64,000 nt of DNA from Phenylobacterium montanum (GTDB lineage: Bacteria > Pseudomonadota > Alphaproteobacteria > Caulobacterales > Caulobacteraceae). Positions within the stretch are counted from its first letter, which is position 1. The number at the start of each line of letters is the position of its first letter. This document shows, piece after piece, positions 1-64,000 of this stretch. The stretch is from contig NZ_CP073078.1 in NCBI RefSeq assembly GCF_018135625.1, forward strand, positions 2,450,501 through 2,514,500. Reading direction: 5' to 3'. Both the position numbers and the translations under genes were made by a program. The notes below the pieces were generated by a model, which ran no database searches, was not told the DNA's origin, and worked only from the letters and a program-made list of their open reading frames with translations.

Positions 1-219
1 GCGAATAAAGTCGCATTCGTCGATGCCGAGCAGAGCGTTGCATTGCGCCAGGACCGGGACTGTCGCCTCACCGACGCCGATGATGCCGATTTCCTCGGAT
101 TCGACGAGGGTAATGCGCGTTTGATGCCGATTCGACTTCCTGGCCAGCAGCGCGGCTGCAATCCACCCCGCCGCGCCGCCACCCAGAATGACAATATCCT
201 GTTGATGGCCGCTGTTCAT
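1..219 (-). CDS. Flavin-dependent tryptophan halogenase family protein, N-terminal part (runs off left edge)
   Basis: This is the start of a gene that continues beyond base 1; 73 codons are visible. The protein begins MNSGHQQDIVILGGGAAGW, an FAD-binding GxGxxG Rossmann motif with the tryptophan that follows it in tryptophan-halogenase (PF04820) proteins. The later stretch VESEEIGIIGVGEATVP is the family's typical second motif, and LGIDECDFIR also fits. Halogenases of this family use FADH2, oxygen and halide. In Caulobacter-like and Xanthomonas-like genomes, relatives often sit beside TonB receptors in sugar loci, where their substrate is unknown. The ATG at 217-219 has an AAGG ribosome site just upstream. 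The gene follows the TonB receptor on the same strand, separated by a terminator-like hairpin. The catalytic WxWxIP motif and lysine would lie outside the window, so activity cannot be judged. Confidence 0.85.
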   Translation of the reverse strand, partial: MNSGHQQDIVILGGGAAGWIAAALLARKSNRHQTRITLVESEEIGIIGVGEATVPVLAQCNALLGIDECDFIR

Positions 220-251
220 AAACTACCTTGCTATGAACGTTACAGTGTATT

Positions 252-288
252 CGCAAAAGAAAAGGGCGCTTCTCGATGAAGCGCCCTT
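252..288 (-). terminator. Rho-independent terminator after the TonB receptor gene
   Basis: A perfect 11-bp stem (AAGGGCGCTTC, 262-272, with GAAGCGCCCTT, 278-288) has a 5-base loop. On the minus strand it is followed by a T-rich tail (TTTTCTTTTG). It lies between the TonB receptor stop and the halogenase start, so it probably ends or attenuates receptor transcription before the halogenase. Confidence 0.75.
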
Positions 289-302
289 CCCTGTCACGAC
301 CG

Positions 303-3300
303 TCAGAAGCGCGCCCGCACGGTTAGATCGTAGCGTCGATCGCTGACGTTAAAGTCGTACGGCTTGAACACGCCCGGCACAGGCTCCTGAAGGGTTTTAG
401 AAACCGTGTTGAGAAGGTTGTCCGCGTTGAACGAAACAGAAACCTTGTCGTTCACCTTGTAGTCGAAACCCAGATCCAGGTAACCGGCCGCCGCCATATA
501 GGCTGGAACCATGTTGTACACGGGATAGGAATGGGTCGAGTCAAAATTGGTAGGGCTGGTGTTGAGCGTGTAAGGATTGCCGCCGCTCGTCGCATAGGAC
601 AGCGGATTCACGTTGGTCGACAGCAACGCCTTGTCACGCCAGTTGTACGCCAGACGGAAATTGACGTTACCGCGGCTGTACAGCAGCTGCAGATTGTAGG
701 CCCACTTCGACAATCCGGCATAAGGCAGCTTCGGGTAGGTCTGCGGCACCGTGCCGTCGGGATTGAGGCCCCCGTTGGCCGTCGGCGGACTCAACACGCT
801 GTTGGCCTGCTGAGCAGGGTTGGCGCTGTCGATGTAGGTTACGTTGCCTTCGACGCCCAGCCCTGCAAACCATCCCGGCAGCTCGTCAAAGAACTTGCGG
901 CCACCGATCTCAAAGCCCTTGATATCGCCCTTCTTCGGCGAGGTTCTGTTCTGCAGATAGAGCCATGGAAGATCAAGGGTCGTCGGCGTGCCGACCGTGC
1001 TCTGCCCATTGGCGAACGCCAAGGCCGGAACGGGCAGATTTTTTTGGATGAACGAATAGAACAGCGGCTCATCCTTGATCTGCTTGGCGAAGAGATCGAC
1101 GTAGAAGAAGCTGGATGACGACGGATAGAATTCGAACGCCAGATCTTCGCTGGTGATCATGGTCGGTTTCAGATTCGCGCCGCCTCCATTGCTGGAAAAG
1201 CCGGTGAGAATCGAAGGCGCCTGAGAATTGGTGGGGTTGGAAAGCGACCTCGTGCTGATCGAACCGCCCGCGCGAATGTCATTAAGATTCGGCGGAGCAG
1301 ACGAAAGCGAGGCTGCACCACGAATGCTGAACTTGTCGGAGGGGCTGAACTTGATGTTGAATGCGGGTAGAACGCGTGTGTAATCATAGTTGCGGGTCTG
1401 CAGGGCATAAGCTTGAGTGAACCCATACAGCGTCGGGAACACCGGGTTCGAACCTGGCGCGGCTTTCGACGCGTTGAACCATGCCGTGCTGTCCGCCTGG
1501 GTCAGCGCAAGGTTCGAACTGTTCGGCGTCGAGAGCAGACCAGCCGCATGCAACGAATCGTGGAATACACGAACGCCGATATTGCCCGAGAACGCCGGAA
1601 TGAATCCGATATGATCATGCGCGAACGCGGCCTCGACATAGGCGGCCACATTGTTGATGCGGCTATCGGTCTTGTTCAGACCCTGGTCGATATACTGGTT
1701 CCAATACTGAGCAGCGGTTCCGTTGGAGATTGTGCCGTTATACGTCTTGAGCAAATGGTACCAGTCATAGCTCTGCATAAGCGATGGGCTGGCCACCAGA
1801 AGTTGCGTCGGAACAGCCACTTGGCCACCGAAGAAGTTCGGAAAGGTGGCGATTTGGAAATCCGTTTGACGGACATTCGGGTTGTTGAAGTATTGAATAT
1901 TTCCCGGCCCAAACGTTCCGGTATGCGACCCGCCCCACGGACTCGACAGCCACGACTGACCCAGCGGCGCCCAATAGGTCCCCGTGAAGTTGTCGTCTTC
2001 AGTGCGCTCGGCGGCGCGAGCGCCAACCGTAATCTTGCGCAGCAATCCATCGTCGCTGACCCTGTATTCAAGGTCGAGATGGAAAGCCGCCATGGTCCCC
2101 TCATTTTTGGGAGTATGATAGCCCATCTGAGCGAAGTAGGCCGAACTCGGATCGAGCACGGCGGCCGTGGGCAAGCTAGACAACACTGGCAGCGACCCCG
2201 TTAGGTCAACGTTCATCGAACTGACCTGCTGGCTGGTCTGATTAACGCCAACATACATCATCTTCCCGGTCGAGCCGGAACTGACATATTGCGCACCGCC
2301 ACGCACCGCCACCCGGTCCCCCGGGGTCCAAACGAAGCTCTGCGAAATATCCAGGGTGGAATTCCGGGTGTGCGATGTCGACGCCCCGCCGCTGGGGTTC
2401 AGCGTGGCGGCGGGGCCGCATTGCGCCAATACGGCGGCGCCCGGCGACCAGTCCCACTGAATCGATGACGCTGGCGCGCCATAGGAAGCGCCGCAATCGA
2501 GCTGGTACTGGGGGGGTAACCAGCCGACACCGATGGTCGTGTTCGAGAACGGCACCGAATCGCCGGTGGATCCGACCGTGAGCGTTCCCTTCCGGAAGGC
2601 GCCGTCACCATCATATTGAACCGGGCTGCCAACCGCAGGCATAAGTTCAGCCGCCGCCGATGGACTCGCCCCCACGGAACCGCTGTTCCCCTGGCTATCT
2701 TCGACATATTGCGAGTAGAACACAGTGTTGGTCAGCGTCAGGTCCGAATTCGGCTTCCATTGAATGGCCTGATAAGCGCCGTACCTGTCGCGCTTGTTCC
2801 GGGTATTGCTCCAGGTGAACCCGCTGGGAACAAAAGCCAGATGATCGGCCCGCGTGGAGGTCGGCGCATATTCGCCAAACATGGCGCCGACCTGCAGGTC
2901 GCTGCTCTGCTGGTTCAGGCTGCTGTAGGCGAGATCCCACAACACGCCGATTTCGCCGATGCCGGTATCGAAGCGCTTGGAGTAGAGGGCGGAAAGGCGG
3001 GGCGACCCCTTGCGAGCCAGGGTTGGGTAGCTGGCGCCCGCGGTGACGTTGAACTGGGTATCCTTGAAATCGAACGGCAGATGCGTACGAAGGTCGATCG
3101 AGGAGGCGCCCCCTTCGATGATGTCGGCGCGCATCGCCTTGTAAACATCGACCCCGGCCATCAATTCGGGCGTGATTTCGTTCCAGCTGATGGCGCTTGC
3201 GCCGTTGGCGCTGAACGCCTGCTGCCCGTTTAGCGTGCTCGCATTGAAAGGAAGACCGCGCACGGTGATGCCCGTACCTTCGATCTGGAACTGGGTGTTG

Positions 3301-3665
3301 CCGCCGTTGGCCGCAACGAAGCGCGAGATTGACACACCCGATACGCGCTGAAGAACTTCGGTGATCGAATTGTCGGGCAGCTTGCCCGCCTCGTCGGCGA
3401 CCACCGAATCGACGATCGTGTCGGAAGTCTTCTTGATCTCGATCGCCGTTTGCAGCGCCTTGCGGCGGGCGGTGACGACCACCTCCCCAGTTGTCGTGGA
3501 AGGCTTGCCCTGATTGGCCACGGGAGACCCGTCCTGCGCCGGCTGCGCGGAGTCAGGGGCCTGCCCAGAGGCCGTCTGCGCCGCGGCCGGAACGGCCAGG
3601 ACGCACAGTACGCCGACCGAAGCCCCCGCTTCGAGCAGACGCCGCCAGCGTGTCCAATGTTTCAC
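303..3665 (-). CDS. TonB-dependent outer-membrane receptor (Caulobacter/Xanthomonas carbohydrate type)
   Basis: This is an outer-membrane active transporter of about 1120 residues, presumably for oligosaccharides from hemicellulose. The N-terminus has a signal peptide (hydrophobic VLCVLAVPAAAQTA). A TonB-box-like region GEVVVTARRKALQ follows, then a plug domain with VLQRVSGVSISR and ITVRGLP. A long 22-strand barrel region ends in the aromatic-terminated LTVRARF typical of barrel proteins. Length and plug wording match the large TonB-Xanth-Caul receptor class. GTG codons at 3671 and 3665 are both possible starts; GTG 3665 is preferred because it sits about 7 bases after GGGGAGGG. The gene points away from the hydrolase cluster and precedes a halogenase gene. 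Its upstream region holds a near-match to the FadR-type operator and several TCCCAT boxes. Confidence 0.93.
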   Translation of the reverse strand: MKHWTRWRRLLEAGASVGVLCVLAVPAAAQTASGQAPDSAQPAQDGSPVANQGKPSTTTGEVVVTARRKALQTAIEIKKTSDTIVDSVVADEAGKLPDNSITEVLQRVSGVSISRFVAANGGNTQFQIEGTGITVRGLPFNASTLNGQQAFSANGASAISWNEITPELMAGVDVYKAMRADIIEGGASSIDLRTHLPFDFKDTQFNVTAGASYPTLARKGSPRLSALYSKRFDTGIGEIGVLWDLAYSSLNQQSSDLQVGAMFGEYAPTSTRADHLAFVPSGFTWSNTRNKRDRYGAYQAIQWKPNSDLTLTNTVFYSQYVEDSQGNSGSVGASPSAAAELMPAVGSPVQYDGDGAFRKGTLTVGSTGDSVPFSNTTIGVGWLPPQYQLDCGASYGAPASSIQWDWSPGAAVLAQCGPAATLNPSGGASTSHTRNSTLDISQSFVWTPGDRVAVRGGAQYVSSGSTGKMMYVGVNQTSQQVSSMNVDLTGSLPVLSSLPTAAVLDPSSAYFAQMGYHTPKNEGTMAAFHLDLEYRVSDDGLLRKITVGARAAERTEDDNFTGTYWAPLGQSWLSSPWGGSHTGTFGPGNIQYFNNPNVRQTDFQIATFPNFFGGQVAVPTQLLVASPSLMQSYDWYHLLKTYNGTISNGTAAQYWNQYIDQGLNKTDSRINNVAAYVEAAFAHDHIGFIPAFSGNIGVRVFHDSLHAAGLLSTPNSSNLALTQADSTAWFNASKAAPGSNPVFPTLYGFTQAYALQTRNYDYTRVLPAFNIKFSPSDKFSIRGAASLSSAPPNLNDIRAGGSISTRSLSNPTNSQAPSILTGFSSNGGGANLKPTMITSEDLAFEFYPSSSSFFYVDLFAKQIKDEPLFYSFIQKNLPVPALAFANGQSTVGTPTTLDLPWLYLQNRTSPKKGDIKGFEIGGRKFFDELPGWFAGLGVEGNVTYIDSANPAQQANSVLSPPTANGGLNPDGTVPQTYPKLPYAGLSKWAYNLQLLYSRGNVNFRLAYNWRDKALLSTNVNPLSYATSGGNPYTLNTSPTNFDSTHSYPVYNMVPAYMAAAGYLDLGFDYKVNDKVSVSFNADNLLNTVSKTLQEPVPGVFKPYDFNVSDRRYDLTVRARF

Positions 3666-3713
3666 GATCACCCCTCCCCAGGATCGACACGCCGAATCTC
3701 GGCGGTCGCTCTT

Positions 3714-3724
3714 TTGTGAAATAA
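3714..3724. promoter_or_regulatory. Possible FadR/GntR operator before the TonB receptor (one mismatch)
   Basis: TTGT-GAA-ATAA matches the TTGT-N3-ACAA palindrome found before GH42 and GH27 except for one base. It lies about 50 bp upstream of the receptor start. Because it is imperfect, it is only a candidate site. Confidence 0.35.
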
Positions 3725-3764
3725 GACCTTGGCCCCACCCTCAGGATGTGAGCGGTAACATTAA

Positions 3765-3873
3765 TCCCATAAATGGGAGGAGATCGTCAATCCCATTTCC
3801 GCGCGAAGCCCCGGAGGCGGCGATTCCAAGCCCGTCAGATTGGCAGTTGCAACATTGCTAGGATTTATCCCAT
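3765..3873. promoter_or_regulatory. TCCCAT palindrome and repeats in the TonB-receptor/recombinase intergenic region
   Basis: The 328-base region 3666-3993 holds no gene. It contains a perfect inverted repeat TCCCAT-AA-ATGGGA at 3765-3778, plus two further TCCCAT half-sites at 3791-3796 and 3868-3873, each flanked by A/T bases. This looks like a multi-site operator shared by the divergent TonB receptor and recombinase-like genes. The binding protein is unknown; the recombinase-like protein or the LytTR protein next door are candidates. Confidence 0.45.
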
Positions 3874-3993
3874 TATTAAGCGACGAGCGCGCCGCCGTTG
3901 AAGTTGACGCTGGGGGAAGCCGGGCCGAAGGGAAGATCGCTGGGCCTGTCGCACCCCCTGCGTCACCAAAGTCGTCCGCGGTGGGGGGAAACG

Positions 3994-4662
3994 ATGGAAA
4001 ATTTTACGTCTTGTCGCTCGGCTCCCGTGGAGTTGGGGCTTGACGCGGCCGCAGCGCACGCTGGTTACGAGCCGGTGATTACGCGCGCTCAGGCTGCGAC
4101 CCGGATCGGTTATGCCGGCCTGTCGAAGGCGGGCTCAGGCGGTCTTGCCGGGGCGGTGGCCATGCTTCGAGCCGCCGGTTGCGCGCGCATCTTCGAGGAG
4201 CGCTCACCAGGCGGACGCTGGAACCGGCCCGCCCTGGACGGCGCCCTGAGGGCCCTGCAGCCGGGTGACACGCTTGTGGCGCCGAGCCTCGACCACCTCT
4301 CCCGATCCATGAACGATCTGCTTCTGATCCTCTCGCGGGTGGAAGCCGCGGGGGCCGGCTTCCGCTCGATCGACGAGGAGATCGACACCACCAGCGGCGC
4401 CGGCCGGCTGATGATGAAGATGCTCGGATCCCTCACTCAGTTCAGCCGCGCCAAACTGCATGAGCGAACCGAGCCGGGATTGCGCACAGCTCAGGCGGAA
4501 GGGCGGCGCGGACGACCGCCGAAGTTCAAGCAGGAACAGGCTGACGAGATCCTGGCCCTGCTCGCTAGCGGACTTACGGCCGCAGAGGTTGCGCGCCGCT
4601 ATGGCGTGCACAGGGCCACTATCTGTCGCCTGGAAGAACTGGCGGCCCGCAAGGCGCTTTAG
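3994..4662 (+). CDS. Serine-recombinase (resolvase/invertase) family protein with altered active site
   Basis: This 222-residue protein has a resolvase catalytic fold (about residues 37-165) and a C-terminal helix-turn-helix (GRPPKFKQ followed by LTAAEVARRYGVHRATICR, about residues 172-212). The usual nucleophile motif YxRVS reads YAGLS, so the serine (about residue 44) is kept but the catalytic arginine before it is glycine. The usual DRLxR reads DHLSR, so a second catalytic arginine is histidine. The later FSRxxLHERT segment resembles the normal family sequence. Loss of two arginines suggests that strand exchange is weak or absent and that the protein now acts mainly as a DNA binder. The ATG at 3994 follows GTGGGGGGAAACG. 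No inverted repeats or other mobile-element parts flank it. Confidence 0.8.
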   Translation: MENFTSCRSAPVELGLDAAAAHAGYEPVITRAQAATRIGYAGLSKAGSGGLAGAVAMLRAAGCARIFEERSPGGRWNRPALDGALRALQPGDTLVAPSLDHLSRSMNDLLLILSRVEAAGAGFRSIDEEIDTTSGAGRLMMKMLGSLTQFSRAKLHERTEPGLRTAQAEGRRGRPPKFKQEQADEILALLASGLTAAEVARRYGVHRATICRLEELAARKAL

Positions 4663-4872
4663 CGCGCATGCGCGACCAATAGGACACGGCTAGCCTGAGG
4701 CGATGCCCTTGGCCCGCTCATTTTGTTGCAAAGCGGACTGGCCCTGTTGCGAGCGGGCTGGGCGGTGGGCGCGGCGGCGGTGATGATCGGCCGACTGGGT
4801 CATTGCGTCGGCGGAGAGTGCAGCCACACGTTCCAGGCGATCTCGCGCAACAACCATTCGCCTGACACGGGT

Positions 4873-5817
4873 ATGAACGAGCGTGGTCAATTCCAGAGGT
4901 GTCTGCGCCAGGAAGAAGCCGCGCCGCCGGATTCGCCCGAAGCTGGGGGCGCCGGTCTGCGCCGGCCGGGCAAGGCCATAGACGGCGCGGTAGGACGCGG
5001 ACAGGGCCTGATGCGTTCAGTCGTTGAAAAGATCGGCCGCGCCATAGTCGGCGGCGAACTCGCCGCCGACGACTTCACCACCGAAGGCGAGTCGGCAAGA
5101 CGCCTGGGTGTCAGTCGGAACCTTCTTCGCGAGGCGGTCAAGATCCTGACCGCAAAGGGCCTCCTGACCGCACGCCCCCGTCATGGAACCTCGGTCGAGC
5201 CGGAAGGCCGCTGGAACCTGCTCGATCCGGATATTATGCGATGGATGCTCGGCCGCGAAATCTCCGTCGAGTTGATGATCTCATTCACCGAGGTGCGTCT
5301 CGCCGCAGAGCCGATCGCCGCCTGGCTGGCGGCGAGCCGGTTCGACAGGACCGCCTATGACGGGGTAGCCAAGGCCGTGGAGCGGATAGAGCACGCCGCG
5401 AGCGGGCGAGGCGATCTCGTCACCTCCGACGTCGCGTTCCACGTGGCCGTGTTGGACGCATCGGGCAATCCCTTTTTCCGCCAATTGAGCGCGCTGGTCG
5501 AAACCGCGGTGAGGGCTACGATAGAACTGACCTGGGAGGCGCGGGCTTCGGCCCAGGCGCTCCACCGGTACGACCGGATCGCCGACGCCATTTTCATCCA
5601 TGACGCGACGGCCGCGCATGAGGCCATGCGCGCTTTAGTCAGCGACAATCTAGCGATTCTCAAGGCGCTCCGCGCCAGCCGCCACGAAGGCGAGGAGCAG
5701 GCGCTTCGACCCGCGCGCGCAACCGGCCTCCGCGGAAGGTCTGCGAACCCGGTTCCGGAACCGGCCGCAAGCCAGACGCAAGCCCCGCGCCAACGCCGTC
5801 AATCGGCCGTCAGTTGA
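4873..5817 (+). CDS. FadR-subfamily GntR transcriptional regulator (DgoR/UxuR-like)
   Basis: The N-terminal winged helix (about residues 45-110; TEGESARRLGVSRNLLREAVKILTAKGLLTARPRHGTSV) is followed by LLDPDIMRWML and an all-helical FCD ligand domain. The FCD domain has the metal-binding DVAFHVAVLDASGNPFF motif. The wording resembles sugar-acid regulators of the DgoR/UxuR kind. These bind palindromes of the form TNGTNNNACNA, and exactly such palindromes lie before the GH42 and GH27 genes. It is therefore the likely local repressor, released by a sugar or sugar acid from hemicellulose. The start is uncertain: the ATG at 4873 was chosen, but no strong ribosome site is visible and the reading frame stays open further upstream. 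The C-terminal 40 residues are low-complexity (PEPAASQTQAPRQRRQ). Confidence 0.87.
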   Translation: MNERGQFQRCLRQEEAAPPDSPEAGGAGLRRPGKAIDGAVGRGQGLMRSVVEKIGRAIVGGELAADDFTTEGESARRLGVSRNLLREAVKILTAKGLLTARPRHGTSVEPEGRWNLLDPDIMRWMLGREISVELMISFTEVRLAAEPIAAWLAASRFDRTAYDGVAKAVERIEHAASGRGDLVTSDVAFHVAVLDASGNPFFRQLSALVETAVRATIELTWEARASAQALHRYDRIADAIFIHDATAAHEAMRALVSDNLAILKALRASRHEGEEQALRPARATGLRGRSANPVPEPAASQTQAPRQRRQSAVS

Positions 5818-5852
5818 ATAGGCCCTGGGCCTGGGCTCTGCGAGGCGCGACC

Positions 5853-6275
5853 CTAAAGGCAGCGGCCGAGCTTTTGTTTGAATTCGTGTCGATATTTCCG
5901 TGACAAGCGCAGGCGCGCGCCGGACTCCATCACGACCTCGAACTCGCCGTGGGACATGGCCTCCAGCTCTTTGATTCGTTCCAGGTTGATGATGATTGAT
6001 CGGTGGATGCGGGCGAAGCCGGACGGAGACAGCTGGGCCGCGACCTGATGCAGCGCCGACCGGTGGAGGATCTCCCGATCGCCGAGGTGCAGGTTCACAT
6101 AGACGTCCGCCGCCTCGATCCACTCAATATCCCCAGCATCGACGAAGCGGACAACACCGCCGGCCTTGATCGCCAGGCGTTCCCGCGACGCCTCAGAGCG
6201 GGAGGCCGCTTGCGCCACATTCGGCCCCACGCGCGGCGGCTCGCCATGCAGGACGCGCGCCTTGACCCGCGCCAT
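5853..6275 (-). CDS. Stand-alone LytTR DNA-binding protein
   Basis: Nearly all of this 140-residue protein is a LytTR domain (about residues 33-135). It shows IEWIEAADVYVNLHLGDREILHR, then FARIHRSIIINLERI and LRLSRKYRHEFKQKL, the standard order of motifs. LytTR proteins bind DNA as paired direct repeats. No receiver domain, membrane segment or sensor kinase is present, so it is an orphan whose signal input is unknown. It lies 61 bases after the GH31 gene on the same strand and could be co-transcribed with it. That would fit a local regulator of the hydrolase cluster. No close match to a known LytTR target repeat was identified. Confidence 0.85.
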   Translation of the reverse strand: MARVKARVLHGEPPRVGPNVAQAASRSEASRERLAIKAGGVVRFVDAGDIEWIEAADVYVNLHLGDREILHRSALHQVAAQLSPSGFARIHRSIIINLERIKELEAMSHGEFEVVMESGARLRLSRKYRHEFKQKLGRCL

Positions 6276-6336
6276 CGCCTGCAGGAACCGGGCGTCGCTG
6301 AAGGGAATTATGAAATTTCAAGAAATGGTCCGGCCA

Positions 6337-8646
6337 TCAGGGGCCGCACGCCGGCAGGGAAATTTCTGACGCCCGGCCCGAATAGACCACCGCCACGGCC
6401 GGCGCTTCGGGGCGTGCGCCGCAGACCACCTTCAGGCCCTGAGTCAGGCTCATCCCGGGGAAGCTTCCGCGGCGAGCCCCGATCTCGAGCACCCGGCGAC
6501 TGTCGCGCCAGGTTAAACGCACCAAGGCGTAGCGGCCCTGTTGATATCCGAAGCCGTCGCCCTCATCGTCGTAGAGTTCAAATTTCCCGTCGCGGCCGGG
6601 ATAGACCCGGATTTCGAGCGGCGCCTCGGACGGCGCGTCGGCGTAGGGCTTGACCGGTCCGATCGGCAGTATGGCGCCCGCCGGCACATGTAGCGGAATC
6701 CGGTCGAGGTCTGCGGCGACTGACACGCGCCGGCCGCCGCCCACGCGGCGTCCGGTCCAGAAATCATACCAGTCGGTTCCCTCCGGCAGGTAGACCGAAC
6801 GCTCGCGCGCGCCCGCCTGCATCACGGGGCTGACCAGGAGGCCTTTTCCGAACATGTACTGATCAGAAACCTCAAGCGCGCGGCTGTCATGACGGAAATC
6901 CATGGCCAGGGCCCGCATGAACGTGCTCCGGTTTTGCGTCACGTCCCAGGACAGCGAATAGATGTACGGCAGAAGCCGATAGCGCATTTGATCGTAGCTG
7001 AGCAGGATCTTCTGCACGCCGGCTGGAAACGCCCATAGTTCCTTGCCCGGGCCGGTTCCGTGCACCCGGAACATGGGGTTGAAGACCGAAAACGCGTACC
7101 AGCGGGTGAAAAGTTCGGCGTATCCTTGGCTCTGCGGATCGCCGCCAACGAAGCCGCCGATGTCGGCCGACCAGTAGGGTATGCCGCTCAGGCTGAAATT
7201 CAGGGCCGCGGGAATCTGGCGGCGGAATGTCTCCCAGTCGCCCTGGGTGTCGCCGGACCAGGTTATGGCGGCGTTGCGCTGCTGGCCGGCGAACGCGGAG
7301 CGGGTGAGGATCACCGGCCGCCGGCCGCCCATGTCCCGCCGCGCGCCCCCGTACACGGCGCTCGTATGCATAAGCGGATAGGCGTTGTAGACCTCACGTC
7401 CCGGCCCCGCGGCCGTGGCGACGTCGCGCATCTCTCCCCAATGGCCGCCAAGCTCGGCCTCACTGGCGTCCAACCACCAGGCGTCGAAGCCGAGATTTCC
7501 GAGGCTGCGCTGAATTTGCGCCCAGTAGATCGATCGGCCGGCGGCCGAGAACGGATCGTACCAGCGACCTTGTCCAGCCGGATAGACGTTGGGATACGGG
7601 GTGGGATAGGCCGCTCCGGCCCGTTCAAGTTCGGCCAGGTTCGCGGTGGACGGGTCGAAGCGAGCCCACACCGAGATCGCCGCATGCACGTGCTCTGCGT
7701 GCAGCGCCGCCACCATCGCCCCCGGGGCAGGGTAGCGGGCCGGATCGAACGCGTGATCGCCCCATTGGCCAGGCCGCCAATATTGCCAGTCTTGTACGAC
7801 GACATCGAGCGGCGCCCCCAGCGCGCGATAGCGCGCGGCCACGTCCAACAGCTCGGCTTGGGTGGCATAGTGTTCTTTCGACTGCCAAAGGCCGAACATC
7901 CAACGCGGCATCAGTGGCGCATCACCGGTGAGCCTACGATATCCTGCGACCACATCGTCCAGCTCGGGGCCATAGATGAAGTCGTAGTCGATCCCTTCGC
8001 CGGCCTCCGAACGGATCACAAGAGGAGGCTCTGCAGGCCGCCCGACATCGACGTCGGTCACGGAGGCGTTGTTCCAGAGCAGACCGAAGCCGCGCGGCGA
8101 GACCATCATGGGGACGGCGACGTCGCGGTTCTGCTGCTGCAGCCGCACGCTCGCGCCCGAATAGTCGAGCAGGCCGTTCTGGTGCTGGCCGAGGCCATAG
8201 AGCGGCGTGGCGGTCTCGAAAGCCTGGGTCACAGGCCCGGTCCCCGCGGCGGAAATGTGCCGGGCGTCGCCGCCTTCGCCCAATAGCACTGTTCCCGCCC
8301 CGTCGAGGAAGGTCAGTGCGGCGTCCGATTTGCGGATCCGGACCCGGATAAGGCGGGTCTTCAAGACCCAGGCGTCTGCGGTCTCCTCGCTCGTCCAGGG
8401 GGTCCGGGCCGGCGATCCAACCACCCAACTGTCGTAGGGGTTCACCCAAGCCGCCGACCGTGCAAACCGGACATGCACGATCCGGTCAGTCCAGGGCTCG
8501 ACTGAAAGCACGCCGGCGGCCGTCCGGACCTGAAGGCCGGTCGCCGTCTTCATGGCGGTCGTCGCCTGCGCCGCAGCCATGCCGCCGAAGGCGGACAAGC
8601 TCACCGCCAGGACGATCGACGCAGCCCTACTGTTGGCGCGGCCCAT
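6337..8646 (-). CDS. Glycoside hydrolase family 31, probable alpha-xylosidase
   Basis: This exported enzyme of 769 residues has a signal peptide (IVLAVSLSAFGGMAAAQA). The GH31 catalytic nucleophile lies in WWLDASEAELGG and the acid/base in WSGDTQGDWETF. The barrel motif GIPYWSADIGGF and the C-terminal beta-domains (VYPGRDGKFELYDDEGDGF) are also present. The nucleophile wording is closer to bacterial alpha-xylosidases, which remove xylose from xyloglucan fragments, than to alpha-glucosidases, but substrate is inferred only. The ATG at 8646 is preferred to a TTG at 8658 because GAGGGAAAGC directly precedes it. The gene is divergent from the hydrolase at 8752, and the shared promoter region holds a half operator. 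Confidence 0.9.
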   Translation of the reverse strand: MGRANSRAASIVLAVSLSAFGGMAAAQATTAMKTATGLQVRTAAGVLSVEPWTDRIVHVRFARSAAWVNPYDSWVVGSPARTPWTSEETADAWVLKTRLIRVRIRKSDAALTFLDGAGTVLLGEGGDARHISAAGTGPVTQAFETATPLYGLGQHQNGLLDYSGASVRLQQQNRDVAVPMMVSPRGFGLLWNNASVTDVDVGRPAEPPLVIRSEAGEGIDYDFIYGPELDDVVAGYRRLTGDAPLMPRWMFGLWQSKEHYATQAELLDVAARYRALGAPLDVVVQDWQYWRPGQWGDHAFDPARYPAPGAMVAALHAEHVHAAISVWARFDPSTANLAELERAGAAYPTPYPNVYPAGQGRWYDPFSAAGRSIYWAQIQRSLGNLGFDAWWLDASEAELGGHWGEMRDVATAAGPGREVYNAYPLMHTSAVYGGARRDMGGRRPVILTRSAFAGQQRNAAITWSGDTQGDWETFRRQIPAALNFSLSGIPYWSADIGGFVGGDPQSQGYAELFTRWYAFSVFNPMFRVHGTGPGKELWAFPAGVQKILLSYDQMRYRLLPYIYSLSWDVTQNRSTFMRALAMDFRHDSRALEVSDQYMFGKGLLVSPVMQAGARERSVYLPEGTDWYDFWTGRRVGGGRRVSVAADLDRIPLHVPAGAILPIGPVKPYADAPSEAPLEIRVYPGRDGKFELYDDEGDGFGYQQGRYALVRLTWRDSRRVLEIGARRGSFPGMSLTQGLKVVCGARPEAPAVAVVYSGRASEISLPACGP

Positions 8647-8665
8647 GCTTTCCCTCAATCACATA

Positions 8666-8682
8666 TATTTGTCTGAGTATAA
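8666..8682. promoter_or_regulatory. Degenerate FadR-type half operator in the GH31/(alpha/alpha)6 hydrolase promoter
   Basis: The sequence TATTTGT-CTG-AGTATAA has the same left arm as the perfect palindrome at 15854-15870, but the right arm is poor. It lies 20 bp before the GH31 start and 70 bp before the divergent gene. Confidence 0.3.
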
Positions 8683-8751
8683 AGCCTCAGCTGCGCGGTC
8701 AACCCTGGTTGGGTCATTGACGAAGGGATCGCGGCCCAATAGCCGTCGCCC

Positions 8752-10833
8752 ATGCCTCCGACCCCGCAACCGGTCAAAAGCCTTGCGCCTGAGCCTGGTC
8801 CGAGCATCTCCCGCCGGATCGCTCTGGCTCTCTGCGCCGTCGTCACGCATCTGAGCGCCCATTCCGCCTCGGCGGCCGCGTCGGGGCCGCTCGACGAGCG
8901 CGCGATTCTGGCGGACCGCTTCGGCGCCGACGCCCCTTGGTACGCCGGGAACATCCCACTCTTCGAGGCGTCGGACCGCACAATCGAAGAGGTCTATTAC
9001 TATCGCTGGAAAGTCTTTCGGGCGCACCAACGAGACCTCGGGCCAGACGGCTACATCACCACCGAGTTCCTCGACGATGTGAGCTGGCAGCGCCAGCCTT
9101 TCGCCAGCCTGAACGACGCCACCGCCTTCCACATCCACGAAGGGCGCTGGTTACGCGATCGACGCTACGTCCACGACTACATCGACTTCATGTACGACGG
9201 CGGCGGAAATGACCGCCATTTCAGCGAGCCGATCGCGGCGGCCGTCTACGACAATTTCCTCGTCGATCTCGACCGCCCGGCGGCCCTGCGGCACCTGGAT
9301 GCGATGAAGCACGTATACCGGCTTTGGGACGATCACTTCGACTTCGACAAAGGGCTTTACTGGATCGAGCCGCTCGCCGACGCGACCGAGTACACGATCG
9401 CGTCCATCGATGCTTCGGGCGGAAAGGACGGCTTCACCGGCGGCCAAGCCTTTCGGCCCTCGATCAACGGCTACATGTACGCAAACGCCCGCGCGATCGC
9501 GCGGCTCTCCGCGCTGGCGGGCGACGAAAAAGACGCCGGCATGTTCGACGCCCGCGCCGACGCGCTGCGCGGGCGCGTGGTCGACAGCCTGTGGAACGAC
9601 AAGCTTGGGCACTTCGTCGATCGCTACAAGGTCGACAATGCCTTCGTTCATTATTGGGGGCCGATCCGCGGGCGCGAGTTGGTCGGCTACTTGCCATGGA
9701 CCTTCGAACTGGCGCCGGACGATGCGACGCGCGCCGCCGCCTGGGCGCACCTGCTTTCGCCGGCCGAATTGGGTGGAAAGGCGGGCCCGCGCACCGTCGA
9801 ACCCTCCTACCCGAACTACCTGCGCCAGTTCCGTTACGATTGGCAGACCGGGCTTCGGGAATGCCAGTGGAATGGGCCTTCCTGGCCGTTTCAGACCACC
9901 CAGGCGCTCACCGGCCTGGCCAATCTCCTGCACGACTATCACCAGAGCGTCGTGGGTCGGGCCGACTACTTGCGGCTCCTGCATCAATATGCGGCGCTTC
10001 ACTTCCAGGACGGGCGGCTCGACCTGGAAGAGGACTACGACCCCGACACCGGCCGGCCGATTGTCGGCCTTCCGCGCAGCCATCACTACAATCACTCCGG
10101 CTTCGCCGACCTCATCATAACCGGCTTGGCCGGTCTGCACCCCCGCGCGGACGACGTGCTGGAGGTCGATCCGCTCGTCCCGGCCGACCCGCCCGGAGCG
10201 GCTTATTTCGCCCTGCAGGATGCGCCCTACCATGGCCATCTTGTCACGATCGTCTTTGACGCGACCGGCGCGCGATACCATCGCGGACCCGGCCTCTTTC
10301 TCTATGCGGACGGTCGGCTGCTCGCGCACGCCGACCGTCTGTCCCACCTCACGGCGCATCTCCCCTCCCGGCCGGCGGCCCCAATCATCAGGCGCTTGGA
10401 CCTCGCCATGAACCTCGTCGGCGACGACTATCCAAGGCCAAGCGCGTCGACCAACAACGATCCCGCCTCCCTGCATCAGTCGCTCGATGGCCGAGTCTGG
10501 TTTTTCAGCGACGTGGCGAACGGCTGGACGACGGCCGGCTCGACTGCCGTGGAAAATTGGTTCGCCGTCGACTTCGGTCGCCCTACCGCCATATCCGCCG
10601 CCGAACTCTATTTCGGCGGCGATGCAAGGGCCTTCGCCGCGCCAGGCGCATACAGGATCGAGGTCCTGCGAAACGGCCGCTGGGTGGAGCCAAGACAGGT
10701 CTCGTATTCCCCCGCCGTCGAAAACGGAGCGACCAACCTGCAATGGGTTCAGACTGTGGCGAGCGCCATACGGGTCGTCATGAAATCTGCGCCTGGCCGC
10801 GCGGTCCGGCTTGTCGAGTTCAAGGTATTCTGA
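8752..10833 (+). CDS. Exported (alpha/alpha)6-barrel glycoside hydrolase (MGH1/GH63-like) with C-terminal discoidin-like domain
   Basis: This is a two-domain protein of 693 residues. The hydrophobic ALALCAVVTHLSAHSASAAA is a likely signal peptide. Residues of about 45-480 carry motifs of the trehalase/GH63-like (alpha/alpha)6 superfamily: DGGGNDRHFSEPIAAAVYD, RPSINGYMYANARAIARLS and ECQWNGPSWPFQTTQALTG. The C-terminal 170 residues (ASTNNDPASLHQSLDGRVW, WFAVDFGRPTAISAAELYF, IRVVMKSAPGRAVRLVEFKV) look like an F5/8 type C (discoidin/CBM32) sugar-binding domain. I cannot assign a CAZy family or bond specificity. The position within the cluster suggests a side-chain or oligosaccharide hydrolase of hemicellulose. 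No good ribosome site precedes 8752, so the start could be slightly different. Confidence 0.82.
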   Translation: MPPTPQPVKSLAPEPGPSISRRIALALCAVVTHLSAHSASAAASGPLDERAILADRFGADAPWYAGNIPLFEASDRTIEEVYYYRWKVFRAHQRDLGPDGYITTEFLDDVSWQRQPFASLNDATAFHIHEGRWLRDRRYVHDYIDFMYDGGGNDRHFSEPIAAAVYDNFLVDLDRPAALRHLDAMKHVYRLWDDHFDFDKGLYWIEPLADATEYTIASIDASGGKDGFTGGQAFRPSINGYMYANARAIARLSALAGDEKDAGMFDARADALRGRVVDSLWNDKLGHFVDRYKVDNAFVHYWGPIRGRELVGYLPWTFELAPDDATRAAAWAHLLSPAELGGKAGPRTVEPSYPNYLRQFRYDWQTGLRECQWNGPSWPFQTTQALTGLANLLHDYHQSVVGRADYLRLLHQYAALHFQDGRLDLEEDYDPDTGRPIVGLPRSHHYNHSGFADLIITGLAGLHPRADDVLEVDPLVPADPPGAAYFALQDAPYHGHLVTIVFDATGARYHRGPGLFLYADGRLLAHADRLSHLTAHLPSRPAAPIIRRLDLAMNLVGDDYPRPSASTNNDPASLHQSLDGRVWFFSDVANGWTTAGSTAVENWFAVDFGRPTAISAAELYFGGDARAFAAPGAYRIEVLRNGRWVEPRQVSYSPAVENGATNLQWVQTVASAIRVVMKSAPGRAVRLVEFKVF

Positions 10834-10921
10834 AGCGCACGGCGCGCCGCGCCACCATTCCGTGGGAACGGCTCAGCCCAGGGCGGGCGCTGCCCCTTGC
10901 CGAGGGCGGTCGGCCTGCTGT

Positions 10922-10936
10922 ATTTGTCTTACAAAT
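10922..10936. promoter_or_regulatory. Perfect FadR/GntR-type operator before GH42
   Basis: ATTTGT-CTT-ACAAAT is a perfect 15-bp palindrome matching the FadR-subfamily pattern TNGTNNNACNA. It lies 53 bp upstream of the GH42 start, where it would block or overlap the promoter of the GH42-GH3 unit. Confidence 0.75.
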
Positions 10937-10988
10937 TCGCTGCTGTCTTCCGTGCAGCCCGATCCGGTTCTAGGGGGGACAGCAAACC

Positions 10989-13043
10989 ATGAGGCTCAAA
11001 TCGATAATCGCCTCAGCGGCAGCGGTCCTCGCCATCTCCTCCGGTTCGGCGAACGGGCAAAGCGCCGTGGGACACCCCGACTGGCCTGGCTCCGGTCAGC
11101 TGTTCGTGGGGACCTGCTATCAGCCGATCGACCGCACGCGCGAGCAGGTCCGCGACGATGTCGCGCTCATGAAGAAGGCGGGCTTTACGGTCGTGCGCAT
11201 GGGCGACTTGTCGTGGGACTATTTCGAGCCGGCCGAAGGCGTGTTCGACTTCAAGTCGTTCGACTATGTCATGGACGAGATGCACGCGGCCGGCATCAAG
11301 GTCGTCCTCGACATCAGCGGCCTGCCGGCGCCGCAATGGCTGCACCACAAGTATCCTGGGGTGGATGTGGTGACCCAGAACGGCGAGCGGTTGAATGCGG
11401 CCGAGCGCTACATGGAGGACATCAGCGACCCGGACTACCGCCGGCTGGTCACCGAATTCGCCGACGCCCTGACAAAGCACTACGCCCATCATCCGGCCTT
11501 GTTCGCGATCGGCTTCGACAACGAGATCGGCAACGGCTTCATGTCCTATTCGCAAGCCGATCGCGCCCGCTTCGTCGATTGGCTAAAGAATAGGTACGGA
11601 ACCCTTGAGGCGCTGAACAAGGCCTGGGCGACGCAGCGCTGGTCGCGGCGCATCGATTCCTGGGACGAGGTGCAACTCCCTTACGGCGACGGGCCGGGAC
11701 CGTTCGAACGTTTCCTCGATCTGCATCGCTACTGGTCGGACGTGACGATCGACGCGCTCAAGAATCTGGAGGCGGTCCGGAAAAAGAACGTCCCCGACAA
11801 GCCCGCCATCTCGAACCTGTGGGACACCGCCGGGCGCAAGGGGTTCGACCTTCTGTCGACCCATCGGCAATACGTCAGCTACGGCGCGATGGGCTTCTAC
11901 CCAGGAGACCCCTCGGACTCCAGCTGGGAGGCCCGGATGATGCAGGGCGCGCTCTCCACGCCCATCTGGTTCAACGAGTTCACCGCCGGTGGCGGGGGTT
12001 ACTATGGCGCGAAGGGCCGATCGCGCATGTGGGCCTATGTGGGCCTGATCGACGGGGCTCAGGCGCTGCTCGCCTGGACCTTCAATTCGCATCAGGGCGG
12101 CGAGGAGCAGGCGCTTTTCGGCCTGCTCGACCACGACAACACACCGTCGTGGAAGCTCGGCGAGTTCGCCCAGATCGCGTCGGAGTTCAAGACGCTGGAG
12201 AAGATGGGCTTCCCCCGACAGATGAAGCCGTCAGTCGCCATCGCCTACTCCTTCGACACTAATATCGCCTCAGCCCCGAATGGGCCGTCCAATACGGTTC
12301 GGCAGTACATCACGACGCCTTACTGGACGCAGCAGCACGAGGCGTTCCGGCCGCTGTTCCGCGACAATATCGACGCCGCGGTGATCAATATCGGCCACGA
12401 GGATCTCGGCCGATACAAGTTGGTCGTCGTGCCGGGCGACTATCTGATGGATAAGGCGAGCGCCGACGCCCTGAGACGTTACGTCAGCGCGGGCGGCACG
12501 GTGGTGATGACGGCGTTCTCGGCCAAGGTGAACGAAAACAACCAGTGGTTCGACACGCCTCTTCCTGGGCGGCTGAGCGACGTGTTCGGCCTGAAGACGA
12601 ACGAGTTCTACAATGCGGACGCTCCGCTCGTCGTCACGATGAACGGAGAGGAAATCAGGGGGAGCAACACCTTCTATGAGGTGCTCGAACCGTCCACCGC
12701 GCAGGTGCTGGCGAGGTTCTCGAACCTCGAGGGGGCGGTTCCCGCCATAACGGCCAATCGGTTCGGCAAGGGACGGGCGATCTATGTGGCGACGACCGCC
12801 CAGGCGCCGATCATGGAGGCGCTTTACCGCAGCCTCTATACGGACCTCGCGATCGCGCCCGGTCCAAAAACGCCTGACGGGGTCTACGCCCGGGTGGTCG
12901 ACGGCCGCACGCTCTATGTAAATACGACCCCCCGGGCCAAGGATGTGCAGCTTGACGCTCCGATGGCGGGGGTCCTGACCGGTCGCACATGGACTGGCCG
13001 GCTTCACCTGGGCGCCTATGGGGTCGATCTGCTGCAGAAGTAA
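10989..13043 (+). CDS. Glycoside hydrolase family 42 beta-galactosidase, exported
   Basis: This protein of 684 residues begins with a signal peptide (IIASAAAVLAISSGSANGQ). The barrel starts with FVGTCYQPIDRTREQVRDDVALMKKAGFTVVRMGDLSWDYFEP, the usual GH42 opening. The acid/base glutamate is in AIGFDNEIGNG and the nucleophile in PIWFNEFTAGGG. A trimerisation-like domain follows (KLVVVPGDYLMDKASADALRRYVSAGGTVVMT), then a C-terminal beta-domain. GH42 enzymes remove terminal beta-galactose. Export to the periplasm suits trimming of galactosylated xyloglucan or arabinogalactan pieces. It has its own FadR-type operator upstream and GH3 begins 118 bases after it. Confidence 0.92.
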   Translation: MRLKSIIASAAAVLAISSGSANGQSAVGHPDWPGSGQLFVGTCYQPIDRTREQVRDDVALMKKAGFTVVRMGDLSWDYFEPAEGVFDFKSFDYVMDEMHAAGIKVVLDISGLPAPQWLHHKYPGVDVVTQNGERLNAAERYMEDISDPDYRRLVTEFADALTKHYAHHPALFAIGFDNEIGNGFMSYSQADRARFVDWLKNRYGTLEALNKAWATQRWSRRIDSWDEVQLPYGDGPGPFERFLDLHRYWSDVTIDALKNLEAVRKKNVPDKPAISNLWDTAGRKGFDLLSTHRQYVSYGAMGFYPGDPSDSSWEARMMQGALSTPIWFNEFTAGGGGYYGAKGRSRMWAYVGLIDGAQALLAWTFNSHQGGEEQALFGLLDHDNTPSWKLGEFAQIASEFKTLEKMGFPRQMKPSVAIAYSFDTNIASAPNGPSNTVRQYITTPYWTQQHEAFRPLFRDNIDAAVINIGHEDLGRYKLVVVPGDYLMDKASADALRRYVSAGGTVVMTAFSAKVNENNQWFDTPLPGRLSDVFGLKTNEFYNADAPLVVTMNGEEIRGSNTFYEVLEPSTAQVLARFSNLEGAVPAITANRFGKGRAIYVATTAQAPIMEALYRSLYTDLAIAPGPKTPDGVYARVVDGRTLYVNTTPRAKDVQLDAPMAGVLTGRTWTGRLHLGAYGVDLLQK

Positions 13044-13161
13044 CGGCGCTGGGCTGGCAGAAGCCTTGTCCGTCGTCAAGGCGGCGCGCTGCGCCAAACC
13101 AGTCACTGAAAAATCCGGGCCGTGGAGGCCCTCGGCTCCATTGTGCGGGAAACACGTCCTG

Positions 13162-15402
13162 ATGAAACGAAGCAATCCTCTCCTCGCCGCCGCCGTGGGC
13201 CTCGTTGTGATGGCGCTGTCGTTTGGCAGGGCTTGCGCGGAATCGCCTGCACCACCCTGGCTCGAACCCTCGCTATCTGCGGACGCGCGCGCGGACGCCG
13301 CGGTTGCGGCGATGACCCAAGCGGAGAAGCTGCAGCTGGTGTTCGGTTTCTTCTCCACCGACGCCAGCTGGATGACCAGCGACGTCAAGCACTTCGTGCG
13401 CCCGAAGGAGGGCCTGCCCTACTCGGCGGGTTATGTGCCCGGCATTCCCCGTCTCGGCATCCCCGCGCAATGGGAGACCGATGCCGGCCTGGGCGTCGCG
13501 ACACAGCTGTCGCCGACGCCGCGCGAGCGGACGGCGCTGCCCTCGGGCCTGGCCACGGCGGCGACCTGGAACCTGGACACGGCCTTCGCCGGCGGCGCGA
13601 TGATAGGCGACGAAGCGCGCCGGTCCGGCTTCAACGTGCAGCTGGCAGGCGGCATGGACCTGGTGCGCGAGCCGCGTAACGGCCGAAACTTCGAGTACGG
13701 CGGCGAAGATCCGCTGCTCGCCGGGCTGATCAGCGGAGCCGAGATCCGGGGCGTCCAGTCGAACCACATCATCTCGACCATGAAGCACTATGCGTTCAAC
13801 GCCCAGGAAACGAACCGCAACCACATCGACGCTGCGATCGACGACCAAGCCGCGCGCCAATCCGACCTCCTGGCCTTCCAGATCGCCTATGAGATGGGTC
13901 GTCCCGGTGCGGTCATGTGCGCCTACAACCGCGTCAACGGCGTCTATTCCTGCGAAAACGCTTGGCTGCTCGGCCAAGTCTTGAAGACGGACTGGGGCTT
14001 CAAGGGCTATGTCATGTCCGACTGGGGGGCCGTCCATTCCACCGTGGAGGCGGCCAACGCCGGGCTCGACCAGGAATCGGGCTGGGCGTTCGACAAGTCG
14101 CCCTATTTCGCCGCGGCCCTGGCTGAGGCGGTCAACAACGGCCACATCAGCCAGCAGCGCCTCGACGACATGGCGCATCGTATCCTGTGGGCCATGTTCG
14201 CCAACGGCCTGGTCGATGATCCGGTCCGTGGCGATCAGTCGAAGACGATCGACTATGCCGCCCATGCCCAGGTCAGCCTGTCCGACGCCGAAGAGGGCTT
14301 AGTCCTGCTGAAGAACGGCGGGCTGTTGCCGCTGGCGAAGTCGGCCAAGTCCATCGCGGTGATCGGCGGCCACGCCGATTTCGGCGTGCCCTCCGGCGGC
14401 GGCTCCTCGCAGGTCTATGCCGCGGGCGCCCGACGCTTCGACAGCGCCGCGGGACCGATGGTGTTCTATGGCTCCTCGCCGATGAAGGCGATTGCGGCGC
14501 GAACTTCGGCCAAGGTTGTTTACGACGACGGGCGGAATCCCGACTCCGCTGCTCGCGCCGCCCACAGCGCCGACATCGCCATTGTCTTCGTCACCCAATG
14601 GACCACCGAGGGCCTCGACGCCGCCGGCCTCGAACTGCCCGACCGCCAGGACGCCCTTATTGATAAGGTGGCGAAGGCCAACCGGAAGACCATCGTCGTG
14701 CTCGAGACCGGCGGCCCGGTGATCATGCCCTGGCTGAACCGTGTCGGCGCCGTGGTCGAGGCCTGGTACCCGGGCTCCGCTGGCGGCGAAGCCATCGCCC
14801 GCGTCCTTGCTGGCGAGGTCAACCCCTCGGGCCGACTGCCAGTCACCTTTCCCGCATCGCTGGCCCAGACCCCGCGCCCAATCCTGGACGGCGACCCCAA
14901 GCTAGACGCCCTGGACGAGTCCCACCCCCACGTGGACTACCGTATCGAAGGCGCGGCTGTGGGCTACAAGTGGTTCGACAAAAAGGGACTGAAGCCGCTG
15001 TTCCCGTTCGGCTGGGGTCTTAGCTATTCGACCTTCGCCACCACCGGACTTGAGGCGAGGGTCGAGAGCAAGGGCGCCAAGGTCTCGGTCACCGTGAAGA
15101 ACACCGGCAAGGTCGCCGGCCGGACTGTCGTCCAGATCTACGCCGCACCGCGTGCGGACCGGGGCTGGGAGGCGCCCAAGCGGCTCGCCGCCTTCGCCAA
15201 GACCGAGCTTCTCCCCGGGCAAAGCCGGCGGCTCACGCTCGCGATCGACCCGCGGCTGCTCGCGACTTGGGACCCGGCAAGCCGGACGTGGAACATCGAG
15301 GCCGGCGACTATCAGATCATGACCGGCGACTCCGCGAGCGATATCACCGGCGCGACGACGGTGCGCCTCGAGCATCGGAGGCTCGATGTGAGGGAGCGAT
15401 GA
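13162..15402 (+). CDS. Glycoside hydrolase family 3 beta-glucosidase/xylosidase, exported
   Basis: This three-domain GH3 enzyme of 746 residues starts with a signal peptide (LLAAAVGLVVMALSFGRACAE). The (beta/alpha)8 domain carries STMKHYAFN (KH substrate-binding motif) and the catalytic nucleophile aspartate in GYVMSDWGAV. The alpha/beta sandwich domain begins near GLVLLKNGGLLPLAK. A fibronectin-III-like C-terminus shows VSVTVKNTGKVAGRTVVQIY. Such enzymes release glucose or xylose from oligosaccharide ends. An ATG at 13162 that leads straight into the signal peptide was chosen over an in-frame upstream start. It follows GH42 closely and is probably on the same transcript. Confidence 0.93.
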   Translation: MKRSNPLLAAAVGLVVMALSFGRACAESPAPPWLEPSLSADARADAAVAAMTQAEKLQLVFGFFSTDASWMTSDVKHFVRPKEGLPYSAGYVPGIPRLGIPAQWETDAGLGVATQLSPTPRERTALPSGLATAATWNLDTAFAGGAMIGDEARRSGFNVQLAGGMDLVREPRNGRNFEYGGEDPLLAGLISGAEIRGVQSNHIISTMKHYAFNAQETNRNHIDAAIDDQAARQSDLLAFQIAYEMGRPGAVMCAYNRVNGVYSCENAWLLGQVLKTDWGFKGYVMSDWGAVHSTVEAANAGLDQESGWAFDKSPYFAAALAEAVNNGHISQQRLDDMAHRILWAMFANGLVDDPVRGDQSKTIDYAAHAQVSLSDAEEGLVLLKNGGLLPLAKSAKSIAVIGGHADFGVPSGGGSSQVYAAGARRFDSAAGPMVFYGSSPMKAIAARTSAKVVYDDGRNPDSAARAAHSADIAIVFVTQWTTEGLDAAGLELPDRQDALIDKVAKANRKTIVVLETGGPVIMPWLNRVGAVVEAWYPGSAGGEAIARVLAGEVNPSGRLPVTFPASLAQTPRPILDGDPKLDALDESHPHVDYRIEGAAVGYKWFDKKGLKPLFPFGWGLSYSTFATTGLEARVESKGAKVSVTVKNTGKVAGRTVVQIYAAPRADRGWEAPKRLAAFAKTELLPGQSRRLTLAIDPRLLATWDPASRTWNIEAGDYQIMTGDSASDITGATTVRLEHRRLDVRER

Positions 15403-15639
15403 GATGGCGCTAAGGTTCCGCGCCGGCGGAGTCGCCCAGCAAAAATCGCCAATCGGGTTCGGCGCGACGGTTCCGCATGCGACCGGAGCAGCCGAGGCGA
15501 CCTGGAGTTCGCCAGAATGAAAGCCTGAGCCAATCACAACTAAGCCAGGGCGTGGTTATGGATCGGCGCCTTTCATCCGGGGCGCGGATCTGAGCCTCCA
15601 GCGCTGTCGCCCTTCACAGCATGCCGGCCTTTGCATGAT

Positions 15640-15650
15640 TTGTATTACAA
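15640..15650. promoter_or_regulatory. FadR/GntR-type operator, distal site before GH27
   Basis: TTGT-ATT-ACAA is a perfect palindrome fitting TNGTNNNACNA. It lies about 240 bp upstream of the GH27 start, in an otherwise gene-free region. Confidence 0.6.
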
Positions 15651-15853
15651 GACTATCCCAAACTGCAGCGAGTCAAAGAGCAAGGCCAGGGTTACAAACC
15701 CCGGTCTCGTGAGCGCTTGTAAGGGGCCCTCCTGCATGGGGAAGGCGCATCTCCAGGTCAAACCCTGCCGCCTGATTCCGCCCGCGCTCGCTTTGCCCTG
15801 CAGGACCGCCGCCTCAATCCACTTCCTGGCTTGCGCATCGTATTGTTCGCCGA

Positions 15854-15870
15854 TATTTGTCGGACAAATA
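15854..15870. promoter_or_regulatory. Perfect FadR/GntR-type operator, proximal site before GH27
   Basis: TATTTGT-CGG-ACAAATA is a perfect 17-bp palindrome, 21 bp upstream of the GH27 ATG. It is the strongest of the set and defines the extended consensus TATTTGT-N3-ACAAATA. Confidence 0.78.
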
Positions 15871-15891
15871 CCATAATTGCGGAGGGGCTTG

Positions 15892-17346
15892 ATGCTGAAG
15901 TGGTTTCGAGGCCTTGCATGCCCTGCCGGCCTTGCGAGCGTAGCATTGGCTTGCGCGCACGTTTCGATCGGCACGGCCCAAGCCGCCCAGCCAGTGGCCA
16001 TTGCGCCGCCCATGGGCTGGAACAGCTGGGACGCCTACGGCTTCACCATCAATGAGGGGCAGTTCAAGGCCAACGCCGAGACGCTGGAGCAGTTGAAGCG
16101 CTACGGCTGGCGTTACGCTGTGATCGACGAGGGCTGGTACATGCGCAATCCGTCCGGCGACAAGCTGGAGACGCGCGACTACCAGATGGACGGGCACGGC
16201 CTGCTGATCCCGGACTCGCAGCGTTTCCCATCGTCCGCGGATGGCCAAGGTTTCAAGCCCCTCGCCGACTGGATTCATGCACGAGGTCTGAAATTCGGCC
16301 TTCACATCGTCCGCGGCATTCCAAAGCAGGCCGTCGAGAATAATCTGCCAATCGCAGGATCGGACTTCAGGGCGCAGGACGCCGCAGACAAGGCCGCCAC
16401 CTGCGGCTGGGATGACGGCGACTATGGCGTGGCGGACAATCCGGCCGGGCAGGCCTACTACGACTCCATGCTCCGCCAGTACGCAGAATGGGGCCTCGAC
16501 TTCCTGAAGGTCGACTGCATCTCCGACCACCCTTACCGATCGAGCGAGATCCGCCAGATCGCCGAAGCCATCCGCAAGTCCGGACGGCCCATCGTGCTCA
16601 GCCTGTCTCCCGGGCCGACGCAACTTTCCCATGCGAAGGAGGTGCGCGAGCAGGCCCAGATGTGGCGGATCGCCAATGATCTCTGGGATGGATGGAGCTT
16701 CACCCACGACCATCCGGAAGACGATTTTCCCAACGGCGTGCGACCCTTCTTCGACTATCTCGCCGCTTGGAACAGCTGGACCGGTCACGGGGGTTGGCCG
16801 GATGCCGACATGTTGCCGGTCGGGTCGCTGCGCCCCCATCCGGGACTGGGCGAGCCGCGCCAATCACGCCTGACCGCCGACGAAGCCCGAACCCTGTTCA
16901 GTCTTTGGGCGATCGCCCGCTCTCCGATGATCCTGGGATCCAATTTGACGCAGCTCGACGCGGACACCCGCATGCTGGTGAACAACGCCGCAGTCGCCGA
17001 TCTGAATCAGCGGGCGGGCGCAGGCCGGCCGGTCCTTGCGCCCGGCTTCGACAAGGACAAGCTGCGGGTCTGGGTCTCGACGCCTGGAGGCTCGATGCGG
17101 CCGGACACAGTGGCCGTCTTCAACCTGACCAACGAACCGCTGACCGTGAAAGCGCCTTGGACTGATCTCGGGCTTTCAGCCGGGCGTTTGCATCTGCGCG
17201 ATCTCTGGACCGGTGAGCGGCTCGCAGCGTCGGCCGAAGCCGACCTCGTGGTGGCGCCCCACGGCGTCAAGCTCCTGAAGGTCGCGCAGTTTGTGGAGGC
17301 GCGCCGATCGCCCGCCCGATCCCCACACAAGCCTGAAGGCCGCTAG
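15892..17346 (+). CDS. Glycoside hydrolase family 27 alpha-galactosidase, exported
   Basis: This 484-residue enzyme has a signal peptide (ASVALACAHVSIGTAQAAQ). The family opening is PPMGWNSWDAYGF followed by YAVIDEGWY. The nucleophile aspartate is in DFLKVDCIS and the acid/base aspartate in RIANDLWDGW. The C-terminal anti-parallel beta domain is present. It should release alpha-linked galactose (or arabinopyranose) from galactomannan or galactosylated hemicellulose. The ATG at 15892 is chosen over a TTG at 15877 because GGAGGGG lies directly before it. GH39 follows after 40 bases, so the two genes form one unit under the proximal FadR-type operator. Confidence 0.92.
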   Translation: MLKWFRGLACPAGLASVALACAHVSIGTAQAAQPVAIAPPMGWNSWDAYGFTINEGQFKANAETLEQLKRYGWRYAVIDEGWYMRNPSGDKLETRDYQMDGHGLLIPDSQRFPSSADGQGFKPLADWIHARGLKFGLHIVRGIPKQAVENNLPIAGSDFRAQDAADKAATCGWDDGDYGVADNPAGQAYYDSMLRQYAEWGLDFLKVDCISDHPYRSSEIRQIAEAIRKSGRPIVLSLSPGPTQLSHAKEVREQAQMWRIANDLWDGWSFTHDHPEDDFPNGVRPFFDYLAAWNSWTGHGGWPDADMLPVGSLRPHPGLGEPRQSRLTADEARTLFSLWAIARSPMILGSNLTQLDADTRMLVNNAAVADLNQRAGAGRPVLAPGFDKDKLRVWVSTPGGSMRPDTVAVFNLTNEPLTVKAPWTDLGLSAGRLHLRDLWTGERLAASAEADLVVAPHGVKLLKVAQFVEARRSPARSPHKPEGR

Positions 17347-17386
17347 GCAGGCCTTTTCGATAATTCAAGCTTTACGGAACAGTCCG

Positions 17387-18982
17387 ATGCGTTCGACCAA
17401 GCTGAATATGCTCTGCTGCACGGCTGGATTGTTCCTGGCCATCCTAACACCCCCGGCTTGGGCGGGCCCGATCCCTGCGCAGTCGCCACGATTGATCGAG
17501 GTCGACCTCGCTAAGGCTGGAGCGCCAGTCGACCGCTTCTTCGACCTGTCGGTGGGGTCAGACTTTCCCGGCACGCTGATCCGGCCGGACAGCCAGGCGC
17601 AGTTGAAGACCGCTGTAGACGAACTCGGCTTCCGCTATATTCGCTTCCACGCCATCTTCCACGACGTGCTGGGCACGGTGAAGCTGGTGGACGGCCGCTC
17701 TGTCTACGACTGGACCGGGATCGACCAGCTCTATGACGCGCTCCTCGCAAAGGGGATCAAGCCGTTCGTCGAGCTCGGCTTCACGCCCCAGGCGATGGCG
17801 ACATCGCAAAACAGCATCTTCTATTGGCACGGTAATACCTCCCGCCCCGCCCCGGCCGCTTGGCATGATCTGGTCGATGCTTTCGCCAAGCATCTGGAGC
17901 GCCGCTACGGCGCCGCCGAGGTCAGAGACTGGTATTTTGAGGTCTGGAACGAACCCAACCTCTCCGGCTTTTTCGAGGGCGGCGGCCAGAAAGACTATTT
18001 CGAGCTCTACGACCTGACCGCCATGACCCTGAAGGCGGTCGATCCCGCTTTGCGCGTCGGGGGACCGGCGACGGCGGGCGCCGCCTGGGTTCCTGAATTC
18101 CTGGACCATGCGGCCAAGACGGGCGCGCCGGTGGATTTCGTCACCACTCACACCTATGGCGTTGATAGCGGATTTCTCGACGAGAATGGCCAGGGCGACA
18201 CCAAGCTCACGCCCTCGCCCGACGCGATCGTCGGCGACGTCCGGCGCGTTCGCGAGCAGATCTCGGCATCGCCATTTCCCAAATTGCCGCTCTATTTCAG
18301 CGAATGGAGCACCAGCTACTCGCCGCGCGACGCCGTGCACGATTCCTACATCAGCGCGCCCTATGTCCTGGACAAGCTGAGGCGGGTTCAGGGATTGGCC
18401 CAAGGCATGAGCTACTGGACCTATTCAGATCTGTTCGAGGAGCCCGGCCCCCAGAATGCCCCGTTCGAAGGCGGGTTCGGCCTGATGAATCCGCAAGGGA
18501 TTCGAAAGCCGGTCTGGTTCGCCTACAAATACCTGCACGCCCTGCAGGGCAGAACCATTTCCACTGCCGACAATCGGACCTTCGTTGCGACCGACGGGCG
18601 CAATACCGAAGTCCTGCTCTGGGATTGGAGCCAGCCGGAACAGAAGCTCAGCAACAGGTCATTCTTCACCAAGATCCTGCCTGCGACCCGGGTGCAACCG
18701 GCCCATCTCCGGTTCGAGCACCTGGCAGCTGGACAATATAGGCTCGAGGTTCGCCGGACCGGTTTCAAAGCCAACGACGCCTACACTGCATATCTGGAGA
18801 TGGGCGCGCCGAAGCGCCTCACGCCAGAACAGACCCGGGCGCTCCAAATACAGACGAGGGACACGCCGCAAATCGAGCGTTCTTTCCGGGTGGGCAAAGA
18901 CGGCCGGTTGAACTTCGTCCTGCCTTTGCGGAGCAACGATATTGCGCTCGTCACCTTGGAGGCTGATCACCGACGCAAGTAG
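17387..18982 (+). CDS. Glycoside hydrolase family 39 beta-xylosidase, exported
   Basis: This 531-residue protein begins with a signal peptide (MLCCTAGLFLAILTPPAWAG). The GH39 barrel carries the acid/base glutamate in YFEVWNEPNL and the nucleophile in LYFSEWSTSYSPRD. RYIRFHAIFHD and SYWTYSDLFEEPGP are further family markers. GH39 enzymes cleave xylose from xylo-oligosaccharides and some act on other sugars. It is downstream of GH27 and probably co-transcribed. The ATG at 17387 leads directly into the signal peptide; an earlier in-frame start would overlap GH27. The ribosome site (CGGAACAG) is moderate. Confidence 0.92.
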   Translation: MRSTKLNMLCCTAGLFLAILTPPAWAGPIPAQSPRLIEVDLAKAGAPVDRFFDLSVGSDFPGTLIRPDSQAQLKTAVDELGFRYIRFHAIFHDVLGTVKLVDGRSVYDWTGIDQLYDALLAKGIKPFVELGFTPQAMATSQNSIFYWHGNTSRPAPAAWHDLVDAFAKHLERRYGAAEVRDWYFEVWNEPNLSGFFEGGGQKDYFELYDLTAMTLKAVDPALRVGGPATAGAAWVPEFLDHAAKTGAPVDFVTTHTYGVDSGFLDENGQGDTKLTPSPDAIVGDVRRVREQISASPFPKLPLYFSEWSTSYSPRDAVHDSYISAPYVLDKLRRVQGLAQGMSYWTYSDLFEEPGPQNAPFEGGFGLMNPQGIRKPVWFAYKYLHALQGRTISTADNRTFVATDGRNTEVLLWDWSQPEQKLSNRSFFTKILPATRVQPAHLRFEHLAAGQYRLEVRRTGFKANDAYTAYLEMGAPKRLTPEQTRALQIQTRDTPQIERSFRVGKDGRLNFVLPLRSNDIALVTLEADHRRK

Positions 18983-19235
18983 GTCCCGCTGACGTCCGCA
19001 ATCGCCGAGCATCCAGGCACGGGCCGACGCCCGGTCTTCGCCCTGGATGGCCTCGATGACGAAGCCAGAGTGCAGCGGTTCGGGCATATCGCGCGTGAAC
19101 CGCGAAAGATCAGCCGCACCGTCGGCGTGAGAGCCGAATCGGCGTGGTAGCGTTAAGCGAACGCCCTCGGTGAGCCCCTGGCGGTCCGCCACGATAGCGG
19201 CATCACAACCAGAACTACGACGGGCTCGACGGGGA

Positions 19236-20036
19236 ATGATGATGAAGATGCTTCTGGCGCTCGCGCTGAGCTTGGTCTGTAGCGTGTCGGGTGCATCGGC
19301 GACGCAATGGCCGAACGGGGCCAAGGCGGCCGTGGTGCTGACCTACGACGACGCGCTGGAGTCCCAGCTCGACCACGCCGTGCCGGCGCTGGACGCGGCG
19401 GGATTCAAGGCGACCTTCTTCCTCGCCGGCGTGAAGCTGGCCGACGTTGAGCGCTGGCGCGCCGCGGCCGCCGAGGGCCACGAGCTCGCCAACCACACCA
19501 TCTTCCACCCCTGTCCCGCCTCCAGCTCTTCCTCTGATCGCCGCTACACATCCGAGGCCTATACGCCCGAGAGCATGCTGAAGGAGATTGAGCAGCAGAA
19601 CGTTCTTCTAACCGCGCTGGACGGTAAGCCGACGCACGGGTTCGCGTCGCCTTGCGGCCAGACCATGGCGGGCGGCGATGATTATCTGGAGGCGCTCAGG
19701 ACCGCGAAGCTGGTGACCTATGTGCGCGGGGTCTACACCTCGCCCGATGATCTGCGCGCCGATGTCGGCCGAATCGATCCGATGCACGTTCCCTCGCGGG
19801 GGTTCCCTGAGGGGGTCGCCGGCGCGCAGCTGATCGATTTCGCCAAGCAGGCGGAAGCCGGCGGCGGTATGGCGGTCTACCTTTTCCACGGTGTCGGCGG
19901 AGACTATCTGCAGGTATCCGACGCCGCACACCGCCAGTTGATCGCCTGGCTCGCCGTCCACCGCAATGAGGTCTGGGTGACCACCCTGCAGGGCGCACTG
20001 GACTGGGCCAAAGCGCATCCGAGCCCGTCGCGATAG
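19236..20036 (+). CDS. Exported polysaccharide deacetylase (NodB/CE4 family)
   Basis: This 266-residue protein has a signal peptide (MLLALALSLVCSVSGASA). The NodB domain shows motif 1 as VVLTYDDALESQLDH, where the second aspartate is the metal/base position. Motif 2 is EGHELANHTIFHPC, with both metal-binding histidines. Near the end, AVYLFHGVGGDYLQVS supplies the later histidine motif. CE4 enzymes remove acetyl groups from xylan, chitin or peptidoglycan. In this locus, deacetylation of acetylated xylan or xyloglucan is the natural guess. ATG 19236 is the first of several in-frame ATGs and follows GACGGGGA. The gene is 253 bases after GH39 and may have its own promoter. Confidence 0.88.
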   Translation: MMMKMLLALALSLVCSVSGASATQWPNGAKAAVVLTYDDALESQLDHAVPALDAAGFKATFFLAGVKLADVERWRAAAAEGHELANHTIFHPCPASSSSSDRRYTSEAYTPESMLKEIEQQNVLLTALDGKPTHGFASPCGQTMAGGDDYLEALRTAKLVTYVRGVYTSPDDLRADVGRIDPMHVPSRGFPEGVAGAQLIDFAKQAEAGGGMAVYLFHGVGGDYLQVSDAAHRQLIAWLAVHRNEVWVTTLQGALDWAKAHPSPSR

Positions 20037-20410
20037 GCGGCTGCCGCGAGCAAACCGCTCCGAAGACGCTACCGGGTCGAGGTTCTCGACTTGCCTGCAG
20101 ACGCACGTGTCCACCCGAGCCACGCACTGGTTCACCGCGGGCGGAGCGCACCCTTGAGAAGGGACGTCGAGACCGTGGTGTTTGCAAGTGCGACGGCGCC
20201 GTGAGGCGACCACTGGCGAGTGGCCGATTTGCGGCGACCTCGACGCGACCCTTTTTCAGAGTGGAGTGAGCCAGACGGGGCGCTCTCAGCAACAATGGGA
20301 CGGCGCCGTCCCACACCTTTTCGATAGGCTCGTTGAGCCTGCGAGGTCCCAGAGGCGCGACCAGGCCAAACTCGGCGCAGCGCCCGCGGATAGGCTAAAC
20401 CGCAACGGCG
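20037..20410. other. Convergent gene-free region with a perfect 18-bp palindrome
   Basis: This region lies between the plus-strand deacetylase and the minus-strand hsa operon, where termination in both directions is expected. TGGGACGGCGCCGTCCCA (20296-20313) is a perfect palindrome able to form a hairpin on either strand. Neither side has a clear T-run, so it is only a candidate terminator. No gene is seen. Confidence 0.4.
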
Positions 20411-20803
20411 CTAGGGATTGATGCGCCGCTCCAGCGGCCTGAGCGACCAGGCTGCGAGCGCCAGCAGCAGCGCCAGAACCACCACGTGCATGAGGTCGCC
20501 ATGCAGCGGACCTGCCTGAGCGGCGAACGCGCCCGCGCAAACTCCCAGCAGGATGATAGCCCCGGCGAAAGCGGTTCGCGGCCAGAACAGGAGCAGGGCG
20601 CCCGCGACCTCGACCAGGCCGGTGAAGATGCGAAAGCCTTGCCCCAGGCCGATGACGCCGAACTCGGCGACCATCTTCGGATGCCCCGCCAGCTTGGCCG
20701 CCGCCGCCAAAAGGAAGACCGCCGCAAGCATGAACCTGAGCGCCCAGGCGCCCGCCGCACTCAGTCGTCGCCAGCGCTTCGGGGGTTCATTGACCTCAAC
20801 CAT
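20411..20803 (-). CDS. DoxX-like small membrane protein
   Basis: This 130-residue protein has four predicted hydrophobic segments (ALRFMLAAVFLLAAAAKLAG, IFTGLVEVAGALLLFWP, AFAGAIILLGVCAGAFAA, HVVVLALLLALAAWSL). That matches the DoxX/DoxD-like four-helix membrane fold. The wording AAAAKLAGHPKMVAEFGVIGLGQGF is typical of the family. The biochemical role of most members is not known; some work with oxidoreductases or quinones. It is the last gene of the hsa operon, 17 bases after hsaF, with GAGG before its ATG, so it is probably co-expressed with the ring-degradation enzymes. Confidence 0.8.
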   Translation of the reverse strand: MVEVNEPPKRWRRLSAAGAWALRFMLAAVFLLAAAAKLAGHPKMVAEFGVIGLGQGFRIFTGLVEVAGALLLFWPRTAFAGAIILLGVCAGAFAAQAGPLHGDLMHVVVLALLLALAAWSLRPLERRINP

Positions 20804-20820
20804 TCGTGCCTCGCTTAGGT

Positions 20821-21849
20821 TCAGGCCTGTTCCCGCTGACGAGCCAGGTCGAGGGCCACATCCACAATCATATCCTCCTGGCCGCCGACCATCCGGCGCC
20901 GTCCGAGCTCGAGCAGGATCGCGCGCACATCCAGGCCATGGATCTCTGCGGCCTTTTCGGCATGGCGCAGGAAGCTCGAATAGACACCAGCATAACCCAG
21001 GCTCAGGGTTTCGCGGTCGACCCGGACGGGACGGTCCTGCAGCGGGCGAACCAGGTCCTCGGCCGCGTCCATCAGGGCGAAGAGGTTCGTTCCATGGCTC
21101 CAGCCGTAGACATCGGCGGCGGCGATGAAGACCTCCAGCGGCGCATTGCCCGCCCCGGCTCCCATGCCCGCCAAGGAGGCGTCTATGCGAACGGCGCCGT
21201 TCTGGACCGCGACGATGGAGTTGGCGACGCCGAGGCTGAGATTGTGATGGGCGTGGACGCCGCGTTCGGTTTCGGATTTCAGCACCTGGTCGTAGGCTTG
21301 GAAGCGCGCGGCCACCCCGTCCATGGTCAGGGCGCCGCCGGAGTCGGTGACATAGACGCAGTGCGCGCCATAGCTCTCCATCAATTGGGCTTGACGGGCC
21401 AAGGCTTCCGGAGGGCTCATATGGCTCATCATCAAAAACCCGGACACGTCCATGCCAAGGCTTCGCGCGGCCTCGATGTGCTGCCTGGCGACGTCCGCTT
21501 CGGTGCAATGGGTGGCGATGCGCACCGACCGCACGCCAAGCTCGTAGGCCCGTTTCAGATCGTGGACCGTGCCAATTCCCGGCAACAGCAGCGTGGTCAG
21601 CACCGAATGGGTCAAAACCTCGCCGACCGCCTCGATCCAGGCCCAGTCGGTGCAAGCCCCGAAGCCGTAGTTGAACGACGAGCCCGCAAGGCCGTCGCCG
21701 TGGGCGACTTCGATCGCGTCCACCTTGGCCGCATCAAGCGCCTTGGCGATCGACCTGACCTGGTCGAGCGAATATTTGTGCCGGATCGCATGCATGCCGT
21801 CACGCAGGGTGACGTCCTGGATATAGAGATGGCGGGTCGGCGCGCTCAT
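20821..21849 (-). CDS. hsaF: 4-hydroxy-2-oxovalerate/4-hydroxy-2-oxohexanoate aldolase
   Basis: This 342-residue class II pyruvate aldolase of the DmpG/BphI/HsaF family splits 4-hydroxy-2-oxoacids to pyruvate and an aldehyde. [17 protein letters not shown] contains the substrate-binding arginine, metal-binding aspartate and catalytic histidine. The [13 protein letters not shown] segment supplies the metal-binding HxH pair. It normally forms a channelling complex with the acylating aldehyde dehydrogenase, whose gene overlaps it by four bases (ATGA, 21846-21849). This overlap strongly supports translational coupling. The product assignment relies on family and operon context. Confidence 0.94.
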
Positions 21850-22799
21850 GCCGCCTCCTTGGTCATGCGATGAGCGACCTTCTCGGCGGTCCTCAGCGCC
21901 GCCGAGGTCATGATGTCGAGGTTGCCGGCATAGGCCGGCAGGTAGTGCGCCGCCCCTTCAACCTCGAGGAATGCGGAGACCTTCAGGCCGGCGAAGGCCT
22001 CCCCCATCTCCGGAATGAGCAGCCGATCGTTGTTGCCGATGCGCTCGAACTGGACCTTCTGTTTGAGCCGATAACCGGGAACATAGCCCTGCACCTCCGC
22101 CACCATGGCCAGGATCGAGGCCTCGACGGCGTCCTCGGCGGCGTCGTCGCAAAGACAATAGACCGTATCGCGCATGATCAGCGGCGGCTCGGCCGGGTTG
22201 AGGATGATCACCGCCTTGCCGCGCCGCGCCCCGCCGACGACCTCGATGGCGCGGGAGGTCGTTTCGGTGAACTCATCAATGTTGGCGCGCGTCCCTGGCC
22301 CCGCCGATTTTGACGCGATGGAGGCTACGATCTCGCCGTAAATGACCGGGCTGACCCGGTTCACGGCGGCGACGATCGGGATCGTCGCCTGGCCGCCACA
22401 GGTGACCATGTTGACGTTCGGCGCTTCGAGATTGGCGTCCCCGTTGACCGACGGGACGGTGTAGGGACCAATCGCCGCCGGTGTCAGGTCGATCACCCGT
22501 TTTCCGTAGCGCCGCAGGACAGCGTCATGGCTTGCATGAGCGCCGGCCGAGGTCGCGTCGAAGACGATGCCGATATCGGCGAACTGCGGCATGGCCAGAA
22601 GGCCGCCAATGCCTTCGGCGGTCGTGGGTACGCTCAGCCGGGCTGCGCGCGCCAGGCCGTCCGAGGCGGGGTCCACCCCCACCATCGCCGCCATCTCGAG
22701 GACATCGGACAGGCGCATGATCTTGATCATCAGGTCGGTTCCGATATTGCCGGACCCGATGACAGCGACCTTGGTCTTCAAGGCTTGGCCCTCAGCCAA
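21846..22799 (-). CDS. hsaG: Acetaldehyde/propanal dehydrogenase, CoA-acylating
   Basis: This 317-residue member of the DmpF/BphJ/HsaG family oxidises the aldehyde released by the aldolase to an acyl-CoA. The Rossmann motif [18 protein letters not shown] opens the protein. The catalytic cysteine lies in [12 protein letters not shown] (about residue 134). Length is normal. Its 3' end overlaps hsaF by four bases and its 5' end overlaps hsaE by 22 bases, so the three genes are tightly coupled. With the hsa-type upstream enzymes, propanal from 4-hydroxy-2-oxohexanoate is the likely in vivo aldehyde. Confidence 0.94.
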
Positions 22800-23578
22800 A
22801 GGGGTTTGAAGCCGTCGATCTCGACGACGTAGTCGCCGGGCGCGAGCGGAACCATCGGTCCCAGCGCCCCGGCCAGGACGATCTCACCCGCTTTCAACGG
22901 CTCGCCAAAGTCGATGGCCGTGCGGGCGAGCCAGGCGAGCGCGTTCAATGGATCGCCCAAGGTGGCCGCGCCGCGGCCCGTGGAAATCTCGGCGCCGTCC
23001 CGGATCATCCGCATGGTGCGGGACGGCAGGTCGAGTTCCGGCGTGAACGGGATCCAGGGTCCGGCGACAAACCCGCCGCAGGAGGCGTTGTCGGCGACCG
23101 TATCGACGATGTTGATGTCCCATCCGGCGATGGCGCTGTCGACGATTTCCGCGGCGACGGCGACAGCCTCCACCGCACGTCCCACCTCTGCAGCGCTCGC
23201 CGGGCGCTCGCTGATGTCCGCCCCGAGCTTGAAGGCGAATTCCGCTTCGATCCGGGGCGCGATCAGCTGAGAGGCGGAAATCTCCGCGCCCATCCCACCA
23301 AAATCCATGAAGTCGAACAGGACGCCGAAGTCCGGCTGGTCGACGCCCAACTGCTTCTGCACGGCCTGCGACGTCAGCCCGATCTTGCGGCCGACGATCT
23401 GCGCGCCCTGAGCGAGCGTGCGTCGAACGTTGACGAGTTGGACCGCATAGGCGGCGGCGATGTCCTTCTCCGGCAAGGCGTTCCGGACCGCCGGGATCGC
23501 AAGACGCCCCGCACGGGCCGCAAACAGGCGGTTGGCGACATCCTGGATCGCCGAGTTGAGTTCAAGGGCAAGAGACAA
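22778..23578 (-). CDS. hsaE: 2-hydroxypenta/hexa-2,4-dienoate hydratase
   Basis: This 266-residue protein belongs to the MhpD/XylJ/HsaE hydratase group of the fumarylacetoacetase-like fold. It adds water to 2-hydroxydienoate to form the 4-hydroxy-2-oxoacid. The line [28 protein letters not shown] is characteristic. [14 protein letters not shown] carries the metal-binding glutamates. The gene lies between the hydrolase (hsaD) and the dehydrogenase (hsaG), as in other meta-cleavage operons, and is separated from hsaD by only three bases. Confidence 0.93.
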
Positions 23579-23581
23579 GGG

Positions 23582-24415
23582 TCAGCTCTCCAGGAAGGCG
23601 GCCACGGTGCGATTGAACTCGTCGGCCTTTTCCCATTGCGCCCAGTGGCCGCATTTCGGCATCACCAGGAAGCGCGCGTTCGGGATCTGACGCGCCAGGA
23701 TCAAGCCCTGGTCCATCGGGTTCACCCGGTCCTCGCGGCCCCAGATGATCAGGGTCTCGTGTGGCAGCCGGTCGAGGCGTTCGCGCCAAAGGTCCTCGAT
23801 GGGGGCCATGCTGGGGCCGACCCTGAGGGGCATGAACTCCGCAGTCTCGGGATCGAGCGCCCGGTCCAGGCGCTCCTGCAGCAATTCGTCCGTGACCGAG
23901 GCGGGATCGAACACCAGATATTTGAGGAATTGCCTCAGCCGCTCCATCGACGGCCCCGGGGGCGTGTAGAAAGTGACCAGCGAGATGATCCCGTCGCTCG
24001 GCTGCTTCTCGAACAGCGAATAGCCGCCGCCCGGCCCCATCAGCACGAGGCGGTCGACCTTGTCGGGAAAATCGACCGCGGTCTTCAGGCTGGCCGCTCC
24101 GCCTAGCGAATTGCCGATCAGGTGGGCCTTGCCCAGCCCGAGCGCATCGATGAAGCCCGCGAGCACCTTGGCGTAGTAGCCCCAGAGCGGCGCGGAGATC
24201 TTCAGCTTGGTCGACTGGCCGTAGCCCGGCAGGTCGATGGCGATCACCCGGTAGCGGTCCGCAAATGCCGCCATATTGCGGGAGAAATTGCTGAGGCCGG
24301 ACGAGCCGGGGCCGCCGCCGTGAACGAAGATCAAGGCCGGCCCGGCCCCGGCTTCGTTGTAGTGAACTCTAAGCCCGTCGAATTCGACGAAGCGGCTGGC
24401 GATGTCAGCGGCCAT
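23582..24415 (-). CDS. hsaD: Meta-cleavage product alpha/beta-hydrolase (4,9-DSHA hydrolase type)
   Basis: This 277-residue alpha/beta-hydrolase cleaves the C-C bond of a ring-opened vinylogous 1,5-diketone. Oxyanion-region FVHGGGPGSSGLSNF is the hallmark of the BphD/HsaD group. The nucleophile serine is in LIGNSLGGAAS (about residue 103). The late histidine is in MPKCGHWAQWEKADEFN. Size agrees with HsaD/BphD. It stands directly after the ring-cleaving dioxygenase hsaC and before hsaE. Distinguishing a steroid (HsaD) from a biphenyl-type substrate rests on the accompanying HsaA rather than on this protein. Confidence 0.93.
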   Translation of the reverse strand: MAADIASRFVEFDGLRVHYNEAGAGPALIFVHGGGPGSSGLSNFSRNMAAFADRYRVIAIDLPGYGQSTKLKISAPLWGYYAKVLAGFIDALGLGKAHLIGNSLGGAASLKTAVDFPDKVDRLVLMGPGGGYSLFEKQPSDGIISLVTFYTPPGPSMERLRQFLKYLVFDPASVTDELLQERLDRALDPETAEFMPLRVGPSMAPIEDLWRERLDRLPHETLIIWGREDRVNPMDQGLILARQIPNARFLVMPKCGHWAQWEKADEFNRTVAAFLES

Positions 24416-24448
24416 CTGAAGCTCCGGATGTGAATTGGAGAAGGAGCG

Positions 24449-25327
24449 TCAAAGACGCTTGTGACCCCAGCTCGAGATCTTGTCGTGCCGGGCCATGCTC
24501 CAGATCGGCGCGTCGACTTCGATGGCGTCGTAGCCGTACTCGAGCTCGAAGCCCGACGGCGTGGAGACGTAGAAAGACACCATCTTGTCGTTGGAATGTC
24601 GGCCCAGGGTCTGGGTCAGGGTGGTGTTGGTGGAGGCTAGGCGATCGAGCGCAAAGCCAACCTGATCGAGGGTCTCCACCTGCACCATCAGGTGGTGCAG
24701 GCGCTTGGGCGGGGTCATCGGCAGGGGCGCGATGGCCAGGGTGTGGTGGCGCGGATTGCAGAAGTAGAATTCGAGGTCGATGTGGGAGTCCGGACCCATG
24801 GCCATGCGGATCATGTCTGATTGGCGGAACCCGAGCAGGTCCAGATAGAAGCCGCGGGTCGCCGCCAGGTCGACGGTGGCGAGCGCCAGATGCCCCAGGC
24901 CCTGCTGGCCAGTGACGAAGCGCGCGCCGGTTGGGGAGACGAAAGGCGAGTGGGACAGCTGGGTCGGGCCATAGTACAGTTCCACGCCAAGGCCTTGCGG
25001 GTCACGACAGCGGACCAGCCCCAGAACCCCCCGCTCCGCCAGCAGCCCGGCGTCGGCCTCCTCCACCGCCACGCCGCCCTCGACAAGCCGGCGGCGAAGC
25101 GCTGCGAGTTCGGCCGGCCCCGCCACTTCAAGGCCGATCCAGGCGAGGTCGTCCTTTTCGCCAGGTTCAAGCGCGATGCGCCAGGCATAGTCGTCAAGTC
25201 TCAGACGCTGCACGCCCCCCGGCGACGCCGGGCCCTGCATCGCCCCTAGGAACTCGCACGCCCAACTCGTCCAGGCGTCCGGATTGCTCACATTCAGGCC
25301 GAGATAGCCGAGAGCGATCACCGACAT
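24449..25327 (-). CDS. hsaC: Type I extradiol ring-cleavage dioxygenase
   Basis: This 292-residue vicinal-oxygen-chelate protein has two beta-alpha-beta-beta-beta modules. The iron ligands are H146 in GLGHLALATVDLA, a histidine in RLHHLMVQVETL (about 211-212), and a glutamate in GFELEYGYDA (about 263). It opens a catechol ring next to the hydroxyls. In the steroid pathway the substrate is 3,4-DHSA. The gene is third in the operon, between the flavin reductase component and the hydrolase. All three metal ligands are intact, so it should be active. Confidence 0.94.
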   Translation of the reverse strand: MSVIALGYLGLNVSNPDAWTSWACEFLGAMQGPASPGGVQRLRLDDYAWRIALEPGEKDDLAWIGLEVAGPAELAALRRRLVEGGVAVEEADAGLLAERGVLGLVRCRDPQGLGVELYYGPTQLSHSPFVSPTGARFVTGQQGLGHLALATVDLAATRGFYLDLLGFRQSDMIRMAMGPDSHIDLEFYFCNPRHHTLAIAPLPMTPPKRLHHLMVQVETLDQVGFALDRLASTNTTLTQTLGRHSNDKMVSFYVSTPSGFELEYGYDAIEVDAPIWSMARHDKISSWGHKRL

Positions 25328-25338
25328 GGGCTTTCCTT

Positions 25339-25884
25339 TCAGGTTCGGGCCGAGGGCGGAGCATCGGGGCGTCGCAGCCCGGTGAAGGCCCCGTGCGCGC
25401 AGACGAGAGGTTGGGCTTCCGCCGTGAGGCGGATCTCGCGGACGTCCGCGATCAGGAGGCTGTGGGTCGAATGCTCGAACCGTCGATTGACGACGCAGGT
25501 CATGCTGGCGACGCCGCCCTGAAGCACAGGCGCGCCCCAGGCATTGAAATCCCAGTCGCCTTCGGAGAAGCGCCGATCAGCTGGAAGGCCGCCAGCGAAG
25601 CTTCGAGCAAGCTGCGACTGGTCTTCCGCCAGCAGGTTCACACCGAACGCGACGCCCTCCAGAAGTTCAGCATTGAGGCTGGCCGAGCGATTGATCGCGG
25701 CGACGATCGACGGGGGATCGAGCGAGAGCGACATGACCGACGTGGCCGTCATGCCGCGGGGTCCCTGCGAAGTCAGGGCGCTGATCACGCACACCGTCGA
25801 GGCTTGACGGCGCATGGCTGCGCGGAACTGCGACTGCAAGCCCTGCTCGCCAAGCGCCTCGGCCTGATCCGAAACGGCGCTCAC
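25339..25884 (-). CDS. hsaB: Flavin reductase component of the two-component hydroxylase
   Basis: This 181-residue protein of the flavin reductase-like fold supplies reduced FMN/FAD to the monooxygenase HsaA. The segments STVCVISALTSQGPRGMTATSVMSLSLDPPSIVAAI and FGVNLLAEDQSQLARSFAG are the standard family core. Its start overlaps the hsaA stop by four bases (ATGA), which matches their need for coordinated amounts. Confidence 0.92.
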   Translation of the reverse strand: MSAVSDQAEALGEQGLQSQFRAAMRRQASTVCVISALTSQGPRGMTATSVMSLSLDPPSIVAAINRSASLNAELLEGVAFGVNLLAEDQSQLARSFAGGLPADRRFSEGDWDFNAWGAPVLQGGVASMTCVVNRRFEHSTHSLLIADVREIRLTAEAQPLVCAHGAFTGLRRPDAPPSART

Positions 25885-27089
25885 AGCGTGAAGTCGGTCG
25901 TGAAGCCGCCGAGCTGCACCAAGCCAGCATTGAGCGAACCCTTATCCGGATTCAGGAAGGCGTGGTTGGAGGCGGCGTGGGAGTCACGGAAGAAGCGCTG
26001 CATCGGGTTGTCCAGCTTGAGCCCGCGCGCGCCGCTGGCCTTGAACAGCAGTTCGACCGCCTTCTGCGCCTCCTTGGCGATCCATTGCGCGTCCCACTTG
26101 TTCTTGACCCGCAGCTCCACGGGGATCTCGGCTCCCGCATCGATCAAGGCGTCGAGTTCGGCGAAGTTTGCGTCCAGGCGGGTGTGCAGTCCCCGAATGA
26201 TCGCTTCCGCCTCGGCCAGTCGGTGGCGGACGAAGGGCTCCTCCATCGCCTTTGCGCCGTCATAGGCGCCGAGGCGCTGCTTCATATCTTCGCGGAAAGC
26301 TTCGAGGGCGCCGTCCGCCATGCCGATGGTCACGATCGACAGGCTGTAGGCGAAGATCACGCCGAACGGATACTTGTAGTTCCTCGACGCAAACGCAGCC
26401 CGGCCAGGATCGGTCATCATGAAGGAATGCAGGAACTGGTGCGTGCGGTGTTCCGGCACGAAGGCGTCCTTGACGATGATGTCGTTGCTGCCGGTGCCTT
26501 TCAGGCCGAGGACGTGCCAGACGTCGGCCACTTCGTAGTCTGGGCGCGGGACCAGGAAGGCGCGGACGTCCGGGGGCCCGGTGACGCCGTCGCCCCGTGG
26601 AACAATGCCGCCGAGGATGACCCACGAGCAGTGGTCGGACCCGCTCGACCATGACCAGCGACCGCTGAGCCGATAGCCGCCGTCGACGGGCGTGATCTTG
26701 CCGAAGGGCGCATAGGACGAAGACGCCCGGGCGTCGGGATCCTGGCCCCAGAGGTCTTCGGCCATCTGCGGATCCAGCAGCGCCACTTCCCAATTGTGGA
26801 CCGTGACCAGGCAGAGGCACCAGGCGCTGGACGGGCAGCCCTTGGCCAGTTCCATGACCACCTTGAACAGGGTCATAGGCGGCAGCTCGAAGCCGCCGTA
26901 TTTCGCCGGTTGCAGGATCTTATAGAAGCCGGCGTCCACGAAATCCTGCAGCGTCTCGGGCAAGAGCGCCCGGTTTTCCTCGGTTCGCGCCGCCCGCTCG
27001 CGCAGCACTGGCGTCAGCTTGCGCGCTCGGTCCAGGAGCTCGGCTTGGGTCGGGGCGGTTGGGGCGGCGAACGCGACCACTGGGGACAT
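25881..27089 (-). CDS. hsaA: Flavin-dependent 3-HSA-type hydroxylase, oxygenase component
   Basis: This 402-residue member of the acyl-CoA-dehydrogenase-fold monooxygenases (HsaA, HpaB-like group D) hydroxylates a phenol to a catechol with flavin from HsaB. GFYKILQPAKYGGFELPP, the aromatic run GRWSWSSGSDHCSW, and LGLKGTGSNDIIVKDAFVPEH closely resemble mycobacterial HsaA, which argues for a 3-HSA-like steroid intermediate. Start ATG 27089 follows GGAGGAGCTCTTG. It is the first gene of an eight-gene minus-strand operon and is divergent from a LysR-type regulator. Confidence 0.93.
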   Translation of the reverse strand: MSPVVAFAAPTAPTQAELLDRARKLTPVLRERAARTEENRALLPETLQDFVDAGFYKILQPAKYGGFELPPMTLFKVVMELAKGCPSSAWCLCLVTVHNWEVALLDPQMAEDLWGQDPDARASSSYAPFGKITPVDGGYRLSGRWSWSSGSDHCSWVILGGIVPRGDGVTGPPDVRAFLVPRPDYEVADVWHVLGLKGTGSNDIIVKDAFVPEHRTHQFLHSFMMTDPGRAAFASRNYKYPFGVIFAYSLSIVTIGMADGALEAFREDMKQRLGAYDGAKAMEEPFVRHRLAEAEAIIRGLHTRLDANFAELDALIDAGAEIPVELRVKNKWDAQWIAKEAQKAVELLFKASGARGLKLDNPMQRFFRDSHAASNHAFLNPDKGSLNAGLVQLGGFTTDFTL

Positions 27090-27212
27090 CAAGAGCTCCT
27101 CCCGAAAGGCGTTTTGTCTTTCGAGCAGCTAATCCGACGCCAGGACTCACGGGAACTTTTGAATTGTGATCTAAATCATCATATTTTTTGATGGTTGGCT
27201 GTGAGGGCTTGG
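27090..27212. promoter_or_regulatory. Divergent hsa operon/LysR promoter with TGAT-N4-ATCA box
   Basis: This 123-base AT-richer gap contains TGAT-CTAA-ATCA at 27167-27178, within a longer AT-rich run up to 27190. It is compatible with a LysR T-N11-A box but also with an FNR/CRP-family core. Its position between divergent regulator and operon makes LysR binding the first guess. Confidence 0.5.
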
Positions 27213-28169
27213 ATGGACGATCTGGAGCGCAGGCTCAGGGCGACCAATCTCAATCTTTTGCCGATCCTTCGGGCTGTGCTGAGGCATCGGAACCTGACCC
27301 GCGCGGCCGAGGCGCTGAACATCACCCAATCCGCCGTCAGCAATAGCCTACGGCAACTGCGGGCCCATTTTGGCGACGAGCTGCTGCTGCGCGAGGGCCG
27401 TCGTCTGCGCCTGACCGAGAAGGCCAAGCAGCTGATCGAACCGCTCGACGCGGCGCTGGGCGCCGTCGGGCAGGTGATGGCGGCGCCGAGTTTCGATCCG
27501 GCGACCTCGACCCGCCGTTTCCGCGTCGCGACAGCCGACTACGTGACAGCGATCACGGCGCCGGAAATGGCCGCCCTAATGAGCCGCGAGGCCCCAGGCG
27601 TGGCGGTGCAGATGATCACGGCCCGGGGCCGATCGGCGGGGGATCTGCACGCCGGCGACATCGACATGATCATTTCACCGCGGCAGGTCATCGAGGCGCT
27701 GAGCTATCAAGCCCCCGCTTTGGCGCGAGAACTGTCCCTGGAGCCTCTTGGGCGCGAGCCTTTCGTCTGCCTGGCCCGCAAGGACGATGAAGCGTTCGCC
27801 GCCGGTCTGACAGTCGAAGCCTATCTGGCGCGTCCGCACGCGAGTTTCCATCTCGACCTTGTCGCCCACGCCAGCCTCGAACACGGCTATCTGATCGAAC
27901 ACGGCGTCGAGCAGTTCAATCGCGTACTCACCTCCGACTTCACCGTGCTTCCACTGATCGCCGCCCGATCGGACTGTCTGGTCTTGGCCCCGCGCAGTCT
28001 TGCGCGCCTGTTCGCCAGCAGCCTGCCGCTGCAGTTCGCCCCCTCCCCCCTTCCGATCCCCGACCTCGAACTGGTGATGGTGTGGCCTCGGCGGCGGTCG
28101 GCGGAACCGGAACTGGCCTGGTTGCGCGGACTGTTGAAACGCTGCGCGGCGGCCTCGTTGGCCGACTGA
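27213..28169 (+). CDS. LysR-family (NodD-like) transcriptional regulator
   Basis: This 318-residue LysR protein has an N-terminal helix-turn-helix (VLRHRNLTRAAEALNITQSAVSNSLRQLRAHFGDELLLREGRRLRLTEKA, about residues 22-75). A periplasmic-binding-like effector domain begins at TRRFRVATADYVTAI. NodD/LinR-like regulators of this kind activate aromatic and hydrocarbon catabolic genes. ATG 27213 with TGAGGG upstream is preferred over a TTG 18 bases earlier. It is divergent from hsaA, the usual arrangement for an activator that uses a ring-degradation intermediate as inducer. Confidence 0.92.
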   Translation: MDDLERRLRATNLNLLPILRAVLRHRNLTRAAEALNITQSAVSNSLRQLRAHFGDELLLREGRRLRLTEKAKQLIEPLDAALGAVGQVMAAPSFDPATSTRRFRVATADYVTAITAPEMAALMSREAPGVAVQMITARGRSAGDLHAGDIDMIISPRQVIEALSYQAPALARELSLEPLGREPFVCLARKDDEAFAAGLTVEAYLARPHASFHLDLVAHASLEHGYLIEHGVEQFNRVLTSDFTVLPLIAARSDCLVLAPRSLARLFASSLPLQFAPSPLPIPDLELVMVWPRRRSAEPELAWLRGLLKRCAAASLAD

Positions 28170-28417
28170 AATCGGCGCCGATCATCACAAAGCGTGAGGG
28201 TTGACGTAGGCGATATCCGGTTCCCTTGGCCCCAATCCCCGGCGCCTCGACAATCTCGACGCGTGAGCTCGCGCTCGCAGGAAGTCCGGCTTTCGCCGCC
28301 CGCATGGCGATCGGGACCGGCGCATTGCATGAACATGAAGGCGGCGGCGAATTGGTGCTGTTCCTAGCTTACGCAACGCCGCCCGCAGTCCTTGTGCGGA
28401 TCGCGAGCGCCGCGCTT

Positions 28418-29014
28418 CTAAGGCGCATAGGCCCTCAGGAACGCCTCAACGCCGTCCTTGACCGCAGCGTCGATCTGCCCGGCGGTGATCGTGGTGTCGC
28501 CGTGCAGGCGCCGTTCGAGAATATCGGCCTCGACCAGGCCGCGGTAGTGCAGGGCCACAGTGTAAGGCGCCGCCCGGCGTAGGCGCCCGGCCGCCATCTC
28601 CTGCTCGAAAGCGGCGGCCAGCCTGCGCCAGTGGGGCACGATGGCCTGCGCGCGAAAAACATCGCCCAGGCCGGAGCGCTCCGCCTCGGTCATCAAGGCG
28701 CGCTCGACTCCGACCATGTCCGGTGTCAGGCGCGCCTCCAGGTACCCCCGGCCAAACGCGATCAGGCGCTCACGAAGGTCGCCCGCGCCCGTGAGGTGCT
28801 CGAACGCCTCGTCGGAGCGTGAGGCCATGGCCTGCTGCAGCGCCGCGGTAAACAGCTCCTCCTTGGATTTGAAATAGCTGTACAGCGTCGCCTTGGAGCC
28901 GCCCACGCGATCCGAGATCTCTGACATGGTGGTGCGCTCGAAGCCGTTCTCCTTGAACACCTGCCAGGCCGAGTCCGTGATGGCCTTGCGCCGCGCGTCC
29001 GTTTTTACCCGCAA
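28418..29014 (-). CDS. TetR/AcrR-family repressor of the efflux operon
   Basis: This 198-residue TetR protein has an N-terminal helix-turn-helix (FERTTMSEISDRVGGSKATLYSYFKSKEELF, about residues 25-55) and a C-terminal ligand domain containing LHYRGLVEADILERRLHGD. It is transcribed away from the NodT-EmrA-EmrB operon with 108 bases between. A TAAACC-N9-GGTTTA inverted repeat in that gap is the likely operator. The expected role is derepression of the pump by a toxic compound. Confidence 0.92.
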   Translation of the reverse strand: MRVKTDARRKAITDSAWQVFKENGFERTTMSEISDRVGGSKATLYSYFKSKEELFTAALQQAMASRSDEAFEHLTGAGDLRERLIAFGRGYLEARLTPDMVGVERALMTEAERSGLGDVFRAQAIVPHWRRLAAAFEQEMAAGRLRRAAPYTVALHYRGLVEADILERRLHGDTTITAGQIDAAVKDGVEAFLRAYAP

Positions 29015-29086
29015 TTCGATCTCTCCGCCTATTTCTGAACTCGACCGTACACTTTTCGCTTGACGGCGGAAAGGGCCCTTTGTAAC

Positions 29087-29107
29087 TAAACCAGACTGTT
29101 CGGTTTA
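29087..29107. promoter_or_regulatory. Likely TetR operator upstream of the efflux operon
   Basis: The inverted repeat TAAACC-N9-GGTTTA lies 15 bp before the NodT-type gene and 72 bp before the divergent tetR gene. Its size and position fit repression of both directions. Confidence 0.65.
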
Positions 29108-29122
29108 AGAAAGGGTCAGGCT

Positions 29123-30562
29123 ATGGCGTCACTCCCCGGTTTAGGTAAAAGAACGGCCCGGCTGGCGATGCTCGCAGGCGCGGCCGCCACGGTTCTCTCA
29201 GGCTGCGCGGCCATTCCCCGGCTCGGGGCCGCGCCGCAGATGAAGCCCGCATCGGCCTACGCCGCCGCCGAGAGCTTCAAGGCCCCGGCCACGCAATGGC
29301 CGAACGATCGCTGGTGGGCGGCGTATCGGGATCCTCAGCTCGATGAGCTGATCGAAGCGGCGCTGACCGGTTCGCCCGACCTTGCGGCGGCCCGGGCGCG
29401 GGTTCGCCAGGCCGACGCCCTGGCCGAACAGGTCGAATCGACCCTCGGGCCGCAGCTCAACGCCGTGGCCATGGCCGGCGAATCCAAGCTGAGCTACAAC
29501 AACGGCCTGCCCCCGGCGATCGTCACCCATGGGTGGCGCGATGCGGGCCTGGCCGGCCTCAATCTCAACTGGCAGATCGATTTCTTCGGCAAGAACCGCG
29601 CTCTGCTCGCCGGCGCCGTCTCCGAAAAGGAGGCCGCCCAGGCCGAGGCGGCCGCCGCCCGCCTGACCCTCTCGACCGCCATCGCCGGGGCCTATGCCGA
29701 CCTGGCGCAGCTCTACGAGGACCGGGACGCGACCCAGGATGCGCTCAAGGTGCGCTCGGAAAGCCAGACGCTTATCGACCAGCGGGTCGCCCAGGGCCTC
29801 GAGACCCAGGCCACCAGCGAGCGGACCCATGCCGACCGCGCCTCCGCCGAGGCCGAACTGGCGGCGATCGATGAATCCATCGGCCTGACCAAGAACCGCA
29901 TCGCTACGCTGGTGGGAAAGGGCCCGGATATCGGCCTTTCGATCGAGCGTCCGCATCCGGGCGCGATCCGCGCCTTCGGCCTGCCCGCCAACCTGCAGGC
30001 GGAGCTGATCGGCCGCCGCCCCGACGTCGTCGCCGCGCGCCTGGCGGCCGAGGCCGCTGGCCATCGAGTCAAGGCGGCCAAGGCGGATTTCTATCCCAAC
30101 GTGAACCTCGCCGCCTTCGCCGGCTATGAATCGTTGGGCCTCGCCAACCTCGCCAAGTCCGGATCGCAGTTCGGAACCGTCGGGCCGGCCGTGACCTTGC
30201 CGATCTTCGAGTCGGGCCGGCTGCAGGGCGCCTATCGGGGCGCCCTGGGCCAGTACGACGCGGCGGTGGCGATCTACGATCAGGCGGTCACCCACGCCCT
30301 GGCCGAGGTGGCCGACAGCGCGATCAGCGCCCGGGCGCTCGATGCGCGCCTCGGCAAGAGCCGCGAGGCGCTCGCCGCGGCGCAGAACGCCTATCACCTG
30401 GCCAGCCAGCGCTACGACCGCGGCCTTGGGACCTATCTCGAGGTCCTCGCCGCCGAGGATGCGCTGGTCATGAACCAGCGCGCCGTCGCCGACCTCGAAA
30501 TGCGGGCCTTCACCCTGGACGTGGCCCTGATCCGCGCCCTCGGCGGCGGCTACCGCGCCTGA
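29123..30562 (+). CDS. NodT-family outer-membrane efflux lipoprotein
   Basis: This 479-residue TolC-like protein has a lipoprotein signal peptide ending in a lipobox (ATVLSGCAAIP, modified cysteine near residue 32). Two outer membrane efflux repeats follow; LNWQIDFFGKNRALL and LPIFESGRLQGAYRGALGQYDAAVAIYDQAV mark them. It forms the outer channel for the EmrA/EmrB pair encoded next, 40 bases downstream, giving a complete tripartite pump. RBS GAAAGGGTCAGGCT precedes the ATG. Confidence 0.93.
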   Translation: MASLPGLGKRTARLAMLAGAAATVLSGCAAIPRLGAAPQMKPASAYAAAESFKAPATQWPNDRWWAAYRDPQLDELIEAALTGSPDLAAARARVRQADALAEQVESTLGPQLNAVAMAGESKLSYNNGLPPAIVTHGWRDAGLAGLNLNWQIDFFGKNRALLAGAVSEKEAAQAEAAAARLTLSTAIAGAYADLAQLYEDRDATQDALKVRSESQTLIDQRVAQGLETQATSERTHADRASAEAELAAIDESIGLTKNRIATLVGKGPDIGLSIERPHPGAIRAFGLPANLQAELIGRRPDVVAARLAAEAAGHRVKAAKADFYPNVNLAAFAGYESLGLANLAKSGSQFGTVGPAVTLPIFESGRLQGAYRGALGQYDAAVAIYDQAVTHALAEVADSAISARALDARLGKSREALAAAQNAYHLASQRYDRGLGTYLEVLAAEDALVMNQRAVADLEMRAFTLDVALIRALGGGYRA

Positions 30563-30602
30563 TCCCTTCCTGCCTCCCCAATCCCCTCAAGGAACTCTCG
30601 CC

Positions 30603-31706
30603 ATGGACCAGTCCGTTCGCACCCTGACGCCCGAAATCGAAGTCGAGGCCACGGCCGCCGGCTCGGGCGCCCGCAAGAAGCTCTTAATCGCCTTGGCCGG
30701 CGTCGTCGCCCTCGCCGGCGCCGGCTACGCCGCCTTCGACATAACCGTGGCCGCCAAGCACGCCGCCACCGACAACGCCTATGTGGACGCCGAAACCGCT
30801 GAAGTGACCGCGCTGACCAGCGGACCTGTCGCCGACGTGCGCGTGGTCGACACCCAGGCGGTGAAGAAGGGCGATATCCTGGTAGTGCTGGACGACGCCG
30901 ATCGCCGTCTGGAGCTGGAGCAGGCCAAGGCCGCCCTGGGCCAGGCCCTGCGCAAGATGCAGAGCATCCAGGCCAATAGCGGCTCGCTGAGCGGCCAGAT
31001 TGCGGCCCGCCAGGCGGACCTGATCCGCGCCAAGGCCGAACTGCAGCGCGCCCAGGTGGAATACGACCGCCGCCACCCACTGGCCGGCACCGGCGCCATC
31101 TCCGGCGAGGAAATGACCACGGTGAAGACCAACCTGGAGGCCGCCCAGGCTGCCTTTGAGCAGGCGCAGGCCAATCTGCGCGCCGCGCAAGGGGCGCACG
31201 AGGCCAACGACGCCCTGATCCAGGGCGCTCCGCTGGACCAGAACCCGGAAGTCGCCGCCGCCCGCGCCCGCGTCGACCAGGCTGAGGTCGCGCTCTCGCG
31301 CACCGTCGTGCGCGCCCCGGTGGACGGCATAGTCACCAAGCGCACCGTGCAGGTGGGCCAGATGGTGCAGCCGGGCGCCCTCTTGATGACCGTGGTGCCG
31401 GTCCAGGCGGCCTATGTGACGGCCAACTTCAAGGAGGTGCAGCTGAAGAAGGTGCGCGTCGGCCAGAAGGCCGAGCTGACCAGCGACCTCTACGGCAAGG
31501 ACGTGGTGTATCACGGCCGGGTGGTGGGCTTCTCCGGCGGCACCGGCGCGGCCACAGCCATCGTTCCGGCCCAGAACGCCACCGGCAACTGGATCAAGGT
31601 CGTGCAGCGGCTGCCCGTGCGCATCGCCCTCGACCCTCGCGAGCTGGCCGCCCACCCCCTGAAGGTCGGCCTGTCGATGGACGCCGACATCAACCTCGCC
31701 GACTAA
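30603..31706 (+). CDS. emrA: EmrA/HlyD-type periplasmic adaptor
   Basis: This 367-residue membrane-fusion protein has a single N-terminal membrane helix (LLIALAGVVALAGAGYAAF). A lipoyl-like half follows (TDNAYVDAETAEVTALTSGPVADVRVVDTQAVKKGDILVVLDD), then a long helical hairpin rich in Ala/Gln/Glu and the beta-barrel half (VVRAPVDGIVTKRTVQVGQMVQPGALLMTVVP). It links the inner-membrane carrier to the NodT channel. It is the middle gene of a three-gene operon. Confidence 0.93.
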   Translation: MDQSVRTLTPEIEVEATAAGSGARKKLLIALAGVVALAGAGYAAFDITVAAKHAATDNAYVDAETAEVTALTSGPVADVRVVDTQAVKKGDILVVLDDADRRLELEQAKAALGQALRKMQSIQANSGSLSGQIAARQADLIRAKAELQRAQVEYDRRHPLAGTGAISGEEMTTVKTNLEAAQAAFEQAQANLRAAQGAHEANDALIQGAPLDQNPEVAAARARVDQAEVALSRTVVRAPVDGIVTKRTVQVGQMVQPGALLMTVVPVQAAYVTANFKEVQLKKVRVGQKAELTSDLYGKDVVYHGRVVGFSGGTGAATAIVPAQNATGNWIKVVQRLPVRIALDPRELAAHPLKVGLSMDADINLAD

Positions 31707-31724
31707 GCGCCGGGAAACTTCGTC

Positions 31725-33269
31725 ATGAAAACCTTGCATGCCCACAGGGCGGAGCCGGCGGCTCCGCTCACAGGCTTCCCCTTGCTCGTGACCGCCATTC
31801 TGATCGGCCTTGGCAATTTCCTGGTGGTGCTCGACACCACCATCGCCAACGTCTCGGTGCCGACCATCGCCGGCAATCTGGGGGTCTCCTCCAGCCAGGG
31901 CACCTGGGTCATCACCTCCTACGCCGTCGCGGAGGCGATCACCGTGCCGCTGACCGGCTGGCTCGCCGGCAAGTTCGGCGCCCAGCGCGTGTTCATCACC
32001 TGCTATCTCGGCTTCGCCGTTGTCTCGCTACTCTGCGGTCTGTCCAGCTCGCTCGGCATGCTGCTCGGCATGCGCGTGCTGCTGGGGCTGGTCGGCGGCC
32101 CGATCATGCCGTTATCGCAGATGCTGCTGCTGCGCACCTTCCCGAAGGAGAAGGCGACGCTCGCCACCGTCATCTGGGCCATGACCACCCTGGTGGGGCC
32201 GGTGGCAGGCCCGATCCTGGGCGGCATCATCTGCGACTCGATCGGCTGGTCGTGGATATTCTTCATCAAGGTGCCGGTGGCCCTCGCGGGCGGACTTTCC
32301 CTGCTGTTCCTGATGCGCGGCCAACCGGACCCGACCCGGCCGGCGTCGATCGACAAGGTGGGCCTGGGCCTCCTGGTCCTGTGGGTGGGCGCGCTGCAGA
32401 TCATGCTGGACGAAGGCCGCAACCAGGACTGGTTCAACTCGCCGGAGATCTGCGTGCTGGGCGTGATCGCCGCCATCGGCTTCGCCGCCTTCCTGATCTG
32501 GGAGCTGACGGAGAGGAATCCGATCGTCGACCTGAGGATCTTCCGTCATCGCGGCTTCGTCGCCGCCGCCACGACCTATGCCGTGGGCTTTGGCGCCTTC
32601 TTCGCCAGCATCGTGCTGCTGCCGCTCTGGCTGCAGTCCAACATGGGCTACACGGCGACCTGGGCCGGCTACGCCACCGGCATCATGGGCATCTTCGCGG
32701 TGGTGTCCGCGCCCCTGGTCGGCAAGGCGGTGGAGAAGATCGACGCCCGGCTGATCGTATCGCTCGGCATCCTGGGCCTCGGCCTGATCATGGTCTGGCG
32801 AATGGGTTTCAACCCGGACGTCACCTTCTTGCAGATGGCCTGGCCGACCCTGCTCACCGGGCCCTTCATGGTGATGTTCTTCGTGCCCGTGACCGGCCTC
32901 GCCATGGCCAGCGTCGGCCATGACGAACAGGCCAATGCCGCGGGCCTGTCGAACTTCATGCGCACGCTGGCCGGCGCCTTCGCCACCTCGCTGGTGCAGA
33001 CCGGCTGGCAGAACGCAACCCGCAAGAACCAGACCGAGCTGGCGGGCGTGCTGCATTATGGCCGCGAGCTGATCGACGGCGCCGTGCGCCTAGGGGCGCC
33101 GCACGACAGCGCCACGGCCGTGCTGACGCAGGTGATCGAGGGGCAGAGCGTTACGCTGGCGACGCTCAACATGTTCGCCACCATCGCGATCTGCTTCGGC
33201 TTCGCCGCGACGCTCATCTGGATCGCGCCCAAACCCCAGGGGCCGATCGACACCAGCGGCGCGCACTGA
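31725..33269 (+). CDS. emrB: EmrB-type MFS drug efflux transporter (DHA2 family)
   Basis: This 514-residue carrier has about 14 hydrophobic segments, typical of DHA2 transporters. FLVVLDTTIANVSVPTIAGNLGVSSSQGTWVITSY is the family's first-helix motif. LGLVGGPIMPLSQMLLLRTFPKEKA and WAMTTLVGPVAGPILGG supply the antiporter motif region. Driven by the proton gradient, it exports hydrophobic compounds through EmrA and the NodT channel. Its ATG is 18 bases after emrA. Physical closeness to the hsa operon suggests protection against toxic ring intermediates, but this is inference. Confidence 0.93.
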   Translation: MKTLHAHRAEPAAPLTGFPLLVTAILIGLGNFLVVLDTTIANVSVPTIAGNLGVSSSQGTWVITSYAVAEAITVPLTGWLAGKFGAQRVFITCYLGFAVVSLLCGLSSSLGMLLGMRVLLGLVGGPIMPLSQMLLLRTFPKEKATLATVIWAMTTLVGPVAGPILGGIICDSIGWSWIFFIKVPVALAGGLSLLFLMRGQPDPTRPASIDKVGLGLLVLWVGALQIMLDEGRNQDWFNSPEICVLGVIAAIGFAAFLIWELTERNPIVDLRIFRHRGFVAAATTYAVGFGAFFASIVLLPLWLQSNMGYTATWAGYATGIMGIFAVVSAPLVGKAVEKIDARLIVSLGILGLGLIMVWRMGFNPDVTFLQMAWPTLLTGPFMVMFFVPVTGLAMASVGHDEQANAAGLSNFMRTLAGAFATSLVQTGWQNATRKNQTELAGVLHYGRELIDGAVRLGAPHDSATAVLTQVIEGQSVTLATLNMFATIAICFGFAATLIWIAPKPQGPIDTSGAH

Positions 33270-33382
33270 GAACAGACTCGGTTCAGCGGAGCGGATACCG
33301 CCTACGATGAGAAATCCAAGGCCTTCGAAAACATATCCTGAAGGCGACCGCTTCGTCTTCGACTGCCATCTCATGCTTATCT

Positions 33383-33490
33383 ATGAAAGGTGTTCCTGTG
33401 TCCAAAGCAATGGAAGCCATAGTCGGCTGGGCTTCGCTGTTGGCGTTAGCATCAATGATCGCCGTCATCGTCATTTTGTTCTTTGTGTAG
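33383..33490 (+). CDS. Possible 35-residue single-helix membrane peptide
   Basis: A short reading frame ends in a strongly hydrophobic helix (WASLLALASMIAVIVILFFV) at its very C-terminus, preceded by a short basic/polar head (MKGVPVSKAMEA). This layout is typical of genuine small membrane proteins. It lies between emrB and a tetR gene. No good ribosome site is visible, so it may be chance. Function unknown. Confidence 0.3.
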   Translation: MKGVPVSKAMEAIVGWASLLALASMIAVIVILFFV

Positions 33491-33506
33491 GTCCGAAGTT
33501 CAAGCC

Positions 33507-34166
33507 ATGTTGCATCAACAATCGAAACAAGACCAGATAGGCGCCACCGCACTACGCAAGAGTGGTCGCGCGACGCGCCAAGCCTCCGAGGCCACAGTCC
33601 GACGCATCGTTGAAGTGGCCGCCCTTCTGTTCGTCGAAAAGGGCTATGGCGTATCCATGGACCAGATCGCGGCCAGCGCCAGCGTCGGCAAGCAGACCTT
33701 GTATCGCCGCTTCGGCTCCAAAGAGGCGCTGTTTCTGGCGGTGATCGACCGCGAGGTACAGCGACTGGCCGCCGCGGCTCGATTCGAGGCGGCGAAGGGC
33801 GCCGGCCCGCTGGACGCCCTGAAGGAATGCTGCCGCTTCCTGCTCGACTTCATGCTGCATCCGGACATGGTCCGGCTGCATCGGATCTTCGCCGCCGAGG
33901 CCGAGCGCTTCCCCAACATTGGCGCGTATCTCGAAAACTGCATGGCGCCGTTCATAGCGGTCCTGCAGCGGCTGATGTGGTCCGCGACCGCGGCAGGGCA
34001 TTTGCGAAAATTCGGGTCGGGCGTGCTCGTCACTCACCTTGAGGGAGCAATCGTCGGCTGGCCGATCCGGCAGGCGATGCTGGGGCTGGATCCGCTCGCC
34101 GAGCCCGCCGCCCGCGACGCGTACTTCGAAACCGCGTGGGACCTATTCCTCGGGGGAGCGGAATAG
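33507..34166 (+). CDS. TetR/AcrR-family transcriptional regulator
   Basis: This is a TetR protein of about 219 residues. The helix-turn-helix lies in KGYGVSMDQIAASASVGKQTLYRRFGSKEALFLAVI. The remaining helices resemble the TetR C-terminal domain of AefR-like regulators (LLDFMLHPDMVRLHRIFAAEAERFPNIG). The ATG at 33507 was chosen over one eight codons earlier; neither has a strong ribosome site. It follows emrB by about 240 bases and its targets are unclear; the efflux operon or the POT transporter are nearby candidates. Confidence 0.85.
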   Translation: MLHQQSKQDQIGATALRKSGRATRQASEATVRRIVEVAALLFVEKGYGVSMDQIAASASVGKQTLYRRFGSKEALFLAVIDREVQRLAAAARFEAAKGAGPLDALKECCRFLLDFMLHPDMVRLHRIFAAEAERFPNIGAYLENCMAPFIAVLQRLMWSATAAGHLRKFGSGVLVTHLEGAIVGWPIRQAMLGLDPLAEPAARDAYFETAWDLFLGGAE

Positions 34167-34463
34167 CTGGCCCTGGCGGCTGGAGCCCCCGCTCGCCAGG
34201 AATCCGGCCGCTTCCCCTACTCGCCGTTGTTATGACTGCCTTGGAGGAGCAAGCGCAGCGCTAAAGCAGTCCCGCCGATGACCGCAGATGGCGATGCCTG
34301 GCGGGATCCGGCGGATGGCGATTTCGCGTAGGAACGCCTCGGCGCCTCGCCGTGCAAGCTTATCCGACACATTCGACGTGGACCTGTCGCGGCGGCGCCG
34401 TATCGTCGAGTCCTAGGACTATCAGCGGCCATATCGGGGCCGTGTGGCGCGCACTTGGGGAGC

Positions 34464-34928
34464 ATGACGTTGACGGAGGGGTTGGCGGGAGGATGGACCA
34501 TCGAGAAGCTCAAAGCCCGCAGCCCTGAGGAGCGTTACACTGTTTGGCGAAACGCGCTGCGCAAAGGCACGCCCGAAGCGCTCCAACTCGCCCGCGCAAT
34601 TGAAGGCTCAGGTCTCGACTACGCCGAGAAAGGCGGCATCAGCATGTCGGACCCGCGGGTGCTCGAGATGCGAGACATCATTGAATCAGCCGATGGCCGG
34701 AAAGCTTGCATTCAAGCTACTGCCGCCGGCCTACCCGCGCTTGCGGGTGTCGAACCGTTGATCGTGGCCAAGATGGGCAATCGATACGGTGCCTTCAGCC
34801 AGATGACGGTGACCGCAGGCTCGCTAGTTGGCGAGATCATGCCGTCGCTTGGATACCGCATCTCAGGGCAACGAAAGATGCCAGACGGCTCGGTCGCACA
34901 GACCGCAGCCTTTTGGATTTTGAAATAG
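34464..34928 (+). CDS. Conserved-looking hypothetical protein
   Basis: I do not recognise this 154-residue protein. It begins MTLTEGLAGGWTIEKLKARSPEERYTVWRNALRKG, a helical, charged N-terminus. The C-terminal half (VEPLIVAKMGNRYGAFSQMTVTAGSLVGEIMPSLGYRISGQ) looks like a mixed alpha/beta domain ending in a beta-strand. No signal peptide or membrane segment is seen. The ATG at 34464 follows GGGGAGC closely, which supports real translation. It stands alone between a tetR gene and a toxin-antitoxin pair. Confidence 0.65.
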   Translation: MTLTEGLAGGWTIEKLKARSPEERYTVWRNALRKGTPEALQLARAIEGSGLDYAEKGGISMSDPRVLEMRDIIESADGRKACIQATAAGLPALAGVEPLIVAKMGNRYGAFSQMTVTAGSLVGEIMPSLGYRISGQRKMPDGSVAQTAAFWILK

Positions 34929-35044
34929 CCCCGCTTCTTGGTTCGCCCTCGCCAAGACCGCTTCGGGGGATCAAGCGCAGCCTTAGCGCGTGTCGGCGTT
35001 TCGACCGCTTTTGGCGAGCGGCGGGTTCAAGGATGGTCGCTTGG

Positions 35045-35350
35045 TCACTCGCCGGATCCGAGGTCAAAGAGGTCTTTTAGTCGCCTGACTCCGTGCACTA
35101 TGCGAACAACTACCGCGCTGGATCCTTCTACGCGGTACAGCGCAAGGTAATCGCCCACGACAAGCGCCCGAGCGTCTGGCGCAATCTCGGGGCGCGCTGC
35201 CCCAAGTTTCGGATGTTCGGCCAAAGCTTGGCACCGGGCAACAATCCGGTCGATGAGACGGTCGGCCGCCGCAGGATTGTCCAACGCGACATGCAGCCAA
35301 ATATCATCCAGGTCGGCGTTGGCTCGCGGCGTAATGACGACGCGGGCCAC
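35045..35350 (-). CDS. parE: ParE/RelE-superfamily toxin
   Basis: This 101-residue protein has the ParE pattern: ITPRANADLDDIWLHVALDNPAAADRLIDRIVARCQALAEHPKLG, then DARALVVGDYLALYRVEGSSAVVVRIVHGVRRLKDLF. ParE toxins poison DNA gyrase, and RelE relatives cut mRNA; the long first helix pair favours ParE. It starts three bases after the antitoxin gene, the normal antitoxin-first order. Confidence 0.9.
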   Translation of the reverse strand: MARVVITPRANADLDDIWLHVALDNPAAADRLIDRIVARCQALAEHPKLGAARPEIAPDARALVVGDYLALYRVEGSSAVVVRIVHGVRRLKDLFDLGSGE

Positions 35351-35353
35351 GCG

Positions 35354-35635
35354 TCAGAGATTGGCTGCTTTGTGAGCCGCCAAACGCGCGCGTCCGCGGC
35401 GCTTGATATCTTCGGCGTCCAGAGGCTGGCCATCGCCGCTGTCGATGCCCTCTCGCCAGAGCCTTCGCAATTCTTCAACGGCGACCTCCCGCCCCTGGCG
35501 AATTTGCTTCCACGCGCGGAGCGCGTCACGAACCACTTCGCTCGTGGACGCGTACTCGCCAGTCGCGATGGCTCGGCGAATGTCTGCTGCGAATTCAGGT
35601 GTAAGCGCGATGCTCAGCTTCTCGACGGTCGCCAT
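35354..35635 (-). CDS. parD: ParD-type antitoxin
   Basis: This 93-residue antitoxin has an N-terminal ribbon-helix-helix domain (KLSIALTPEFAADIRRAIATGEYASTSEVVRDALRAWKQ) that should bind its own promoter. A C-terminal tail wraps the toxin (REGIDSGDGQPLDAEDIKRRGRARL). ATG 35635 is chosen because GAGGGAACCTC precedes it and the ribbon-helix-helix then begins at once; a longer in-frame start at 35818 adds only low-quality sequence. Confidence 0.9.
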   Translation of the reverse strand: MATVEKLSIALTPEFAADIRRAIATGEYASTSEVVRDALRAWKQIRQGREVAVEELRRLWREGIDSGDGQPLDAEDIKRRGRARLAAHKAANL

Positions 35636-36012
35636 GAGGTTCCCTCTTCGGTACGACCAGGTCTTACCACGGGCGGCCCGATGAGTCACCTTCTGGCCGT
35701 GTCGCTGGGCTTGGGTTTTGTCCGCCCCTGCCGGTCGGGATGACCGCAATCTGGAAACTGGCGCTGCCGTGGCCCGCCACCCGGAGGGGCTGCTATTGGC
35801 GAGGCCCGGCCATGCCAACCGTGATTTTCAGCGCCGAGTCCGTCCACGACGTGCGATCCTTCTGAGAACCTGGCAACGTCGGCCCTTCAGGCGGGCGCAA
35901 TCCTGAACATATTTGACTTGGGCGCGTGCGAACCTAGGCGATCGCACGGGACTGTGGTTGCTTTGGGCGTCGCCGCCTGACCCTCTGCGGCGGTTCCGGG
36001 GGGAGCCGATCG
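35636..36012. other. Intergenic region between parDE and the POT transporter
   Basis: These 377 bases should hold the divergent parDE and transporter promoters. No protein gene, clear operator, repeat or terminator was recognised. Confidence 0.4.
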
Positions 36013-37398
36013 ATGACCACCCTTGATCTCGCGCCTTCTGGCGCTGGTGCGCCGCGCGTCGCCACCGATTGCTTCGGCCACCCAAAGGGGCTGCTCTACC
36101 TAGCCTTCGCCGAAACTTGGGAACGGTTCTCGTATTCCGGCATGCAGGCGCTGCTGGTGCTCTATATGGTCGAGCAACTGCTGCTGCCTGGACACGTGGA
36201 ACATGTTGCGGGGTTCGCCGCGTTCCGAGCGAGTGTGTTAGCGGTCACCGGCCCGTTGACGCCGGCGGCGACGGCCTCGGTGATCTTCGGGCTCTATACT
36301 GGCCTAGTCTATGTGACGCCGCTGATCGGAGGCTTCCTGGCCGACCGCTGGTTCGGGCGCACGGCGATGGTCACGGCCGGCGCCATCCTGATGGCTATAG
36401 GCCACTTCCTGATGGCCTTCGAGGCCTCGTTCCTCCTGGCCCTGGCCTGCCTAATCGTGGGCGTGGGCGGGTTCAAGGGCAATATCTCGACCCAGGTGGG
36501 CGCGCTCTACGCCGAGGGCGACCACCGGCGGGCCCAGGCCTTCCAGGTGTTCTACATGGGGATCAATGTCGGCCTGATTTTCGCGCCCCTGGTCTGCGGC
36601 ACGTTGGGCGAACGGGTCGGCTGGCATTGGGGCTTCGGCGCCGCCGGGGTGGGCATGTTGGTTGGCCTCGCGATCTATCTTTCCGGCCGCCGCTGGCTGC
36701 CGCCCGAGCCCGTCAGGGGCGCGAGCGACGAGCGGATCAAACCTCCGGCCCTGTCCCGCGAGGAGTGGCTGCGCACTGTCGCCCTGGTCGGACTGCTGCC
36801 GATCCTGGCTGGCGCAACGCTTGGCAACTACCAGATTTTCAACACCTACCTTGTCTGGGCCAAGGACAGCTATGACCTGTCCCTATTCGGTCAGGCCATG
36901 CCCGTGACCTGGCTGCTCTCCTTCGGCGGCTTCACTTCGGTCGGTCTGATCGCCCTTTCAGTGACCTTCTGGAACTGGTGGGGACGACGCTGGCGCGAGC
37001 CCAGCGAGCTTGGCAAGATCGCCATCGGCGCAGCGATCATGGCCCTGGCGCCCCTCATCCTGTCCGCCGCGGCCATTCGGGCGCAGGACGGCCACAAGGT
37101 CTCGCTGGGCTGGGCTGTGGCCTTCGAACTGGTCAACGATCTCGGCTACGCCAATCTGGTGCCGGTGAGCTATGCGCTGTTCACGCGCCTGGCCCCGCCC
37201 CAGATCGCCGGGACCATGGTGGCGGTGTGCCTACTGCAGTTCTTCTTGGTCAACTTGATGGTTGGGGCGCTGGGGACGCTGCTGGCTCCGCTGGGGGGGC
37301 CGGCCTTCTGGCTGCTACATGCCGCCATTGTCGGCGGGGCGGCGGCAGTGTTCATGCTGTTGTGGCGCATCTTCGGCGCGCGGCTCGCAGTGAGTTGA
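36013..37398 (+). CDS. POT/PTR-family proton-coupled oligopeptide transporter
   Basis: This 461-residue carrier has about 12-14 membrane segments. The family's first-helix signature is clear: LAFAETWERFSYSGMQALLVLYM (ExxERFxYxG). PLIGGFLADRWFGR and VGVGGFKGNISTQVGALY are the PTR signature regions. It imports di- and tripeptides with protons. A strong purine-rich ribosome site (GGGGGGAGCC) precedes the ATG. No peptidase genes are adjacent, and a weak GGGGTT/AACCCC hairpin (37440-37459) follows the stop. Confidence 0.93.
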   Translation: MTTLDLAPSGAGAPRVATDCFGHPKGLLYLAFAETWERFSYSGMQALLVLYMVEQLLLPGHVEHVAGFAAFRASVLAVTGPLTPAATASVIFGLYTGLVYVTPLIGGFLADRWFGRTAMVTAGAILMAIGHFLMAFEASFLLALACLIVGVGGFKGNISTQVGALYAEGDHRRAQAFQVFYMGINVGLIFAPLVCGTLGERVGWHWGFGAAGVGMLVGLAIYLSGRRWLPPEPVRGASDERIKPPALSREEWLRTVALVGLLPILAGATLGNYQIFNTYLVWAKDSYDLSLFGQAMPVTWLLSFGGFTSVGLIALSVTFWNWWGRRWREPSELGKIAIGAAIMALAPLILSAAAIRAQDGHKVSLGWAVAFELVNDLGYANLVPVSYALFTRLAPPQIAGTMVAVCLLQFFLVNLMVGALGTLLAPLGGPAFWLLHAAIVGGAAAVFMLLWRIFGARLAVS

Positions 37399-37662
37399 TG
37401 GCATCATTCCCGCCTCCTGAGCGTGCGAGTCCTTGGGACGGGGTTGTCAGACTAACCCCTTCGGGTCAGGTCGCAGGCCGAGCGATCGATTAGCCAGTGT
37501 GCGCCGGTTGTGATCGGCATGACTCGATCTGTGAGCAGGAGCGGGACCCCTTTAGCGGCGATCGGAAAATCGCCGTCGTATTGCGCGCTACTGAATGTAA
37601 TTGTGGGCGAGGTGGCGATCGTGCCGACGCCCTAAGAGCCGATCTCGCTCGACATGGCAGAG

Positions 37663-37676
37663 TTGATCTACATCAA
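37663..37676. promoter_or_regulatory. Perfect FNR/FixK box
   Basis: TTGAT-CTAC-ATCAA is an exact match to the FNR/FixK consensus TTGATN4ATCAA. It lies within the gene-free region 37399-37709 and 34 bp before the likely start of the PAS protein. This suggests low-oxygen control. A class II activator centred here would start transcription near 37711. Confidence 0.7.
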
Positions 37677-37709
37677 AGTGCACAGGGCGGCGACGACCGA
37701 CGCTGCGGT

Positions 37710-38336
37710 GTGAACCGCGCCAAGGACGCCATCTTCGTCGCCCAGGCCCTGCTCGATGAGCTGGGCGCAGATGCGTGTCGGATCGCCGCGGAGCGAGCGG
37801 CGGCGTTGGTACGCGACGGAGATACCACAGACGCCCATTTCTGGAGTCAGGTTGCGGCCGCCGCCAGGGTGTTGTCAGCGTCGCCGAGACCGCAGCTTCC
37901 GCCCGCGCGGCGCCGTCAGATCATGGTCCAAGATCGCCAGTTCCGTCAGAGCTTCAAAGTGAGCCCCAACGCCTATCTGCTGCTGACGTCCGACCTGGTC
38001 ATCGCAGACGCCAATCCCGCCTATATGAAGGCCACGATGACGACCGAGGAAATCCGCGGCTACGGATTGTTCGAGATCTTTCCTGACAATCCGGCGGCGC
38101 CCGAGGCGAACGCCGTCCTCAATCTCAGGGGCTCTCTGGAGCGGGTGCTCAGGACCGGGAAGGCCGATCTCATGGCCGTTCAAAGGTACGACGTCCGCGG
38201 CCTCGACCGTCTGTTCGAAGAGCGCTGGTGGGAACCATCCAACTGTCCGATCCCGAATGACGACGGGCGGCCGGAACTCATTCTGCACCATGTGCGCGAT
38301 GTCACGGCCCACGCGAGTCCCGCGATTCGGATCTAG
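37710..38336 (+). CDS. Orphan PAS-domain protein without output domain
   Basis: The C-terminal about 135 residues form a PAS domain (FKVSPNAYLLLTSDLVIADANPAYMKATMTTEEIRGYGLFEIFPDNP, later LHHVRDVTAH). This wording is usual for the first PAS of sensor kinases. No kinase, GGDEF or DNA-binding region follows. A short helical N-terminus (AQALLDELGADACRIAAERAAALVRDGDTTDAHFWSQVAAAARVL) precedes it. The start is uncertain: GTG 37710 keeps the helical part, while an ATG at 37923 would give PAS alone, and the FNR/FixK box suggests transcription begins about 37711. It may be a kinase remnant or a stand-alone sensor that partners another protein. Confidence 0.65.
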   Translation: MNRAKDAIFVAQALLDELGADACRIAAERAAALVRDGDTTDAHFWSQVAAAARVLSASPRPQLPPARRRQIMVQDRQFRQSFKVSPNAYLLLTSDLVIADANPAYMKATMTTEEIRGYGLFEIFPDNPAAPEANAVLNLRGSLERVLRTGKADLMAVQRYDVRGLDRLFEERWWEPSNCPIPNDDGRPELILHHVRDVTAHASPAIRI

Positions 38337-38540
38337 GGGCCAGTTCAGCAGCAGGGCCAGGCGCTTAGGTGTGGGCTGGTCAGCGGACGCTCGAGCTGAG
38401 CGGCGTCGACGCCAAGCGGCGACTTTACGCCCTCCACCAGCAGCCGGACGCTGCGGTGACGACGTTGGATGACCACGATCACCTGGCCGGGCATGGGTTC
38501 TATCAGCCCAAGGTCACATTGGACCCAGGATCGTCATTTT

Positions 38541-38638
38541 TTAACGGGCTTGAGGTAGATTTATACCCGTTCACAGCCCTCCGAGGGATGGACAGAAAGC
38601 CTTCGCCGGCGCGCCCCGTTGGCGGGGGCTTTCTTTTT
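38541..38638 (+). ncRNA. Candidate small RNA or structured 3' element
   Basis: Three hairpins follow each other: AACGGG/CCCGTT (38543-38548 with 38566-38571), CCCTCCGAGGG (38577-38587), and the terminator stem AGAAAGCC/GGCTTTCT (38594-38601 with 38627-38634) ending in five T. The element lies more than 200 bases after the PAS gene and has no coding sequence. It could be an independent small RNA or the 3' end of the PAS transcript. No known RNA family was recognised. Confidence 0.35.
38594..38638 (+). terminator. Rho-independent terminator
   Basis: An eight-base stem AGAAAGCC/GGCTTTCT encloses a GC-rich inner hairpin (CGCC/GGCG) and is followed directly by TTTTT on the plus strand. The opposite strand lacks a T-run, so the direction is plus. 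Confidence 0.75.
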
Positions 38639-39066
38639 CAAAGCGGCGCCTGCCCGTATGGGCGTCAGGAAACCGAGAGGCCCAAAAGGCTCGGGCCTCC
38701 ATGTCAGTATCAAGCCGACTGGCCAGATTCCAGCAACGCGGGCCGACACCCACCTTTAAGGTCCGTTTTGGGGTAGCTAGCTCGACAATTGCCACGAGTT
38801 TCGAGGCCACTGCCATTGGCGAAGCGCCGTCGCCACTATCTGCGTTGCCGTCCCGCGGCCAATTTGCCTAGGATCTCGCAGCAGCGAAGCATCAGGCGCG
38901 CGCTCAACGGAAGCATAACCTTCCGCTCCTCGTTGCGTCTTCATGAAGAAGCCGCCTACAACATTTCAACGCCAATGAATGCGCTCGGACAGCCCCCCGT
39001 CGTCAGTACCCACAAGGTTGTGTCCCATCGTGCTGAGCGACCGGCGTCAAGATTGAGAGAGGCTCC

Positions 39067-39744
39067 ATGCAGGACAAGGTCGTTGTGGTCACTGGCGCTT
39101 TTGGAGCGCTCGGACGGGTTGTGATCGCCGATGCAGCCGCCCGCGGAGCCAAGGTCGCAGCCCTCGATTTTGCACCAGCGGCGCCCCTCGGCCTAGCGTC
39201 GCACCTCGCGGTCGGCGGCGTGGATCTGTCGGAGCCGGAGGGAGCGGCGAAGGCCATCGGCGCAGTCGTGGACCACTTCGGCCGCATGGACGCTTTGATC
39301 AATGTCGCCGGCGGCTTCGTCTGGCAAACCGTGGCCGAAGGCGACGCCGCCACATGGTCGCGCCTTTACGCCATGAACGTCGCGACCACTTTCAACGCCT
39401 GCAAGGCGGCCCTGCCCCATCTGGTCAAGAGCGGCGGACGGATCGTCAATGTCGGGGCATATGCGGCGTTGAAGGCCGACACAGGGATGGGGGCCTACGC
39501 AGCCTCAAAGTCCGGCGTACACCGCCTGACGGAAGCCCTGGCGGCCGAGTACAAGGGCATGGTTGCGGTCAACGCCGTGCTGCCTTCGATCATCGACACC
39601 CCGGCCAACCGGGCCGACATGCCGCAAGCCGACGCTTCGAAGTGGGTTTCTCCGCAAGACCTGGCCTCTGTGATATTGTTCCTCGCCTCGGATGCGGCGC
39701 GGGCGGTGACCGGCGCCCTTGTGCCCGTCACCGGCGGCGTTTGA
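39067..39744 (+). CDS. Short-chain dehydrogenase/reductase
   Basis: This 225-residue classical SDR has the nucleotide motif VVVTGAFGALG, the structural motif NVAGG and the active site YAASKSGVHRL (YxxxK) with an upstream serine replaced by the GAYAAL segment. It should oxidise or reduce an alcohol/carbonyl with NAD(P). GAGAGAGGCTCC precedes the ATG. It stands alone, divergent in direction from the catabolic block that begins at 40011, so a shared pathway is uncertain. Confidence 0.88.
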   Translation: MQDKVVVVTGAFGALGRVVIADAAARGAKVAALDFAPAAPLGLASHLAVGGVDLSEPEGAAKAIGAVVDHFGRMDALINVAGGFVWQTVAEGDAATWSRLYAMNVATTFNACKAALPHLVKSGGRIVNVGAYAALKADTGMGAYAASKSGVHRLTEALAAEYKGMVAVNAVLPSIIDTPANRADMPQADASKWVSPQDLASVILFLASDAARAVTGALVPVTGGV

Positions 39745-40010
39745 TCGAACGAACACTCGGGCCCGGGCGGACAGACAATCGCAAAAGCTGTTCGGCGGCC
39801 TTCAAGGCGGTTCGGTCAGCGCGGCCAATTTGTGCGCACCTCAGAGCGGTGGCTGCGCCATCGCGTTGGGCGGCAACTGGACAAGTCATCTTACATCGCC
39901 GGGGCAATGACTTCAAAGGCCGCCGGTCCAGAGCATATTCATGAAAATCGCAGCGAATCTCCTCGCAGCGCCGTCTTGACTGATGGTGGGCCAATCGCAC
40001 CCGCCGGCGG

Positions 40011-40826
40011 CTACCAGGCGGTCCAGCCGCCATCGACCAGGAGATCGGCGCCGGTCATATAGGCCGAGGCGTCGCTGGCCAAGAACACGGCCGGCCCGCC
40101 GATTTCGCACCAGCGCCCTGTGCGCTCCATCGGCGTCCTCTGACCACTACGGGCGACAAAATTCGGATGGGCCTGCTCGATCTCCGGCCACGGAAACACG
40201 CCAGGACTCAATGAATTCACCCGAACGCCGTCGGGGGCGAGCCGGCAGGCGAGGTAACGGGTCAGTGCGATCATGCCGCCCTTCGACGCCGCGTATTGCG
40301 GCGGACTATCGAAGCCGGAGTCGCCATAAGTGGCGAAACTCGGGCTGCGATGGCCATAGATCGAGGCGATGTTGATCACCGAGGCCTGGCCGACAGCGCG
40401 GGCGGCGGCCTTCAGCGCAGGCAGGGCGGCTTGCACGTTCTCGTTCACCGCGGTGATTCCGCTGGCCAGGGTGGCGGCGAAGGCGTCGGCGCGACTCGCG
40501 TCGGCCGTCGTGGGCAGGCCGGTGACCGCGTTGTTGACCAGCACGTCCAGCCGCTTCAGCGTTGCGAAGAAGCTGGCCGCCGCGGCATGGTCCAGCACGT
40601 CGAAGGCGGCCACCTGGACTGACAGCCCCTCCTCAGCCAGCTCGTCCGCAAAGGCTTCGAGCTTGGCCTTGCTGCGCCCGTTCAGGATCACATGCGCCCC
40701 GGCGCGGGCCAGCGCCACCGCCATGGCCGAGCCCAGATGCCCTGCCGCGCCGGTGACCAGGGCCGTGCGCCCGGAAAGGCCGAAGATTTGGGCGTGGGTT
40801 GGAAAAGACGCCAGCCTGGGGCTCAT
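40011..40826 (-). CDS. Short-chain dehydrogenase/reductase coupled to the ACAD10/11-type dehydrogenase
   Basis: This 271-residue SDR has ALVTGAAGHLGSAMAVALARAG (cofactor), NGRSKAKLE (NADP-favouring arginine), VNNAVTG, a serine in INIASIYG and YAASKGGMIAL (YxxxK). The tail GADLLVDGGWTAW is normal. Its start overlaps the upstream acyl-CoA dehydrogenase stop by four bases (40823-40826), so the two are translated together. It may reduce a keto group or oxidise a hydroxy group of the same CoA-linked substrate. Confidence 0.9.
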   Translation of the reverse strand: MSPRLASFPTHAQIFGLSGRTALVTGAAGHLGSAMAVALARAGAHVILNGRSKAKLEAFADELAEEGLSVQVAAFDVLDHAAAASFFATLKRLDVLVNNAVTGLPTTADASRADAFAATLASGITAVNENVQAALPALKAAARAVGQASVINIASIYGHRSPSFATYGDSGFDSPPQYAASKGGMIALTRYLACRLAPDGVRVNSLSPGVFPWPEIEQAHPNFVARSGQRTPMERTGRWCEIGGPAVFLASDASAYMTGADLLVDGGWTAW

Positions 40827-42118
40827 GCCAGCTCCGCCTCGGCCATCTCTTCGAGCTCCGGATACTTCTCCATCGATCGCTCCCGCTCAGCGATCAGGTC
40901 GTAGGCCGGGAACAGAGCGTTGGTCGGCGCATAGTCGCGCAGGACCTGCTTGGCCACCGTCACCTTGTGCACCTCGGTCGGGCCGTCCGCCAGACCCATC
41001 ACGAACGACGAAACCACCTGGCTCACGAACGGCATCTCGTCGGAAACACCGATCGAGCCATGGATCTGCAGCGCCCGGGCGGCGATGTCGTGCAGGACCT
41101 TGGGCATGGCCGCCTTCACCGCGGCGATGTCCTTCCTGACCTTGCGATAGTCCTGCAGCTTGTCGATCCGCCAGGCGGTCTCCAGCACCAGAAGGCGGAA
41201 CTGTCTGAGCTCGATCCAGCTGTCGGCGATCTTCTCCTGCACCATCTGCTTGTCCGACAGCCGCTCGCCGGCGGTGAAGCGCGACAGGGCCCGTTCGCAC
41301 ATCATGTCCAGCGCCTTCTGGGCCTGGCCGATGGTGCGCATGGCGTGATGAATGCGCCCGCCGCCCAGCCGCGTCTGGGCCACCGCGAACCCTTCGCCGC
41401 GTTCGCCCAGGAGGTGATCGGCTGGGATGCGCACATTGGTGTAGCGGACATAGGCATGGCTCGGCACCTTCTCGCCGAAGTGGCCGACATTGCGCACGAT
41501 CTCGATCCCGGGCGCGTCGGCGGGGACGATGAACATCGACATGCGCCGGTGCGGCGCCGCCTCGGGATCGGTGACCGCCATCACGATCAGGAAATCGGCG
41601 AAACGCGCGTTGGACGAGAACCACTTCTCGCCATTGATCACCCAGCCCCCAGCGTCCCGCTCGGCGCGGCAGGTGAACACCAGGGGATCGGCGCCGCCGT
41701 GGGGCTCGGTCATGGAGAAGCACGAGACGATCTCGTTATCGAGCAGCGGCTTTAAGTACTTCGCCTTCTGCTCGGCCGTCCCATAGTGGGCGAGAATCTC
41801 GGCGTTGCCGGTGTCGGGGGCCTGACAGCCAAACACGACCGGGGCGAAGTGCGAGCGGCCGAGGATCTCGTTCAAGAGGGCCAGCTTGACCTGGCCGTAG
41901 CCCGGCCCGCCCAGTTCCGGGCCCAGGTGGCAGGCCCACAGGCCCTGTTCCTTCACCTGCGCCTGCAGCGGCCGGACCAGGCGGGCATTCTCCGGATTCT
42001 TGACGTCGTAGATGCTGTCCAGCCGGTGATCGAGGGGTTCGACCTCCTCCTTGACGAAGGCGGCGGCCCAGTCCAGCCGGGCTTGAAAATCGGGGTCGGT
42101 CTCAAAATCCCAGGCCAT
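40823..42118 (-). CDS. Acyl-CoA dehydrogenase of the ACAD10/ACAD11 type (LvaC-like)
   Basis: This 431-residue FAD enzyme carries the markers of the ACAD10/11 branch: APDTGNAEILAHYGTAEQK, IVSCFSMTEP, then LGGGRIHHAMRTIGQAQKALDMMCERA (about 251-277) and LADGPTEVHKVTVAKQVLRDY near the end. In mammals this domain is fused to an APH-type kinase; in bacterial levulinate operons it is separate (LvaC). There it converts a 4-phosphoacyl-CoA to an enoyl-CoA. An APH-type kinase is encoded at 56527-57603 in this same regulon. ATG 42118 with AAGGAGAGGAACGC upstream is the real start; a longer frame would run through the operator. It is divergent from the SnoaL-like gene. Confidence 0.92.
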   Translation of the reverse strand: MAWDFETDPDFQARLDWAAAFVKEEVEPLDHRLDSIYDVKNPENARLVRPLQAQVKEQGLWACHLGPELGGPGYGQVKLALLNEILGRSHFAPVVFGCQAPDTGNAEILAHYGTAEQKAKYLKPLLDNEIVSCFSMTEPHGGADPLVFTCRAERDAGGWVINGEKWFSSNARFADFLIVMAVTDPEAAPHRRMSMFIVPADAPGIEIVRNVGHFGEKVPSHAYVRYTNVRIPADHLLGERGEGFAVAQTRLGGGRIHHAMRTIGQAQKALDMMCERALSRFTAGERLSDKQMVQEKIADSWIELRQFRLLVLETAWRIDKLQDYRKVRKDIAAVKAAMPKVLHDIAARALQIHGSIGVSDEMPFVSQVVSSFVMGLADGPTEVHKVTVAKQVLRDYAPTNALFPAYDLIAERERSMEKYPELEEMAEAELA

Positions 42119-42144
42119 GCGTTCCTCTCCTTGTTGCCGCCAAT

Positions 42145-42167
42145 TTATGATTATGATCATGATTGTC
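42145..42167. promoter_or_regulatory. AT-rich regulon box 1 (divergent ACAD / SnoaL-like promoter)
   Basis: TTATGATTATGATCATGATTG (from 42145, written here in part as ATGATTAT-GATCATGA) lies 27 bp before the dehydrogenase start and 32 bp before the divergent gene. The ATGATTAT core recurs at four other promoters of the block. Confidence 0.6.
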
Positions 42168-42198
42168 TAGCGCAAAAGCGGACCCAAGGGAGGAACCC

Positions 42199-42753
42199 AT
42201 GGACGATCACGAGAAAGCCGCCTTGCGCGCCCTCGGCGACCGGGTCGAGATCGCCGAGGTGATCATGCGCTACTGCCGGGCCATCGACCGGGGCGACGAG
42301 GCGATGCTCAGAACCTGCTTCCACCCCGATTCAACCCACCGCCACGGCGGGTTCACCGGCCCTTCCAGCGACTTCTGCGCCCACGCCATGGCCGTGGTGG
42401 CGGCCGTCGAGCTGACCCATCACCAGCTCGGCCAGATCTCGATCGACCTCGACGGCGATTTGGCCCATGCGGAGACCTACTTCACCGCCTACCATCGCTT
42501 CGGCGCAAACCCGCCCCCGGGCGGCCGCCCGCACGAAGACCGCATCGTCGGCGGCCGCTACCTCGATCGCCTGGAACGCAGAGCCGGCGCCTGGCGTATC
42601 GCCCGCCGGCATGGGGTGAGCGAGTGGCGGCGCTATGAAGCCGCCGCCGACCGCGGGTTCTTCGACGAACCGGCGGAGTGGCGGGGGCGACGGGACAAGG
42701 GGGATTCGGTGTATGTGGGGCTCAGGCGAACTGACCCTTCAACGCCCGCCTGA
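42199..42753 (+). CDS. SnoaL-like/NTF2-fold protein
   Basis: This 184-residue protein opens with DRVEIAEVIMRYCRAIDRGDEAMLRTCFHPDSTHRHGGF, the standard start of SnoaL-like (NTF2-fold) domains. Strands such as LAHAETYFTAYHRF and GRYLDRLERRAGAWRIARRHGVSEW complete the cone. Members include hydratases, isomerases, dehydratases and non-enzymatic proteins, so no reaction is assigned. ATG 42199 with GGGAGGAACCC is preferred over a start 36 bases upstream. Its end overlaps the convergent acyl-CoA ligase by 32 bases. Confidence 0.85.
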   Translation: MDDHEKAALRALGDRVEIAEVIMRYCRAIDRGDEAMLRTCFHPDSTHRHGGFTGPSSDFCAHAMAVVAAVELTHHQLGQISIDLDGDLAHAETYFTAYHRFGANPPPGGRPHEDRIVGGRYLDRLERRAGAWRIARRHGVSEWRRYEAAADRGFFDEPAEWRGRRDKGDSVYVGLRRTDPSTPA

Positions 42754-44200
42754 GCAGCTTGCCGGTCTCGTTGTAAGGCAAAGCATCCTGAAAGCGGATT
42801 TCCTCCGGCGCCTTGGTCGAGCGCAGGCGTTCGCGGACGAAAGCCTTCAAGGCTTCGGGATCGGGATCGCCCCGCGGAACGACCACGGCCACCACCCGCT
42901 CGCCCCACTGGTCGCTGGGGGCGCCCAGGACGGCGGCGTCGGCGACGGCGGGGTGGGCGCGCAGCACGTCCTCGACCTCGCCGGGGGAGATGTTCTCGCC
43001 GCCGCGCACGATCACATCGTCCAGCCGCCCCTCGAGGAACAGATAGCCGCCCGCGTCGATGAAGCCGGCGTCGCGGGTGTGAAACCAGCCCTCCGCGTCG
43101 GTCAACTTCCTGCCGACATATTCGCCGCTGATCTGGTCGCCGCGCACGCAGACCTCGCCCGAGACGCCGGCCGGGACCGGGGCGCCTGTGGGATCCCGGA
43201 TCTCGACCTCCAGACCCGGCAGGGGGCGGCCGACCGAGGACAGGCGCCTTAAGGCGACAGGATCGCCGGCGCGGGCGGCGTGGTGGTCCTCAGGGCCCAG
43301 GACCGAGATGGTCGAGCTGGTCTCGGTCAGGCCATAGGCGTTGACGAAATCGACTTGCGGCATCAGACGCAAAGCGCGCTGGATCACGGGCGGCGGCATG
43401 CGCCCGCCGCCATAGGACAGGGCCTTCAGGGCCGGCAGGGGCTCTCCCCGCGCCTCCAAGACGTCGAGGATGCGGCCCAGCATGGTCGGCACCACCATGG
43501 CGTGGGTGACGGCCTCGGCGGCGGCGGCCTCCACCCACGCCTCGGGGCTGAACGCCGGCAAATGGACGATGCGCCGCCCGGCGAAGATGTTGGTCAGGAC
43601 CGCCGAAATCCCGGCGATATGATAGGGCGGTACGCTCACCAGCGCCGCCTCGCCCTGGGCCGCGCCCATGAACTCGACGGTGGAGAGTACGTAGGCGGTC
43701 AGGTGCTCATGGCGCAGGATGGCGGCCTTGGGCTCGCCGGTGGTCCCGCTGGTGAACAGCAGGACGGCGATGTCGGGGTCGAACTCGGGCGGGGCGATGG
43801 CCTGGTTCGCGGGGTCGGCGCAAACGGCGGCGAAGGCGGCGCGCGGGACGATGGTCACGCCGGGTGCGCCCTCCACCCGCGCGATCATGTCCTCGTCGAC
43901 CACGGCGATGGAGGGGGCCGTGCGGGCCAGGATGCGCGTAAGATCGGCGTCGGCCAGGCGATAGTTCAGGGGCGCAAACGCCTTGCCGGCGAACGCGGCG
44001 GCGAAGACCAGAAGTGGCAGCGCGGGCGAATTCTGGCCGATCTGAACGACAGTTGCGCCCGGCTGGGCCGCAAGCCAGGCCCCGCCAGCCCGGGCGCGGG
44101 CCAGAAGGTCGGCATAGCTGACCGCGCTGGCCAGCGGGCCTGCCGCGTGACGCTCACCCAGGCCGTCGGCGGCCATCTCCAAGAGCAGTCCGGTGTGCAT
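42722..44200 (-). CDS. AMP-forming acyl-CoA synthetase
   Basis: This 492-residue ANL-superfamily ligase has the P-loop LLFTSGTTGEPKAAI, the A5 motif NAYGLTETSS, the hinge region GRLDDVIVRGGENISPGEVE and the catalytic lysine in NETGKLLRR. It activates a carboxylic acid with ATP and CoA and probably starts the pathway of this block. Somewhat short N-terminally (begins close to the first strand) but all motifs are present. It is the last gene of a seven-gene minus-strand operon starting at 49651. Confidence 0.92.
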   Translation of the reverse strand: MHTGLLLEMAADGLGERHAAGPLASAVSYADLLARARAGGAWLAAQPGATVVQIGQNSPALPLLVFAAAFAGKAFAPLNYRLADADLTRILARTAPSIAVVDEDMIARVEGAPGVTIVPRAAFAAVCADPANQAIAPPEFDPDIAVLLFTSGTTGEPKAAILRHEHLTAYVLSTVEFMGAAQGEAALVSVPPYHIAGISAVLTNIFAGRRIVHLPAFSPEAWVEAAAAEAVTHAMVVPTMLGRILDVLEARGEPLPALKALSYGGGRMPPPVIQRALRLMPQVDFVNAYGLTETSSTISVLGPEDHHAARAGDPVALRRLSSVGRPLPGLEVEIRDPTGAPVPAGVSGEVCVRGDQISGEYVGRKLTDAEGWFHTRDAGFIDAGGYLFLEGRLDDVIVRGGENISPGEVEDVLRAHPAVADAAVLGAPSDQWGERVVAVVVPRGDPDPEALKAFVRERLRSTKAPEEIRFQDALPYNETGKLLRRALKGQFA

Positions 44201-44202
44201 GG

Positions 44203-44511
44203 TCAGTCCGAAGCTGGAAGTTTCTTGGCTTCCTTGATCGTGAGCAGCCGCCCGTCGGCGGAGAAGGCTCCGCCGCCGGACTTACTGCACAGGACCTCAA
44301 GACCGCTCGTCTCGTCCGCATAGCGCTTGCCGACCGCAGCCCCGCCATCGAAGCCCTCGGCCGCCGCCAGGCCCTCAGCTCGCACGTCGGCCGCGCCCAG
44401 CATGGCTTGGCCGCCGCATTCCAGGGTCACCCCCGCGTTTGGCGGCCGCACCACCACCGCCTCGGCCGTGCAGACGGCGCTCTTCCAGCGCGATCCGGGT
44501 TTCAGGTCCAT
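44203..44511 (-). CDS. Small conserved hypothetical protein of the CoA-catabolic operon
   Basis: This 102-residue protein begins MDLKPGSRWKSAVCTAEAVVVRPP and contains ECGGQAMLG and LEVLCSKSGGGAFSADGRLLTIKEAKKLPASD, with three cysteines. Its wording resembles small proteins I recall beside acyl-CoA ligases in Actinobacteria, but no function is known to me. GGAG precedes the ATG, and it is tightly packed between the LLM oxidoreductase and the acyl-CoA ligase (two-base gap), so it is surely co-expressed. Confidence 0.75.
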   Translation of the reverse strand: MDLKPGSRWKSAVCTAEAVVVRPPNAGVTLECGGQAMLGAADVRAEGLAAAEGFDGGAAVGKRYADETSGLEVLCSKSGGGAFSADGRLLTIKEAKKLPASD

Positions 44512-44529
44512 TGGGTCGAACTCCAGGTC

Positions 44530-45435
44530 TCAGACGGCCGCAAGGCCAAGGTCGCGGGCGACGCGCTCCAGGCCGGCGACCTTGTCGGCGAGGGGGATCG
44601 TGTCGTCGTTCGGCCAGATATTGGGCCCCCACAGCACCAGATTGTCGAATCCCGCGGCGAAGAAACGCTCGATCAAGTCCGGGTCGGGGCTCTGGGGCCG
44701 GACATAGTAGTCGAAGGGCCGGCGGGCCGTGCCTCGCGCCTGCCGCTCCTTCTCGATCACCTCGCGCAAGGCCTCGGCCTCGTCCAGGGCGACCATGGCC
44801 GAGTTGATCCAGGCGTCGGCCACCTCGGCCACGCGGCGCAGGGCCGGGCCGGTATTGCCGCCGCAGACCAGGGGCACCTTCACCGGGTGCGGGGTGATCT
44901 GCAGGCTATCGAAGCGGAAATGCTTGCCCTCGTGGGCGAAGAAACCGCCGGCCCAGGCCTTCTTCAGGACCTCGATGATCTCGTCGAGGCGCGAGCCGCG
45001 CTCATTGAAGGGAATGCCGACCGCATCGAACTCCTCCTTCAGCCAGCCGGCGCCGGTTCCCAGGAGGAACCGCCCGCCGGACACGTCGTGGGCGGTGGCC
45101 GTATGCCGGGCCAAGAGCAGCGGGTGGTTCATCGGCGCGATGCAGATCGCGGTGCCGATCTTGAGCCGCTTGGTCGCCCCGGCCACCGCGCCCAGGAGGA
45201 ACCAGGGGTCATAGATGCGCACCTGCTCGCCCAGGATCGCCTTGTCCCGGGCGTCGTTCTTGTCGGCGGGGGTTTCCTTGCGCGAGGGGTGATGACCGTC
45301 ATAGCGCTCGGGGATCACATAGTGTTCGCCGAACCACAGGCCCTCGAAGCCCAGCCGCTCGGCGTGGACGGCGAGATTCAAGAGGTCGGTGGGCGTGTAG
45401 TCGTAGGTGGTGATGCCGATGGTGCGCCGGGTCAC
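44530..45435 (-). CDS. Luciferase-like (LLM class) F420-dependent oxidoreductase
   Basis: This 301-residue TIM-barrel protein of the bacterial luciferase-like family resembles the F420-dependent branch. The early TIGITTYDYTPTDLLNLAVHAERLGFEGLWFGEHYVIPE is typical. So is IGTAICIAPMNHPLLLARHTATAHDVSGGRFLLGTGAGWLKEEFDAVG. FMN-dependent monooxygenases share the fold, so cofactor use is inferred. The presence of an F420 reductase/CofE fusion in the same regulon supports F420. GTG 45435 with AGGAGCCCAAA is chosen over a TTG 15 bases upstream. Expected reaction: hydride transfer to or from a C=C or C-OH of the pathway substrate. Confidence 0.88.
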   Translation of the reverse strand: MTRRTIGITTYDYTPTDLLNLAVHAERLGFEGLWFGEHYVIPERYDGHHPSRKETPADKNDARDKAILGEQVRIYDPWFLLGAVAGATKRLKIGTAICIAPMNHPLLLARHTATAHDVSGGRFLLGTGAGWLKEEFDAVGIPFNERGSRLDEIIEVLKKAWAGGFFAHEGKHFRFDSLQITPHPVKVPLVCGGNTGPALRRVAEVADAWINSAMVALDEAEALREVIEKERQARGTARRPFDYYVRPQSPDPDLIERFFAAGFDNLVLWGPNIWPNDDTIPLADKVAGLERVARDLGLAAV

Positions 45436-45499
45436 TTTGGGCTCCTGCAAGCGAATTCAAAGCTCTTCCCCATCGATGGGGAAGCGGTCTTGAGAACCC

Positions 45500-45901
45500 T
45501 CACGCCACGCGCCACTGCGGCAGCACGACGCCGGGCTCCAGGGTCTGGAACCAGACCTGCATCGGCTGGCCCTCGGCCAGCTCCGGCGCACCGTCCAGCC
45601 GGCCCATCAGCCGCACGTCCGGCGCGTCGTCCAACTGCACCACCACCAGGGTGTAGGGCGTCGGAAAGGCTGGATGCACCTGGTGCGTGACCAGGGTCCA
45701 GGTATGCAGGCGGCCGGTCCCTCTCGCCTCGCGCCAGCCGGTGTTCCAGCCGCCGCAATGGGGACAGTGCTCCGTCGGCGGGTGCAGGCCGCGGTCGCAA
45801 TCCGCGCAGGCTCTGAAGACCAGCCGCTGCTCGGCCGCGGCGGCGAAAAACCCCTCGGTCTCGCGGTCGGCGACAAAGGGCAGGATCATCTCGGCGCCCA
45901 T
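45500..45901 (-). CDS. Zn-ribbon/OB-fold (DUF35) partner protein
   Basis: This 133-residue protein has an intact rubredoxin-like zinc ribbon (CADC and CPHC, about residues 32-49) followed by an OB fold (RLHTWTLVTHQVHPAFPTPYTLVVVQLDD, then VRLMGRLDG). DUF35 proteins bind thiolase-like partners, as in the ChsH2-Ltp2 steroid aldolase. Its start overlaps the stop of the adjacent thiolase-like gene by one base, strongly implying a complex. It likely gates or shapes the acyl-CoA site. Confidence 0.9.
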   Translation of the reverse strand: MGAEMILPFVADRETEGFFAAAAEQRLVFRACADCDRGLHPPTEHCPHCGGWNTGWREARGTGRLHTWTLVTHQVHPAFPTPYTLVVVQLDDAPDVRLMGRLDGAPELAEGQPMQVWFQTLEPGVVLPQWRVA

Positions 45902-47109
45902 CACGCGGCCCTCCGGAACACGACGCTGGAGCCCACCGGCAGGGGCCCGCCGGTGCAGAGACAGAGCTCGGCCCCCTCGATCTGCATATCGGCCTCGCCG
46001 CGCAGCTGGCGCACCGCCTGGACGATGTGGTTCATGCCGTGGACATAGGCCTCGGACATGTGCCCGCCGCCGGTGTTGATCGGCAGGGAGCCGCCCCGCC
46101 TGATCGCGCCGCTCTCGACGAACGGCCCCGCCTCGCCCTTGCCGCAGAAACCGTAGGCCTCGAGCTGCAACAGCACGCTGATGGTGAAGCAGTCGTAGAT
46201 CTGGGCGATGTCCATATCCTGCGGCCCGACGCCGGCGCGCTTCCACAAGACCTCGCCGCCCTTGCGCCCGCCGAGCTCGGTCATGTCGTGGCGGGTGGTG
46301 ACCGGGAACATCATCCCGGCCCGATGGTCCTGCGGCTCCCCGCCGGCGACGGCGCGGATCAGGACCGGCGGCTTCTTAAGGTCCTTGGCCCGCTCGGCGC
46401 TGGTGATCACCACCGCGCAGGCCCCGTCCGACTCCAGGCAGAAGTCGAACAGCCGAAGCGGCGTCGAGATCATCCGCGAGGCCAGGTAATCGTCGAGGCT
46501 CATGGCCTTGTCGTGCATGATCGCGTGCGGCGTCGCATTGGCGTGCTCGCGGCAGGTCATGGCCACCGCCCCCAGCTGCGCAGGTGTGGTGCCGTATTCC
46601 AGCATGTGCCGGCGGGTCATCAGGGCGAAGGTCTGGCCAGCGGTCATCAGGCCATAAGGGACGTAGTACTCGTCATAGGTCCCGCCGCCGCCCGCCTCCT
46701 GATGCCCGGCCCGCTTGCCGCCCGAGCCCAGCCGGGTCTCGGAGCGCCCGTTCAGCGAGCGGAAAGCGATCACCGTCTTGGCCTGGCCCGACAGGATCGC
46801 CCCCATGGCCAGGCCCATCATCATGCAGGGCGCAACCCCGCCCGGCCCGGTGTCGGCCCAATAGGCCAGGTTGCTGGCGCCGAGGGCCGCGGCCAGGGTG
46901 TAGGGCGTCACCACGTCGTCGCCGCAACGGACGATGCCGTCGACGTCCTCGACGCTCAGCCCCGCCTCGGCCAGGGCCTTCAGCGAGGCCTCGGTGGCCA
47001 GGGACAGGACGCTGCGCCCGGAATTCCTGCTGAACGCCGTCTGGCCGATGCCGGCCACCGCGCACTTGTCGCGCCCCGCGAAGGCGGTCTCGTCGTCGAT
47101 CCGGCTCAT
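45901..47109 (-). CDS. Thiolase-like (SCP2/Ltp-type) acyl-CoA protein
   Basis: This 402-residue thiolase-fold protein begins CAVAGIGQTAFSRNSGRSVLSLATEASLKALAEAGLSVEDVDGIV and ends with the family's GGSLPINTGGGHMSEAYVHGMNHIVQAVRQLRG. The normal thiolase nucleophile region reads GGVAPCMMMGLAMG, and the final GHP-type motif is GHMSEAYVHG. These departures match Ltp-like members, some of which act as aldolases rather than thiolases. It overlaps the upstream CoA transferase by four bases and is followed directly by its DUF35 partner. Confidence 0.88.
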   Translation of the reverse strand: MSRIDDETAFAGRDKCAVAGIGQTAFSRNSGRSVLSLATEASLKALAEAGLSVEDVDGIVRCGDDVVTPYTLAAALGASNLAYWADTGPGGVAPCMMMGLAMGAILSGQAKTVIAFRSLNGRSETRLGSGGKRAGHQEAGGGGTYDEYYVPYGLMTAGQTFALMTRRHMLEYGTTPAQLGAVAMTCREHANATPHAIMHDKAMSLDDYLASRMISTPLRLFDFCLESDGACAVVITSAERAKDLKKPPVLIRAVAGGEPQDHRAGMMFPVTTRHDMTELGGRKGGEVLWKRAGVGPQDMDIAQIYDCFTISVLLQLEAYGFCGKGEAGPFVESGAIRRGGSLPINTGGGHMSEAYVHGMNHIVQAVRQLRGEADMQIEGAELCLCTGGPLPVGSSVVFRRAA

Positions 47110-48335
47110 GACCCGGCCTCCGATTTCAAGATCTCGGCGTTGTGCTCCCCGAGCTTGGGCGCCGGCGTGCGCGCCACCTCGCAGAAGGACGAGAAGCGGT
47201 AGATCGGCCCCGGATAGGCCACCTCGCCCACCCCCTCATGCTCGACCCTGGCGAAGAAATCGCGGGCGATCAGGTGCTCGTCGTGGAACAGGTCCTCGGG
47301 GGCGTTCAGGACCCCGATCGGCAGGCCGGCGGCCTGACCCTCGCGGTACATCTCCTCGGCCGTGTGCACCAGGAAGAAGCACTCGACCACCTCCTGCACC
47401 AGGTGGAAATTGTCCTGGCGGAACTTGACGTCCTGGTATTCCGGCTCGGTCAGCATGGCCGCCATGCCCTTGGAGTCCATCCAGTCGACCAGGCTCTTCC
47501 ACGCCTTGGGCTCGGCCAGGATCAGGGCGAAATAGACATAGCGGTCGTCGGCGCAGCGGAACAAGGCCGGCTGGGTCGGCGAGGGCTGGGCGTGGCGGCA
47601 GGTCTGCCGATGCACATGCACTCGCGGATAGAACCAGTAGGGATTGGCCAGCTCGACATTCACCGCGCAGGCCTCGTGCATGGAAATGTCCAGAAGATCG
47701 CCGCGGCCGGTCTTCTGGCGTTCCAGGAGGGCCAGCATGATCCCGATCTGCGCGAAACTGGCCACGGTATGATAGGCCTGATCGCCGCCGGGGCGGATCG
47801 GGGGGATGGTGTGGTCGTCATAGCCGCAGCTGTTCAGCGGCCCGCCGGCCGCCAGGGCCACGATGTCCGAGGACTTGTAGTCCTTCCACGGCCCGGTGAG
47901 GCCAAAAGCGGTCACCGCGGCGATGATCAGCTTCGGATGGGCCTCGAGGATCGCCTCCAGGTCCAGCCCTGCCGCCGCCAGGGCGTGGGGCTGCAGGGTG
48001 CAGATGAAGACGTCGGCGTCGGCCAGGAGGTCCTGAAGCGCCGCCAGCCCCGCCGGGGTGCGCACGTCGGCGGTGACGCTCTTCTTGTTGGAATTGTAGA
48101 ACCAGAACTTCAGGCTGGTCTCCGGCCCCTCGGCGCCCTTGGCCCAAGGGCCTGCGGCGCGGGTCGGCGAGCCTTCCGGCCCCTCCAGCTTGACCACCTC
48201 GGCGCCCAGCTGGGCCAAGAGCAGGCCGGTGAACTCCCCGCCGGGATCCTCGGCCAGCTCGACCACCTTCAGCCCGGTCAGGGGATTGGGCAGGCCCGCG
48301 GTGCGCGCGGCGAAACTCAGATGCTCGGCGCCCAT
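47106..48335 (-). CDS. CaiB/BaiF-type (family III) CoA transferase, first of pair
   Basis: This 409-residue family III CoA transferase opens with LTGLKVVELAEDPGGEFTGLLLAQLGAEVVKLEGPEG. The catalytic aspartate is in GDLLDISMHEACAVN. The usual late motifs are present (APEDLFHDEHLIARDFF). It moves CoA between carboxylic acids. ATG 48335 with AAGGAGCGCTTTGACC is chosen over a much longer start. It begins two bases after the second transferase stops, so the two probably form a heteromer or act in sequence. Confidence 0.92.
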   Translation of the reverse strand: MGAEHLSFAARTAGLPNPLTGLKVVELAEDPGGEFTGLLLAQLGAEVVKLEGPEGSPTRAAGPWAKGAEGPETSLKFWFYNSNKKSVTADVRTPAGLAALQDLLADADVFICTLQPHALAAAGLDLEAILEAHPKLIIAAVTAFGLTGPWKDYKSSDIVALAAGGPLNSCGYDDHTIPPIRPGGDQAYHTVASFAQIGIMLALLERQKTGRGDLLDISMHEACAVNVELANPYWFYPRVHVHRQTCRHAQPSPTQPALFRCADDRYVYFALILAEPKAWKSLVDWMDSKGMAAMLTEPEYQDVKFRQDNFHLVQEVVECFFLVHTAEEMYREGQAAGLPIGVLNAPEDLFHDEHLIARDFFARVEHEGVGEVAYPGPIYRFSSFCEVARTPAPKLGEHNAEILKSEAGS

Positions 48336-48337
48336 GG

Positions 48338-49651
48338 TCAAAGCGCTCCTTCCATCACCAGGTCCTGGTACTCGTCTTCCGCAACGCCCAGGAGCTCCTT
48401 GAACACATAGGCGTTGTCCTCGCCCAGGAGCGGGCCGGACCGCCAGTTCTCCTGCAGCGTCTCGCGGAACCGGATCGGCGTGCCCTCGAAGCGGGCCTCG
48501 CCGATCACCGGGTGATCCATCTCGAAGAACAGGCCGCGGCCGGCGATCTGCGGGTCGTGGTCGTTGGTGTCCTCGGCCGTCTGCACCGCGCCCGCGGCGA
48601 CGCCCGCGGCCTGCAGCCGGCGCATCAGGCCGTAGCGGTCCTGGCCTTTCGTCCAGTCGGCCATGTGCGCATCCAGCGCGTCCTGATTGGCGAACCGCGC
48701 CGCCTGGCTCGCAAACCGCGGATCGGCGGTCCAATCCGCCCCGATCTCGGCCGCCAGGGCCGCCCATTCAGCGTCATTGAACACCGCGATGGCGATCCAG
48801 CGGTCCTGGCCCTCACAGGGATAGACCCCGTGCGGCGCAGCGTTCGGATGCTCCAGCCGGTTGCCGGTCGGATAGTCGCCCCCGCGGGTCGAGCGGCCGT
48901 TGACCGACACCTCCAGCAAGACCGGGCCCAAAAGATTGATCCCGGCCTCCACCGCCGCCACGTCGATCTCGGCCCCCTGGCCGGTCAGGCCCCGGTGATA
49001 GATCGCGGTCAAGAGCGCCGAGGCGTTGAAGAAGGCCGCCTCGTTGTCCATGTAGCTCAGCCCCCAGCCCGAGGGCTCCTCGCCCGGCAGGCCGCTGATG
49101 TGCGAAAGCCCGCAGACAGCCTGCACCACCGGGCCATAGCTGCGGTACTCGGCATGCGGCCCCGAATGGCCGAAGCCGCTCATGCGGGCATAGATTACGT
49201 CTGGCGAGATCTGGTTCAGCCGCTCGTAGGTCAGGCCCCAGCGCTCCATCACCCCCGGCGCGAAATTCTCCGTCACCACGCTCGAGGCGGCGATCAGCCG
49301 GTCGGCCAGGGCGCGGCCCTTGGGCGAACGCATGTTGATGGTCACGCCCAGCTTGTTGCGGTTGTAGTTGTTGAACAGTCCGCCCTTGTTGGGATCGGGA
49401 TTGGCGTCCTCCTCGCCATAGGTGCGCGCCTCGCCCTTGTAGATCGGCAGGCGCCGCGGCATGTCCAGCCGGTTGCGGTCCTCGATGCGGATCACCTCTG
49501 CGCCGAAATCGGCCAACAGGCGCGTGGCGCAGGCGCCCACCCCCATCCAGCAGAAGTCGGCCACGCGCACCCCGGCCAGCGGCCCCCGCCGCGCGCCGGG
49601 CCGGCGGGACGCGCCCGCCGCCGGCAGTTTCACCCTTGTCGATTCGAGCAT
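48338..49651 (-). CDS. CaiB/BaiF-type (family III) CoA transferase, second of pair
   Basis: This 437-residue family III transferase shows GPLAGVRVADFCWMGVGACATRLLADFGAEVIRIEDR, FNNYNRNKLGVTINM and the catalytic aspartate in GAEIDVAAVEAGINL. It is the promoter-proximal gene of the minus-strand operon. ATG 49651 (AAGG eight bases upstream) was chosen; a GTG at 49717 is also in frame, so the N-terminus may be up to 22 residues longer. The AT-rich regulon box at 49746 lies 95 bp upstream. Confidence 0.92.
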   Translation of the reverse strand: MLESTRVKLPAAGASRRPGARRGPLAGVRVADFCWMGVGACATRLLADFGAEVIRIEDRNRLDMPRRLPIYKGEARTYGEEDANPDPNKGGLFNNYNRNKLGVTINMRSPKGRALADRLIAASSVVTENFAPGVMERWGLTYERLNQISPDVIYARMSGFGHSGPHAEYRSYGPVVQAVCGLSHISGLPGEEPSGWGLSYMDNEAAFFNASALLTAIYHRGLTGQGAEIDVAAVEAGINLLGPVLLEVSVNGRSTRGGDYPTGNRLEHPNAAPHGVYPCEGQDRWIAIAVFNDAEWAALAAEIGADWTADPRFASQAARFANQDALDAHMADWTKGQDRYGLMRRLQAAGVAAGAVQTAEDTNDHDPQIAGRGLFFEMDHPVIGEARFEGTPIRFRETLQENWRSGPLLGEDNAYVFKELLGVAEDEYQDLVMEGAL

Positions 49652-49745
49652 CACGCCTTGCGCACCCTCGCCGCTTCCAATGTGGCGAACCGCCGCTTCC
49701 GGCCGGTTTTCCGCCACCTCCCTAACCTGGATCAGGTCAAATCCG

Positions 49746-49765
49746 TTATAATCATTATTATGAAC
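49746..49765. promoter_or_regulatory. AT-rich regulon box 2 (CoA transferase operon / gntR promoter)
   Basis: TTATAATCATTATTATGAAC, read in reverse, contains ATAATGATTAT, the same core as boxes 1, 3 and 4. It lies between the seven-gene operon and the divergent FadR-type regulator, the expected place for autoregulation. Two ATGCTGA repeats (about 49792 and 49812) lie closer to gntR. Confidence 0.6.
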
Positions 49766-49896
49766 TTGCCGCCGATCCTGTCAATGTCACTATGCTGACG
49801 GCCACGGGTTTATGCTGATAAACTCGACTCGCCTGGCAATTGCGGGCAGTGAGTCGCCGCCCTGGGCGCGTTTTGGAGGGGGAGATTTCGACCGAC

Positions 49897-50694
49897 ATGC
49901 CGCTGCGTGCGAAACCGTCGTCCGCGCCGAACGAGAGCGCTTCGCAAACCACAAGGACGCCCCCCACCTTTGCGACGCCCCGCCGCGCCTCCAAGACCTC
50001 CGAGATCGTCGCCCTGGAGATCGTGCGCAACATCGTCGAGCAGGACCTCAAGCCTGGCGACCGCCTGCCGCTGGAAGCGGAGATGCTGAAGCAGTATCGC
50101 GTCAGTCGCTCGTCCCTGCGCGAGGCCCTACGCCTGCTGGAAGTCCAGGGCCTGATCGCCATCCGTCCCGGCCCTGGCGCAGGCACGGTGGTGGGCAGCG
50201 TACATCCGGGCAACCTGGCCCGGACCCTGACCCTCTACCTGCACATGGCCGGCTCGACCTACGATAAGCTCCTGGACGCCTGGATGGCGGCCGAGCCCGT
50301 GCTGGCGGGGCTGGCGGCCAAGAACCCCGACCGGGCCAAGGTGCGCGAGATGATGGGGCCCTTCGTCTCCAAGGACCACGCCGAGCACGGCAAGTGGGCC
50401 ATCGCCGAGGGCCTCGACTTTCACGACCGCATCGCCACCCTGGCCGACAATCCGGTCCTGGCCCTGGCCCTGCAGTCGATCAGCTACATCTCGACCGAGC
50501 AGGTCCTGACCAATCCCGAGCGCAGTCAGCTCGAGGAGCAGATCGTCCATGACCACAGCGAACTGGCCGAGGCGATCATCGCCGGCAAGCCGGACAAGGC
50601 GGAAAAGTTGATGGCCGAGCACATCCAACATGTGGTGGAGGACTTCAAGGCCTACTGGCCGCGGCGCGTGGGTGAGAAGATCCAGTGGCGATAG
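49897..50694 (+). CDS. FadR-subfamily GntR regulator of the catabolic block
   Basis: This 265-residue protein has a winged helix (LEIVRNIVEQDLKPGDRLPLEAEMLKQYRVSRSSLREALRLLEVQGLIAIRPGPGAGTVV). A helical FCD domain follows with DFHDRIATLADNPVLALALQSI and DHSELAEAIIAGKPDKAEKLMAEHIQHV. Its first 30 residues are Ser/Pro/Thr-rich. It is the only regulator gene between 40 and 64 kb, so it is the best candidate to bind the shared AT-rich boxes, probably with an acyl-CoA or acid effector. ATG 49897 lies 12 bases after GGAGGGGGAG; a TTG start 57 bases upstream is less likely. Its 3' end overlaps the convergent MFS gene by 50 bases. Confidence 0.9.
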   Translation: MPLRAKPSSAPNESASQTTRTPPTFATPRRASKTSEIVALEIVRNIVEQDLKPGDRLPLEAEMLKQYRVSRSSLREALRLLEVQGLIAIRPGPGAGTVVGSVHPGNLARTLTLYLHMAGSTYDKLLDAWMAAEPVLAGLAAKNPDRAKVREMMGPFVSKDHAEHGKWAIAEGLDFHDRIATLADNPVLALALQSISYISTEQVLTNPERSQLEEQIVHDHSELAEAIIAGKPDKAEKLMAEHIQHVVEDFKAYWPRRVGEKIQWR

Positions 50695-52009
50695 GCTGAG
50701 GCCGCTCGTTCGCTGGCTCTGCTTCCGCGCGGTGAAGGGGCGAAAGCTCCCGCGGCAGGTAGAGGCTGGAGAGCAAGAACAGCAGCGCCGACACGGTCGC
50801 CGGGATCGCCACGGTCGGCAGGGCCCAGCGCAGCGAGGCCGCGCCGAGGCCGTAGTGGTGGGCCAAAACGTCGCTCAGCGCGCCGATGCTGACGGGGCCT
50901 AGCCCGAGGCCGATCACGTTCACCACCAGCACCAGCATGGCCGAGGTGAAGGCGCGCATGTCGGCCGGGACCAGCGACTGCGACATGGCGTTGGCCGGGG
51001 CCATATAGACATTGACCATGGCCGCCGGGACGATCGCCGCCGCCAGCGACAGGGTCAGGCTGGGGGTCAAGTACTGCAAGAGCGCGAAGGGTGCGGTCAG
51101 AACGGCGGCGATCGCCGGAATGCGCATGAACCAGCGCACGTCGCGCCGGGCCAGGCTGTTGGCCAGGGCGCCGCCCAGGAAGGTCCCCGCCGCGCCGGAA
51201 AGCCCGATGATCAGCGACAGGGCGGCGGCTATGTGCGCCAGGGGCATGTGGTGCAGGCGGCTGTAGAAGGGCGCGTTCCAGGCCTGCATCGCCGTCTGGC
51301 CCCAGGCCTGCAGCCCTTCGGCCAGGCACAGGTAGCGGAAGGAGCGAAAGCGCCACAGGATCGCCAGCGAGGCCCAGACGCTGCGCCCCTTGACTCCCGA
51401 CGCGCCGTCGAAGCGGCCACGTTGAGGCTCTTTCAGAAAAAGGGCGACCAGCGGCGCCAGGACGAGGCCGCCCAGGCCTATGGCGGCGAAGGCGCCCCGC
51501 CAGCCGATAGCGGCGGTCAGCTGGCCGCCAAGGTATACGCCCAACATGCCGCCGAGCGGCATGGACAGGCCCCAGACGGCCATGGCCAGGGCCCGCTTTT
51601 GGCGGGGGAAATAGTCCGAAATCAGCGAGTGCGAGGCCGGCACGCAACCGGCCTCCCCCACCGCCACCCCGATGCGGCAGGCGCTGAGGCTGACGAACCC
51701 AGTGGCCAGGCTGCTGGCGGCGGTCATCAAGGTCCAGATCGCCAGGGCCGCGGTCAGCACGTACTTGCGGGCGATGCGGTCGGCGAGCCAGGCCACCGGC
51801 AGGGCGCCGGTGGTGTAGAAGATGGCGAAGGACAGCCCGGTCAGGCTGCCGAGCTCGGTGTCGGTCAGGCCCAGGTCGCGCTTCAGCGCCACCTGCATGA
51901 TCGACAGGATCGAGCGGTCGACATAGTTGAACAGGGCCACCACGAACAGGATCGCCAGCGCGAACCAACCGTAGCGGGCGGAGAGGGTCTTGGGTCGATT
52001 TCCACCCAT
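50645..52009 (-). CDS. MFS transporter (spinster-like)
   Basis: This 454-residue inner-membrane carrier has 12 hydrophobic segments. LFNYVDRSILSIMQVALKRDLGLTDTELGSLTGLSFAIFY and WLADRIARKYVLTAALAIWTLMTAASSLA (loop 2-3 motif) are typical of the spinster-like/acid-transporting MFS group. It probably takes the pathway substrate into the cytoplasm after the TonB receptor brings it across the outer membrane. It lies between the regulator and the receptor gene, separated from the latter by an inverted repeat. Confidence 0.9.
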   Translation of the reverse strand: MGGNRPKTLSARYGWFALAILFVVALFNYVDRSILSIMQVALKRDLGLTDTELGSLTGLSFAIFYTTGALPVAWLADRIARKYVLTAALAIWTLMTAASSLATGFVSLSACRIGVAVGEAGCVPASHSLISDYFPRQKRALAMAVWGLSMPLGGMLGVYLGGQLTAAIGWRGAFAAIGLGGLVLAPLVALFLKEPQRGRFDGASGVKGRSVWASLAILWRFRSFRYLCLAEGLQAWGQTAMQAWNAPFYSRLHHMPLAHIAAALSLIIGLSGAAGTFLGGALANSLARRDVRWFMRIPAIAAVLTAPFALLQYLTPSLTLSLAAAIVPAAMVNVYMAPANAMSQSLVPADMRAFTSAMLVLVVNVIGLGLGPVSIGALSDVLAHHYGLGAASLRWALPTVAIPATVSALLFLLSSLYLPRELSPLHRAEAEPANERPQPIATGSSHPRAAASRP

Positions 52010-52023
52010 AGCCCTAACCTATT

Positions 52024-52150
52024 CCGCTCATCCCGGCGAAGGCCGGGATCCAGATCACAGAGCGCCTGGCGTCCGGGCGTTCGCCTCCAGAAAAGTCCTG
52101 CACTGACTGAGCCTTACGATCTGGATCCCGGCCTTCGCCGGGATGAGCGG
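52024..52150. repeat. Intergenic inverted-repeat element (33-bp perfect arms)
   Basis: The arms at 52024-52056 and 52118-52150 are perfect inverted copies over 33 bases, with a 61-base spacer. Each arm also contains the smaller palindrome CCCGGC-GAAG-GCCGGG. Similar GATCCCGGCCTTCGCCGGGAT repeats are scattered through Caulobacterales and related genomes. The element lies between two minus-strand genes and can form a large hairpin that may also limit read-through from the TonB gene into the MFS gene. Confidence 0.9.
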
Positions 52151-52173
52151 TGAAAATAGGATCCGCAGATACC

Positions 52174-54480
52174 CTAGAACTTGTAGGTCAGGGTCGCGCC
52201 GATCTCGCGCGGCGGATTGACGGTGCCGCGGTCGACCTCTCGCAAGCCCGCCAAATATTCCGCCGTTTTCAAGTAGTAGAAATAGTAGTTCGACGGCGCG
52301 GTCATGAACCCGGTATTGGTCAGGTTCTTCCCCCAGATCTGCAGCTTCCACTGGCCGCCGGTCGGCTCGTAGATCAGCGAACCGTTGATCAGCCCGCGCT
52401 TCTCGGTGAAGTTCTTGGCGATCGGTTGGGCGGCGTTGACGGGACTGACCTGGGTGTGGCCCGACCATTCGCCGTCCGCATGGGCGGTCAGGTCACCCAG
52501 TCCCCCCAGGTCCCAGCGGTACTGCACAAAAAGGTGCACGTCGTTCTTGGGCACGAACGGCACGGTTCCGCCGCTGCAATTGACCCCGCCGGCCGCGCAG
52601 CCGCGGAACTGGGTGTAGATCGCTTCGGTATAGGCGTAGTTCAAGCCGATCTGCGCATTGTGGAACGGCGTCCAGGTGCTTTCGACCTCGACCCCGCGCA
52701 CGCGCTCGCTGCCGGCGTTGGTGTCAGTCAGAACCGGGCCGATCAGGGATCGCACCTGCAGGTCCTTAGTGTCTGCCTGGTAGATCGCCGTATTCAGCGA
52801 GACCCGATGGTCGAACAGCTGCACCTTGGCGCCCAGCTCATAGCTGATGCTGCGCTCGGGGTTCAGCGGGATCACCGCCTTGGCCGGGCTGGTGCTGGTC
52901 AGCGACCAGCCGCCGCCTTTGAATCCGGTCGAAGCGCTGGCGTAGAACAGCGTGTTGTGGAACGGCTTGTATTCCAGGATCGCGCGCGGGGTGAAGGCGG
53001 TCCATTCGTGCTCCATGCCCTCGGCGTTGAAGGCCGCGCCATAGAAGGCCGAGGCGCCGATGTGGTCGGTGTAGTTCTTCTTGTCTTCGTAGGTCACCCG
53101 GCCGCCGACGGTCAGGGCGACCTGGTCGGTGAAGTGGAACTTGCCTTCTGCGAACGGGGCCACGGTCAGGACGTGGGCGTCGCCGACCGCGGTCTGGTTC
53201 TGCAACGTCCCCTTGGTCAGCACCCCCAAGAACTGGCCCGGAATGGTCCCGTTGAAGCCGAAGGTGATCGCCTTCTTCAGGTTCTCGAAGCCGTAGTAGA
53301 GGCCCGCGACGTATTCCAGCCGCCGCCCGGTGGGCGAGGTCAGGCGGAATTCCTGGCTGAATTCGAACTCGCGGCTGGCGTTGATGCTGTTGTTGTTGGC
53401 CGGCAGCGGGCCGCTGTCGCCGTCGTCGACATATTTGGCGTCCAGCGAGCGGTAGCTGGTGATCGAGGTCAGATCGCCGAACGAATGGCTCCAGTCGGCG
53501 CGGACCTGGGCGGCGAAGATGTCCCGCTTGTTGGTCCCGTCCACGTCCTGGAAGCTGGCCCAGGGGCTGGTCGAGATCGCCTGGGCGGCGGCGACCACCG
53601 AGCCCTGGCCGAAGAAGTGATAGCCGGCCGCCGCCTCGTCCTCGTGGATGTAGGAGACCATGGCCTGGAGCTTCAGGTCGTCTGTCGGCCGCCACAGGAA
53701 GGTCGGGCGGATGGCGAAGCTCTTCTGGTCGCTGAGATTATGGCCGGTGACATAGTTGTGCATGTACCCGCCGACATCCTTGACGCTGTAGGCGAGGCGC
53801 GCGGCGGCGTCGGGGCTGACGGCCAGGTTGAAGAAGCCCTGGGTCTCGAAGCCCGGTGAATCCGGCACGCCCGACCCGGTATAGGTCTCGACCGTCAGGT
53901 TGGTCTCACCGCCGGTCTGGCCCAGCTTGGGCATGTTGTCGGTGATCTGCAGCGCCCCGCCGACCACGTTGCGGCCGAAGGTGGTGCCCTGCGGGCCGCG
54001 CAGCACGGCGATCTGGCTGACGTCGAAGAAGTCGGCGTCGAACGAGGCCAGGGTGCCGTAGTAGATGTCGTCGATGAACACCGCCACCGGCAGCTCCAGC
54101 GCCGGGGCGTCGTTGGTGGTGGTCTGGCCGCGGATCTGCAGGTTGGCCGTGCTCGGCCCCTTGGTGGAGACGAAGGTCGCGCCGGGCACCATGGCCGGCA
54201 GGTCGACGAAGTTGCCGATATGGGCCTCCTGGACCACCTTGCCGGACATCGCCGTCACGGCGATCGGCACCCGGCTCAGCGCTTCCTCGCGCCGGGTCGC
54301 GGTGACCACGATCTCGCCGGCCGTCTCGGTTGGAGCCGCAGCGGGCGCCGGGGCGGCGGCCTGCTGCGCCTGAGCGAGGCCCGGCGCGACGCCGAGACCA
54401 GCCGCCAAGCCCAGCACGGCCAGGGCGGCGCCACCGCGCACGCCGCGCTCGGCCACAAATTGTTTCCGTCGATCGGTCAT
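52174..54480 (-). CDS. TonB-dependent outer-membrane receptor (catabolic block)
   Basis: This 768-residue receptor has a signal peptide (GAALAVLGLAAGLGVAPGLAQAQ). A TonB-box-like GEIVVTATRREEALSRVPIAVTAMSG follows, then a plug with LQIRGQTTTNDAP and IAVLRGPQGTTFGRNVVGGALQI. A beta-barrel ends GATLTYKF. This plug form (LRGPQGTxFGRN) is typical of receptors associated in sphingomonads and Caulobacteraceae with hydrophobic or small organic substrates, different from the large sugar receptor at 303-3665. ATG 54480 follows GGGGGAACGGC. The regulon box lies 161 bp upstream. Confidence 0.94.
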   Translation of the reverse strand: MTDRRKQFVAERGVRGGAALAVLGLAAGLGVAPGLAQAQQAAAPAPAAAPTETAGEIVVTATRREEALSRVPIAVTAMSGKVVQEAHIGNFVDLPAMVPGATFVSTKGPSTANLQIRGQTTTNDAPALELPVAVFIDDIYYGTLASFDADFFDVSQIAVLRGPQGTTFGRNVVGGALQITDNMPKLGQTGGETNLTVETYTGSGVPDSPGFETQGFFNLAVSPDAAARLAYSVKDVGGYMHNYVTGHNLSDQKSFAIRPTFLWRPTDDLKLQAMVSYIHEDEAAAGYHFFGQGSVVAAAQAISTSPWASFQDVDGTNKRDIFAAQVRADWSHSFGDLTSITSYRSLDAKYVDDGDSGPLPANNNSINASREFEFSQEFRLTSPTGRRLEYVAGLYYGFENLKKAITFGFNGTIPGQFLGVLTKGTLQNQTAVGDAHVLTVAPFAEGKFHFTDQVALTVGGRVTYEDKKNYTDHIGASAFYGAAFNAEGMEHEWTAFTPRAILEYKPFHNTLFYASASTGFKGGGWSLTSTSPAKAVIPLNPERSISYELGAKVQLFDHRVSLNTAIYQADTKDLQVRSLIGPVLTDTNAGSERVRGVEVESTWTPFHNAQIGLNYAYTEAIYTQFRGCAAGGVNCSGGTVPFVPKNDVHLFVQYRWDLGGLGDLTAHADGEWSGHTQVSPVNAAQPIAKNFTEKRGLINGSLIYEPTGGQWKLQIWGKNLTNTGFMTAPSNYYFYYLKTAEYLAGLREVDRGTVNPPREIGATLTYKF

Positions 54481-54640
54481 GCCGTTCCCCCTTCTGTTTC
54501 GACGGCGCAAGGCGTGGCGGCCGTCTTGTTGGCGGGGCGGTCCCGTTCTCGTCACGAAAGGCCGGGCCGTTCCGCACCAGATCGGCGCGTCCGACACCTG
54601 AAAGGCCGGGCTGATGACGGGGCGGGCTCCTCCCCCTGGA

Positions 54641-54688
54641 ATGATTATCGTTGTTATTATTCTCGCATAATCATCATCATGATTATGC
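54641..54688. promoter_or_regulatory. AT-rich regulon box 3 (TonB receptor promoter), double site
   Basis: ATGATTAT occurs at 54641-54648 and again within ATAATCATCATCATGATTAT at 54667-54686. The second part has a copy on both strands. It is the longest such site in the window and lies directly behind the SDR stop, upstream of the receptor gene. Confidence 0.6.
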
Positions 54689-54694
54689 TGAATG

Positions 54695-55474
54695 TCAAGA
54701 GCGCCCGACCGGCTCGCTAACGGGCAGGCTGTAGTTCAGCCCCAGCCGCCCGCCATCGGCATAGACGGTCTGGCCGGTGACGAAGGCGGCGCCGTGGCTG
54801 GCCAGGAAGGCGGCCACTGAGGCGATCTCTTCCGGTAAGCCCAGGCGTCCCAGCGGCGTGCGCTCCAGCGGCGCGCGGGCGCCCTCGCCGGTCAGGCCGA
54901 AGCTCGCCGCCATCTCGGTGACGATGGTGCCCGGCCCCACCGCGTTGACCCGGATGTTCCAGGGCGCCAGCGCGATGGCGCAGTTGCGGGTGAGCTGATT
55001 CAGCCCGCCCTTGGAGACGCAATAGCTGAGGGATTGCGGCCCGTTCAGCACCGCATTGATCGAGGAGATGTTGACCACCGCCCCGCCGCGTCCCTGCTCG
55101 CGCATACGCCGGGCCGCGGCCTGGGTCAGCAGGAACGGCGCCCTCAGGTTGATCGCCATCACCCGGTCGAAATCGGCCGCCGAAACCTCGAAGAAGTCGG
55201 CCCGCGGCGCGATTCCGGCATTGTTGATGAGGATTTCCACCCCGCCGAAGGCGGAGACACAGGCCTCGACGACCTCGTCCGCCGCCTCGGGCCGGGACAG
55301 GTCGGCGGCGAACAAGGCGGCCTCGAACCCGGCCGATCCGAGGTCCGCGACGGCCGCCGCCCCGGCCTCGCGGTCCTGGTCGACCACCAGGACCTGAGCG
55401 CCCTCCTCCGCCAGGCGCCGGGCGCAGGCGCGGCCGATGCCCCGCGCCGCGCCGGTGACGATCGCCGGCCTCAC
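54695..55474 (-). CDS. Short-chain dehydrogenase/reductase
   Basis: This 259-residue classical SDR has AIVTGAARGIGRACARRLAEEGAQVLVVD (an aspartate after the second strand suggests NAD). INNAGIAPRADFFEV, a catalytic serine in VNISSINAVLNG and YCVSKGGLNQL are present. It overlaps the MDR reductase by four bases (55471-55474) and ends the five-gene unit that starts with the amidohydrolase. Likely oxidises a hydroxyacyl or alcohol intermediate. Confidence 0.91.
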   Translation of the reverse strand: MRPAIVTGAARGIGRACARRLAEEGAQVLVVDQDREAGAAAVADLGSAGFEAALFAADLSRPEAADEVVEACVSAFGGVEILINNAGIAPRADFFEVSAADFDRVMAINLRAPFLLTQAAARRMREQGRGGAVVNISSINAVLNGPQSLSYCVSKGGLNQLTRNCAIALAPWNIRVNAVGPGTIVTEMAASFGLTGEGARAPLERTPLGRLGLPEEIASVAAFLASHGAAFVTGQTVYADGGRLGLNYSLPVSEPVGRS

Positions 55475-56499
55475 GGCTCACCGACCTTCAGCATCTGCTT
55501 GCCGAAATTGCCGCCTTCGAACAGGCCCATCAGGGCGGCAGGCGCGTGCTCGAAGCCTTCGCGCACGTCGGCCTTGAACTTGAGGTCGCCCTTGCGGATC
55601 CAGTCCAAAAGCCGCGCCTCGGCCAGGGGGATCTCGCGCTCGTAGTGGCCGAGCAAAAAGCCCTGGATGGTCGCGCCGGTGAAGACCACATTGAAATAGT
55701 TGCGCGGCCCCGGCGGCATTTGCGACGGGTCGCGGGCGTCGAAATTGTAGCGGGATATGCCGCCGCAGATCACGACGCGCGCGCCGACGCTGAGCCGCGC
55801 CAGGGCGTCGTTGAGGATCTCGCCCCCGACATTGTCCCAGAAGACGTCGATGCCCTTGGGACACAGGTCTCTCAATCGCGACCGGACATTCTCCGACTTG
55901 TAGTCGATCGCCCCGTCGAACCCGAGTTCCTGGGTCAGCCAGGCGCACTTCTCCGCCCCGCCGGCGATGCCGATCACCCGGCAGCCGGCCAGCTTGCCGA
56001 GCTGGCCGACCAGCGAGCCGGTGGCGCCGGCCGCGCCGCTGATCACCAGCGCATCGCCAGGCTTGGGCTTGCCGACATGGACCAGGCCCAGATAGGCGGT
56101 CGCCCCAGTGGTGCCCAGAAGGCTCATCGCCGCTGGCGGCGCCACGCCCTCGGGCAGCACCTTCAGCTCGGAAGCCGGCATCACCGCATGATCCCGCCAG
56201 CCGATCGGCCCCTCGACCAGGTCGCCCGCGCGAAGGCCGCCGTCACGCGATTCCAGCACCACGCCCACCCCGCGCCCCGGCATGACATCGCCGATCTGAA
56301 CCGGATCGCGATAGCCGGCGACGTTTTCCATCCAGCTCTTTTGCGCCGGGTCGAAGCTCAGATAGAGGGTCTTGACCAGGGCCTCTCCCTCGTCAGGCTC
56401 CCTGATCGGCGCCTCGGCGTATTCGAAGTCCGAGGCTAGGAGCGGGCGCCCGATGGGCCGAGCCGCGACCCGCCACTGGCGGTGGGTTTGGGCGGTCAT
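55471..56499 (-). CDS. Zinc-free medium-chain NADP-dependent reductase (PTGR/CurA type)
   Basis: This 342-residue MDR family member has DPAQKSWMENVAGYRDPVQIGDVMPGRGVG and the cofactor motif LVISGAAGATGSLVGQLGKLAGCRVIGIAGG. It lacks the cysteine/histidine zinc ligands of alcohol dehydrogenases. Relatives (prostaglandin reductase, curcumin reductase) reduce the C=C of alpha,beta-unsaturated ketones with NADPH. A role in saturating an enone or enoyl intermediate fits the context. GCGCTGAC precedes the ATG, which is 27 bases from the kinase gene's end. Confidence 0.91.
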   Translation of the reverse strand: MTAQTHRQWRVAARPIGRPLLASDFEYAEAPIREPDEGEALVKTLYLSFDPAQKSWMENVAGYRDPVQIGDVMPGRGVGVVLESRDGGLRAGDLVEGPIGWRDHAVMPASELKVLPEGVAPPAAMSLLGTTGATAYLGLVHVGKPKPGDALVISGAAGATGSLVGQLGKLAGCRVIGIAGGAEKCAWLTQELGFDGAIDYKSENVRSRLRDLCPKGIDVFWDNVGGEILNDALARLSVGARVVICGGISRYNFDARDPSQMPPGPRNYFNVVFTGATIQGFLLGHYEREIPLAEARLLDWIRKGDLKFKADVREGFEHAPAALMGLFEGGNFGKQMLKVGEP

Positions 56500-56526
56500 G
56501 TCAGCGCCTTTCGTGTTTTCGGAAAA

Positions 56527-57603
56527 TCAGGCCGCCCCGCCCTCCTGGGCGAAGCGCCAGGCGGCCTCGGCCAGGGGACGCACCCGGGCCGCCTGCTCGG
56601 CGGCGCCGGCCGCGGCGGCCGTGCCGTCCCGCGCCCGCCCGACGATGCCCTGGACGATCGCGGCCACGCGGAAGAGGTTGTAGGCCTTGTGGAAGTTCAG
56701 GTTTTCGACCGGCGCCCGGCCGATCCGCTCGCAATAGAGCGCGACATAGGCCTCCAGGCTGGGAACCCCCAGCGCCTCCAGATTGGCGCCCAGGAGCGTG
56801 CCGCGCGCGTCGTTGCCCGCCGGCCGGTACCACTCCATGCCGTGGTACATCAGATCGCCCAGGGGGTGGCCGGTGGTGGAAAGCTCCCAGTCCAGAACCG
56901 CGACGATGCGCGGCTCTGTGGGATGAACCAGCACATTGTGGAACGAGAAGTCGCCGTGGATCAGCCGCGTCTCCTCTTCCACTGGAGCGGCGGTCGGCAG
57001 CCAGGCGATCAGCTTGTCCATGGCCGGGATGTCGGCGGTCTTGGAGGCTTCGTACTGCTGCGACCAGCGGCTGATCTGGCGCAGGAAGTAGTTGCCGCCG
57101 CGGCCGAAATCGCCGAGGCCGATGGCGGCGTGGTCCAGGCTGTGCAGCCGGGCCAGGGTCGCGTTCATGGAGTCGAACACCGCCGCCCGTTCGTCGCAGC
57201 TCAGGTCCGGCATGGTCACGTCCAGGAACACCCGCCCCGGCACATGGCGCATGACATAGAAGGCGGTGCCGAGGACGGCGTCGTCCTCGCACAGGTCCAG
57301 GGGCTCAGGGACCGGAAAACCGGTCTCCCACAGGGCCCGCATCACCCGATACTCCCGGTCCACCGCGTGGGCCGATTTCAGCAGCACGCCCGGCGGCTTA
57401 CGCCGCAACACGTATTTCGCGTCCGGCGTGGTCAAGAGATAGGTCGGGTTCGACTGGCCGCCTTCGAATTGGCGCACGCGCAGCGGCCCGGCATAGCCCG
57501 GCGCGCAATCGCCCAGGAACTGGGCCAGCCGCGCCTCGTCGATCCGGTGCTGGGTCTTCACCTCGACCGTCTCGCCCAGGTATTTGCGCGGTCCCTCGGC
57601 CAT
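56527..57603 (-). CDS. APH-type kinase like the ACAD10/11 kinase domain (LvaA-like)
   Basis: This 358-residue aminoglycoside-phosphotransferase-fold protein has the catalytic loop HGDFSFHN (about 216-223) and the metal-binding VLDWELSTTGHPLGDL (about 236-250). FEGGQSNPTYLLTTPDAKYVLRRKPPG is the typical opening of the kinase half of ACAD10/11. Such kinases phosphorylate the hydroxyl of 4-hydroxyacyl-CoAs, not antibiotics. The matching dehydrogenase is encoded at 40823-42118. ATG 57603 lies 8 bases after the SDR stop; a longer in-frame start reads through that SDR and is rejected. Confidence 0.9.
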   Translation of the reverse strand: MAEGPRKYLGETVEVKTQHRIDEARLAQFLGDCAPGYAGPLRVRQFEGGQSNPTYLLTTPDAKYVLRRKPPGVLLKSAHAVDREYRVMRALWETGFPVPEPLDLCEDDAVLGTAFYVMRHVPGRVFLDVTMPDLSCDERAAVFDSMNATLARLHSLDHAAIGLGDFGRGGNYFLRQISRWSQQYEASKTADIPAMDKLIAWLPTAAPVEEETRLIHGDFSFHNVLVHPTEPRIVAVLDWELSTTGHPLGDLMYHGMEWYRPAGNDARGTLLGANLEALGVPSLEAYVALYCERIGRAPVENLNFHKAYNLFRVAAIVQGIVGRARDGTAAAAGAAEQAARVRPLAEAAWRFAQEGGAA

Positions 57604-57611
57604 GGCGCGGC

Positions 57612-58355
57612 TCAGTAGTTGCCGCCATCGAGGCGGATGATCGCCCCGGTGGTGAAGCTGGACCGCTCGCTGGCCAGATAGAGGGCGGTGGTGGCGATCT
57701 CCTCGGGCCGGCCGATGCGCCGCAGCGCGGCCGTCGAGTTCTTGTCCGCCTCTTCGCGCCAGCTCTTGGCGATGTCGGTCCAGAACGGGCCGCACATGAT
57801 GGCGTTGACCCGGACCTTGGGCCCGAACTCCATGGCATGGCACTGGGTCAGGATGTTCAGCGCCGACTTGGCCCCCGAATAGACCGGATAGGTGCGGCTC
57901 GGCGAGACGGCGGCGGTTGAGGAGACGTTGACGATCGCCCCGCTTCCCGCCGCGAACATGCGCTCGCCCACCAGGGCCGAGAGGCGGAACGGCCCCTTGA
58001 AATTGACCCCGACGGTCTTGTCGAACAGCTCCTCGCTGAGCTCGGCCGAGGAGGGCGCGGTCGGGGCGATGCCGGCGTTGTTGACCAGCACATCGATCTT
58101 GCCGAACCGGCCATAGGCAGCGTCGACCAGCCCCGGGATCTCGTCCCACTTGCCCACATGGCAGCCATAGGCCAGCGCCCGTCGGCCCATGGCCTCGATC
58201 TCGCCGGCCGCCGCCTCGCAGGCCTCAAGCTTGCGGCTGGTTATGATCACGTCGGCCCCGTGCCGGGCGAAGGCCCGGGCGATCTCCAGGCCCAGCCCCC
58301 GGCTGCCGCCGGTGACCAGGGCCACCTTGCCGGTCATGTCGAACTCGTCGGTCAA
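57612..58355 (-). CDS. Short-chain dehydrogenase/reductase adjacent to the APH-type kinase
   Basis: This 247-residue SDR has VALVTGGSRGLGLEIARAFARHGADVIITSRK (NADP-type SRK), LVNNAGIAP, a serine in VNVSSTAAV and YSGAKSALNIL (YxxxK). In levulinate-type pathways an SDR makes the 4-hydroxyacyl-CoA that the kinase uses; this gene directly precedes the kinase gene and may do the same. It lies 80 bases after the amidohydrolase gene. Confidence 0.9.
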   Translation of the reverse strand: MTDEFDMTGKVALVTGGSRGLGLEIARAFARHGADVIITSRKLEACEAAAGEIEAMGRRALAYGCHVGKWDEIPGLVDAAYGRFGKIDVLVNNAGIAPTAPSSAELSEELFDKTVGVNFKGPFRLSALVGERMFAAGSGAIVNVSSTAAVSPSRTYPVYSGAKSALNILTQCHAMEFGPKVRVNAIMCGPFWTDIAKSWREEADKNSTAALRRIGRPEEIATTALYLASERSSFTTGAIIRLDGGNY

Positions 58356-58435
58356 TCAGACCTCCTGCAGGATTTGGCCGGCGCACAAAGCCCGCTCACC
58401 CCCGTGGAAACAGGGATGAGCGGCAGGGAGGGACC

Positions 58436-59611
58436 TCAATCCAGGTGGTAGATCCGCGCCGCGTTGCCGTGGACGATCTTGGCGATGTCCTCGCGGGCTA
58501 CGCCCTCGAACGCCTTTTCCATGTACTTGGCCGGCTCTTCGGCCGAGGTGGCCGGGCCCGGGCTCATGCTGGTCGGGTGCGGGAAGTCGGTCTCGTAGAG
58601 GATGTTGTCGGCGCCCAGGGTGTCGATGGCGGGTTTGAGCGTCTCGCGCTCGAACCAGAACGAGCCGTAGATCTGGCGCTTGAAGAACTCGCTGGGCTTC
58701 AGCTTGAACTCGGGGTTCTCCTTGTGCGCCCCGCAGTTCAGCCACTGATAGTCCAGGCTGGCCAAGAGGTACGGGATCCAGCCCACCCCGCTCTCCACCA
58801 CCACGAAGTTGAGGTTGGGGAAGCGGTGGCAGACCCCGCCGCAGGCGATCTGCGAGATCACCGCCGCCAGGTCCAGCGAGAACAGGGCGCCCATCGAGGC
58901 GAAGGCGGCGTGGCGGCCGACGCTCTCGTGCATCATGTCGAAGTACCACATGTCCCCGGCGCCGACGTGGAAGTTGATCGGCAGGCCGAGGTCCTGGGCG
59001 CAGGCCCACAGCGGGTCCCATTGCGGATCGGTCAGCTTGGGCAGGTTGAAGGCGTCCGGCTCGCCGCACATGACCACGCCCTTGTGGCCCTGCTTGGCGC
59101 AGCGGGTCATTTCCTTGATCGTCGCCGGGATATCCCAGAAGGGCAGCGCCGCCTGCGGGATCAGCCGCTTCTTGTCCTCGCTGGCCCACTCGGTCAGCCA
59201 GTCGTTGTAGGCCTGCACGCACAGCAGCATCAGCTCCTGGTCGCCCAGGCCCAGATAGCGCCCGGCGCCGAAGCCGGCGACATTGGGATAGAGGATCTGG
59301 GCGTAGATGCCGTACTCGTCCATCCGCTTCAGCCGCGGACCGGCGGCGTAGAGCGCCGGGTCCACCTGCTCGAGCTTCTGCGGCCGCTTGGGCGGGTATT
59401 CGTGCCAGCCGGCCATGGCCGCCCCGGCCGCCGCGCCCGTGCGCTCGCCGCCGAAGAACCAGGCGTCCTCGTTCATGTTGGGGTCCCATTTCACGTGCGG
59501 GACCTTGTCGCCGTACTTCTTTACCGACAGGCGCGACGTCCACAGGTCATAGGGCTCGATGACGTGGGTGTCGGTGTCGATGACTTTGAAATCCTTGACG
59601 ATCGCGTTCAT
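58436..59611 (-). CDS. Amidohydrolase_2 family metal-dependent hydrolase/decarboxylase
   Basis: This 391-residue TIM-barrel enzyme has metal-site motifs VIDTDTHVIEP, PINFHVGAGD and NILYETDFPHP. That order belongs to the ACMSD-like amidohydrolase_2 family, which contains decarboxylases and C-C or lactone hydrolases. The first motif lacks the HxH pair and reads DTHVIE, as in several decarboxylase-like relatives. ATG 59611 has a perfect GGAGGAGGCCC site; a start 18 bases upstream is less likely. It is the first gene of the unit running to 54695, and the AT-rich box 4 lies 92 bp upstream. Confidence 0.9.
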   Translation of the reverse strand: MNAIVKDFKVIDTDTHVIEPYDLWTSRLSVKKYGDKVPHVKWDPNMNEDAWFFGGERTGAAAGAAMAGWHEYPPKRPQKLEQVDPALYAAGPRLKRMDEYGIYAQILYPNVAGFGAGRYLGLGDQELMLLCVQAYNDWLTEWASEDKKRLIPQAALPFWDIPATIKEMTRCAKQGHKGVVMCGEPDAFNLPKLTDPQWDPLWACAQDLGLPINFHVGAGDMWYFDMMHESVGRHAAFASMGALFSLDLAAVISQIACGGVCHRFPNLNFVVVESGVGWIPYLLASLDYQWLNCGAHKENPEFKLKPSEFFKRQIYGSFWFERETLKPAIDTLGADNILYETDFPHPTSMSPGPATSAEEPAKYMEKAFEGVAREDIAKIVHGNAARIYHLD

Positions 59612-59702
59612 GGGCCTCCTCCGGCGCACTCTTGGGGGCGTGTTCGTCGGCTGCGGTCCGGCGAGCCCGGCCCCGTTCCGATCCGTTTGGTTTCGCGGGT
59701 CT

Positions 59703-59730
59703 ATTTATGACGATGATTATCAGTTATTGC
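59703..59730. promoter_or_regulatory. AT-rich regulon box 4 (amidohydrolase operon promoter)
   Basis: ATTTATGACGATGATTATCAG contains the ATGATTAT core (59713-59720). It lies between the acyl-CoA dehydrogenase stop at 59748 and the amidohydrolase start, on the expected promoter side. Confidence 0.55.
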
Positions 59731-59747
59731 AATGGCAAAATCATGCC

Positions 59748-60968
59748 CTAGAGCCCGAGAACGACCCGGGCCAGGATGTTGTGCTGGATCTCCTGCGAGC
59801 CGCCGTAGATGGTCGCAGCGCGGCTGTTGAGATAGCGGGCGGTGGGGGTCGTGGCGTAGTCCGGCCCGATCGGCGGTTCGTTGGCGTCGAAGCCCAGGGC
59901 GTGGCGCTGGTCCGCGGTCGCGTAGTGGCCCAGGGCCTCGAGCGCCAGTTCGGTCGCCCGCTGCAAGAGCTGGCTGACCGTCAGCTTCAGCACCGAGGCG
60001 CTGGCGTCGCCGACCTTCTTGCCCGCCGAAAGCTGGGCGGCGACCTGCCCTTCGGCATAGTCCAGGGCCTCGATCTCCATCTTCAGGGTCAAAAGCCGCC
60101 GGCGGAAATCCGGGCTGTCCGCCCAGAAGCTGCCCTCGCCCGCCTGCTCGGCCTCGGCGATCCGCCGCGCCTGGCGCACCAGCTTCTGCAGCCGGCTGGC
60201 CATTGTTCCGCCGCCGCGTTCAAATTCCAGCAGGTACTTGGCGACGGTCCAGCCCTGGTTCTCTTCGCCCACGCGGTTGGCCACCGGGATGCGCACGTCG
60301 TCCAGGAACACCTGGTTGACCTCGTGCTCGCCGGAAATCGACAGGATCGGCCGCACCGTGATCCCGGGCGTGTCCATCGGCGCCAGCATGAAGCTGATCC
60401 CCGCCTGCGGCTTGCCCTCGGCCTTGGTCCGCACCAGCAGGAAGATCCAGTTGGCGAAATGGGCGTGAGTGGTCCAGATTTTCGACCCGTTGACCACATA
60501 GTGGTCGCCATCCCGCACCGCCCGGGTCTGCAGCGAGGCCAGGTCCGAGCCCGATTGCGGCTCGGAATAGCCCTGGCACCAGTAGTGCTCGCCGGACAGC
60601 AGCCTGGGCAGGAAATAAGCCTTCTGCTCGGGCGTGCCGAAGCCCATCAAGACCGGCCCGCACAGCTGCAGCCCCATGCCGGCCAGCACGGGCGCGTCGG
60701 CCTTGGCGCACTCGTCGGCGAAGACGTGCTGCTGCAGCGGGCTCCAGCCCGGCCCGCCATATTGCTTGGGCCAGGACGGCGCGATCCAGCCGCGCTCATA
60801 GAGGATCCGGTGCCACTGCCGCACCAGCTCGCCATCAGCGAACACTCCGGCCTGGCGGGCTGTGGCGGCCCTCAGCTCCGGCGTCAGCTTCTCGTCCAGA
60901 AACGCCCGGACCTCGGCGCGGAAGGCGTCGATGTCGACCGCCGCCGGACTGTCGATTGATCCGTCCAT
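59748..60968 (-). CDS. Acyl-CoA dehydrogenase (FadE type)
   Basis: This 406-residue flavoprotein contains IDAFRAEVRAFLDEKL, WPKQYGGPGWSP, WCQGYSEPQSGSDLASLQTRA and ends RAATIYGGSQEIQHNILARVVLGL. The final GGSQE bears the expected glutamate. It belongs to the ordinary acyl-CoA dehydrogenases found in steroid and branched-acid pathways, unlike the ACAD10/11-type enzyme at 40823. It begins three bases after the thiolase-like gene, and would introduce a C=C into the acyl-CoA. Confidence 0.92.
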   Translation of the reverse strand: MDGSIDSPAAVDIDAFRAEVRAFLDEKLTPELRAATARQAGVFADGELVRQWHRILYERGWIAPSWPKQYGGPGWSPLQQHVFADECAKADAPVLAGMGLQLCGPVLMGFGTPEQKAYFLPRLLSGEHYWCQGYSEPQSGSDLASLQTRAVRDGDHYVVNGSKIWTTHAHFANWIFLLVRTKAEGKPQAGISFMLAPMDTPGITVRPILSISGEHEVNQVFLDDVRIPVANRVGEENQGWTVAKYLLEFERGGGTMASRLQKLVRQARRIAEAEQAGEGSFWADSPDFRRRLLTLKMEIEALDYAEGQVAAQLSAGKKVGDASASVLKLTVSQLLQRATELALEALGHYATADQRHALGFDANEPPIGPDYATTPTARYLNSRAATIYGGSQEIQHNILARVVLGL

Positions 60969-60971
60969 GGC

Positions 60972-62114
60972 TCAGGCTTCCAAGATCGCCACGGCCGAGA
61001 TGCCGGGCGCGCCATAGACCTGGCTGTAGCCGATGCGGGCGCCCTCGACCTGGCGGCCCTCCGCCCGGCCCCTCAGCTGCTGCACGTTCTCATAGACCTG
61101 GCGCAGGCCGGATGCGCCGATCGGCTCGCCGCAGGCCAGGCACCCGCCGTCGGTGTTCACCGGCAAGCGCCCGCCGATGCGGGTGGCGCCCTGGTGAATC
61201 AGCTTCTCCTGCTCGCCGTGCGCGCAAAAGCCGTTCTCGGCCATGTGCATGACCTCGGCCCCGCTCTCGGTGTCCTGGATCTGGGCCACGTCCACGTCGC
61301 CGGGGCCCAGCCCCGCCATCTCGAAGGCGGCCTTGGAGGCGATCTCGGTCGGCGAGGGCCCCCGCTCGATCTCCAGCGACGGCGAGAACACCTCGAACGA
61401 GCCTGCGACCCGCGTGCGCACCGCGGCGCTGCGCATCTTCGGCCCTTTCAGGCCCAGCTCGCGCATCTTGCGCTCGGAGGCCAGCACCATGGCCGTGCCG
61501 CCCTCGGCCGGCGAGCAGAACATGAACTTGGTCAGGGGGTCCGAGACCATCTCGCTGGAGAGGATGTGGTTCAGCCCCACCGGCTCGCGCCGCCAGGCGT
61601 GCGGCGCCTTGGCCCCGTTCTCGAACGCCTTCTCCGCCACCATCCCCAGGGTCTCGGCGGTGACGCCGTAAAGGCTCATATAGCGCTGGATCTTCATGGC
61701 GAAGAATTGGGTGGTCAGCATCATCCCCGCCTCGCCGTACCAGCGCGGCAGGCCCGAGGCCTCGGGGTCGGCGTTGAAGGCGCCGCGCGGATGCTTGTCG
61801 AACCCGACCACGACGCCGAGGTCGAACTCGCCCGACTTGATCGCCCAGTAACCGGACAAGAGCGCCGAGCCGCCAGTGGCGCAGCCGTTGGCGACATTGA
61901 TGAACTGCACCCCGGTCAGGCCCAGCCGCGGCAGGAGGGCGTCCGCATTGCCCGAGGCCGAGGAGCCGCCGAAGGCGAACTGGATGTCGCTCCAGGCCAC
62001 CCCCGCATCGGCCAGCGCCTCCTGAACGGCGAACAGGCCCTGGTCGAGTCCGGTCCTGCCGTCGTGCCGGCCGAAGGGGTGGATGCCCGCGCCGATGATA
62101 TGGACGTCGCCCAT
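60972..62114 (-). CDS. Thiolase family protein (SCP2-type) with cysteine nucleophile motif
   Basis: This 380-residue thiolase-fold protein has the nucleophile-like cysteine in NVANGCATGGSALLSG. The late motif reads NTDGGCLACGEPIGASGLRQVYENVQQLRG, where the usual GHP is GEP. ADVDVAQIQDTESG-like wording (VDVAQIQDTESGAEVM) and LPVNTDGG match lipid-transfer-type thiolases. Unlike the thiolase at 45901, the active cysteine region is conventional, so true thiolytic activity is plausible. Its partner OB-fold gene begins just upstream. Confidence 0.9.
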   Translation of the reverse strand: MGDVHIIGAGIHPFGRHDGRTGLDQGLFAVQEALADAGVAWSDIQFAFGGSSASGNADALLPRLGLTGVQFINVANGCATGGSALLSGYWAIKSGEFDLGVVVGFDKHPRGAFNADPEASGLPRWYGEAGMMLTTQFFAMKIQRYMSLYGVTAETLGMVAEKAFENGAKAPHAWRREPVGLNHILSSEMVSDPLTKFMFCSPAEGGTAMVLASERKMRELGLKGPKMRSAAVRTRVAGSFEVFSPSLEIERGPSPTEIASKAAFEMAGLGPGDVDVAQIQDTESGAEVMHMAENGFCAHGEQEKLIHQGATRIGGRLPVNTDGGCLACGEPIGASGLRQVYENVQQLRGRAEGRQVEGARIGYSQVYGAPGISAVAILEA

Positions 62115-62154
62115 GGGTTTCCCGCCTTTCTTGATTGTGTGGTGGAGGCCGGCG

Positions 62155-62565
62155 TCAGGCCGGCTCGAAGCCGTAGAGCATCACCGCCGTTCCGTCGGGA
62201 TCCTGGCGGAAGGGGATCAGGGTGAAGCGCACCGGCATGCCGATCTTCAGCGCCGAGAGGTCGTCGGTCTTGATGTGGCTCTCGACGATGATCTGGCCGG
62301 GCAGCTCCACATAGCCGACGGCGTAGGGCTCGAACGGCGCCGTATCGCCGGCGCCGAGATAGGGCGTCTTGGGCCGGAAGCGCTGGACCGTGTAGGACCA
62401 GAGCCTCCCCTCTGAGGCCAGCTCGACCGGCTCGTAGTCTTCGCCCTGCGCCCCTTGCGGCAAGGGAAAGGCCAGCTTGCCATCGCCCTTGCGCCGCCCG
62501 CCCAGCAAATGCGGAACGCCATCGACCTTGCGATAGAGCCCCTCCGCTAAAGGCCTGCAATTCAT
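62155..62565 (-). CDS. OB-fold (DUF35-type) partner lacking the zinc-ribbon cysteines
   Basis: This 136-residue protein has the OB-fold part of DUF35 proteins (GRLWSYTVQRFRPKTPYL, FEPYAVGYVELPGQIIVESHI, IGMPVRFTLIPF). Where the four zinc-binding cysteines should stand it reads VPHLLGGRRKGDGKLAFP, without cysteine. Only one cysteine (C3) exists in the protein. It still sits next to a thiolase-like gene, 40 bases upstream, so it probably binds that partner without zinc. ATG 62565 with GAGGAAACA is preferred over an earlier start. Confidence 0.83.
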   Translation of the reverse strand: MNCRPLAEGLYRKVDGVPHLLGGRRKGDGKLAFPLPQGAQGEDYEPVELASEGRLWSYTVQRFRPKTPYLGAGDTAPFEPYAVGYVELPGQIIVESHIKTDDLSALKIGMPVRFTLIPFRQDPDGTAVMLYGFEPA

Positions 62566-62637
62566 TGTTTCCTCGACGTATTTAAGCGCTTTGGCCTGCC
62601 CGGAGCAGGTTTTGCCAACCGTTCTCAGATGCATAGT

Positions 62638-62655
62638 TGATCATAATTATCATCA
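62638..62655. promoter_or_regulatory. AT-rich regulon box 5 (thiolase/ACAD operon and npdG-cofE promoter)
   Basis: TGATCATAATTATCATCA is a close variant of boxes 1-4; its reverse reads TGATGATAATTATGATCA, sharing GATGAT and ATTATGATCA with box 1. It lies 73 bp before the OB-fold gene and 143 bp before the divergent npdG-cofE gene. Confidence 0.5.
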
Positions 62656-62797
62656 GAGTCTATAGTCATTCGACCTCACCGGCGAAAGCGGGATCAGGGC
62701 GGCGCAGATCGCCCCTCACGACCGAGCCGGCATTTCCGATAGACACGAGCCCCGCAAAGAGGCTGGCTGGGGCCGCAATCCTTGGGTGGAGCGCCGC

Positions 62798-64000
62798 GTG
62801 ACGAGTATTGCGATCCTGGGAGGCACAGGCGCCCTGGGCGGCGCCCTCGCCCTGCGGTTGGCCAAGGCTGGACACAGGGTGTTGATCGGCTCGCGCGATG
62901 CGGCGAAGGCGCAGGCCTTTGCCGAGACCCTGCACGCGGCTCACCCCTCAGCCCAGGTCCGCGGTTTCGACCTGAAGGCGGCCGCGGCCGAGGGCGAGAT
63001 CTGCGTCCTCACCGTGCCCTATGCCGCCCACCCCGACACCCTGGCCCAGGTGCGCCAGCACGTCGCCGGCAAGATCGTCGTCGACGCCACCGTGCCGCTG
63101 CGCCCGCCCAAGGTCGGCACGGTGCAGCTGCCGCCGGCGGGGGCCGCCGCGGTCGAGGCCCAGGCGGCCCTGGGCCCCGAGGCGCGGGTGGTCTCGGCCC
63201 TGCAGAACATCGGCGCGGAAAAGCTCGCCGCAGGCCAGGCGGTGGATGGCGACGTCCTGGTGGCTAGCGACGACAACGAGGCGGCGGCCACGGTCTGCGC
63301 CCTCCTGGCGGAGATCGGCCTAAGGGCCTGGCACGTCGGCCCCCTGGCCAATTCCGCCGCGGCCGAGGCCATGACTTCGGTGCTGATCCAGATCAACCGC
63401 CGCTACAAACGCGTCCAGGCCGGACTGCGCATCACCGGCAAGGCCAAGGAGGCCGAGGCGGGCGCCGGCTCGCCAGGCGTCTCGGTCACGCCCTTGAGGG
63501 GCCTGCCCCTCTTGCAGCCGGGCGATAACCTCGCCGGTCTGATCGAAGCGGCCATCACCGCAGCCGGCCTCGCGCCGGAAGACGGCGACGTGGTGGTGGT
63601 GGCGCAGAAGGCGGTGTCCAAGGTCGAGGGCCGCGCCGTGAGGCTTGACGAGGTCGCCGTGACCGAGCGCGGCCGCGCTCTGGCCGCAGAGAGCGAAAAG
63701 CCCGCCCCCCTGGCCGAGCTGATCGCCGGCGAGGCGGCCGAGGTCATGCGGGTCAAGCCGGGCCTGATCGTCACCCGCCACCGCACCGGCATGGTCGCCG
63801 CCAACGCCGGCATCGACGCCTCCAACCTGGCCGACCCGGCCGGGCCGGAGATGGCGCTGTTGTGGCCGGAGAACCCCGACGCCAGCGCCGCTGCGCTGCG
63901 CCGTGCGCTGGAAGACCGCTTTGGCGTACGCCTGGCGGTGATCGTCAGCGACAGCCTGGGCCGGGCCTGGCGCATGGGCACGGCCGGGACCGCCATCGGA
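62798..64000 (+). CDS. Fused F420:NADP oxidoreductase (NpdG) and coenzyme F420-0:L-glutamate ligase (CofE), runs off right edge
   Basis: The frame is open from a GTG at 62798 to the end of the window, giving 401 codons. Residues 1-215 are an NpdG/Fno domain: IAILGGTGALGGALALRLAKAGHRVLIGSRD is the NADP site, and ALQNIGAEKL and GPLANSAAAEAMTSVLIQINRRYK follow as in F420-dependent NADP reductases. From about residue 228 a CofE domain starts (VSVTPLRGLPLLQPGDNLAGLI, GDVVVVAQKAVSKVEGR, RTGMVAANAGIDASN) and reaches VSDSLGRAWRMGTAGTAIG. CofE adds glutamate to F420-0; NpdG moves hydride between NADPH and F420. The rest of CofE lies outside the window. No frameshift was seen across the join. Confidence 0.93.
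   Translation, partial: MTSIAILGGTGALGGALALRLAKAGHRVLIGSRDAAKAQAFAETLHAAHPSAQVRGFDLKAAAAEGEICVLTVPYAAHPDTLAQVRQHVAGKIVVDATVPLRPPKVGTVQLPPAGAAAVEAQAALGPEARVVSALQNIGAEKLAAGQAVDGDVLVASDDNEAAATVCALLAEIGLRAWHVGPLANSAAAEAMTSVLIQINRRYKRVQAGLRITGKAKEAEAGAGSPGVSVTPLRGLPLLQPGDNLAGLIEAAITAAGLAPEDGDVVVVAQKAVSKVEGRAVRLDEVAVTERGRALAAESEKPAPLAELIAGEAAEVMRVKPGLIVTRHRTGMVAANAGIDASNLADPAGPEMALLWPENPDASAAALRRALEDRFGVRLAVIVSDSLGRAWRMGTAGTAIG

Follow-up and report, generated by a model that had tools for sequence, protein, structure and literature searches.

The 64,000-nt stretch of the Phenylobacterium montanum genome analysed here (GCF_018135625.1, NZ_CP073078.1:2,450,501-2,514,500; hereafter the window) houses a luciferase-like (LLM) oxidoreductase of a curated F420-dependent subfamily, encoded in what is apparently a catabolic operon, and the same sequence box lies upstream of this operon and of genes for assembly of the F420 tail and reduction of F420. 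A search of the genome for an FO synthase (FbiC/CofGH) found none. We favour, and regard as reasonably likely, the interpretation that these genes serve a catabolic step which is inducible, depends on F420 and is supplied with scavenged FO. The genes of the presumed catabolic module and regulon are as follows:

48338..49717, minus strand: class III (CaiB/BaiF) CoA-transferase, first gene of the LLM operon (Pfam PF02515)
47106..48335, minus strand: class III (CaiB/BaiF) CoA-transferase, second operon gene (PF02515 on 47106-48326; ATG three codons upstream of 48326)
45901..47109, minus strand: thiolase/lipid-transfer-protein family (NCBIfam PRK07855, 407 bits, under the cut-off of 469)
45500..45901, minus strand: DUF35/ChsH2-C OB-fold protein, probable thiolase partner (PF01796, PF12172)
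44530..45435, minus strand: LLM (luciferase-like) oxidoreductase, TIGR03619 subfamily (301 aa; Pfam and NCBIfam profiles, AlphaFold model)
44203..44511, minus strand: 102-aa conserved protein of the LLM operon (0 families in NCBIfam and Pfam)
42722..44200, minus strand: AMP-forming acyl-CoA ligase, last operon gene (PF00501)
40823..42118, minus strand: acyl-CoA dehydrogenase of the presumed regulon (Pfam Acyl-CoA_dh)
40011..40826, minus strand: SDR dehydrogenase following the acyl-CoA dehydrogenase (Pfam adh_short_C2)
49897..50694, plus strand: GntR/FCD regulator, divergent from the LLM operon (PF00392, PF07729)
52174..54480, minus strand: TonB-dependent receptor, start approximate (PF00593)
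60972..62114, minus strand: second thiolase/lipid-transfer protein of the module (profile search)
62155..62559, minus strand: second DUF35 OB-fold protein, divergent from npdG-cofE (PF01796)

The LLM open reading frame runs from a GTG start codon at 45435, six bases after AGGAG, to a stop at 44530, and its product matches the Pfam Bac_luciferase profile (PF00296) with 170.1 bits, so that the LLM gene originally predicted from the DNA letters is a real one. The predicted resemblance to the F420-dependent branch was also borne out: with 197.3 bits over profile positions 3-244 of 247, the protein passes the cut-off of 166.9 set for TIGR03619 ('F420-dependent LLM class oxidoreductase'), a subfamily that we take to be almost confined to genomes with F420 genes. 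The other 24 NCBIfam matches listed (31 families matched) all lie under their own cut-offs; among the models not passed are those of the FMN-type enzymes SsuD (TIGR03565, 42.3 against 518.2 bits) and RutA (TIGR03612, 51.4 against 498.3), and the SfnG and luciferase models, whose cut-offs are far above the score of the LLM protein. The host genome (5.65 Mb in two contigs, 99.32% complete) has eight LLM genes, and among the matches listed (E <= 1e-20) none of the other seven exceeds the cut-off of any F420 subfamily; one is over that for MsnO8. The LLM enzyme, the one among the eight found over such a cut-off, is thus the expected one if the genome encodes any F420-dependent LLM at all.

Seven genes on the same strand (CaiB, CaiB, thiolase, DUF35, LLM, 102-aa protein and AMP-ligase) either overlap or lie 2-64 bases apart, and from this tight spacing the operon that had been predicted around the LLM gene may be accepted as probable. 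The gene content suggests that the pathway degrades a branched or cyclic acid by beta-oxidation, CoA transfer being involved. The 102-aa protein has an LPxSD end and two cysteines that are invariant across seven aligned copies, and orthologues are found at six loci of relatives (L014-L019) and in Rhodococcus operons (L222-L224); a model of it (pLDDT 77, seven sequences) gave no match to a solved structure at E <= 0.001. Elsewhere in the window, at 20821-25327, a meta-cleavage-like set was recognised by eye, comprising an aldolase, an acetaldehyde dehydrogenase, a hydratase, an alpha/beta hydrolase and an extradiol dioxygenase.

Among 84,980 species genomes scanned, 326 relatives of the LLM protein were found, and the best 80 were examined. 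Eight orthologues, at 50-76% identity, stand out among these 80, the rest having at most 43%. The operon is kept from CaiB to ligase in six of the eight orthologue loci, and the thiolase-DUF35-LLM portion in all eight; all eight genomes also have cofE and CofH over cut-off, the base rate for cofE in the class being 58/387. In the family, 369 genomes were surveyed: 24 have cofE (23 of them over cut-off), 22 have an LLM homologue at E <= 1e-20, and 20 have both, so that a homologue accompanies cofE in 20/24 genomes as against 2/345 of the others (Fisher p 4.5e-27, relatedness not corrected for). The two genomes with such an LLM and no cofE are G363 (89% complete, 7% contamination) and G392 (82%), and the four with cofE and no such LLM are G070, G312, G394 and G398. 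The LLM and cofE genes are separated by 18-19 kb in the relatives G346 and G242 and are on different large contigs in G067; Caulobacter ginsengisoli DSM 18695 has both the module and the F420 genes, including CofH.

The module also occurs, in compact form, on plasmids of Rhodococcus sp. DMU1, R. opacus and R. koreensis (loci within L221-L224). Identity to the window is 55-67% for both CaiB genes, 63-65% for the acyl-CoA dehydrogenase, 54-58% for the ligase, 49-52% for the 102-aa protein, 39-40% for the LLM protein and 29-30% for a phosphotransferase. Two thiolase/DUF35 pairs are again present (thiolases 50-62%, DUF35 proteins 40-43%), the counterpart of the second thiolase (60972..62114) being 60-62% identical. 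Both of the Rhodococcus LLM proteins that were scored, out of three, are over the TIGR03619 cut-off. The DMU1 stretch additionally carries a P450, a ferredoxin and a mycofactocin-coupled SDR.

An AlphaFold model of the LLM protein (pLDDT 92.5, pTM 0.90) matches Mer (F420) with Z 27.6, luciferase (FMN) with 27.1 and FGD1 (F420) with 26.2, F420 and FMN enzymes being interleaved within about 1.5 Z; with the scores tied in this way, fold was dropped as a test of the cofactor. A search of PDB sequences with the single LLM sequence puts luciferase first (75.5 bits, against 56 for Mer), and a profile of 66 rows places Mer (135 bits) slightly above luciferase (131). A tree was built of 37 rows, comprising 28 homologous proteins and nine other LLMs, among them E. 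coli SsuD, RutA and LLMs of the same genome. In it the LLM protein of the window, the eight orthologues and the three Rhodococcus proteins form one clade (100/99), and the clustering with FMN monooxygenases for which the original prediction had proposed to look was not seen: the 28 rows stand apart from SsuD, RutA and the other LLMs of the same genome, with moderate support (88/65) and long branches among these nine. It might still be argued that the enzyme is an FMN-dependent monooxygenase whose gene company is coincidental, the superfamily being mixed, its fold scores tied with those of an FMN luciferase and luciferase leading the single-sequence search; yet the enzyme belongs to a curated F420 subfamily, its homologues closely track cofE, its operon shares the box described below, and it separates from SsuD and RutA on the tree, all of which makes this very improbable. 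The subfamily score, the phylogenetic profile, the shared box and the conserved operon together indicate that the LLM enzyme is very probably F420-dependent.

The F420 genes begin, within the window, with a fused gene:

62786..64237, plus strand, extending past the window end at 64000 (L009:487-1938): npdG-cofE fusion, F420:NADPH oxidoreductase and F420-0:glutamate ligase (TIGR01915, TIGR01916)

This single open reading frame of 483 aa exceeds the cut-offs in both its NpdG part (TIGR01915, 164.3 against 149.8 bits) and its CofE part (TIGR01916, 253.2 against 180.65). Such a fusion was seen in 9/27 loci examined. Just beyond the window end lie cofD (293.3 against 257.45 bits) and cofC (167 against 105), both likewise over cut-off, and cofC is overlapped by 4 bases by a conserved gene that follows it, neither of the two being visibly shortened. 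A DUF2889 label for this conserved gene was dropped, Pfam having assigned no family. CofE keeps 43/43 and CofD 69/70 of the residues that are invariant in FbiC-positive genomes (G199 was left out of these counts, and no CofD turned up at the locus in G398), and the tail-building enzymes therefore look functional. In G199 itself (99% complete, single contig) cofE is in two pieces, both under cut-off, at G199:C1:2479180-2479925, possibly through a frameshift. By homology, the local F420 genes would be able to build the cofactor tail and reduce the cofactor, but not to make its redox core. The prediction that the LLM enzyme is served by the F420 system 17 kb away thus stands in part: npdG-cofE lies 17.4 kb from the LLM gene and cofD and cofC are intact, but a search of the whole genome failed to reveal an FO synthase.

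The box, an ATN repeat with the pattern ATNATNATNATNAT, has seven overlapping matches in the 64 kb, at the four sites 42147, 49748, 54667 and 62640, where dinucleotide-preserving shuffles give an expectation of 0.01:

49747..49761, no strand: ATN-repeat box upstream of the LLM operon (pattern search)
62639..62656, no strand: ATN-repeat box between DUF35 (minus) and npdG-cofE (plus) (pattern search)
42146..42163, no strand: ATN-repeat box upstream of the acyl-CoA dehydrogenase/SDR unit (pattern search)
54666..54686, no strand: ATN-repeat box upstream of the TonB receptor (pattern search)

The promoter box that had been claimed to be common to the LLM operon and npdG-cofE is accordingly genuine. 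The exact box is contained in 17/226 loci: it precedes the leading gene of the operon in L014-L019, TonB orthologues in L016, L017, L018, L020 and L021, and npdG in L009/L011, L099/L117, L100/L120 and L101 (paired names denoting the same place), and it occurs also in L068 and L083, which are loci of distant LLM homologues. The window genome and three of the eight orthologue genomes (L016 with L099, L018 with L100, L017 with L101) have it at npdG as well as at the LLM operon. In the other five relatives (L096, L097, L098, L102 and L103) the stretch before npdG lacks the exact box, a similar AT-rich sequence being present there in L102 and L103, and for this reason confidence in co-regulation was lowered slightly; the box near npdG-cofE may instead serve the divergent DUF35 gene. 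With these reservations, the pattern points to the LLM operon and the F420 operon being probably co-regulated. A GntR/FCD homologue adjoins the operon in all eight orthologue loci, and the divergent GntR/FCD protein is the candidate regulator, most likely the one that would read the box.

The search for an FO synthase covered the whole genome. CofH (TIGR03551) gave no match in three profile searches, and the sole match to CofG (TIGR03550), at 22.5 bits, is in fact the biotin synthase BioB, which scores 398 bits against its own profile (cut-off 225); recovery of BioB by the CofG model implies that the search can see radical-SAM enzymes in this genome. With FbiC from one relative (L109) as query, which gave 1031 bits at the control locus, no piece of the gene was found in the window and the 35 kb beyond it (best E 0.17), stretches that contain no N. 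The CofG model was applied to genomes G000 and G031, and the other FbiC-less genomes were tested with CofH alone. In three of 13 FbiC-positive genomes (L107, L109 and L112) fbiC lies directly before the conserved gene that follows cofC in the window genome, and cofC precedes fbiC in L107 and L109, the two in which the contig shows it. In the other ten, which include the nearest relative on the CofE tree (G375), fbiC does not have this gene as a neighbour in the stretch examined. The simplest reading, not the only one, is that fbiC was cleanly lost from an order cofC-fbiC-conserved gene.

The window genome is not alone in this. CofH is over cut-off in 16 of the 24 cofE-positive genomes of the family and without a match in eight, namely the window genome, G031 and all six cofE-positive members of genus g21 (G068, G070, G077, G079, G080 and G081); these eight genomes are 83-99% complete. 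An LLM gene adjoins F420 genes in G068, G079 and G031. On a CofE tree of 27 rows, from which G199 was left out and to which four outside genomes were added, the distribution of CofH needs five changes, four of them forced by well-supported branches, and the window genome falls inside an otherwise FbiC-positive group. In a class-wide sample, cofE was over cut-off in 58/387 genomes and CofH in 55 of these 58, that is, in 55 of the 57 others beside the window genome; the exceptions are G723 (a partial match of 316 bits), G568 (28.8 bits) and the window genome, with no match.

It might be supposed from the failure to find an FO synthase that the system is decaying, fbiC having been lost and the LLM and remaining F420 genes persisting as relics without a cofactor. 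We consider this unlikely: npdG-cofE, cofD, cofC and the LLM gene are of full length and over curated cut-offs, the invariant residues of CofE and CofD are kept, and the box is retained. Moreover, CofH is missing from seven other genomes of the family, six of them in one genus, and npdG, cofE, cofD and cofC lie together at four of these seven CofH-less loci, the other three not having all four on the contig. The strain might alternatively make its own FO, either because fbiC sits on a replicon that the assembly lacks or through an unrecognised FO enzyme. The assembly could indeed lack a plasmid, and its completeness is 99.32% rather than 100%; but it consists of two contigs, the junction between cofC and the conserved gene is a tight one of 4 bases, and the same absence of CofH recurs in seven other genomes, including 6/6 cofE-positive members of one genus, so that own synthesis appears decidedly unlikely.

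We return to the reading of an inducible catabolic step fed from outside. The LLM enzyme would be an F420-dependent luciferase-like hydride transferase, putatively responsible for one redox reaction in a pathway of acyl-CoA catabolism that would comprise two CaiB CoA-transferases, two thiolase/DUF35 pairs, acyl-CoA dehydrogenases, a ligase and SDRs. The pathway operon, the outer-membrane receptor and the genes for F420 tail assembly and reduction would be induced jointly via one ATN-repeat operator. NpdG would use NADPH to provide F420H2, which the LLM enzyme would consume, unless it acts in the other direction and reduces F420. FO would enter the cell and be trapped by CofC, CofD and CofE as charged F420; it is proposed to come from outside because no FO synthase was found in the genome. 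In a 2021 review, FO is described as uncharged, diffusing readily across membranes and lost from cells, while the phospho-carboxylic acid group of F420-0 prevents membrane diffusion; FO can also serve F420-dependent enzymes in vitro (PMC8498797). Since FO diffuses and charged F420-0 does not, CofC, CofD and CofE could trap the FO of neighbours. No FO importer was identified, and for import of FO taken by itself the chances appear evenly balanced.

More tentatively, and with slightly less assurance, it may be suggested that the Caulobacteraceae hold FO-scavenging users of F420, in which FO synthase would have been lost repeatedly while CofC, CofD, CofE, NpdG and F420-dependent LLMs were kept. 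Catabolism would then depend on a deazaflavin core leaking from neighbouring cells, which would be a common good akin to a vitamin, and tail assembly would be induced along with the pathway. Among literature titles and the openings of abstracts, FbiC-less F420 pathways or FO salvage were not found, which is not to claim their absence from print; the nearest report appears to concern an endosymbiont deazaflavin acting on its fungal host (PMC11104420). The 2021 review states that the role of F420 in bacteria outside the Actinobacteria had not yet been addressed by any experimental study, and counts the reason why Proteobacteria make F420 among the unanswered questions (PMC8498797). The placing of F420 assembly and one catabolic module under a common probable operator offers a directly testable role for F420. 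If FO is indeed scavenged, F420 would join the cofactors traded among bacteria, and its use would no longer be predictable from the presence of FO synthase.

Compared with known systems, the window genome shares intact cofC, cofD, cofE and npdG with Proteobacterial F420 operons (fbiC, cofC, cofD, cofE, npdG), but it has no detectable FO synthase and its npdG is fused to cofE. The catabolic module resembles the bbs (benzylsuccinate) beta-oxidation set in its paired CaiB genes, acyl-CoA dehydrogenase, SDRs and thiolase with DUF35, and differs from it in having an extra F420 enzyme. A bbs-like pathway as such was rejected, the two thiolases scoring 105 and 152.8 bits against a BbsB cut-off of 750. 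A further likeness is to Rv3520c-Rv3521-ltp4 of M. tuberculosis, in which we take Rv3521 to be DUF35-like. In a table of cholesterol catabolism genes, the neighbours listed for an F420-dependent oxidoreductase are a thiolase and a conserved hypothetical protein, and that part of the table contains no CoA-transferase pair (PMC6429209). The LLM protein nevertheless differs from the subfamily of Rv3520c, TIGR03559, against which it scores 49.3 bits (cut-off 335). It belongs by curated cut-off to the TIGR03619 family (Rv2161c type), which is passed also by the orthologues L018, L019 and L020, by two Rhodococcus counterparts and by the more distant L022 and L095; a characterised member was not found among the matches listed. 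Within this family, the orthologue group of the LLM protein is set apart by its own conserved operon and box.
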